Position numbers and translations under genes: made by a program. A DNA stretch of 30,767 bases. It comes from Verrucomicrobia bacterium UBA3222 (GTDB taxonomy: Bacteria; Verrucomicrobiota; Verrucomicrobiia; Opitutales; UBA9783). A model generated the notes under the pieces. It was not told where the DNA came from. It did not search any database and saw only the letters and a list, made by a program, of their open reading frames with translations. The stretch covers positions 1 to 30,767 of the forward strand of contig DEWA01000024.1 in the NCBI GenBank assembly GCA_002363035.1. The letters are read 5' to 3'. Positions within the stretch are counted from its first letter, which is position 1, and each line of letters starts with the position of its first letter. Of this stretch, positions 1 to 30,767 are shown piece by piece.

Positions 1-56
1 TGTAAGTGCGGTGACGCATTGAGCTAAATACTACTAATGTTCCGAGTGAATTTATG
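1..56 (+). rRNA. rrl: 23S rRNA, 3' end (partial)
   Basis: The first ~45 bases match the conserved 3' end of bacterial 23S rRNA: TGTAAG..GCG, then GCATTGAGCTAA, then the ACTAAT motif. The rest of the gene lies left of the window. The exact 3' end is uncertain; I place it a few bases after the TCCGAGTG segment that normally pairs with the 5' end of 23S. Bases 57-248 are the 23S-5S spacer, in which I see no tRNA. Confidence 0.88.
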
Positions 57-248
57 TTTCTTACTTTGGCGATGTAGTTTTCTGCGGTATTCATTAAACA
101 ATCAAAAAATAGCGGAAGTTTCTGACTTTTCGAGGTACTTTCAGGCAGGTAGCACTCTTCTTTGGTGTTGTCGTTTGTTATCGGGTATCTTGGTTCGAGT
201 GCAATGCGTTGCGCCGTATGTCGGAGACGGATGTTTGATTTGATACTT

Positions 249-367
249 TGCCCGGTGACGATAAGCTCAGGGGAAACACACGTTCTCATTCCGAACACGC
301 TCGTTAAGACCTGAACTGCCGATGGTAGTGTCCTGCAATGGGATGTGAGAGTAGGTGATCGCCGGGT
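249..367 (+). rRNA. rrf: 5S rRNA
   Basis: This is a complete 5S rRNA of about 118 nt. Terminal helix I is visible: CCCGGTGA at 251-258 pairs with TCGCCGGG at 359-366, with one G-U pair. Inside are the conserved ACACACGTTCTCATTCCGAACACG segment of loop B/helix III (shown here only as the recognised core) and the GATGGTAGTG and GTGAGAGTAGGTGATCG segments of helices IV and V. It follows the 23S end by about 190 bases, as in a standard 16S-23S-5S operon. The ends are accurate to about 2 nt. Confidence 0.93.
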
Positions 368-388
368 TTTTTTTGTTTTCTCGTTTGT
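359..388 (+). terminator. Probable rRNA operon terminator (T-run after 5S)
   Basis: Eight T residues (367-374) follow the 5S terminal helix directly, and more T-rich sequence comes after. I see no separate GC-rich hairpin, so the 5S closing helix plus the T-run may act as the terminator. This is an inference from position. Confidence 0.4.
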
Positions 389-643
389 TCTTCTTTTCGT
401 TTATTTAGAACTTGATTTCTCCTATCTGTTTGGTGTTTTATCTGTTCTGATTGAGTTTTGTGTGTGGTTTCCAAGGAATTCGGCGAAGTTTTTCGATGGT
501 TTTTTTGCGACAATATGATGTCGCGGATTTTTTTAAACAGAGTGTTTGTGAAATTTTAAAGACTTAGAGAAAATCTTGATATCCCATGAGGCGTTTTTAG
601 AATCAGAGGTGTTGGTTGCGACTACCAACGATTGATATTTTTT
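375..643. other. AT-rich intergenic region with a hairpin just before the glycosyltransferase
   Basis: This T-rich stretch between the 5S gene and the glycosyltransferase contains no convincing gene. At 611-629 there is a perfect 6-bp hairpin, GTTGGT / ACCAAC, with the 7-nt loop TGCGACT, ending 14 bases before the ATG. It could affect translation start or end upstream transcription (a T-run follows at 638-643). I see no clear promoter. Confidence 0.35.
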
Positions 644-1699
644 ATGGAGCACATTATCGATCCGAAGTTTTTTTGTCATAAAAAGTTGACATTCGCAGTT
701 CCCTGTTACAACCATGAAAACTACATTTCCGAATGCTTGGATTCAATTTTAGCGCAAGAACTCAATGTTCCGTTTGATATTTTGGTCTGTGATGATGCCA
801 GCACGGATAATACGCCGAATGTATTAAGAGAATATCTGCGTAGATATCCCGATAAAATAAAAGTCATCTTTCTGGAAAAAAATGGCGGAAATTTGCACAC
901 GCTCAATACTTTGTTTAATCATATTAAATCGGAGTATTTTTACGTTGTCGACAGCGACGATTATCTGTTGGGAACGCATTTTGTGCAAAAGGCTTTGGAT
1001 TTTTTGGAAAAGTATCCAGACTACACAATGTGTAGCGGGAATGCTTTCCTTTTAGAAGGTGGACGCATTAAGGGGAATTACTCGTCTCAAAAGATTTTAG
1101 GTTTGGATTTTTCATGGAGTAGTTATTTCGAACTTGGTATATGCACGAAACCGCAGAATTCATCTATTTTATATCGAAATGTTATTTTTATCGATGGAGT
1201 GACGAATGAGTTTTTACAAGCTGAAAATAATTTTGCTTGTTTAGTGTATCGTGGTGAATCCTTGAGAATTTTGCGACATTTACAAAAGGGAAAGTTATTT
1301 TTTTTGAGAGATAATGTAGTTGTTTATCGGATACATAAAGATGGTCTTTGGAACGGAAAATCTCAAGTAACGTGTGTTATTCGACGTGTTTATTCCTATT
1401 TATATTTATGTGAAGTTTTCATCGATTGCAGAAAATATTACGAATCTCTCTTCTTTTTCCATTATTCCCGTGTATCAAGAGCAATCTACAAAAATCGCGC
1501 TAATCCAAATTATTTACGACAGGAAGATTGCGACTTCTTAAAAGAAATTTATCGTTTACTGCCAACGGCAAATTTGGATTGGAGTAAGTTTAAATGGCAT
1601 TCAAGCATTTTGGTAAAGTGTTTTTATAAAGCAAGAACCTGTGCCTGGCTTCTTTGTCGACAGATGTATCGGATTTTAAGTCGGAAGCAGATCGTTTGA
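644..1699 (+). CDS. Family 2 glycosyltransferase
   Basis: A 351-aa GT-A glycosyltransferase. The N-terminal half has the family-2 pattern: a PCYNHENY-type opening near residue 20, the nucleotide-binding pair DD at 50-51 in CDDASTDNT, and the metal-binding DSDD at 103-106. The C-terminal half (about 180-351) is basic and aromatic-rich, with no domain I recognise and no clear membrane segment. GT2 enzymes transfer a sugar from a nucleotide-sugar to a glycan acceptor; the substrate cannot be read from sequence. I chose the ATG at 644 over the in-frame TTG at 632 because the ATG gives the usual short lead-in. The gene is visibly AT-richer than ileS or the phage block, suggesting transfer, as is common for surface-polysaccharide genes. 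It stands alone, convergent with the hydrolase downstream. Confidence 0.85.
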   Translation: MEHIIDPKFFCHKKLTFAVPCYNHENYISECLDSILAQELNVPFDILVCDDASTDNTPNVLREYLRRYPDKIKVIFLEKNGGNLHTLNTLFNHIKSEYFYVVDSDDYLLGTHFVQKALDFLEKYPDYTMCSGNAFLLEGGRIKGNYSSQKILGLDFSWSSYFELGICTKPQNSSILYRNVIFIDGVTNEFLQAENNFACLVYRGESLRILRHLQKGKLFFLRDNVVVYRIHKDGLWNGKSQVTCVIRRVYSYLYLCEVFIDCRKYYESLFFFHYSRVSRAIYKNRANPNYLRQEDCDFLKEIYRLLPTANLDWSKFKWHSSILVKCFYKARTCAWLLCRQMYRILSRKQIV

Positions 1700-1750
1700 T
1701 TTCAAAACAATGTTTACACAGAGCCAGTTGGCACCGCGTTTCTTTAAATC

Positions 1751-2812
1751 TTACTTCACGGATATATTTTCAAGAACACTCTTCAGCCACACAAAACTTT
1801 GTTCGATAACTTCCGGCAAGCGTGCGACTTGATGCCCAACATTTTTAAGGCGCATGTACGTAATATTTACGCCTGCTTGTTTTGCGTATTCCACAAAGGC
1901 ATCCTCGGAACGGATGGCGGTATCTAAATCTCCCGCAACGACCAAATACGGAGAACGAATCTGTTGGTATTCCGTTGCCGGCCATTGAAGTGCATCGGCA
2001 TGATACGCATAGGTCATGCCCATGAAGAGTTTTTCGAAAGTCGGATTTTTGCAAGTTTTATCCATTAAAGCATCATAATCTCGGCGCGTGCGCGGAAATT
2101 CCTTTTTGAGCGACCCGGGAAACCATTGCGGTAAGCGTGCGCGCAATCGAATATGCCACGGAAGACTTTCGAACAAATGCATTCCGTCGATGAATGCCCA
2201 TAATTCATCGCGCCAAGCCCAACCGTCGGCACCGGACCAATTCACGGTTGCAAGCGTTTGGTCGGCATAGGCAATGGTTAAAGCCGTTACCAAAGGGCCG
2301 CCTTCCGAAACTCCGACGAAAATTAATTTCCCGTTCCAACCTTGGGGCGGGTGTTTTTGAAGATACTCAATTACATTGCGATGATCCTGTAGGCGTTGTG
2401 TTCGCGTGTAATGTCGCATAAACATATCTGCATCGATAGTTGCGGCATCCATACCCCATTGTTCGCAGGTAACGAGGCCAATACCGAGCTCCAAAAATTC
2501 CTTTAAAAAAAATCGATGCATATGAATAATGCTGTACAAACTTTCTTTTGAAGAGGAGCCGGTGCAGAAGAAGGCAATCGGATAGGATTTATTGGATGGT
2601 TTGCTGAAGTAAAAAGTAATGGCAGGTGCGTCTTTTTGCGGTCGTGCGACTGAAAATGTGCAGGATGACGGCGGCGTATAAGTCGGCAGAGGGCCTTTCT
2701 CGTCAAAAGAAAATTTATAAGGCGTAATGTTCCCTTCATCAGCCAAAAGGGTTGAGAAACTGAAGAAAATAATGAGAAACCGAAGAAAACGGAAAATAAC
2801 AATATGTTTCAT
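1751..2812 (-). CDS. Exported alpha/beta hydrolase
   Basis: A 353-aa protein with an N-terminal signal peptide: basic start, then a hydrophobic stretch to about residue 22, ending LLADEG. The alpha/beta-hydrolase elements appear in order: nucleophile elbow GVSEGG with Ser ~169, acidic residue in AGDLDTA at ~295-297, and His ~327 in NVGHQVA. It is therefore probably a periplasmic or secreted serine hydrolase (esterase or peptidase-like); the substrate is unknown. I prefer the ATG at 2812, which places the signal peptide at the terminus; an in-frame TTG at 2833 would add seven residues. It follows the NUDIX gene by 17 bases on the same strand, so the two are probably cotranscribed. Confidence 0.82.
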   Translation of the reverse strand: MKHIVIFRFLRFLIIFFSFSTLLADEGNITPYKFSFDEKGPLPTYTPPSSCTFSVARPQKDAPAITFYFSKPSNKSYPIAFFCTGSSSKESLYSIIHMHRFFLKEFLELGIGLVTCEQWGMDAATIDADMFMRHYTRTQRLQDHRNVIEYLQKHPPQGWNGKLIFVGVSEGGPLVTALTIAYADQTLATVNWSGADGWAWRDELWAFIDGMHLFESLPWHIRLRARLPQWFPGSLKKEFPRTRRDYDALMDKTCKNPTFEKLFMGMTYAYHADALQWPATEYQQIRSPYLVVAGDLDTAIRSEDAFVEYAKQAGVNITYMRLKNVGHQVARLPEVIEQSFVWLKSVLENISVK

Positions 2813-2829
2813 CTCTTTCGTGCCATTTC

Positions 2830-3369
2830 TCAATTTTTCGCTTTATCTTCCGTCCATCGTTTCCATTTCCGATACAGTCGCTTGAGATTTTCTATATCTT
2901 TTACCTGCTCGGGTAACTCCGAAAACCACCGTAAATCGATAGATTCGTCTGAAATTTTGATGGTGTCGTTCGGATCCTGCGTTTGAAGCAGAAAATTGAA
3001 GTCGTACGCAAGGTGATCCGTGATGCAGATGTCAAAAATGTCTTTTGAAACAAGCGCCAGGGACTTTAATCCCGACTCTTCCTGTGCTTCTCTAAGAGCC
3101 GTGCGATGAATGTCATACAGGTCGCATGCTTCGGGATGCCCGCCGAGCGGAAGCCACAGTTTGAGTTTTTTGTGTAATGTCAGTAAAAATTGATCGCCCG
3201 TAAAGTTCACAATCCACGCGGAAGCGGTAATATGACCTTCGCGGCAGGTGCGTTCGAAGCAATCCCTGTGCGCGGTGACGAAATTGAGCATCTTCCTTTT
3301 CAAAGAAGCTTCGTTATCGTCGCAAGGTTCGTAGGCATTTAACAATTGAAGGAGCGGTTGACGATGCAT
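2830..3369 (-). CDS. NUDIX hydrolase
   Basis: A 179-aa protein with a central NUDIX fold. The box runs from about residue 77 to 101, opening GGHPEACD and ending REAQEESGL, which keeps the metal-binding REXXEEXG core. The spacing between the opening glycine and RE is two residues longer than the textbook consensus, as in many cytosolic NUDIX proteins. These enzymes hydrolyse nucleoside diphosphates linked to another group; the substrate here is unknown. The ~45 residues before the fold may form a small helical cap. The gene starts 30 bases after the tRNA-Leu on the same strand, and its end lies just before the hydrolase gene. Confidence 0.87.
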   Translation of the reverse strand: MHRQPLLQLLNAYEPCDDNEASLKRKMLNFVTAHRDCFERTCREGHITASAWIVNFTGDQFLLTLHKKLKLWLPLGGHPEACDLYDIHRTALREAQEESGLKSLALVSKDIFDICITDHLAYDFNFLLQTQDPNDTIKISDESIDLRWFSELPEQVKDIENLKRLYRKWKRWTEDKAKN

Positions 3370-3398
3370 AATGAATTATTGGTACGTACGGTTATCGA

Positions 3399-3482
3399 TG
3401 GTGCTTGAGAAGGGACTCGAACCCTTACGCCTTACGGCATCGGATCCTAAATCCGACGCGTCTGCCATTCCGCCACTCAAGC
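3399..3482 (-). tRNA. tRNA-Leu (anticodon UAG)
   Basis: The minus strand folds as a class II tRNA of 84 nt including an encoded CCA. The acceptor stem GCTTGAG/CTCAAGC is perfect. The anticodon stem TCGGA/TCCGA closes the loop TTTAGGA, giving anticodon TAG (UAG), which reads CUN leucine codons. The variable arm and a T-arm containing GGTTCGAGTCC are present. The discriminator base is A, the leucine identity base. The encoded CCA occupies 3399-3401. Confidence 0.96.
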
Positions 3483-3555
3483 GCGTCTTTAATTGCTTAA
3501 ATCCAAACAATTTTTTCGGTGGGAAACAATCATTTTTGTAGTCATCGAAGATATA

Positions 3556-3585
3556 TTGAATTTTTATGAGAAAAACCTATATAAA
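3556..3585 (+). promoter_or_regulatory. Candidate sigma-70 promoter for ileS
   Basis: A -35-like TTGAAT (3556-3561) lies 16 bp before TATATA (3578-3583), or 18 bp before the overlapping TATAAA (3580-3585). The ileS ATG is 54-56 bases downstream. The region is AT-rich and separates divergent genes, so a promoter is expected here. I found no T-box-like leader. Call based on motif only. Confidence 0.45.
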
Positions 3586-3638
3586 AGCACTTGACTTATC
3601 TAAAAAAAATTCTTTCAGAGAGGGTGCGTACAGCGAAG

Positions 3639-6434
3639 ATGAGCGAAAAATCCTTAAAAGAGACGTTAAATTTGCCGAAAACCGCGTTTCCAATGAAGGC
3701 GGAACTGGTCAGGCGCGAACAGGAGCGGTTACAAAAGTGGGATGAGGGACGTTTATACGAAAAAATTCGGAAAAAAAACGCAAACAATCCCCGTTTTCTG
3801 CTTCATGACGGTCCGCCGTTCACAAACGGCGATGTGCACATCGGAACCGCGCTGAATAAGATCTTAAAGGATATCATTCTGCGTTACAAGAGCATGTGCG
3901 GGTTTTCGACGCCGTACATCCCGGGTTGGGACTGCCACGGGTTGCCGATTGAGCACAAAGTCGCCAAAGAACAGCCGGAGTTATTGAACAATCCCGTTGC
4001 GATGCGAAAAGCCTGTGCGCAGTTTTCCGACAGTTTTATCAAAAAACAGGAGAAGCAATTTCGTCGGTTGGGTGTCTTGGCGGATTGGGAGCACGCCTAT
4101 CAGACGAAAAATCCCGCTTACGAAGCGAATGTGCTGCGAACGTTTGCGAAGTTTGTGCGCGTCGGTTGGGTCTATCGCAGCAAAAAGCCCGTTTATTGGT
4201 CGATTCCGTGTAAAACCGCGCTGGCGGAGGCGGAGATCGAATATAAGGAGGTCACAAGCGCGAGTATTTGGGTGAAATTTCGGATTTCGGAGCCCGAAAA
4301 GTATGGGTTGGATACAAATTCCTTTGTGGTGATTTGGACGACGACGCCGTGGACGATGCCCGCAAACCGCGCGATCGCCGTTGCGCCGAATTTGCAATAT
4401 ATTGCCTTGAAAGTCGGGAACGAAACGTACTTGGCGGCGGAGGGGTTGGCGGAAGCGTTTATCAAGGATTGCGGTTTGAAAGATGTTGTGCGCGGAAAAA
4501 CGTTCCTTGGTAAAGACTTGGAAGGCATGAGAACGCGGCATCCGTTTCTGAATTTCGAAAGTCCCGTTGTTTGTGCCGATTATGTCACTCTGGATGCGGG
4601 AACGGGTTGCGTGCATACGGCTCCGGGACACGGAATGGATGACTATCTGACGGGGTTGAAATATGACCTGGAAATCGCCTGCCCCGTGGATGATAACGGC
4701 TGTCTGATGTCGGAGGGCGGTATGCCGGCGGAATTGGTCGGGAAAGCCGTTTGGACGCCGAAGGGCAATTCGCCGGCGAATGAGGCGGTGATTGCGTTAT
4801 TGAAAGAAAAAAATGCACTTTTGCACGAAGCGCCTTATATGCATTCGTATCCGCACTGCTGGCGTTCGAAGTCCCCTGTTATTGCGCGCGCTTTGCCACA
4901 GTGGTTTATCCGTCTGGATGCTTTGAAACAAAAGGCAAAGGCGGCGATTGAGAAAGTGCAGTGGTTGCCCGATTGGGGAAAGAAGCGCATTCTCGGTTCC
5001 GTTGCGGCGCGTCCCGATTGGTGCATCAGCCGTCAACGTACCTGGGGACTTCCGTTGCCGGCGTTTTTTGATGAGAATAATCAGCCGTTGTTGGATGCGG
5101 ACGTGATTGAGGCACTGTGCGACAAAATCGAAAAATACGGAACGCAATGGTGGTTCGAGAACGATGAAAAAACGTTATTGGAAGGCATTCCTTTGCCGAA
5201 AAATTGGCAGGGAACTTTGAAAAAAAGTTCCGATACGCTGGATGTGTGGATTGATTCGGGTTGCAGTCATGCGGCGGTTTTAAAGCCGAACGATTGGTTC
5301 CCGGCGGATTTATATTTGGAGGGCAGTGACCAACATCGCGGTTGGTTCCAATCGTCGTTGATGACGGCGTTGGTCGACGGCGATTGCGCGCCTTATAAGA
5401 CCGTTCTTACGCACGGCTTTTTCGTGGACGAAGAGCGGAAGAAAATTTCCAAAAGTTCCGCCAATGCCGACAAACCACAGACCGCCGATGCGTATGTCGG
5501 CAAATACGGCGCGGACATTGTGCGTTTGTGGATTGCGTCCGAGGATTACAAGGATGATATTCCCGTGTCCGAGACCATCCTGCAACACGTGATTGCGACC
5601 TATCGCACGTTGCGAAATACTCTGCGGTTTCAGTTGGGTAATTTGTATGATTTTGATCCTGCGAAAGATAAAGTGCCGTACGATCGGTTGCTCGACATGG
5701 ATCGTTGGGCGCTGACGGAAACGAATGCGCTCATTCGGGAAGTTACGGCGGCGTACGAAGGGTATGATTTTCACAAAGTTTATCAGGCGGTGAACCGTTT
5801 TTGTACACTGACTTTGTCGGCGCGGTATCATGATATTTTAAAGGATCGCCTTTATACGTTGCGTGCAGACGGTTTGGAGCGGCGTTCGGCGCAAACGGTG
5901 CTGTTTGAGATTTGTCAAACGTTGTTGAAACTGACGGCACCGATTTTAACCTTTACCGCCGATGAAGCCTGGGGGTACTTATGGGGAAATTCCGACTTCG
6001 GTTATCAACAATCGATTCATTTGGAAGATTTCCCGAAACCAAACCCGCAGTGGGATGACGAGCGCGTCGTGAAGGATTTTGCCGAGCTGTTTCGTTTGCG
6101 CGAAAAGGTACAGTTTGAACTGGAGAAGGCGCGACAACAAAAGGTCATCGGTCAGTCGCTGGATGCGCAGGTGCTTATTGCGATCGGTAAGCAAAACGCA
6201 TGGTGCCCGTTGGCGCAAACGTATCGCGAACAATTGCCGGAGTGCTTTATCGTTTCCGCCGTACATGTTAAGGAAAGCGACGGCGATGCTTGCGACGTGA
6301 TCGTGAAACATGCCGACGGTGTGCGTTGTCCGCGCACCTGGCGGTGGGTCGATAAACTGGTGGAAGTGGAAGGTTTCGGAGCCGTTTCGGAGCGTTGCGC
6401 GGACGTGTTGCGGTTTCGGAAGCAGAGTTTATAA
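3639..6434 (+). CDS. ileS: Isoleucyl-tRNA synthetase
   Basis: A 931-aa class I aminoacyl-tRNA synthetase that charges tRNA-Ile. Visible features are the HIGH-type signature (HIG ~67-69), the class I Ile/Val/Leu entry motif PGWDCHGLPIE, the CP1 editing domain with TTTPWTMPANRA, and the KMSKS loop as KISKS at 602-606. An anticodon-binding helical domain follows. The C-terminal zinc finger of bacterial IleRS (normally CxxC...CxxC) is degenerate: Cys897 and Cys920 remain, but their partners are Thr900 and Ser917. I prefer the ATG at 3639; an in-frame TTG at 3591 would add 16 residues, but the ATG follows an AGAGAGGG stretch and gives the usual start. The stop overlaps the next gene's ATG (TAATG). 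Confidence 0.97.
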   Translation: MSEKSLKETLNLPKTAFPMKAELVRREQERLQKWDEGRLYEKIRKKNANNPRFLLHDGPPFTNGDVHIGTALNKILKDIILRYKSMCGFSTPYIPGWDCHGLPIEHKVAKEQPELLNNPVAMRKACAQFSDSFIKKQEKQFRRLGVLADWEHAYQTKNPAYEANVLRTFAKFVRVGWVYRSKKPVYWSIPCKTALAEAEIEYKEVTSASIWVKFRISEPEKYGLDTNSFVVIWTTTPWTMPANRAIAVAPNLQYIALKVGNETYLAAEGLAEAFIKDCGLKDVVRGKTFLGKDLEGMRTRHPFLNFESPVVCADYVTLDAGTGCVHTAPGHGMDDYLTGLKYDLEIACPVDDNGCLMSEGGMPAELVGKAVWTPKGNSPANEAVIALLKEKNALLHEAPYMHSYPHCWRSKSPVIARALPQWFIRLDALKQKAKAAIEKVQWLPDWGKKRILGSVAARPDWCISRQRTWGLPLPAFFDENNQPLLDADVIEALCDKIEKYGTQWWFENDEKTLLEGIPLPKNWQGTLKKSSDTLDVWIDSGCSHAAVLKPNDWFPADLYLEGSDQHRGWFQSSLMTALVDGDCAPYKTVLTHGFFVDEERKKISKSSANADKPQTADAYVGKYGADIVRLWIASEDYKDDIPVSETILQHVIATYRTLRNTLRFQLGNLYDFDPAKDKVPYDRLLDMDRWALTETNALIREVTAAYEGYDFHKVYQAVNRFCTLTLSARYHDILKDRLYTLRADGLERRSAQTVLFEICQTLLKLTAPILTFTADEAWGYLWGNSDFGYQQSIHLEDFPKPNPQWDDERVVKDFAELFRLREKVQFELEKARQQKVIGQSLDAQVLIAIGKQNAWCPLAQTYREQLPECFIVSAVHVKESDGDACDVIVKHADGVRCPRTWRWVDKLVEVEGFGAVSERCADVLRFRKQSL

Positions 6435-7066
6435 TGGAGCAACGGCGTTGCATACAGGGAAGGATGCGGAAAATGGGTTTTCATGGAAAGAAAAATAAGT
6501 CGCCGTCGGAACGTAGGGGTGATGCTTTGAAAAATGCTTCGGGCAATGCGTCTTCGAAGGATTCGAAGAAATTGACGGGCGGGAAACCGTCGGGAGTTGC
6601 GGTATCTCAAGAACGTGTTTTGCATACCGCTTCGCCGGCGGATATTCTCGGTGTTCAACCGAAGCCGTCGGTTCCGAAAAAAGAAGCTTCCGTTCCAAAG
6701 AAATGGGAGCCGTTTTATCGCAAGCTGTTGCGTCTGCAAACGCTTCTGACGGATGGAAATGTTGCGTCCGAGGAAGGCGATGAGGAATTGTTGGAGTTCG
6801 TATTTGATCGATCGCGAACGCTTGCGGAGGTCAAAGATGCGATCGAGCGTATTTTTAAGGGTACCTACGGCGTTTGTGAATTAACGCGCAAACCGATTGC
6901 GCTTGAACGACTGTCTGCCATTCCCTACACGCGTTACTCGTTGGAAGGGCAACGGCAGGCGGAAGCATTTCGTTCCGATGCGTTTTCTTCGGAAGAGGAG
7001 GAATTGGATACGAATGCAGACAGAGAAGGATTTTCGTACACACCCGATGAGTTGTCGGATGAGTAA
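6434..7066 (+). CDS. DksA/TraR-family protein with a long basic N-terminal tail
   Basis: A 210-aa protein. Residues ~1-95 are rich in Lys, Ser, Pro and Gly and look disordered. Then comes a helical segment and the DksA-type C-terminal motif GTYGVCELTRKPIALERL followed by AIPYTRYS. DksA proteins bind RNA polymerase through the secondary channel and modulate transcription with ppGpp. The zinc finger is mostly lost: only the Cys in GVCEL remains, and the later cysteines of the canonical C4 site are absent. The C-terminus is acidic. It starts at the ileS stop (TAATG) and overlaps lspA by 8 bases, so the three genes are surely one operon. I recall this order (ileS, dksA-like, lspA) from Verrucomicrobiota, which supports the organism guess. 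Confidence 0.85.
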   Translation: MEQRRCIQGRMRKMGFHGKKNKSPSERRGDALKNASGNASSKDSKKLTGGKPSGVAVSQERVLHTASPADILGVQPKPSVPKKEASVPKKWEPFYRKLLRLQTLLTDGNVASEEGDEELLEFVFDRSRTLAEVKDAIERIFKGTYGVCELTRKPIALERLSAIPYTRYSLEGQRQAEAFRSDAFSSEEEELDTNADREGFSYTPDELSDE

Positions 7067-7508
7067 AACGTTTCGGACTTGGTTTTCCATTGCCTTTGGA
7101 ACGGTCGCGGCGGATCAGCTGACAAAGGCGGTTGCGTTGCATTTTGAACCGTATCATTTGCCGATTATTCCGAATTTCTTTTCTTTAACGCTGACGACCA
7201 ACAGCGGGAGCATTTGGGGCTTGGGTGCGGATTACACGCAGGTGTTGGCGTGGTTGGGAATTGTTTTCGTCCTTCTTTTGTGCGTTTTTTTTCGTTCTTT
7301 CATTCAAAAACACCCGATGACAAGCGGCTTCCTGACGGGCGGAATGGTCGGCAATACGATCGATCGCTTTGCGCGCGGGTATGTAACGGATTTTTTGGAT
7401 TTTTACATTCAATCATGGCATTGGCCGTGCTTTAATGTCGCCGATATCGCCATTACGGGAACGTGTCTGTGGCTGATGTTCGGCGGCGGGGCGATGAAAG
7501 AGGGTTGA
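7059..7508 (+). CDS. lspA: Lipoprotein signal peptidase (signal peptidase II)
   Basis: A 149-aa inner-membrane aspartyl protease that cleaves prolipoprotein signal peptides after lipid attachment. All family motifs are present: ADQLTK (Asp19), TNSGSIWGL for the usual NxGxAF motif, GGMVGNTIDR with catalytic Asp102, and FNVADI with catalytic Asp129. Four hydrophobic segments are visible. The ATG at 7059 inside the end of the upstream gene (ATGAGTAA) gives a normal length; longer in-frame starts would add a basic tail that lies over the previous gene. It is the last gene of the operon. Confidence 0.95.
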   Translation: MSKTFRTWFSIAFGTVAADQLTKAVALHFEPYHLPIIPNFFSLTLTTNSGSIWGLGADYTQVLAWLGIVFVLLLCVFFRSFIQKHPMTSGFLTGGMVGNTIDRFARGYVTDFLDFYIQSWHWPCFNVADIAITGTCLWLMFGGGAMKEG

Positions 7509-7538
7509 AATTGCCTGTTTTTTCGGGTTCAAAAGGCG

Positions 7539-7601
7539 TACGGAGCATAAGAACCTTCGACGGGTTCCGATGTGCTCCGTAAAATAAGTTTGTTTTTACG
7601 G
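7539..7601. terminator. Overlapping hairpins between convergent lspA and phage-block ends
   Basis: Hairpin 1: TACGGAGCA (7539-7547) pairs perfectly with TGCTCCGTA (7573-7581), and a second helix GAACC/GGTTC sits inside it. Hairpin 2: CCGTAAAA (7577-7584) pairs perfectly with TTTTACGG (7594-7601). The two share CCGTA, so they cannot form together. Their place between converging genes suggests a bidirectional terminator. Neither has a perfect trailing T-run on the plus strand, so the mechanism is uncertain. Confidence 0.5.
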
Positions 7602-7715
7602 TGAAGGAAAGAAACGTTGTACAAGGATATCGGCAGTTTCGTCTTGGTGCTTTCAGAGAGTGTTGAAAATGCAAAGCGGAGGCGGAGGGGTCGAGATCTT
7701 TCGCTGTTTATTCTC

Positions 7716-7748
7716 GTCGGTTGTCGATAGACCAGCTTTAAAACCGAC
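7716..7748 (-). terminator. Possible hairpin after the last phage-block gene
   Basis: A perfect 7-bp inverted repeat, GTCGGTT (7716-7722) and AACCGAC (7742-7748), with a 19-nt loop. It lies 40 bases past the end of the phage block, read on the minus strand. No strong T-run follows, so it is only a weak terminator candidate. Confidence 0.3.
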
Positions 7749-7787
7749 AAAGCACAAACTTATTTTTTCGCGGCGTCACAACATCCC

Positions 7788-8513
7788 TTATGCCTGCTCT
7801 GTTTTCTCGAACGTATAAAATTCGGGCGTAATTGTAAATTCAATCAATTCACCTTCGATTTCGTTCGGTGAATAAAGGGAACGCAGTTCGACGGGAAACG
7901 TTTGCTCCATCAAAGCGGTGTTCAGGGTGCTGAGAGTATGCCAGTTGGTGCGAACATTCGGGGTCGGAGCGGTGCGAATTTCGAATTCGACCATATTCGG
8001 GTTGTCCATGGAATAGCCGTCTTCGCCGAAACGAAAGTTAATGCCGATCGGTGTTTCCAATGGTAGCAGTTTATCGGTGCACAAACGCGGAAGTTTTTTG
8101 GAAAGTTCGGTGCTCTGTTGTTGCGCCTTCTTGAACGCCGCATCGTTATTTTGCCCGATTTGGTTTCGTTGAGCGATCGGAACGGAAGCATCGAACGGCA
8201 TGCCGAGACCGAGAGTGACGCGCGTTTTTGTTTTGGCTTTGGCATCGGATGCTTCGAAATTCCACGGATTGAAACCGCGAATGCGGTCAAGTAAGTCCGA
8301 TGTCGCCCGCGGTTCCAACTCCAGCAGGTGTTTGATGTGATCGTCGTCGATGCGGTAGTGGTACGCAATCGTCAGTTTTTTTAAGTTCCAATACCAATGA
8401 GAGTAAGTTTTCAGCGGGACGCGTACGGTGGCGAAATTATAGGGTGTTTCGGGGTGAAGCAGGATGGCGTTGCTGACCCCGAGGGCGTTGACGAAAGTGC
8501 GGTACGGTTGCAT
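7788..8513 (-). CDS. Unknown protein, last gene of the phage block
   Basis: A 241-aa soluble protein with no signal peptide or membrane segment. I recognise no family. The middle (about 85-150) is charged and Gln/Lys-rich. The C-terminal third has alternating polar/hydrophobic stretches such as MVEFEIRTA and GELIEFTITPEFYTF, suggesting beta structure. Its place after the hub-like gene is where phages often put baseplate or fibre-related genes, but nothing in the sequence proves a structural role. It starts 58 bases after the previous gene, with no Shine-Dalgarno sequence, and shares strand and composition with the block. Confidence 0.7.
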   Translation of the reverse strand: MQPYRTFVNALGVSNAILLHPETPYNFATVRVPLKTYSHWYWNLKKLTIAYHYRIDDDHIKHLLELEPRATSDLLDRIRGFNPWNFEASDAKAKTKTRVTLGLGMPFDASVPIAQRNQIGQNNDAAFKKAQQQSTELSKKLPRLCTDKLLPLETPIGINFRFGEDGYSMDNPNMVEFEIRTAPTPNVRTNWHTLSTLNTALMEQTFPVELRSLYSPNEIEGELIEFTITPEFYTFEKTEQA

Positions 8514-8571
8514 GGCAGCGTGGTGTTAAAAGGCGTTCATTTGACGAAAAATCGGACGATGAAGCGGAAAT

Positions 8572-10278
8572 TTAAGAGGACGGGATCCAAACGGTCTTCA
8601 GTTCGCCGTTTTCCACAACGGCAAATTCTTTGAGTTTGATTTCGGTTTTTTCCGGCAACGCGGCGGCATTGAGGATCACCTTCTTGTTTTTATCCTTAAT
8701 CGTCAGCTGTTTGCACTGTCCGCGGTCGATCATCGAATTGACCAACGGCGTCATGTGCGGGAAGTACGTTTTGGTGCTTCCGGAGCGTTTGGCGGCAAAG
8801 CGTGCGTTCGTATCTTCCGTGATGGTTCGCATGCGGTGTGTGTGCATCAGCTGGCAAAGGTCATTTGGGCCGAGTTGCTTCGGCGCGCCGAATTTCAGTT
8901 GTACCGTTCCCGAATCCAAAAAGGAGCGTTCTTCCTGCACCGGGAGCCGCAATTTGCGCCATTCGGCGTGACCGTCGGTAAAATTCAGCGTTTGTCCCAT
9001 AAAGGAATTGGATAATTCTTCGCATTCCAGACGCAATTGACCTTCGTAACGCAGGCAGTGCGCGGCGTCGTAGATAATTTTTGCCAAATGCTTCGGCGGT
9101 TCCGTGCCTTCGCTGAGGAAAATTACTTTTCGATAGGTGCGCGAAACGGCATCGGTGGCGCAAAATTTAAGGGAAAACGTTCGGTTTTCGATCGCGCTGT
9201 CGGCGGTTTTGTAACTGACGTCGGCGGTAATCGTTGCATACTCCGCGCGGCATCCCATCCACGGCGCAACGGCTCCTTTGGTCAGTTCATTTTTCAGTTT
9301 CGTCGAACAGCGCACGTTGGAAATTTGAATGTCCTTATCCGCCGTTTGACTCAAACAGGGAAAATGATCCTTCCACCAGGCGACCGAAGCGGTTTCGATG
9401 GGTTTTGTTTCCACATACTGCTCCTGAACGTGCGAATGCGTGCCTTCCAGTTCAATCGTCAGCACCAGTGCATTGAAGCCTTCGCCTGCGTCTTTGTTCG
9501 GGTAGGCGTCCGTCGTAACGGTTTGCCGGGTTTCGCCCGATTGAGAATGTGAATGTTCGTACTTCAGTACGACGGCCTTGATTTGCAAATCGTTCCTCGG
9601 AACCATCGAAAATTGCGAACACTTCGAGAGCGATAAAGCGGTTGTTCCGAGACGATCGGCGCGCGCGATCCGCAACGTCGGTTGCGGCGTTGCGTAGTCG
9701 AACCAAACGACCGCATCGGGCGTCCAGCGCAAAATCTTCATCAATGCTTCGGCGCAACTGCAATCGCGAACGGTTTCGCAGGGAAAGGCGAAATCAAATC
9801 CGACAATATCGCCGCAGGCAATCGGTGCGCCGTGGTTTTGGGCGTAGGTGACAATATCCCGCAGGCATTGCGCGGCGTTCACGGGTTTCCCGTCTTTATC
9901 CTGTCCCAGCAGGCACACGCTGCGCGGAACGATTTCGGTTTTTCCCGTTCCGTCCTTGAAATACTCCCACGGCTGTTGGAACACCAGATGTTCCAGGTAC
10001 CACGCGGGTCCCGAAACACGGCAGGTTGCCAATTCTTGCGTTGCGCCGTAAAAACAGGGGGTTTGCGTGATGCGTCCGCAGAACCAACGTATGTCGTCTT
10101 TGAAAATTTCAATCACGCTCTCGGCGGCGAAGGATTGCGCCGATGAAGTTGTTTGAAACGTCAGTGTGTCGGTTCCCTGATTAAGAACGTGCCGCTCGAC
10201 GTTGAAAATGCCCCATTCGGACAGAGATTTCTTCTGAACGCGCTTATCGGGTGCCTTGCAGGATAAAAACCAAGCCAT
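8572..10278 (-). CDS. Large phage tail/hub-like structural protein
   Basis: A 568-aa protein starting at an ATG that overlaps the previous stop (TGATG), which argues against the longer in-frame start at 10326. The N-terminal third has beta-rich stretches with WFCGRITQT followed by RVSGPAWYLEHLVFQQ, a pattern I associate with baseplate-hub or tail proteins of Mu/P2-type phages (gp44/gpD-like). This is pattern recognition rather than a firm match. The C-terminal ~40 residues are Lys-rich and strand-like and end in WIPSS. No enzymatic motif is evident. In the gene order it occupies the slot of a tail-tip or hub protein although no tape measure precedes it. Alternatives: tail spike, or adaptor sealing a short tail. 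Confidence 0.7.
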   Translation of the reverse strand: MAWFLSCKAPDKRVQKKSLSEWGIFNVERHVLNQGTDTLTFQTTSSAQSFAAESVIEIFKDDIRWFCGRITQTPCFYGATQELATCRVSGPAWYLEHLVFQQPWEYFKDGTGKTEIVPRSVCLLGQDKDGKPVNAAQCLRDIVTYAQNHGAPIACGDIVGFDFAFPCETVRDCSCAEALMKILRWTPDAVVWFDYATPQPTLRIARADRLGTTALSLSKCSQFSMVPRNDLQIKAVVLKYEHSHSQSGETRQTVTTDAYPNKDAGEGFNALVLTIELEGTHSHVQEQYVETKPIETASVAWWKDHFPCLSQTADKDIQISNVRCSTKLKNELTKGAVAPWMGCRAEYATITADVSYKTADSAIENRTFSLKFCATDAVSRTYRKVIFLSEGTEPPKHLAKIIYDAAHCLRYEGQLRLECEELSNSFMGQTLNFTDGHAEWRKLRLPVQEERSFLDSGTVQLKFGAPKQLGPNDLCQLMHTHRMRTITEDTNARFAAKRSGSTKTYFPHMTPLVNSMIDRGQCKQLTIKDKNKKVILNAAALPEKTEIKLKEFAVVENGELKTVWIPSS

Positions 10279-10484
10279 CAGTGTCGCGCCTGTTTCAGCT
10301 GTTCCTCCAATTCCGCAAGCCGGCATTCAAGGTCGGCGATGCGATTGAGTTGCTCGTCGTAAGCGTCCGAGAGTTCGTTGTAGCTTCGGCGATTGCCGAA
10401 GTCGTTATAGTAGTCGGGTGAGGACATCATATTTTTAAACATCGTGTTATTCATAAAATTTCGGGTGTTGGTGTTATCATGCAT
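10278..10484 (-). CDS. Small Asn/Met-rich protein with a C-terminal coiled coil
   Basis: A 68-aa protein. The first ~35 residues are rich in Asn, Met, Asp and Tyr (for example MFKNMMSSPDYYNDFG). The last ~30 form a clear heptad-type helix (LNRIADLECRLAELEEQLKQ). The ATG at 10484 overlaps the preceding gene's stop by 8 bases, and its own stop overlaps the next start (TGATG), so the three genes are translationally coupled. A longer in-frame opening from 10715 would lie entirely over the previous gene and is basic shadow sequence. The function is unknown; a small oligomeric spacer or assembly chaperone between tail parts is possible. It is far too short to be a normal tape-measure protein. Confidence 0.65.
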   Translation of the reverse strand: MHDNTNTRNFMNNTMFKNMMSSPDYYNDFGNRRSYNELSDAYDEQLNRIADLECRLAELEEQLKQARH

Positions 10485-10887
10485 TGACGTGCAGTCTTCC
10501 GCCGTAGATTTCATACGTCGTATAAGAAGCATTGCCTTTGTAATGCGTTTGAACGGATGCCAGGGTGGCGGATTCCAATGTGAGCGTCCGCACGCGCGAA
10601 CCTTCCGATTGAATGAGAACTTCGCCGTGCGCGTGTGCGATTTCGCTCGCATGCACAAGCATGTGTTCCATCGCCGCCGATTGGTCGTTGTGCAACCGTC
10701 CGACTTCAAAAACAAGCCGAACCTGCAGATTGCCGCGGTCGTAGGTCTGAACGGAAGCCGCGCGCACGGCTTTAACGGATTGCAATGTGCGTTCCGCCGT
10801 TACGGATATGTGCGTCGGTTCTTCGTTCACTGCGGTTCCGCCCGCCAAAACGTAGGATTTTTGGTCTGTTTTAAGCGTAATTTTCAT
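10477..10887 (-). CDS. Unknown phage-block protein (possible tail component)
   Basis: A 136-aa protein that begins with an ATGA overlap on the gp37-like gene and overlaps the following small gene by 8 bases. Secondary structure looks mainly beta (KITLKTDQKSYVLAG, HISVTAERTLQSV, RTLTLESATLASV) with a central His/Ala helix. There is no signal peptide and no membrane segment. In Mu-type order this slot comes after the tail-terminator-like gene and would hold a sheath or tube protein, but it is much too small for a sheath. A minimal tube, collar or stopper protein is possible. I do not recognise a family. Confidence 0.65.
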   Translation of the reverse strand: MKITLKTDQKSYVLAGGTAVNEEPTHISVTAERTLQSVKAVRAASVQTYDRGNLQVRLVFEVGRLHNDQSAAMEHMLVHASEIAHAHGEVLIQSEGSRVRTLTLESATLASVQTHYKGNASYTTYEIYGGRLHVNA

Positions 10888-11333
10888 ACATTCGAAACGT
10901 TAAAATCGGAAGTTACAAAATGCAGTTGCAACGCGGTGCCGTTCGTCCAATCAAGCCGCGTCCACGGTTCTTTTTCGGTCAAAACAAAGCGCCCGTTCCA
11001 GAGATTATCGACAATCAGCGGCTTTTCGGTAACCCAAAAGCTTATTCGCTCCGCCCAATCGATAAACGCGGAGGCTTCGTCGTATCGCAACGATTGCGCC
11101 AGCGTGAGATTGAGCGACAACGTTCCCCAGCAGGACGATGCCAACCCGAGCGTTTGCAACGGAAACGGCAACGAAACGAACAGCAGGAACGGTTGCGTTT
11201 GCGCAACCTTTAAGGCGATCAGTTCGTCGACGGAAAAGGCGTCGCTTGCAACAACGGTCATCGCGTTTTTAAGCTCCGATGCTTTGAGGGTTTCAATCAG
11301 CTTGGTTTGAATGCTTCGTAAAATCGGTTTCAT
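10884..11333 (-). CDS. Mu gp37-like neck/tail-terminator candidate
   Basis: A 149-aa protein starting MKPILRSIQTKLIETLK, an amphipathic opening helix typical of gp37/DUF1834 and other tail-terminator proteins. It has a central hydrophobic strand QPFLLFVSLPFPLQ and ends in a strand-rich segment. The assignment rests mostly on its position right after the gp36-like connector and on size. The next gene starts within its stop codon (ATGA). It would act at the head-tail joint. Confidence in the exact family is modest; confidence that it is a real gene of the block is high. Confidence 0.65.
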   Translation of the reverse strand: MKPILRSIQTKLIETLKASELKNAMTVVASDAFSVDELIALKVAQTQPFLLFVSLPFPLQTLGLASSCWGTLSLNLTLAQSLRYDEASAFIDWAERISFWVTEKPLIVDNLWNGRFVLTEKEPWTRLDWTNGTALQLHFVTSDFNVSNV

Positions 11334-11360
11334 GATTGTTCTTTCAACGGAAGCGGGACA

Positions 11361-11804
11361 TTAAAATCCTTTCAGTGTCGATTGGCGCGCGTCGCGTCTG
11401 CGGTAATGCACCGCTTCGATGCGCGGGTCGGTGACTTTCGGGTTTGATTGTTTCTCCCACATCGCTGCCAGGTCATCGAGCGTTTTGCGTGCCTGCTGTG
11501 CGTTGCGGATTTGGTCGTCCGACAATTTCAGATCAGGCAAACGCGATTGCAGAGCTTCGATTATCAAGTGGCATGCGGCGGTTTTGCATGCCGTCGGAAG
11601 GTGATTGAGAGCCGTCGGGTTCGGATGAAACTTTTGCGGTACGCGATTTTGAATGTACGCGCAAATATCGTTTATAACGGCATCGATGTGCTTCGGATCG
11701 CCTTTTTCGCGGAAGTTATTTACAACCGACAGTTGGTCTTGAATGAGGTAATCCGAAATATGTTTGGCTTCGAGAAGTGTCCAGGGAATGGAGATAACGG
11801 GCAT
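11361..11804 (-). CDS. Mu gp36-like head-tail connector
   Basis: A 147-aa mostly helical protein. The core ISDYLIQDQL...INDICAYIQNRVPQKF and the helix DDQIRNAQQARKTLDDLAAM match the all-helical connector fold of gp36/DUF1320 and related head-completion proteins, in which one helix bundle docks on the portal ring. The C-terminus is a basic tail with RRRDARQSTLKGF, compatible with an ordered extension. It follows the capsid gene after 70 bases and precedes the gp37-like gene by 27, the Mu-type position. No Shine-Dalgarno sequence is visible before the ATG. Confidence 0.72.
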   Translation of the reverse strand: MPVISIPWTLLEAKHISDYLIQDQLSVVNNFREKGDPKHIDAVINDICAYIQNRVPQKFHPNPTALNHLPTACKTAACHLIIEALQSRLPDLKLSDDQIRNAQQARKTLDDLAAMWEKQSNPKVTDPRIEAVHYRRRDARQSTLKGF

Positions 11805-11874
11805 TGGAAAAAATGTTTAAGGGTTGATGAAGGTTGTGAGAGAGGGCGCGGAGCCCTCCCTCAATGTGTTTGTG

Positions 11875-12813
11875 TTACGCGCCTTTGACTTTGATTTGCA
11901 GGATGTTGGTAGCGGACGTAACGACGATATTGCTGTAATGTTCGACGGTAATATCGGTGTACTTGGTGTGCGGTTCGACGTAGACGCGGAACAGGTGACC
12001 GTCGTCGAACGGCGTCACAAAGCGTTTAACGGCGGACGGTTCGTCTTTTAACAGTCCGTTTTGGGCGTAGAACGCGAAGATTTCGTCACCTTCCAATTCT
12101 TTGCCTTGCAGACCTAAATGCACCTGTTTGATCAGTTGCACGTTTTCGACAAGCAGTTTTTCTGCCAATGCTTCGCGCGACAATTCCGCCGATATGTGAG
12201 CACCGGCGTTATCCTGCGCCGCATAGCAGTCCTGCCGGAGGTACCATGCGCCTTCGCTGAACAACAGACGGTTCGGCGAAAATCCGTAGTCGGAGCGCGC
12301 CGTCAGGATTGCGTTGCGTATATCCGCGTCCGGTTGCGCTTTTTCGCCCGCCCAGGCTTCCGGTTCGACGATTTGCTTTTTGGCTTTCTTCTGAGCCGCT
12401 TTGATGGTTTCGACGAATGCCTTAATCGTGCGACGGTATTCGTTGCAACAAAGACGGTTTTTGAGCGCATAAACATAACGCGCTTCCCAATCGCCGCCGG
12501 CAATGTCGTCGGTGTCCACGCGAACCGTGAGACCTTTGTTAAATGTTTTCGCCTGGATCGTTTCGCCGTTGAAATCGATGTGCTTGAAACTGCTGCCGAC
12601 GGTGCGAATGTCGTCGTTCTCCGAGTAAAACGTATCGTTGTCGGCGATCTTTTTGTACTCAAAGCGACGCGCGACGAACACGATCGGTGCGGCGAAATTC
12701 AACGCCTTTTCGATGTCTTCGTTGCCCTGCGACGTATTGGCGAATTGCGTCAGTTCAGACGAGTAGTAATTTTGATTGAATTGGGTTTCGTTTGCTTGTG
12801 TTTCGGTTGCCAT
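11875..12813 (-). CDS. Probable major capsid protein
   Basis: A 312-aa protein in the position of a phage major capsid protein, right after protease/scaffold and cement-like genes. Features fitting an HK97-type fold: an extended polar N-terminal arm (~1-35), the opening ALNFAAPIVFVARRFEYKKI, a helical middle with a charged segment TIKAAQKKAKKQI, and a beta-rich C-terminal part ending VTSATNILQIKVKG. It has no membrane segment and no catalytic motif. I do not match it to a precise family such as Mu gpT; the call rests on length, position and composition. The gene is only 12 bases downstream of the cement gene, so the two are cotranslated or tightly coupled. Confidence 0.75.
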   Translation of the reverse strand: MATETQANETQFNQNYYSSELTQFANTSQGNEDIEKALNFAAPIVFVARRFEYKKIADNDTFYSENDDIRTVGSSFKHIDFNGETIQAKTFNKGLTVRVDTDDIAGGDWEARYVYALKNRLCCNEYRRTIKAFVETIKAAQKKAKKQIVEPEAWAGEKAQPDADIRNAILTARSDYGFSPNRLLFSEGAWYLRQDCYAAQDNAGAHISAELSREALAEKLLVENVQLIKQVHLGLQGKELEGDEIFAFYAQNGLLKDEPSAVKRFVTPFDDGHLFRVYVEPHTKYTDITVEHYSNIVVTSATNILQIKVKGA

Positions 12814-12825
12814 AAGAGGATGGGG

Positions 12826-13245
12826 TTATTTGAGGTTGTACGGGAGGGTGGTGAGGGCTTCGATGCGATCGTCTTTCCCGCCACTCGAAAGTGCCAAACC
12901 GACGATGTTGTTGCCGTCCGATTTTTTGGCGAAGCCGTCTTTGGTAAAGCTGATGAATTCACCGGCTTTGACGGCATCCGCCATGAGAATGCGCGCCGTT
13001 TGACCGTTGTTGGACAGCGGCTGAACGGATACGTAGGTTTTGTCGTCCGAAGCGGTCGTGTCGCGCAGGGCGATCCCCCAGGGAATGCTCTTTTCGGAAC
13101 ACGGCACGACGAACTGCTCGTCATTGTCAAAGCTGACCAGCATGCCGGCTCGAACCGCGCTTCCCGGTTTGAGGCGCTTGGTGAGAGCGCCCTCGAAAAA
13201 GCCAACGGCATTTGCGTTGGACATGATTTTACGATGTGTACTCAT
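12826..13245 (-). CDS. Capsid cement/decoration-like protein
   Basis: A 139-aa, Gly/Ser/Thr-rich beta protein with segments such as LKPGSAVRAGMLVSFDN and VKAGEFISFTKDG, and the closing GLALSSGGKDDRIEAL. This repeats the 'parameter becomes X under Gly-rich turns' pattern of DUF2190-type head-cement proteins that stabilise phage capsids. It sits between the protease/scaffold and capsid genes, the usual place. An alternative start at the internal Met (13224) is possible. The ATG at 13245 is preceded by AACCT and no Shine-Dalgarno sequence. Confidence 0.7.
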   Translation of the reverse strand: MSTHRKIMSNANAVGFFEGALTKRLKPGSAVRAGMLVSFDNDEQFVVPCSEKSIPWGIALRDTTASDDKTYVSVQPLSNNGQTARILMADAVKAGEFISFTKDGFAKKSDGNNIVGLALSSGGKDDRIEALTTLPYNLK

Positions 13246-13277
13246 AGGTTAAAAAAAGGTTAAGAAAGTTGTTAAAT

Positions 13278-14237
13278 TTACGAATGTTCCGTCACCGTCA
13301 TCGGTTTTAACGATCGCGGTACGAAATTGCTGCGGTTCGGACGAGCGATCGGCGGTTCGGAATGTTCGCCTTCCGTTGCATTCGGACGATTGTTTGCAAA
13401 AACCGACGTTGTTTGATGAAGCAGTACATTCCAAGCCTCGGGATAACTTTCGCCCGTCGCTTTCATGCGCGCCCGAACCGCCTGTCCGAACTGCAGAATG
13501 CGTCGTTTTTCTTCGCGCGTTTGTGCACCGTGTAAATCCGAGGAAAGTGGTGTTCGGTGACCCGAGAAAGTGCCTTCATCGGATGATAAGGGCAGGGTAG
13601 GGCGTTGTGTGTCGACGGCCGGTGTCGTCGGTTCGCTTTTTTTGAAAAACGCCCGACGGATGCGTTCGATGAACGTTGCAAATCCCTTGTGAAGTCCGCC
13701 GTCGGGACGAACGCCGCCTGTTTTCGCGTGCGACGCTTTGGGCGAAATCTGCCGTTTCTTCAAAAATCGCAGGAGGGTGCGAAGTCCGAAGTTTTTTTTC
13801 GGCAACGCATTGAACACAATCGGTCGAACGGGTAAATTCGGGTGTTGTGTCAGACCGACGGAAAGGAGACGTTCGGGATGATAAGCGGTTTGATGCTCCG
13901 TTTTGCAAAGCACCCAGCGCGGTGACAGGTATTGTCCTGGCGATTTAGACAGAAAGGAGCGACCGTCCTTTGTGAATTTCACAAACACCCACAGACCGTC
14001 TTTATCGGCACGCAAATTTTTCACATAGCCGTAAATGCGCGGATCCGAATGTTCGCTCTTAAACAGCGGATCGTCGGGGTGCCCGAGATAGACGGGGATT
14101 TTTTTCAGCCCGAGACGGAACCGCCACGTGCGTGTTTTCCGAATGCAACGTTGCGCGTCGGCGGACGAGATGCTTTGCAGACCCTCGGGATGTTCGAAGG
14201 TGCCGTAGGGCGATAAATGAAGTTTGAAAGTTTTCAT
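13278..14237 (-). CDS. Mu I-type prohead protease with C-terminal scaffold region
   Basis: A 319-aa protein. Residues ~45-140 carry the Mu gpI (Peptidase_Mu_I) signature in order: IPVYLGHPDD (His53), IYGYVKNLRADKDGLWV, SPGQYLSPRW and SVGLTQHPNLP. These form the serine-type protease that trims the capsid interior. Residues ~150-319 are low-complexity, basic and Ser/Thr/Pro-rich, as in a scaffold that is degraded during head maturation; in Mu the scaffold is the C-terminal part of the same gene. It is one long intact frame. It starts 17 bases after the portal gene. This is one of the surest family calls in the block. Confidence 0.88.
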   Translation of the reverse strand: MKTFKLHLSPYGTFEHPEGLQSISSADAQRCIRKTRTWRFRLGLKKIPVYLGHPDDPLFKSEHSDPRIYGYVKNLRADKDGLWVFVKFTKDGRSFLSKSPGQYLSPRWVLCKTEHQTAYHPERLLSVGLTQHPNLPVRPIVFNALPKKNFGLRTLLRFLKKRQISPKASHAKTGGVRPDGGLHKGFATFIERIRRAFFKKSEPTTPAVDTQRPTLPLSSDEGTFSGHRTPLSSDLHGAQTREEKRRILQFGQAVRARMKATGESYPEAWNVLLHQTTSVFANNRPNATEGEHSEPPIARPNRSNFVPRSLKPMTVTEHS

Positions 14238-14254
14238 GGATGTTTGGTTTTTGA

Positions 14255-15451
14255 TTACTTTTGAACGGTATCGTTTTTATCCGTCGGCGGATTGATGCCG
14301 AAGTGTTCGCGAATGTCGTTGAGGCTCAGTTGTACGCCCATGTCCCACAGCGTTTTCAAAATCGCCAGGTCGTTGTTGAGGTTTTTGTTTGGCGAAGGTT
14401 TCAGGTGAAAGTAGGCTTTCGGAAATTCGATCTTTTCCAGATGCCTCAAAACAGCCCGATCGACCTGTTCATTGAGCGTATCGGAAATCATTTGCGCATC
14501 GTCTTCCTCCAACAGATCGCGTTCGTTGCGCTGTTGCGTAACGCCGACAGCATTTTCGCGCCCAAGCGTCGTCAAATCCGAGCCGCGCCAAAGTGCCGCC
14601 ATAGCGCGATCCATGCGCTCCACCAACTTCGGATACGGCAATTCGCCTTTTCCGGAAATATCAATCGCCTGAATATCCGTTCCGGCAGACATCAATGCGT
14701 GAAATTCCGCACCGAAATTCTGCACCGCTTCGCGTGCAATTTCCCATTCGGCGGAACCGGGACGCGCCTGCGTGATGCCTTTGACGCCCGGCATGCCGTT
14801 GCGCTCGCAATAAATCAGCCAGTCGCGCAAGGGCAGATGTTTGAACAGGTAAGCGATGGAGCAGGATTCCATCAGTCCGTCGCCCGTGGTGATGAGCCAT
14901 TCGTCCGAAGACAAAGGAATATCTTTATTGCCTTTGTCGCCGACGAAATGCAATCGCCCGTCTTTATTTTCGAAGAAAAACAGCGGTACGAAGCGAAATT
15001 CCGCCGTTAATAATGACTGTCCGTCCTTTTGAAAGGGCTTGAAGACCACCTCGTGTACCGCATAACGCTTCCCGACGGCATCCATCATTTGGCGGATGAG
15101 CAACGGCAGACCGCCGCGTTCGTTCTCGTCGTAGGCGTTGATGCAGGAAAGGTGATTGTAGAACTGCTCCAAAATCTCCTTTTGTCGCGCGGCTTCTTCG
15201 GAATTATCCAGCGTGAGAATTTCCCAATCGAGGCGCGAAATCGACTTCTTGCGTTTTGAAATCACGCCCTGGAGCAGGTCGTCGCGGCGTTCGATGGCGT
15301 CCCAAACAAGGGCGGCCGGTCGCAGTTTGCCCGCGTGGAAATCGTCTAAAATGCGCGCCAGCGATGTCGGCGTCAACGAACGAATGGGGTTCCAGTTCAG
15401 CCGCGCGAGGCTGTCGCGACGCAACGGTGTTACGTAGGTATTGGTCTTCAT
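14255..15451 (-). CDS. Phage portal protein, Mu gp29/DUF935 family
   Basis: A 398-aa portal protein: the dodecameric ring through which DNA enters and leaves the head. Family hallmarks seen: an opening with RSLTPTSLARILDDFHAG, then LVWDAIERRDDLLQGVISKRKKSISRL (the paired-helix stem entry), ALWRGSDLTTLGRENAVG, and ERDLLEEDDAQMISDTLNEQV near the C-terminus. I start it at the ATG at 15451, which lies inside the upstream stop (ATGA); the longer in-frame extension to 15652 is Arg/Ser-rich and lies over another small gene. It is slightly shorter than many gp29 proteins. Protease and capsid genes follow directly. Confidence 0.9.
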   Translation of the reverse strand: MKTNTYVTPLRRDSLARLNWNPIRSLTPTSLARILDDFHAGKLRPAALVWDAIERRDDLLQGVISKRKKSISRLDWEILTLDNSEEAARQKEILEQFYNHLSCINAYDENERGGLPLLIRQMMDAVGKRYAVHEVVFKPFQKDGQSLLTAEFRFVPLFFFENKDGRLHFVGDKGNKDIPLSSDEWLITTGDGLMESCSIAYLFKHLPLRDWLIYCERNGMPGVKGITQARPGSAEWEIAREAVQNFGAEFHALMSAGTDIQAIDISGKGELPYPKLVERMDRAMAALWRGSDLTTLGRENAVGVTQQRNERDLLEEDDAQMISDTLNEQVDRAVLRHLEKIEFPKAYFHLKPSPNKNLNNDLAILKTLWDMGVQLSLNDIREHFGINPPTDKNDTVQK

Positions 15452-15720
15452 GACAAAACGGAGAAAAAGCGGTTGTGAACGGTGGCGGGAACGAAGGCGT
15501 TCGCGCATAATGCGTTGCCGACGTTCGACGGATGTTGACTGCTGCGACGTTTTCGCGGCGGCGGTGTTTGAAACTCGGGTGTATTCATAAGATTTAAAGG
15601 ATCGAAAAACGCGGGTACCTTCATAAGACGGGAGGTTTTTTCGGGAAAACAATTTCCGTGGTCGAATTCTCCGCCGAGGCGGTTTGCGACTTCGAATGTT
15701 TCGTTTTTGTACGTATTCAT
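15448..15720 (-). CDS. Small unknown protein between terminase and portal
   Basis: A 90-aa gene starting 14 bases after the terminase stop and ending in an ATGA overlap with the portal. The tight fit on both sides makes it likely to be real. The sequence is polar, with FPEKTSRLMKVPAFFD, a Pro/Arg stretch TPPPRKRRSS and a hydrophobic end. I recognise no family, and there is no signal peptide. The classic Mu gene order has no such gene here, so it may be lineage-specific. An alternative is that the region belongs to a longer portal start, which I think less likely. Confidence 0.6.
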   Translation of the reverse strand: MNTYKNETFEVANRLGGEFDHGNCFPEKTSRLMKVPAFFDPLNLMNTPEFQTPPPRKRRSSQHPSNVGNALCANAFVPATVHNRFFSVLS

Positions 15721-15734
15721 GATGTCAAAGGTGT

Positions 15735-17057
15735 TCAGAAGCAGGCGGTCGGTTTTTGAAAGTGAAACAGTTCGGCAACGGCACTTGATGAGGTTTGTTT
15801 TCGATCAGCATGCAATGCCAGTGCCAAAGCCCAAAAGCGGTCGGCGTGTCCGTCGGAACCGTGTTGTGCCGTCAATTTCATGTCCTCCGAGATGCGAACG
15901 GCGAGCAGATCGGAAATCAATTTTTCGTCGCACGGAAGCCGCAGAGTGCGTTGTTCGATGTGCGTTTTCAAATTGTAGGCGAGCGTTTCCTTGGTGCTTT
16001 GCGTGAATTGCACGCCTTCGACGGCAGTGCCGAAACGCATCTGTGCGCGTTCCAGAAATTGCCGCCCGATGCCGGTTTGATCGACGCAGACGCGTTGAAC
16101 ATTAAAATTGCGAAACAGTTTCTCAAAGAGGGCTTCCTGTTCGTCGAAACGCGCGTTTTTAAGACACTGCACATGACGAAGAAAGAAGGTGCCTTCGACT
16201 TTTTCGACCAAAACAAAGGCACTGAGATCCTGCGTTCGGGCGAGATCGACGCCCATCAAAACCGTGCCGTTCGTCCATGAGCACCAATCGCAGTTTTTGT
16301 CATAAAAGCACCGTTCCAATGCTTCGTACGACAACAACGTCGACGCGTCTTCCATCGGTTGGCACATGTATTCCTGCAGAAAGGCTTTTTCGGTGGCGCA
16401 GGAATTTTTTATGAAATTGTAATAATCGCCTTCGTCCATGGTTTGGCGCGGGTCGTCGGGCGGGAGTTTGGCTTTTAATTTTCGCAAAAATCCCTGTTCC
16501 AGCGCGTCCGACAACGTGACGCGATGCAGAGAGATGCCTTTCGGATTGCCGCCGTTGCGCGCTTCCTCGATGAGACGATTGAAGAAGTTGTGCGCGCCGC
16601 GGTGCGTGGAAATCATCTCCAACTGCCCGCCCCAGGTAATGCCCGGATAAGCGACGTTGTAGAGGGCTTCGGGATCTTCGTGCAGAGCGAATTCGTCCAA
16701 AATCCGCGATCCGCGTTTGCCGGCCTGTGCATTGATATTGGAAGAAATCAATGTCAGCGTACTGCCGTTGTTGAGGCGCAGGATCGTGCGTTGCTCCGAT
16801 TGTCTCCCGATCAGTTTTTCCTGATATGCCTGATTAAGGACGGACGCGAAGGCTTTGCAGTCGTTGAGAAACAGTTGCGCCTGTTGCAGATCGCGGGAGC
16901 AAATCCAGATGTGCGTTCTCGGATGAACGGCGGCATTTCGCAATGCGCGGTACGCCGTTGACCACGAAAGACCGATTTGTCTGGATTTTTCCATAATTTT
17001 GATACGCGCATCATCGCGGATCCAGCGCACCTGGTAGGGGAGAAAGAAGGGCGTCAT
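15735..17057 (-). CDS. Large terminase subunit, Mu gp28-like
   Basis: A 440-aa DNA-packaging motor. The ATPase half has the Walker A-type motif KSRQIGLSW (residues 24-32), Walker B RILDEF (118-123, with catalytic Glu122) and coupling motif ISTHRG (~149-154). The nuclease half has acidic residues in GVDLARTQD (Asp271), then VCVDQTGIG and HADRFWALALAL. All expected elements are intact, so the enzyme should be able to package. The ATG at 17057 overlaps the stop of the small subunit-like gene (ATGA). A longer in-frame start at 17270 would add a basic, Arg/Pro-rich tail typical of a shadow frame. Confidence 0.93.
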   Translation of the reverse strand: MTPFFLPYQVRWIRDDARIKIMEKSRQIGLSWSTAYRALRNAAVHPRTHIWICSRDLQQAQLFLNDCKAFASVLNQAYQEKLIGRQSEQRTILRLNNGSTLTLISSNINAQAGKRGSRILDEFALHEDPEALYNVAYPGITWGGQLEMISTHRGAHNFFNRLIEEARNGGNPKGISLHRVTLSDALEQGFLRKLKAKLPPDDPRQTMDEGDYYNFIKNSCATEKAFLQEYMCQPMEDASTLLSYEALERCFYDKNCDWCSWTNGTVLMGVDLARTQDLSAFVLVEKVEGTFFLRHVQCLKNARFDEQEALFEKLFRNFNVQRVCVDQTGIGRQFLERAQMRFGTAVEGVQFTQSTKETLAYNLKTHIEQRTLRLPCDEKLISDLLAVRISEDMKLTAQHGSDGHADRFWALALALHADRKQTSSSAVAELFHFQKPTACF

Positions 17058-17386
17058 AACATTTGCAGTTGGTCTTCGATGTCCTTGAGAACGTCTTCCG
17101 ATAAAGTCCAGGCGTTGTTGTCGGCGTTTTCGGAAGCGGATTTTTGACACACGGCAAACAGCTGTCGGTAAGTTTGCAGGAGCTTGTGAAGAATGCCCGT
17201 CAGTTCTTTCACCGTACTTAAGTCCGATTGGGCTTCGTCGACGCATAAACGGTCGAAGAGTTTTTCCCACAAAAGCCCCATGGATTGTTCCGCGATATTC
17301 ATTTGTTCGAGGAGTGAAGCGGTATTTTTGGCGCGTTGAATGCGTTGCAGGTGCTCTTTAAAGGCGATCGGCGTTTCTTCGTTCAT
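17054..17386 (-). CDS. Mu gp27/DUF3486-like protein, probable small terminase-type subunit
   Basis: A 110-aa helical protein directly before the large terminase and overlapping it (ATGA), the place of gp27/DUF3486 in Mu-type phages. It is nearly all alpha, with KEHLQRIQRAKNTASLLEQM and TVKELTGILHKLLQTYRQLF. The ending LSEDVLKDIEDQLQML resembles the conserved tail of the family. These proteins are thought to act as DNA-recognition small subunits. The expected N-terminal helix-turn-helix is not clear. I use the ATG at 17386; the previous gene ends at 17358, giving a 29-base overlap. Family match moderate. Confidence 0.68.
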   Translation of the reverse strand: MNEETPIAFKEHLQRIQRAKNTASLLEQMNIAEQSMGLLWEKLFDRLCVDEAQSDLSTVKELTGILHKLLQTYRQLFAVCQKSASENADNNAWTLSEDVLKDIEDQLQML

Positions 17387-17642
17387 CGTTGAGAAAATCA
17401 ATTCCTTTGACGGACAGTTTGTAGCGTCGGTGTTGCGGGCAAAGTTCGTTCGGGACGAGCTCCACGAAGTCCTTGGCGTGCAAATACGCCAGTTCCTTTT
17501 CCAAAAACCGCCGTCGGATGCGCAGCCCCGAGAGAAACAGACCGAGTTTGAGGGTTTTCATCGGCAGCGAATGCGGATAAGCGGCATCCAGTTGCAACAA
17601 CAGCGTGCGTCGGACAAATTCGTTGAGAACAAATTCAATCAT
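17358..17642 (-). CDS. Winged-helix protein, VpaChn25_0724-like
   Basis: A 94-aa basic protein with a winged-helix pattern: helices LNEFVRRTLLLQLD and SLPMKTLKLGLFL, the recognition-type helix RRRFLEKELAYLHA, then the wing DFVELVPNEL and RRYKLSVKGIDFL. This matches the VpaChn25_0724 group found in Mu-like prophages just before gp27 and gp28. Its role may be DNA binding during packaging or transcription control. It has one of the few visible Shine-Dalgarno sequences (AAAGGA, five bases before the ATG). It starts 9 bases after the holin-like gene. Confidence 0.7.
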   Translation of the reverse strand: MIEFVLNEFVRRTLLLQLDAAYPHSLPMKTLKLGLFLSGLRIRRRFLEKELAYLHAKDFVELVPNELCPQHRRYKLSVKGIDFLNDERRNADRL

Positions 17643-17651
17643 AAAAATCCT

Positions 17652-18104
17652 TTAATGTTTCAAATCCACAAGCGCGCTTCCGAAGTACAGCCCGACGATG
17701 GCGGAAAGAAGATGCGTATCGAGCGGCGTAATGACGAGTCCGTTCAGTTGTACCCAGTGAAGTTTTTCATAAGCGGAGGAGAAAAACAGGAGCCCGCCCG
17801 ATCGTTGCGAGTAACCGACCGAAATCGGAACGTTCGGGTAAAAAACGGCAATCAGTTTCGGCCAGGCGATGACGAAGAAAACCGCGATAAACGCGATGGC
17901 GCGCCGCGTCAGTTGCAGTCCCGACGCTTTACGCGCGCTGACGACGGTATGTTCGATGGCGCGCGTTCGGCAGAGGCGCATCAGGTGTTCGCGGTGATGC
18001 GCCATCATGAAGAAACTGAGTAAGCGGATTCCGCTGCCGAGAAGCGACGATCCGAGCAGCGAAACCAGTTCCGAGGGGAGGGGTGTTGAGGCGAAGGTGT
18101 TCAT
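17652..18104 (-). CDS. Small membrane protein, possible three-TM holin
   Basis: A 150-aa membrane protein, first gene of the block. Hydrophobic segments lie at about 5-25 (short), 70-95 (AIAFIAVFFVIAWPKLIAVF) and a C-terminal stretch LLSAIVGLYFGSALVDL. The ending is similar in style to three-TM phage holins of GTA and Mu-like clusters (PLD...LLGxxG), so a holin role is possible. No endolysin gene accompanies it. The ATG at 18104 lies about 8 bases after a candidate -10 box, so the message may be leaderless; an earlier in-frame start at 18128 would lie over that promoter. Function inferred, not shown. Confidence 0.62.
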   Translation of the reverse strand: MNTFASTPLPSELVSLLGSSLLGSGIRLLSFFMMAHHREHLMRLCRTRAIEHTVVSARKASGLQLTRRAIAFIAVFFVIAWPKLIAVFYPNVPISVGYSQRSGGLLFFSSAYEKLHWVQLNGLVITPLDTHLLSAIVGLYFGSALVDLKH

Positions 18105-18112
18105 GTGCCCCG

Positions 18113-18141
18113 AGTGTAACGAAAACACCCGATTTCCTCAA
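18113..18141 (-). promoter_or_regulatory. Candidate promoter of the phage block
   Basis: On the minus strand, TTGAGG (18136-18141) is followed after exactly 17 bp by TACACT (18113-18118). Each box matches four of six consensus bases. Transcription would start near 18105-18107, only a base or two before the ATG at 18104, predicting a leaderless or near-leaderless mRNA. The start also fits because a terminator separates this promoter from sfsA. Confidence 0.5.
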
Positions 18142-18150
18142 CGCTTGCAT

Positions 18151-18176
18151 GGGCTACAGCCCGCTCTGTTGGCTGT
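18151..18176 (-). promoter_or_regulatory. Operator-like overlapping inverted repeats
   Basis: GGGCTACAGCCC (18151-18162) is an inverted repeat with 5-bp arms, and ACAGCC (18156-18161) pairs with GGCTGT (18171-18176). The shared GGCT/AGCC half-sites occur three times within 26 bases, ending ten bases upstream of the candidate -35 box. Such an arrangement suits a regulator that controls the block. Confidence 0.35.
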
Positions 18177-18312
18177 TTGGAGAGGATTGTGTTGCGCGGG
18201 ATGAGGTTTTGGAAAATTGATCGAAACCGATGAAAAATCGACCCGAAAACGAGTTGTTTTTTTACCCGAAAAGGCGTGTTTGATGCAAAGAGCAATTCAT
18301 GTATGTTTTTAA

Positions 18313-18339
18313 AAGGGTATGAACAATCAATCTACCCTT
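18313..18339. promoter_or_regulatory. Perfect 7-bp inverted repeat upstream of the phage block
   Basis: AAGGGTA (18313-18319) and TACCCTT (18333-18339) flank 13 bases. No T-run follows on either strand, so a protein-binding site is more likely than a terminator. It lies between the sfsA terminator and the block's promoter. Confidence 0.3.
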
Positions 18340-18349
18340 CTATGGTATC

Positions 18350-18379
18350 AAAACACACATCGGTGTGCCGATATTTGTG
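18350..18379 (-). terminator. Rho-independent terminator after sfsA
   Basis: On the minus strand, CACA-AAT-ATCGG pairs with CCGAT-G-TGTG across a 4-nt CACA loop, leaving a small internal loop, and TTTT follows. It lies about 50 bases past the sfsA stop. It would end the dnaX–sfsA transcript before the phage block. Confidence 0.6.
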
Positions 18380-18430
18380 CTTAACGGCGCAAATTTCTTT
18401 CAGAAAATGTGTATTTGTAACGCGAAGCGG

Positions 18431-19168
18431 TTAAAAAACACTCGGCTCGATTTGAAAATACTTTCCAAGTACAACCGCTTCCGGCGTCACCCGGAAGTTC
18501 GCCTGCCACATTTCCAGACCGCGTTGCAGGCAGCCATGTACCAAGTCGGAAACTTCTTTGTAGCGCGTACTCGGTTGCGCCACACGAAAACCGGGGTTTT
18601 CGTAGAGGAAACAGAGCAACAGAATGGCGCGCTGATGCGTTTGCAGGCTTTTTGTTAAATCCTTTACGTGCTTAACGAGGCGGTCGACGGAGGAAAACGG
18701 CGACGACTTTTTCCGCTTCACGTACGGCGGAATGTCGATTTGCAGAAACTGCAGCGGCGTTTTGACCTCTAAATAGGTGTTGCCGACGAGAAAGTCCAAT
18801 TTTGAATTTCCGAGTATTTGTTCGCGCAGAACCGTTTGTGCTTTCCCGACCATCGCTTCGAAGCTTCCGTTTTTAAGGTAATGTTCGACATAACGGTTTG
18901 CGGCATTTTGGTTGATGCCGATCCAGGTTTTTTGAGAATCACTTGGTTGGTTTAACGAAATTGCTTCCACCGTGAAAGCCGTTTTACGGTTTTTGTCGGT
19001 ACTTTCGGATAACAAACAGGGACGCTCGTCCAATGTGATGTCGCCAACGTTCCCCGTTGTCGGACAATGGCAGTGATACTTTCGTCCTTTGTACGAGACA
19101 TCCATGGTGAACTGCGTTTTTCGTTTGATGATAATGCCTTCGAGTAGGGGGTGGGGATGATGGTACAT
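18431..19168 (-). CDS. sfsA: SfsA family protein (sugar fermentation stimulation homologue)
   Basis: A 245-aa protein with the SfsA layout: an opening PHPLLEGIIIKRKTQFTMDV, then CHCPTTGNVGD, and the nuclease-like core SKLDFLVGNTYLEVKTPLQF containing Asp125, Glu134 and Lys136. It ends in FRVTPEAVVLGKYF. SfsA proteins have a PD-(D/E)XK-like fold and are reported to bind or cut DNA; the physiological role is unsettled. It is a divergent member. I use the ATG at 19168 because family members begin exactly at this motif; the TTG at 19288 would overlap tau. It follows dnaX in the same transcript. Confidence 0.85.
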   Translation of the reverse strand: MYHHPHPLLEGIIIKRKTQFTMDVSYKGRKYHCHCPTTGNVGDITLDERPCLLSESTDKNRKTAFTVEAISLNQPSDSQKTWIGINQNAANRYVEHYLKNGSFEAMVGKAQTVLREQILGNSKLDFLVGNTYLEVKTPLQFLQIDIPPYVKRKKSSPFSSVDRLVKHVKDLTKSLQTHQRAILLLCFLYENPGFRVAQPSTRYKEVSDLVHGCLQRGLEMWQANFRVTPEAVVLGKYFQIEPSVF

Positions 19169-19254
19169 GGTTGTGTTGTTAAGAGTTACATCGGATGTAA
19201 AAACCGTGATCGACGGCGATAAAAACAGGTCTAAATTCCATTCATTTTGCGTAT

Positions 19255-20795
19255 TTACTTTCTCAAACAATCGCTTCCGATCGGCCAAACGCCGACAAGT
19301 TCGCCGTTGAGAATTTCCTTGAAAGCTTCTTTCAACGGTTGCGGGGTTTGCGCCAAAGCTTTTTTAAAATCGGGTGGTGGTGTCAGTATTTTTTCAACCG
19401 TTCGATCGTTTTTTTGAAACGCATCAACATCATATGTCTGTTCTTGTTCAAACGGAGCATGTGGTTCGGGTTGAAAATTCAAAACGTCTGTATCTTCCGA
19501 TGGATTCTTTTCGTATTTGTCCGAAATTGTTTCCGTCGGTTTTGCGAGAGCTTTTATCGGGAAACATTCGGAGAGGTCTTCCGCTTCATGTTTTTCGCAA
19601 ACCTCAACGGACACATGGTTCGATGCTTCTTTTTGTTTTACACCCGATTGTTGTCGCAACCGTTCGACGTTTTCAAGAACCGTCAACAGGCGTTTTTTTT
19701 TACGTCTTCCGGCAGGTTGTTGAAAGCCTGAAGCAGCGTTTCAATCGAAGCCAATTTCGTGCATTCAACCGCACGGAAGAGGATCGCTTCCAGATTGCTT
19801 CGAACGGATAAGCCGCGTTGCAACTGCTCCTCGCCCGATTGAAGAATTTCCAAAATTTTGGCGTACACCAACGGTACGTATGTTGATTTTTCGGGTGTTT
19901 TAACGGCATCGAGGAATTTTTGACGAAAACAACGCTCCAAATCGCGCAGAACACGATACGCATCACAACCCGTTTCGACGATGCGGTCGATGCTTTTCAA
20001 AATCCCCGCATAATTTCCGTTCTCAACGGCACCGACCAGGGTCTGTAATTCCGTTTCTTCGAGCAAGCCGTACATGGATTGTACCGCCGACGCCGTCAAA
20101 TTGCCTTCCGAAAACGTCAATAACTGATCCAACATCGATTGGGCGTCGCGCATGCCGCCTTCGGCAAGTTGCGCAATGATGTGCAGTGCCGCATCTTCCG
20201 CCTGAACCTTTTCGGTATCAACGATATGACGCAGGTGCTTTTCGATGATTTCGGTTTCGAGCGGGAAAAATTGAAAGTGCTGACAGCGCGAAACAATGGT
20301 GCTCGGAACTTTGTGAATTTCTGTGGTGGCGAAGATAAACTTTACGTGCGGTGGCGGCTCTTCCAGGGTTTTCAAGAGTGCATTAAACGCCGCGGTTGTG
20401 AGCATGTGCACTTCGTCGATGATGTAAATTTTATATAAGCCCTCGGCAGGTGCGTACTGGCATTCTTCGCGCAACGCACGAATTTGATCGACCGAATTGT
20501 TGGAGGCACCGTCGATTTCGATGACATCCATCGAACGTCCCTGGAAAATCGCCTGACAACGCGGACTGTTCGGGTCGTAGTCCAATCGCGGACCGTTTTC
20601 GCAGTTGAGTGCCATCGCAAACAATCGCGCCGTGCTGGTTTTTCCCGTTCCGCGCGGTCCAACGAACAAATAAGCGTGCGCGATGCGCTTCGCCGCAACG
20701 GCATTCGAAAGCGCGCGTACGATGCTTCCCTGCCCAACTAACTCTTCAAAACGTTTCGGTCGCCAGCGACGCGCAATGACCGTGTAACCTTCCAC
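19255..20795 (-). CDS. dnaX: DNA polymerase III subunit tau (by slippage on the nine-A run)
   Basis: After the A-run (19693-19701) a -1 shift continues the frame to 19255, giving about 513 aa. The read-through joins ...EDVKK to KRLLTVLENVERL. The added ~143 residues are Glu/Lys/Pro/Thr-rich, linker-like at first, ending in a helical segment LKEAFKEILNGEL and a short tail. This fits tau, whose C-terminal part links clamp loader to polymerase and helicase. The separate reading of this segment from a TTG at 19686 has no gene-like start and is better explained as tau. Either ribosomal -1 shift or RNA polymerase slippage (as in Thermus) could produce it. Inference from frame and motif. Confidence 0.8.
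19683..20795 (-). CDS. dnaX: DNA polymerase III subunit gamma (short dnaX product)
   Basis: A 370-aa clamp-loader ATPase, read in the zero frame. It has Walker A GPRGTGKT (46-53), Walker B IIDEVH (125-130), sensor 1 FATTE (~155-159) and the arginine finger SRCQ (~169-172), followed by the helical lid and the oligomerisation domain. The start is GTG; the next residues EGYTVIARRWRPKRF match the family start. Of the four zinc-ligand cysteines between the Walker motifs only Cys65 and Cys80 remain. The frame ends KKNAC just after a run of nine A residues, matching a gamma-type product. Confidence 0.94.
   Translation of the reverse strand: MEGYTVIARRWRPKRFEELVGQGSIVRALSNAVAAKRIAHAYLFVGPRGTGKTSTARLFAMALNCENGPRLDYDPNSPRCQAIFQGRSMDVIEIDGASNNSVDQIRALREECQYAPAEGLYKIYIIDEVHMLTTAAFNALLKTLEEPPPHVKFIFATTEIHKVPSTIVSRCQHFQFFPLETEIIEKHLRHIVDTEKVQAEDAALHIIAQLAEGGMRDAQSMLDQLLTFSEGNLTASAVQSMYGLLEETELQTLVGAVENGNYAGILKSIDRIVETGCDAYRVLRDLERCFRQKFLDAVKTPEKSTYVPLVYAKILEILQSGEEQLQRGLSVRSNLEAILFRAVECTKLASIETLLQAFNNLPEDVKKNAC
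19693..19701 (-). other. dnaX slippery A9 run
   Basis: On the minus strand, nine consecutive A residues read GTA AAA AAA AAC in the zero frame. The zero frame stops three codons later (GCC TGT TGA), and the -1 frame stays open for about 143 codons. A weak pairing downstream (TGTTG with CAACA around GTTC/GAAC) could be a stimulator. Confidence 0.8.
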
Positions 20796-20926
20796 TAATT
20801 ACAAGATGGATGGATGCGGGCGAGGTGGCAAGGGAATTGAAGTGGTTGAGGGTTGTGGTTCGCATATGAAGATCAATAGGATACGAAAATTGGGTGAGTG
20901 AGGATGGGAGTATGAGCAATATTGTA

Positions 20927-20947
20927 TCTCCTTCCTTCCTCCTCTCT
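20927..20947 (-). other. Pure purine tract upstream of dnaX
   Basis: The minus strand carries 21 uninterrupted purines here, containing AGGAGG and GGAAGGAAGGAG, about 130 bases before the dnaX GTG. The 216-bp gap (20796-21011) otherwise holds no gene I can support. The purine run is Shine-Dalgarno-like and could serve a 57-codon frame from the TTG at 20919, which I regard as doubtful. Confidence 0.4.
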
Positions 20948-21011
20948 ATCTTGTGAAACGATTTCCGTAAATGCTCTTATCTTGGAATGTGAGAAATGGG
21001 ATTGAGTCCCC

Positions 21012-21260
21012 CTAAATTTTCGCATACGCAAACGTATTCGGTACGCCTGGGCCTTCTTCGTAGCTCCAAGACGATGCGGAAACGCGGCAAATGTTTTCGT
21101 ATTTCCCCATCCAATTGCCCACCATCGTGACAAAATTGCCTAAAACGGTTTTGAACAGCTCGAACGAAAATGTGCTGGCGATATATACGATCGCCGGCAG
21201 AACGCCAAAAGGCGTTTTTTTGATTTCGGCATCCTGATATCCTTTTACTGCTAACCCCAT
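21012..21260 (-). CDS. Small protein after the AsmA-like gene
   Basis: An 82-aa frame whose ATG directly follows the TAG of the large AsmA-like gene, in the same frame. Codon choices resemble neighbouring genes. A moderately hydrophobic segment (GVLPAIVYIASTFSFELF) suggests membrane contact, and the rest is polar and aromatic, with no cysteine pair or motif I recognise. I see no Shine-Dalgarno sequence. It may be made by termination-reinitiation on the TAGATG junction, or the TAG may sometimes be read through to give a ~1265-residue fusion. Function unknown. Confidence 0.6.
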   Translation of the reverse strand: MGLAVKGYQDAEIKKTPFGVLPAIVYIASTFSFELFKTVLGNFVTMVGNWMGKYENICRVSASSWSYEEGPGVPNTFAYAKI

Positions 21261-24200
21261 CTAAAACAAATCAAACAACTTCTTAACGGGTTTCTCCAAC
21301 AGGTTTTGCAATAAATCGTCCGACGGCTGTGATGTCGGTTCGCCACCATCCGACGTTGGTGTCGGCGGTTGCGAAAGCAGTTCCGTCAGGGCGAGATAAT
21401 TTGGTTTTCCGAGGGTTCCGTCGACGGTGCAACGGGGACCCTCGGCGTATCCGTTTGCATCCGTTTTTTGCGGATTGAAGGAGAAATAATTTAAAAATTC
21501 GCTGTTTTTCGGTGCACGGAATTGGAGATCGCAGGTGAACGGTTGTTGCTTCCAGTCGATGAACGGACGCGTTTCCGCGGAACCTTTGAGTTCAATGGCG
21601 AGATCGATATTACGTACGTTTGCCGCGAACGAAACGGGTTGTGATTTTGCGCGGTCGACATTCAGTTCCAGGTTCGAGAACGGAATCGATCGGGCATAGG
21701 ACGAAAGAAAGCCAACGGCACCCGCTTTCGGAAGAATACTTCCCGTGAAGGCACCGAATATCGTTGCGGCTCCCGAAAGAACCTGCCCCGTGTTGGATAG
21801 TTTGGGTTGGAAGAGACCGTCGGTTGCGCGAATGCCCAAATGTCCGTTGAGTGTTTGAAGATCGGACGGTTTCCCTGAAAGTTCCAGCGAGCAGGAAGCG
21901 TTGCCGCTCAGTTGTCCGTAAGGCGTAAGCGGATATTGAAACATTTCCGGAAGTTTCCAGAGTGTTTCGAGGTTGATGTTTTTGAACGACAGATTGCAGG
22001 ATAAATCGTTGGTCGGCAGTGCAAAAGTGCCGTTACCTTCCATGGAACCTTGGCAGAAGGCGCCTTTCGAAAGCTCCAGGTTAATGCGTTCGGGGTTGTA
22101 TTCAAGGCGTCCGAGGAGGTTTTGCATCTCCAAATCCGCAACGGATTGAAATTCAAAGTCGCAGGTGCTTCGAAAGGGAGGAACGTTGCTTTTTTCGGTC
22201 GCAATAGGGGAGGGTGGGATGGGTTCCGCATCGGGAACCGACGAGGCGGTTTTTTTCGGGAGCGATGCGATCAACTTTTGAATGCCGACGCCCATGCCGA
22301 TCAGATCCTGAAGAAAAACCTGTCGGCTTACCACATGACCGCTGAGATGATTTTGCGCGTCCAAACGCTGTTGAAACGCAAGATCATTTACGTGATTTTC
22401 GTGTTTTAATTCCAATTCGCCGTCCAATGCATGCACGGCATCGGGCTGCAGGGCGTAATTCGCCTGCAGGTTCACCGAGAGCGGCAAGTCGGCGCAGGAA
22501 GCATCGAGAGAGGAATGAATGGTTTTTTGGGTATCATCCCAGTGCCAGTTGCCGACGACCGTTCCGGAAAGGTTCGGGTACGGAAGCGCGAACGGTTGCA
22601 GGCTCAGGGCATCCAGTGAAAGGTCGTACTGCCCTTCCGTTGCCGTAAGTTGTGCCTCCTTTCCTTGACATTGAAGCTGAGTTTTTAAAAGCGGATCGGG
22701 TTGTTTCGGCGTGTACGCCTGCAAGGTTTTTACGTCCAAACTCCAACCGTCCTTGAAGTGAAAACTTGCGAAAATTTCGCCTGAAAAGACACGCGAAAGA
22801 GCAACACAAGGATTTCCTTTGAAGGACGCTTTTACATCCGTCAGGATTTCGTCCGCCTTTGATCGCCACAGCAGTGCGCCTTGTTGCGCCGACAGGGTGC
22901 CTTCAAGAGATAAGGTTCCTTCAAGATCAACATCCGGATACCGAACGATATCCAACGGAAGTTGTTGAATACGGACGTCGGCGAAGGGTTGCGCGTTTTC
23001 GGAAATAAACGCGTCATTTTCAATCGCAAGAGGTTGATTAAATTGAATCGATGCCCATGTTTGTTCGGTTGCGGCGGAACCGATGTCGGCTTGAAAATCC
23101 CGTATCGTCCAGGTATCGATGCCCTTTTTGTGTTCTTTTCCGATTTGGCAAGTCGCATTGATATTCAGTTCCGGGTGCAATTCCCATTGAAACGGAGCTA
23201 AATTAAGACTGTTTTTAGCCAGATGGTAATTAAAATTGAGCGTTCCGTCGGAGGAAAAATGTGCTTCGTTGGTTTTGGATTGATACGTGCCTTTCGAGAA
23301 AACGGTGAGAAAAGGTACGCGTTGCGCATCCGTGACAGTGACATCGCCCTTATATTGAAGATTGGAGCCGTCGCGATTGACGACGCAATGCCCTTGTAGT
23401 TTCCCCTGAACGTCCGTTACGATCGGCGTTTCGCCCTTTTGAAGACTTTTGAGTTTCAAGACGATCGGTTCGGGTGTATCGAGGCGAAAATGTTTCTCTT
23501 TTTCGTTCCAGATAACGGAAACTTGACCGCCGTCAAGGTTGCTTTGCAGGCGATAACCGTATGTTTGGAGATAGGGATTGATAATTTCGAGTGGAACTTC
23601 GTAGCACACGACGGTCAATAACTGCGCGTTTTCTTTGGAAGCGTACCGAAAACCGTTTTTGAAATCATACGTCAACGGTTGCAGCGAATGCGCCGTGAAA
23701 AACGTATGTTCGGTGCCTTTCTCTTTCAACTGAAGATTACATTGCTTGAGGTTGAGTTGTTGCGAATCGCTTTCCGCTTCCAGTTGCGCTTTCAGACTGA
23801 GTGCCGGCAAAGTTGCTTCCGTCTGTGTATCAAAATCCTTCGCCCAAATGCTCACATGAAGGCGATGGTTCCAGCGGTGCGTCTTACGATGCAGACCGAA
23901 GGTTCCCTCCGAGAGCACCGACAGCGTCGGAATGCCCGGGATTTCGAACAGTTGCGGCAGGGTATGGTCGAAGAGGGTTTGTGCCTTAAAATCGACTTCA
24001 TGATCGGCGGTTTTGAGCGTCTCGCCCGAGAGGGTCACTTCGTTCGCCTGCCCGCAACGCAATACCAGCTGAAGGCGCTCCTTCGGGTACGGCTGCACCC
24101 GAAGCACGCTTCCGTCGTACGTTAAGACGGGAATTTCCTTTGCGCCGTTTTTAAGATTCAGTTTTCCGTTCAGCGAGAGAGCGCCGAACATTCCCTTTGC

Positions 24201-24809
24201 GTCGGTTTGAACTTTCAACGTGCCTTCCGTTCGAACGTTTAGAAAGGTTCGTTGAAACGGTGTTTCGGCGGAAAGTTCGTATTTCAACGTTCCCGTTGCA
24301 TTTGGTGCCAATCCGCGAATGTGCATTTGCAGTTGTTGCAGGTTGCAATGCGGCAGGTGTCCGTCAATTTCCAAATCCGCCTTGTCGATGTGTAATTTAA
24401 CGGGCAACTGCAACGGTTGCAGGAAACTGAAAGCGCCCGATGCGTCTTTCGAAAGACCGATGCCCGCCGTCCGAACCGTTGAAGCGGTCGGGATTTGTTG
24501 CAGGTCGATTGACAGTTGCAGTTGGAGATTTTGAATGAACAGCGTGCGTTTAAAGAGCAACTGCCACGGGTTCCAATCCAACTTCAGATTATTCAGCGTG
24601 AAAGCTTCGTTTTTGTTTTTCAGCAGGATGCGCTCGACGGTGATGCTCGAAGTGCCGCCATGAAAATTATTAAATTGAACCGTTTGGAAGCGACTTTTAA
24701 GCGCGGTTTTCAGGCAAAACTCTTGTACAAAGCTGCTGCGCACCGCGAGCAACAGCAACACCAAAAGCCCGACGGTTGCAAATAAAAAATACCTACAGAG
24801 ACGCCACAC
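21261..24809 (-). CDS. Large AsmA/TamB-like envelope protein
   Basis: A 1182-aa protein with a single N-terminal membrane anchor (about residues 6-25, FLFATVGLLVLLLLAV) followed by more than 1000 residues of repeating beta-strand pattern, as in AsmA, YdbH and TamB proteins. Those proteins form a periplasmic groove carrying lipids between membranes in Gram-negative bacteria. Recognisable AsmA-like stretches are LKLDWNPWQLLFKRTLFIQNL near the start and GHLGIRATDGLFQPKL with a glycine-rich TGQVLSGAATIFGAF segment near the end. A Pro/Thr/Ser linker and the basic KPVKKLF end close it. The start is GTG at 24809. No sub-family is assigned. Confidence 0.82.
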   Translation of the reverse strand: MWRLCRYFLFATVGLLVLLLLAVRSSFVQEFCLKTALKSRFQTVQFNNFHGGTSSITVERILLKNKNEAFTLNNLKLDWNPWQLLFKRTLFIQNLQLQLSIDLQQIPTASTVRTAGIGLSKDASGAFSFLQPLQLPVKLHIDKADLEIDGHLPHCNLQQLQMHIRGLAPNATGTLKYELSAETPFQRTFLNVRTEGTLKVQTDAKGMFGALSLNGKLNLKNGAKEIPVLTYDGSVLRVQPYPKERLQLVLRCGQANEVTLSGETLKTADHEVDFKAQTLFDHTLPQLFEIPGIPTLSVLSEGTFGLHRKTHRWNHRLHVSIWAKDFDTQTEATLPALSLKAQLEAESDSQQLNLKQCNLQLKEKGTEHTFFTAHSLQPLTYDFKNGFRYASKENAQLLTVVCYEVPLEIINPYLQTYGYRLQSNLDGGQVSVIWNEKEKHFRLDTPEPIVLKLKSLQKGETPIVTDVQGKLQGHCVVNRDGSNLQYKGDVTVTDAQRVPFLTVFSKGTYQSKTNEAHFSSDGTLNFNYHLAKNSLNLAPFQWELHPELNINATCQIGKEHKKGIDTWTIRDFQADIGSAATEQTWASIQFNQPLAIENDAFISENAQPFADVRIQQLPLDIVRYPDVDLEGTLSLEGTLSAQQGALLWRSKADEILTDVKASFKGNPCVALSRVFSGEIFASFHFKDGWSLDVKTLQAYTPKQPDPLLKTQLQCQGKEAQLTATEGQYDLSLDALSLQPFALPYPNLSGTVVGNWHWDDTQKTIHSSLDASCADLPLSVNLQANYALQPDAVHALDGELELKHENHVNDLAFQQRLDAQNHLSGHVVSRQVFLQDLIGMGVGIQKLIASLPKKTASSVPDAEPIPPSPIATEKSNVPPFRSTCDFEFQSVADLEMQNLLGRLEYNPERINLELSKGAFCQGSMEGNGTFALPTNDLSCNLSFKNINLETLWKLPEMFQYPLTPYGQLSGNASCSLELSGKPSDLQTLNGHLGIRATDGLFQPKLSNTGQVLSGAATIFGAFTGSILPKAGAVGFLSSYARSIPFSNLELNVDRAKSQPVSFAANVRNIDLAIELKGSAETRPFIDWKQQPFTCDLQFRAPKNSEFLNYFSFNPQKTDANGYAEGPRCTVDGTLGKPNYLALTELLSQPPTPTSDGGEPTSQPSDDLLQNLLEKPVKKLFDLF

Positions 24810-24875
24810 GTTTTTCTTTGCTCACTTCTATGCTAAAAACGGCGGTGATGCTTGTCAATCCATCGGCATCGGTAC

Positions 24876-24905
24876 AAAAAAACGAAGCGCCTTTGCGGCG
24901 CCTCG
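24876..24905 (-). terminator. Minus-strand Rho-independent terminator without an obvious gene
   Basis: On the minus strand a GC-rich stem (CGAGGCGCC / GGCGCTTCG with one A-C mismatch) spans 24883-24905 with a 5-nt loop and is followed at once by seven T residues (24876-24882). It ends 67 bases before the AsmA-like GTG. The next gene beyond (CPBP) is on the plus strand, so what transcript it ends is unclear: a leader attenuator or a small RNA starting between 24906 and 25159. I found no strong promoter there on the minus strand. Confidence 0.65.
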
Positions 24906-25046
24906 AAAACAGAATAGAAAGCAAATCGAACAAAAACCTGTTCAATAATGTGAGACCGATGTATTTGAAAGTCGTTCAAATTTTTTTGGAAAATCTTCTC
25001 GCATTTTGAGGTTGGTTTTTATTTATAGAAGAAGAGGGGATGCATT

Positions 25047-25074
25047 TTGCCGGAGATTGCGGCAGAGAAATAAT
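25047..25074 (+). promoter_or_regulatory. Candidate promoter for the CPBP gene
   Basis: TTGCCG (25047-25052) and AATAAT (25069-25074) with 16-bp spacing lie 85 bases before the CPBP ATG. The boxes match four and five of six consensus bases. The rest of the 350-bp divergent gap (24810-25159) holds only the minus-strand terminator and no gene I can support. Confidence 0.35.
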
Positions 25075-25159
25075 TGTCATGATTTTTTTGTTCAAACAGG
25101 GAGTGGTCAAAATTGAAGTATTCGATGAGGTTTTTTTGAAGAACAACGGATGATTTTTT

Positions 25160-25990
25160 ATGCCTGATACCGTACCGTTGCCGCTTTTGTTCCTCGTACT
25201 GTTTGCTTTCGGAAGCGTTTTGATCGGAGCATGGTTGTGGCTAAGAGAAGGCTCCTCGAGAGAAGTCGATGTGCCTCTTCACGTGAAGCCGTTGGCAATG
25301 CGTTGGTACGGTGTTGTGCTTTACGGCAGTGCGTTTTTTGTCATTCCGTTTCTGCTTCGGCTGACGGGACTGTTGCGACGGGCAGGAGATAATGACGTCG
25401 AACGTTTTTTTTACGCGGGGTTTGCGGTCGAATGTGCGCTGGTGCTGTTTTTTGTGGCGATAACGGCGGTTTCCTCAAAAGTGCGCGACGGGCTGTTGGA
25501 AGGCGATTTTTCGGTGCGATTGTGCGTGCGCGAATTCTTAAAAACTTTACCCTTGGTGCTGGTAACGGGGCTTCTGTGGGTGCCGATTTTGAAATTTCTG
25601 CGTTTCTGCGGGCTCCCGATTGAAGTCGAAATGCAACCGCTGATGCAATTACTGTTAAAAGGTCAGGCGAGCGTGCTGAGCCTTGTGGCCATCGGATGCA
25701 GTGCGGTTATTTTGGCGCCGATTTGCGAAGAAATTTTCTTTCGCGGTATTTTGCTTCGGTTTTTTTGTTCCTTTCTGTCGTTGCCGAAAGGTTTATGGCT
25801 GAGCAGTTTCATTTTCGCCGCCATGCACGGCAGTTGGACGGCGTTTTTACCGATTGCCGCCGTCGGTTATCGATTGGGGCGCAGCTATGCCGAAAGCCGA
25901 AATTTGGCGGTTAACATAGCGATTCACGGTCTTTTTAACGCCTTCAATTTCGTAATGGCGGTTACATACGCACATTGTTATGCCGCTTGA
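25160..25990 (+). CDS. CPBP-family intramembrane metalloprotease
   Basis: A 276-aa multi-pass membrane protein with about seven hydrophobic segments. The CPBP (Abi/CAAX protease-like) motifs are complete: PICEEIFFRGIL with EE at 190-191 and Arg195, FAAMH with His223, and IHGLFNAFN with His256 and Asn260. In this family these residues bind a metal and cleave within the membrane, and members act in protein maturation or bacteriocin immunity. The target is not known. The stop overlaps the tsaE start by 11 bases, so the two are cotranslated. Confidence 0.88.
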   Translation: MPDTVPLPLLFLVLFAFGSVLIGAWLWLREGSSREVDVPLHVKPLAMRWYGVVLYGSAFFVIPFLLRLTGLLRRAGDNDVERFFYAGFAVECALVLFFVAITAVSSKVRDGLLEGDFSVRLCVREFLKTLPLVLVTGLLWVPILKFLRFCGLPIEVEMQPLMQLLLKGQASVLSLVAIGCSAVILAPICEEIFFRGILLRFFCSFLSLPKGLWLSSFIFAAMHGSWTAFLPIAAVGYRLGRSYAESRNLAVNIAIHGLFNAFNFVMAVTYAHCYAA

Positions 25991-26432
25991 TTGGGAAATT
26001 TCGCGGGAAGACGAACTTCCAACCGTTGCGCAGGCAGTTGCGGAGCGATATCCCGAAAGCTGTTTTTTGGCACTGCACGGCGATTTGGGCGTCGGGAAAA
26101 CAACGTTTGTGAAGTATTTGGCGCGTGTGTGGGGGATTGAAGACGTGAGAAGCCCTTCGTTTGATGTTTTGCACGTGCATCACGGAGCCCGAACATTGAT
26201 CCACATGGATGCGTATCGGTTGAAGAATGGTCGCACGGAGGATTTTAATCTGGACGATTTGTGTCGACCGCCGTTTTGTTGCGCCATCGAATGGCCGGAG
26301 TGTTTGAAAGATTTAAATTTCAATCTGCATTTATTTTTTGAAATTCAACCCAACGGTTCGCGTCACATTCGATTAACGGAAGGAGACACATGGGTGCCGT
26401 CGGGTACCTGCAAACGTCAATCGGTTGGTTAA
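25980..26432 (+). CDS. tsaE: tRNA threonylcarbamoyladenosine biosynthesis ATPase TsaE
   Basis: A 150-aa P-loop ATPase that works with TsaB, TsaC and TsaD to make t6A37 in tRNAs reading ANN codons. It has Walker A GDLGVGKTT (34-42), the switch-like SPSFDVLHVH where most members read SPTF, and the HMDAYRL signature around 75-82. Length is normal for the family. The start overlaps the CPBP gene, and the end overlaps the methyltransferase by 43 bases. tsaB and tsaD are not in this window. Confidence 0.9.
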   Translation: MPLDWEISREDELPTVAQAVAERYPESCFLALHGDLGVGKTTFVKYLARVWGIEDVRSPSFDVLHVHHGARTLIHMDAYRLKNGRTEDFNLDDLCRPPFCCAIEWPECLKDLNFNLHLFFEIQPNGSRHIRLTEGDTWVPSGTCKRQSVG

Positions 26433-26902
26433 GATTTGTTCTCAATGAAAATCGGCAGTTGGTGCGCATTGATTTGAATGTTCCGCAGTCGTTAAATTGT
26501 GAAACCCCTGCACTATTTAAGGACATTTTTACCCAATTTTCGGAGTACTTTGAAGGTACGCGCAGAGATTTTACGTTGCCGTTGTGTTTGAACGGCCGTG
26601 CATTCGAAATGCGCGTTTGGAAAGCTTTATTAAAAATCCCCTACGGCGAAATGCGTTCCTATGGCGAAATCGCCGCTGCTTGCGGTAATCCGAAGGCAGC
26701 GTGTGCCGTCGGGCAGGCGGTGCATCATAACCCGCTTCCGATTATCGTTCCCTGCCATCGTGTTGTCGGCGCATCGAATTTGGGCGGTTATGCGGGCGGA
26801 TTGTCGATAAAACGCTTTTTGTTGCGGTTGGAAGGTGTTCGTAAAGAAAATGGAGAAGTTTTTTTGGTGAAAAATTCCGCAGGATGCTACAGCGACAGTT
26901 AG
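26390..26902 (+). CDS. ogt: Methylated-DNA–protein-cysteine methyltransferase (Ogt/Ada type)
   Basis: A 170-aa suicide repair protein that moves the alkyl group from O6-alkylguanine to its own cysteine. The active-site motif PCHRV is at 121-125 (Cys122), preceded by the conserved GQAVHHNPLPIIV and followed by NLGGYAGG. The DNA-binding helix-turn-helix PYGEMRSYGEIAAACGN is present. The N-terminal domain is short and degenerate, as in Ogt. It has one of the best Shine-Dalgarno sequences in the window, AAGGAG four bases before the ATG. It overlaps tsaE by 43 bases. Confidence 0.93.
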   Translation: MGAVGYLQTSIGWLRFVLNENRQLVRIDLNVPQSLNCETPALFKDIFTQFSEYFEGTRRDFTLPLCLNGRAFEMRVWKALLKIPYGEMRSYGEIAAACGNPKAACAVGQAVHHNPLPIIVPCHRVVGASNLGGYAGGLSIKRFLLRLEGVRKENGEVFLVKNSAGCYSDS

Positions 26903-26925
26903 GGTGCTTTGACAACCAAAGAACC
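26903..26925 (+). terminator. Possible hairpin between convergent ogt and cysS
   Basis: GGTGCTTTG pairs with CAAAGAACC across the loop ACAAC, with one mismatch, directly at the ogt end. A pyrimidine-rich stretch rather than a clean T-run follows. The remaining gap to 27134 holds no gene I can support. Confidence 0.35.
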
Positions 26926-27134
26926 TCTTTCAAAGGCGCTTTTATTAACATTTTTCCGTATTTCGCGGTATTGCTATGCGAAAAAACATACCAAGACGGT
27001 TGCAACAGGGAAAGGAATACCTGCGAATAAAGGATTTTTGTTAAATGGACGCATTCTTCTTTTACATCTTTTCCTTCATTCGACTGGTTTTTATACGACA
27101 AACAAACACACCACAGGCGGTCGGTGGCGTCATT

Positions 27135-28592
27135 TTAAACATCCGCTGGCGTTTTTCCCTTCAACGGTTCGAGTACGTAATCGTCTTTCCGATCCAGGAC
27201 ATTCCAGCCGTTTTCCCCAAGAATCTGGCGCAGGCGGTCGGCTTCCTGAAATTGCCGCGCTTGCTTTGCCGCCCAACGTTGTTCCGCCAAGGTTTGGATG
27301 TTGTTCGGAATTTCGACCGTCGGCAGTTCGGTATCGGATGCCTCATATTGAATGCCGAGCGCATACAGAGCAGCACTCCATTCATCGAGAAGGAGTTTTG
27401 CCTGTTCTTTCGACGGCGACGGATTTTGGTGCATAAACGTGAACAAACAACCGAGAGCTTTTGGAACGTTTAAATCATCCTGTAGAGCCTCAAAAAAGTC
27501 GCCGAGGAAGATACATTTCTCGGGTAAAACCGCATTTTCCGTATGTTTCTCGAAAGTTTCCTCATTGATGCCTGATTGGGATAACAGTGCATGGGTGTAA
27601 GCGTTAATCTTCCGCAAAGCACTTTGGGCGGAACGCATCAAATCAAAGGTAAAATTGAGCGTCTGTCGGTAATGACCCGATAATAAGGCGTATCGAACCG
27701 CCGACGGACGGTAACCGCGCGCCTGCAAATCATCCAAAGTCAGCAAATTACCGAGGCTTTTGGACATTTTTTGCCCCTCGACCTGCAGATGAGCGATGTG
27801 TAGCCATTGACGGACAAAAGGTGCGCCGTACGCCGCTTCCGATTGGGCGATTTCGTTTTCGTGGTGCGGAAAGCACAAATCGACGCCTCCCGTATGAAGG
27901 TCGACCGTTTGTCCCAAATACAAATGCGACATGGCACTGCATTCGATGTGCCATCCGGGGCGACCGCGCCCCCACAGGCTTTCCCAGGAGACAGCACCGT
28001 CGGTCGGCTTGTACGCCTTCCAAAGAACGAAATCCGCCACCTGCTCCCGATCGTATTCGTCGGCGTCGTTGGAGCGTCCCGCGCTGTTGAGTGCCTGTGT
28101 CTGCAGAATACGGCTATCTAAGTGGGACAGTCGACCGTAGTTTCCAAAAGAGGCGATGCGAAAATAAACCGAACCGTCGCGCACGTAGGCGTGCCCTTTG
28201 TCGATTAACGTTTGAATAAGTTTCTGTTGAGCTTCAATGGTTTCGGTTGCACGCGGTTCCTGCGTCGGTGGGAGAAGATTTAAGCGTTTGCAATCGTTAT
28301 GAAACTTCTCAATCCACGGTTCGACATAATCCGACAGCGTTTGGCGTTGTGCAATCGAATTGCGGATCGTTTTATCGTCCACATCGGTGATGTTTCGGAT
28401 ATATCGATAAGGAATTTGAAGCAGCTTCAACAGTCGAACGACGGTATCCTGCACCACGTAGGTGCGAAAGTTACCGATGTGCGCCGGACCGTAGACGGTT
28501 GGTCCGCAACAATAAGTCCCGAAGGTTCTTCCCTTTTCGCATTGGACCGCTTCCTTTGTGCGGGTTTGGGTGTTAAACAGTCGGAATGTCAT
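27135..28592 (-). CDS. cysS: Cysteinyl-tRNA synthetase
   Basis: A 485-aa class I synthetase that charges tRNA-Cys. It has the zinc-ligand opening YCCGPTVYG (Cys29), the HIGH-type HIGN (38-41), HIECSAM and HHENEIAQSE supplying the other zinc ligands, and the signature KMSKSLGN. The zinc site is intact here, in contrast to IleRS. The C-terminus ends in a helical DALR-type anticodon-binding part. I start it at the ATG at 28592, which gives the usual MTFRLFNTQT opening; an in-frame extension to 28694 lies over the upstream gene. It overlaps the polymerase-like gene by 20 bases. Confidence 0.96.
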   Translation of the reverse strand: MTFRLFNTQTRTKEAVQCEKGRTFGTYCCGPTVYGPAHIGNFRTYVVQDTVVRLLKLLQIPYRYIRNITDVDDKTIRNSIAQRQTLSDYVEPWIEKFHNDCKRLNLLPPTQEPRATETIEAQQKLIQTLIDKGHAYVRDGSVYFRIASFGNYGRLSHLDSRILQTQALNSAGRSNDADEYDREQVADFVLWKAYKPTDGAVSWESLWGRGRPGWHIECSAMSHLYLGQTVDLHTGGVDLCFPHHENEIAQSEAAYGAPFVRQWLHIAHLQVEGQKMSKSLGNLLTLDDLQARGYRPSAVRYALLSGHYRQTLNFTFDLMRSAQSALRKINAYTHALLSQSGINEETFEKHTENAVLPEKCIFLGDFFEALQDDLNVPKALGCLFTFMHQNPSPSKEQAKLLLDEWSAALYALGIQYEASDTELPTVEIPNNIQTLAEQRWAAKQARQFQEADRLRQILGENGWNVLDRKDDYVLEPLKGKTPADV

Positions 28593-29799
28593 GCGATGGT
28601 TTCGAGGACAGGTATAATTTTTTCTGAAAATAATGCTCAAGATAAAACATGAGAAAAAATATGCAGGGATAAGTGCAGTAGTTGCCTTTACCATTTAGTG
28701 ACAGCAATAAGAGTGTCACAAACATAGTAGCGGAAACAGAAAAACTGTTAAGATTCTTTCGGTTTTTGAAAATTATCCAATAAAAATAACCGATGCTGAC
28801 GAGATATGTAATGAGAGCAGGAAGACCGTACCAAAATATCAGTGAAAGGTAGCAGTTATGGCTTGCTGCATCGTGAGAATTAAAAAGGTTTCCTAAGAGG
28901 ATAGTTTTAAGTTCAAATAGTTGATAACAATGAAGCTTACAGCAAAGGATACGGTCCTCGAAATACATGGATCTGTTGATGATTTTGAATGCATAAAACG
29001 TATACAACAACCCTGCTAATAAACAGATGGTTAGGATGCAAAAAAAGGTTTTTCTAGACAATGCAAAACACTCCTTTAAGACAGAAGCATATATGAAAAT
29101 ACATAATAGGAAAATAGCTATGTTAAACCTTTCCCATAGAATGATTTTTAAAATAATCCAACAGAAAAAGATACATAGCGTATGGAATAGAAATAATGAT
29201 AATTTGCTCACCATTTTTAATTCAATATTACTTTCAAGGTAACGAAGAGTTAAAAGACCTATAAGAACATATGAAAGTGATATTACTGCACTGTCAGACC
29301 ATGTTAAGTAGGCATGATCCCATCCGTATGTATGAAAATAATGCCTAAAATGCCAGAGATAAAGGTATAGACACGGAAGAATGGAAATCAAAATTTCACA
29401 CTTGCTTGGTTTGCTATTTGCGAATACCCTCCATGCAGCGATTGCAAGAATATAGCAACACAAACGTCCAATATGCGGAAATGCAAAACATGAAGCTTCT
29501 TGTGTTACAAGAAAAATTCTGAAAAAGACATAAATTAAAAAACATTTACAAATCTTCAATAGGTTCGAAGTAGTATCATACGTTTTATGTATTTTTATGA
29601 GAATCACTACAAGAGCAGCGGATGCTATGAAAAGGCATTTTTGTTTGAAGAGATAACCATATGAAAATCCGATTTCACCTTGCAAAAAAATCGTCAATAA
29701 AAAATAACAAATCAAAAAACAATGCAGGCAATGCCGCCCAATGCATTGAACGAAACACAAAAGACGCAAACGCGCGCTATTTTCTACTCCCACCCTCAT
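28573..29799 (-). CDS. O-antigen polymerase/ligase-like membrane protein
   Basis: A 408-aa protein with about 10-12 hydrophobic segments. A long loop near residues 285-330 ends in SHNCYLSLIFWYGLPAL, resembling the HN-x-YL-x(4)-GL pattern of O-antigen ligase (WaaL) and polymerase (Wzy) proteins. These join or lengthen lipid-linked sugar chains at the outer face of the inner membrane. Subfamily uncertain. It is markedly AT-richer than clpC and cysS and rich in Cys, Phe and Leu, which suggests transfer. It starts inside the clpC stop (ATGA) and overlaps cysS by 20 bases, so it appears fully coupled into that operon. Confidence 0.72.
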   Translation of the reverse strand: MRVGVENSARLRLLCFVQCIGRHCLHCFLICYFLLTIFLQGEIGFSYGYLFKQKCLFIASAALVVILIKIHKTYDTTSNLLKICKCFLIYVFFRIFLVTQEASCFAFPHIGRLCCYILAIAAWRVFANSKPSKCEILISILPCLYLYLWHFRHYFHTYGWDHAYLTWSDSAVISLSYVLIGLLTLRYLESNIELKMVSKLSLFLFHTLCIFFCWIILKIILWERFNIAIFLLCIFIYASVLKECFALSRKTFFCILTICLLAGLLYTFYAFKIINRSMYFEDRILCCKLHCYQLFELKTILLGNLFNSHDAASHNCYLSLIFWYGLPALITYLVSIGYFYWIIFKNRKNLNSFSVSATMFVTLLLLSLNGKGNYCTYPCIFFLMFYLEHYFQKKLYLSSKPSHDIPTV

Positions 29800-30767
29800 C
29801 TCGTATACCCTCTCATCAATCTAATCTTTTGCCCGGCTTTTATTTTTTGTTCCAAGAAGTCATCCGCCAGGCGGTTTTCGACGTAACGTTCGATGGCGCG
29901 TTTTAACGGTCGCGCGCCCATTTTTTCGTCAAAGCCTTTGTCGATCAAAAATTCTTTCACATCATCACCAACTTTGAGGGTTATGCCTTTGGTCTTTAAG
30001 CGTTCCGCAACGGCTCTGAGCTCCAAATCGACGATTGCCTTCATGTGTTCGCGCGTGAGCGGTCGAAAGATGACCTGTTCGCCGATACGGTTGAGAAATT
30101 CCGGCTTAAAAGTTTTCTTCGCGGCATGTTCAACGGCGGATTTGATCTGTTCGAATGCGGCGTTCGGCGAGTCCGAACCAAAGCCAAGACCGAAGGTTCG
30201 TTGGAATTCCTCCGCGCCGACATTGGACGTCATGATAAGCAGGGTGTTCTTGAAATCCGTGCGGCGACCCAGACCGTCTGTCAGGTGCCCTTCTTCCAGA
30301 ACCTGCAGGAGAATTTGAAGTACGTCGGGATGTGCTTTTTCGATTTCATCCAGCAACACGACCGAATAGGGTTTGCGACGTACCGCTTCCGTCAGGCGAC
30401 CGCCTTCTTCGTGTCCGACGTAACCGGGTGGTGAACCGATGAGACGCGAGACCGTGTGCTTTTCCATGTACTCCGACATGTCCAGTTGAATGACGGCTTC
30501 GCGGTGACCGAAAATTTTCTCCGCCAGCAGTTTGACCAGGTAGGTTTTCCCGACACCCGTTGGACCAAGGAAAAGGAAGGAAACGGGACAACGCGGATCC
30601 TTCAAATCCGTGCGCGAACGTTTCAGAGCATCGGCGACGGTTTTGACCGCCTCCTCCTGACCGATGAGCGAGCGATTAAGCGTTGCTTCGAGCGTTAAGT
30701 AGCGCTCTCGTTCGTGTGTGCCGATATTCTCGATCGGGATACCTGTCCAATCAAAAATAATTTTCTG
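29796..30767 (-). CDS. clpC: ATP-dependent Clp protease ATPase subunit ClpC, C-terminal part (cut at window edge)
   Basis: The frame is open to the right edge, so only the last ~323 residues are seen. It begins in the inter-domain region DWTGIPIENI...LIGQEEAVKTVADALKRS and contains the second AAA+ domain: Walker A GPTGVGKT, LDMSEYMEKHTVSRLIGSPPGYVG, Walker B VVLLDEIEKAHPDV, TSNVGA and the Arg-finger FLNRIGE. ClpC unfolds substrates for ClpP. SRTDLKDPR and TSNVGA favour ClpC over ClpB. The start at 30605 is only an internal TTG. The stop overlaps the next gene (ATGA). Confidence 0.93.
   Translation of the reverse strand, partial: QKIIFDWTGIPIENIGTHERERYLTLEATLNRSLIGQEEAVKTVADALKRSRTDLKDPRCPVSFLFLGPTGVGKTYLVKLLAEKIFGHREAVIQLDMSEYMEKHTVSRLIGSPPGYVGHEEGGRLTEAVRRKPYSVVLLDEIEKAHPDVLQILLQVLEEGHLTDGLGRRTDFKNTLLIMTSNVGAEEFQRTFGLGFGSDSPNAAFEQIKSAVEHAAKKTFKPEFLNRIGEQVIFRPLTREHMKAIVDLELRAVAERLKTKGITLKVGDDVKEFLIDKGFDEKMGARPLKRAIERYVENRLADDFLEQKIKAGQKIRLMRGYTR

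Follow-up and report, generated by a model that had tools for sequence, protein, structure and literature searches.

A Mu-type head and packaging gene block in a small-genome Opitutales bacterium: a candidate gene transfer agent

Genes of the block and their setting

The window, by which we mean the whole 30,767-nucleotide stretch of DNA analysed here (contig DEWA01000024.1 of Verrucomicrobia bacterium UBA3222), contains at positions 7788-18128 a block of 14 genes, all on the minus strand and all with intact frames. Its host is a small-genome gut bacterium with Opitutales as closest named relatives; the genome, of 0.96 Mb, is 90% complete, and sizes in the family span 0.7-1.1 Mb. One flank of the block is ileS-dksA-lspA (a class I tRNA synthetase gene, 3591-6434, read as ileS, followed by a dksA-like gene and lspA) and the other is sfsA and dnaX; the leuS-like gene that adjoins the block at locus L090 is a separate gene. 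GC content is 0.522 in the block, 0.508 in ileS-lspA, 0.500 from dnaX onward and 0.471 in the remaining window, with a GC3 of 0.62 for the block against 0.54. A scan for promoter-like (2 versus 6.8 expected) and terminator-like sites (23 versus 21.0 expected) was uninformative. A first-pass annotation had described fifteen co-oriented, unbroken genes of Mu-like head and packaging type, lying between core genes and resembling them in base composition. The orientation, intactness, flanks and Mu-like identity all stand, the last through profile matches of TerL, portal, I-type protease, decoration and capsid proteins, whereas the genes number 14 and the composition is near that of the core without equalling it.

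The first gene of the block encodes a 158-aa membrane protein (17652..18128) with hydropathy peaks near residues 21, 78 and 131; it matches phrog_38283, of unknown function, at 1e-7, as do all six proteins tested, the window's own included, and a holin-like role is a guess. The conserved 94-aa protein that follows (17358..17642; phrog_436, 8e-6) is present in phage-type relatives too, its counterpart in L097 matching the same family at 1e-5; with an HxlR helix-turn-helix match at only E 0.15, it is possibly a DNA-binding protein. The small terminase, TerS (110 aa; 17054..17386), corresponds to the C-terminal part only of the Mu gp27-like TerS of phage-type relatives, and its stop is overlapped by the start of the large terminase, TerL (440 aa; 15735..17057; PF17289 4.8e-20, PF03237 2.2e-12). 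TerL falls in PF17289, a PF03354 profile search of the host genome giving no match, and its catalytic residues (the Walker B D and E and three nuclease D) are invariant in 38/38 proteins.

The head genes comprise a portal of the Mu gp29 type, 398 aa from a conserved MKT start (14255..15451; PF06074 2.9e-60, and alignment), a Mu I-type head protease (13278..14237; phrog_328 1e-5 and PF10123 2.8e-5, the latter at 24.3 bits just below the cut-off of 25.2), a decoration or cement protein (12826..13245; PF09956 2.8e-5, phrog_673 3.3e-13) and the major capsid protein (11875..12813; phrog_1005 5.5e-8). Beyond these four and TerL, the block genes are without a Pfam match at E 0.01. A head-tail connector (11361..11804) is recognised by its conserved position in alignment, and from position and pattern we take it to be Mu gp36-like; a second connector (10884..11333), identified by alignment and without a Pfam or PHROGs family match, is by its position presumably Mu gp37-like.

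Downstream lie a 136-aa ring protein of tail-tube/Dit fold (10477..10887), whose profile found no match among PDB sequences, and a 68-aa coiled-coil-like protein (10278..10484) with a counterpart of 39-66 aa in seven of nine other loci examined. The 568-aa tail hub (8572..10278) has the Mu gp44/T4 gp27/VgrG fold in its predicted structure (AF2 pLDDT 83.7; Foldseek 6e-15 to 7aef_q of an eCIS and 4e-10 to Mu gp44, 1wru). The last gene (241 aa; 7788..8513) is variable, with 24-29% identity between genera and no family match at E 0.01 (best PHROGs only phrog_1982 at 0.21); its product is possibly a receptor-binding part. In agreement with the first-pass annotation, Pfam and PHROGs searches recognised no integrase, transposase, repressor, replication or endolysin gene within the block, and likewise no sheath, tape measure or full tail.

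Distribution, inheritance and selection

Seven of the eight other genomes of the family have all 13 larger block genes in an identical order; the eighth has the first six, after which its contig ends. Each of the nine family genomes carries one portal and one Terminase_6C, the latter found singly in 24 of the 27 genomes searched and not at all in three. No direct repeats of at least 14 nt pair the two block ends within window positions 6900-19400, and no empty site was seen. Recent insertion was rejected. Thus the pattern proposed at the outset as evidence against a gene transfer agent, close relatives showing a vacant site and att repeats, did not appear. The synteny comparison proposed with it found ileS-dksA-lspA next to the block in two genera with ~73% identity in ileS.

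Between most genera the flanking genes differ, as random Mu insertion would give, which is the pattern expected if related Mu-like phages had inserted independently in each genus and then decayed. We regard this as the least probable of the explanations considered: two genera share the same neighbours, the N-terminal part of TerS and a ~310-aa tail gene are absent in common, and trees of portal and ileS agree. These trees cover 28 of 30 genomes (G050 and G137, which have no full ileS, were dropped), and in both trees each of five families (f1, f7, f26, f27 and f28) forms a single group; the deep inter-family branches are weak, and it is within families that independent insertion is largely refuted.

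Distances give a more mixed picture. Within the window's family, portal and rpoB distances were 0.05/0.04, 0.31/0.53 and 0.47/0.76, whereas pairs with a portal of another, prophage type in one or both genomes gave 5.36/0.09, 3.72/0.27 and 4.08/0.30. Among 12 hand-chosen genomes the two distances were positively correlated (r 0.44, 32/5000 permutations), with the portal evolving faster than rpoB in large-genome pairs (G028-G047, 1.0/0.38). Over all 22 genomes having both genes they were uncorrelated (r -0.145, 4146/5000 permutations as high), as they were for the 10 genomes outside the chosen subset (r -0.074, 3111/5000).

The dN/dS measurement that had been suggested for the block gave low values, from 0.02 to 0.38, indicating purifying selection on the structural and packaging genes; of six genome pairs five were usable, two of these with six block genes only, and G003-G006 was saturated. 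The protease has the highest value among block genes in the window's genus, and the 241-aa last gene reaches 0.28. Wider afield, a Mu-type portal is present in 15 of 34 Opitutales genomes above 1.3 Mb, larger genomes often having none. Extra genes of the relatives gave weak fibre-like PHROGs matches. In G128, from a related family, TerL adjoins rarA, and the portal and protease genes are found apart from it, flanked by infB and a gene for a 5'-3' exonuclease; this separation among core genes argues against a self-contained prophage.

These data bear on two prophage explanations. A defective Mu-like prophage of long standing, now decaying and passed on only by chance, would account for the failure to recognise a transposase, full tail or lysis gene in the block, as well as for a few interrupted or split portals in relatives (one in-frame TAG in G064, matches in separate pieces in G025 and G097). 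It is already disfavoured by reading frames that are unbroken throughout the window's family, by the low dN/dS of small genomes and by retention of the genes even where TerL and portal have parted, and we allow it only a slim chance. The other explanation, that a satellite or split prophage keeps its early or tail region elsewhere and still produces phage, draws on phage-type relatives, whose tail gene sets are larger and one of which, L097, has an endolysin, and on a genome only 90% complete. We consider it very unlikely: family genomes have one terminase each, the portal follows the host tree, and genome-wide searches returned neither the Mu DDE_2 transposase profile (0/27 genomes, no control genome giving signal either) nor the 310-aa tail gene (0/26, a search run without a positive control). 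The one terminase and the host-like portal tree, together with the separation of TerL and portal in the related family, weaken the first-pass alternative of a prophage with its early region elsewhere. A satellite relying on another phage in the genome was rejected, since each family genome has one terminase. The GH108 endolysin profile matched 0/27 genomes, again with no signal from any control genome; that no lysis gene was found counts against a gene transfer agent, as does the frequent lack of a Mu-type portal in larger genomes. The block is very likely a domesticated, vertically inherited packaging module.

The small terminase, tail loss and a possible role in gene transfer

The TerS of the block lacks the N-terminal region in which phage-type relatives bear an HTH-like domain. 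HTH families match none of 15 short TerS members, and only 4 and 3 of 22 phage-type members; Mu gp27 matches 4/15 and 4/22, respectively. Homology between the two forms is weak (hhalign probability 22%, E 0.001), and against PDB sequences the phage-type TerS found homeodomains at E 0.002-0.3, but also plakophilin and tubulin. The short form goes with absence of the ~310-aa tail gene, as in the block, at 26 loci (17 without duplicates), and the phage-type form with its presence at 23 (22 without duplicates). The exceptions are a metagenome lineage (L089, the same as L168) that has a short TerS and retains the tail gene, and a phage-type contig (L110) without it. The shortened TerS, the lost tail gene and the tail hub are all features beyond the first-pass annotation. 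ComEC was found in 23/26 genomes and DprA also in 23/26; both are widespread anyway and not specific to gene transfer agents (GTAs).

Several genomic traits of GTAs come together here. The block is a phage-derived head and packaging cluster situated in the chromosome among host genes; its inheritance is vertical with the host lineage, judged by portal against ileS with weak deep branches; its structural and packaging genes show purifying selection; its small terminase has no N-terminal DNA-binding domain, the homology to phage-type TerS being weak; and potential recipients have the uptake and recombination genes ComEC and DprA, which are non-specific. According to the review consulted, such an N-terminal domain is missing from the putative small terminases of all known GTAs. 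The 94-aa protein might provide the recognition of DNA, which counts against a GTA. The candidate GTA proposed in the first-pass annotation is nevertheless supported by the single terminase per family genome, the host-like portal tree, the low dN/dS and the short TerS, and on this genomic evidence the block is probably a packaging module derived from a Mu-type head and working as a very short-tailed GTA.

Such a GTA would be expressed as an operon by the host in some cells. Protease, decoration and capsid proteins would build a small head upon the portal, and the TerS-TerL motor, its TerS without the N-terminal DNA-binding region, would start on arbitrary chromosomal DNA and fill the heads. 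Each head would then be closed by a very short tail tip made of the two connectors, a single tube/Dit-like ring and the hub. Release would involve a lysis step of some kind, and the DNA of the particles would be taken up by relatives with ComEC and DprA and then recombined.

A domesticated head might instead have another job without gene transfer, forming DNA-filled or empty shells used against competitors, a delivery system towards a eukaryotic host or a protein compartment. The inheritance and selection evidence fits this equally well, and a hub followed by a variable gene (24-29% identity between genera, dN/dS up to 0.28) suits a delivery or killing device. Against it, an empty shell would need neither TerS nor the motor and nuclease residues of TerL, all of which have been kept, and nothing effector-like was recognised among the block genes; we think such a role unlikely.

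More tentatively, and with somewhat less than even confidence, we suggest that domestication of a Mu-type phage gave rise to a GTA in the ancestry of several Opitutales families. This agent would have shed the DNA-binding domain of TerS and most of its tail and persisted while genomes shrank drastically, leaving sub-megabase symbionts, probably associated with protists, with a dedicated means of recombining with kin against genome decay. Two Opitutales families are among the protist endosymbionts described in a 2024 paper (PMC11257099). GTAs are described as studied in detail in only a few lineages, and the traits that separate them from phages are a question raised in a review (PMC12946183, PMC11841831). 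Among the titles listed by our searches of the open-access PubMed Central literature, none concerned a GTA in this group. The present Verrucomicrobiota case passes several genomic GTA tests and has phage-type relatives at hand, so that the shortening of TerS, the loss of the tail and the dispersal of the block, as steps in domestication, could be mapped onto a tree. Kept by many relatives and inherited as core genes are, the block, if active, would offer a recombination route to reduced genomes, in which gene flow is generally regarded as closing down, and would allow gene swapping in lineages thought poor in such routes.

Comparison with known systems

With Mu/B3-like phages the block shares the portal family PF06074, the I-type protease, a gp27-like TerS and a hub of gp44 fold; it differs in that neither a transposase nor genes for sheath, tape measure or lysis were recognised in it. 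Similarity to catalogued phages is low: the top-ranked portal matches are 26% identical and all 127 matching records lie below 60%, while the major capsid protein matches one of 50,697 phage records, with 27% identity over half its length. Comparable too are Mu-type elements on viral metagenome contigs (L097, L104, L107, L132 and others), which have the 94-aa gene, TerS, TerL, portal, protease, decoration, capsid, connectors and ring in the same order as the block and, in several cases, the hub as well. They differ in mostly having a longer TerS with an HTH-like N-terminus and in the 310-aa tail gene; L097, unlike the block, also has an endolysin upstream.

RcGTA has a long tail. The block, by comparison, has a Mu-type portal, and neither the 310-aa tail gene nor a tape measure was recognised in it; at the level of single genes the only likeness to RcGTA seen, among the families that the VIA-align comparison listed, is the tube fold of the ring protein, which is generic. 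In wider terms the RcGTA type of Alphaproteobacteria, as described in the sources consulted, resembles the block in its mostly vertical inheritance, a TerS without an N-terminal DNA-binding domain and the presence of ComEC and DprA in the same genomes (PMC6854486, PMC10883770, PMC11841831).

FpGTA I of Faecalibacterium, according to its published account, comprises ten ORFs in 10.5 kb, and its particles have been demonstrated (PMC12946183). As described there, FpGTA belongs to Ruminococcaceae and forms ~40 nm particles with ~9 kb of DNA; baseplate, fibre and lysis genes form a further FpGTA operon, of which we found no equivalent, the hub here lying inside the block (PMC12946183). The same account describes no visible tail for FpGTA I/II, and in these GTAs, as in our block, a TerS without an obvious DNA-binding domain is joined by TerL, portal and capsid in bacteria of the gut (PMC12946183).

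Occurrence and inheritance with the host

The portal of the 14-gene, minus-strand Mu-like head and packaging block (window 7788-18128) was sought with the Pfam profile PF06074, which also picks up unrelated prophage portals; matches were found in 30 of 50 related genomes, including all nine of the window's family, each with a single copy, and in 15 of 16 genomes of no more than 1.3 Mb versus 15 of 34 above that size. Searching the order with the window's own portal instead gave matches in 66 of 141 genomes. The 13 larger block genes are present in the same order in seven of the eight other family members, the contig of the eighth stopping after the sixth block gene. A single Terminase_6C match was present in 24 of 27 genomes searched (nine of nine in the window's family) and none was found in the other three. 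One portal (G064:C30:11663-12847) contains an in-frame TAG, the sole such case among the places listed, and in two further genomes (G025:C94 and G097:C3) the portal match breaks into two neighbouring segments, the pattern that a frameshift or a misassembly would give.

Portal and ileS trees were compared for 28 of the 30 genomes, two without a full ileS being left out. Families f1 (8 genomes), f27 (6), f7 (5), f28 (4) and f26 (2) form single groups in both trees, and four genus pairs inside f1 are identical in the two. Support is 78 for f27 in the ileS tree, 92 for f7 in the portal tree and at least 96 in the other cases; the deep branches between families in the portal tree are weak. rpoB was obtained from 23 of the 30 genomes, 22 of them with a portal. 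Within the window's family the portal and rpoB distances are alike (0.05/0.04, 0.31/0.53 and 0.47/0.76), and they are not alike in pairs containing at least one portal of a different, prophage type (5.36/0.09, 3.72/0.27 and 4.08/0.30). In large genomes the block-type portals evolve faster than rpoB (1.0/0.38 for G028-G047). The portal-rpoB rank correlation is -0.145 across all 22 genomes, 0.44 in a subset of 12 that we picked for their closer portals (a value reached by 32 of 5000 permutations) and -0.074 in the remaining 10.

Genomic setting and selection

The ileS-dksA-lspA neighbourhood of the block is common to two genera; elsewhere the neighbours are different core genes, for example ligA and prc, uvrD and a peroxiredoxin gene, or a biotin carboxylase gene together with one for a class I tRNA synthetase. 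The clearest case of a scattered block is genome G128 of family f28, where TerL adjoins rarA on one side and, on the other, lies about 1.2 kb from a penicillin-binding protein gene, with one unidentified ORF in between, while the portal and protease genes sit apart from TerL, flanked by infB and a 5'-3' exonuclease gene. TerL is absent next to the portal in all four f28 genomes whose portal stretch was extracted (G041, G106, G117 and G128), and the genome search gave zero Terminase_6C matches in G106 and G117. In G103 (f27) a further gene comes after TerS and TerL, with portal through hub on a second contig whose end falls just past the portal. At locus L066 the 94-aa gene, TerS and TerL lie inverted, upstream of the remaining block.

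Nei-Gojobori dN/dS values came from five usable genome pairs, two of which cover six block genes only; a sixth pair was saturated. Block genes overall gave 0.02-0.38 (portal 0.03-0.06, TerL 0.04-0.09, capsid 0.025-0.14, TerS 0.07-0.11), and adjacent core genes gave 0.08-0.09 for ileS, 0.04 for dnaX, 0.09-0.16 for lspA and 0.19-0.23 for dksA. The fastest block genes are the protease (up to 0.38) and the last gene (up to 0.28). In the window's genus the protease (window 13278-14237) evolves at 0.28-0.38, several times the rate of most neighbours; in genus g4 it is not fast (0.04, a comparison of 142 codons only).

Packaging motor and tail

Among 38 TerL proteins drawn from related loci and phage-type contigs, the Walker B Asp and Glu and three nuclease Asp residues are invariant. 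The P-loop lysine lies within EKSRQIG in 29; the nine without it all belong to loci with phage-type TerS, one of which (L097) has lysine at the GKS position instead. The ORF preceding TerL usually spans 165-290 aa in the phage-type relatives and has an HTH-like N-terminal region, matching HTH_32 in four of 22 (best 0.02) and HTH_33 in three of 22 (best 2e-4). By eye, some phage-type TerS proteins (L097 2895-3704, L104 4232-5023 and L108 6054-6917) seem to have an HTH-like repeat twice at the N-terminus. TerS of the window and its relatives is mostly 98-151 aa and aligns to the C-terminal part of the phage-type protein; of 15 members tested, none matched an HTH family and four matched Mu gp27. 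Longer exceptions are L040 (256 aa), L049 (178), L060 (198) and L193 (192), the N-termini of L040 and L060 looking low-complexity. A profile comparison links the short and phage-type sets weakly (22%, E 0.001), so that descent of the short TerS from the phage type by truncation is likely rather than proven. About 280 bp separate the stop of TerL from the conserved start of the portal (window 15452-15734); an N-terminal extension of the portal spans this gap and aligns with L032 alone, a locus of the same genus.

In phage-type relatives a gene of about 310 aa, from its position probably the tail tube, separates the second connector from the ring protein. TerL matched in 106 loci. Among them, short TerS accompanies absence of this gene in 26 (17 without duplicate fetches) and its presence in two, both retrievals of the same contig (L089 = L168); phage-type TerS accompanies its presence in 23 (22 without one duplicate) and its absence in one (L110). 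Five further loci were readable for the tail gene with TerS type not assigned, and 49 were unreadable for it. A search of 26 genomes for a copy of the gene elsewhere, run without a positive control, detected none. The gene is present in an IMG/VR metagenome lineage (L089, L157-L159 and L168), and L089, combining short TerS with the tail gene, is a possible intermediate stage of domestication. Three IMG/VR 'viral' contigs (L160, L161 and L167) also hold a related block with the tail gene; these may be bacterial DNA called viral, since what we read as a miaA-like gene lies downstream of the block in L161 and L167.

Predicted particle and likeness to known agents

The simplest predicted particle would be a head closed by the connectors, one ring and the hub. 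No lysis gene was recognised in the block; its first gene, encoding a 158-aa membrane protein, is, by position only, a candidate for particle release. As regards uptake, recipients of RcGTA require ComEC and DprA (PMC10883770); each was found in 23 of 26 genomes, both genes being common anyway.

No phage in the searched collection is close to the block, since its top-ranked portal matches are 26% identical and the capsid gave one match, at 27%. That the block belongs to the gene transfer agents, as the first-pass annotation had proposed, is likely. Its nearest analogue is FpGTA I of Faecalibacterium, which has a similar size and TerS type and no visible tail, and for which particles of about 40 nm with roughly 9 kb of DNA have been shown (PMC12946183).
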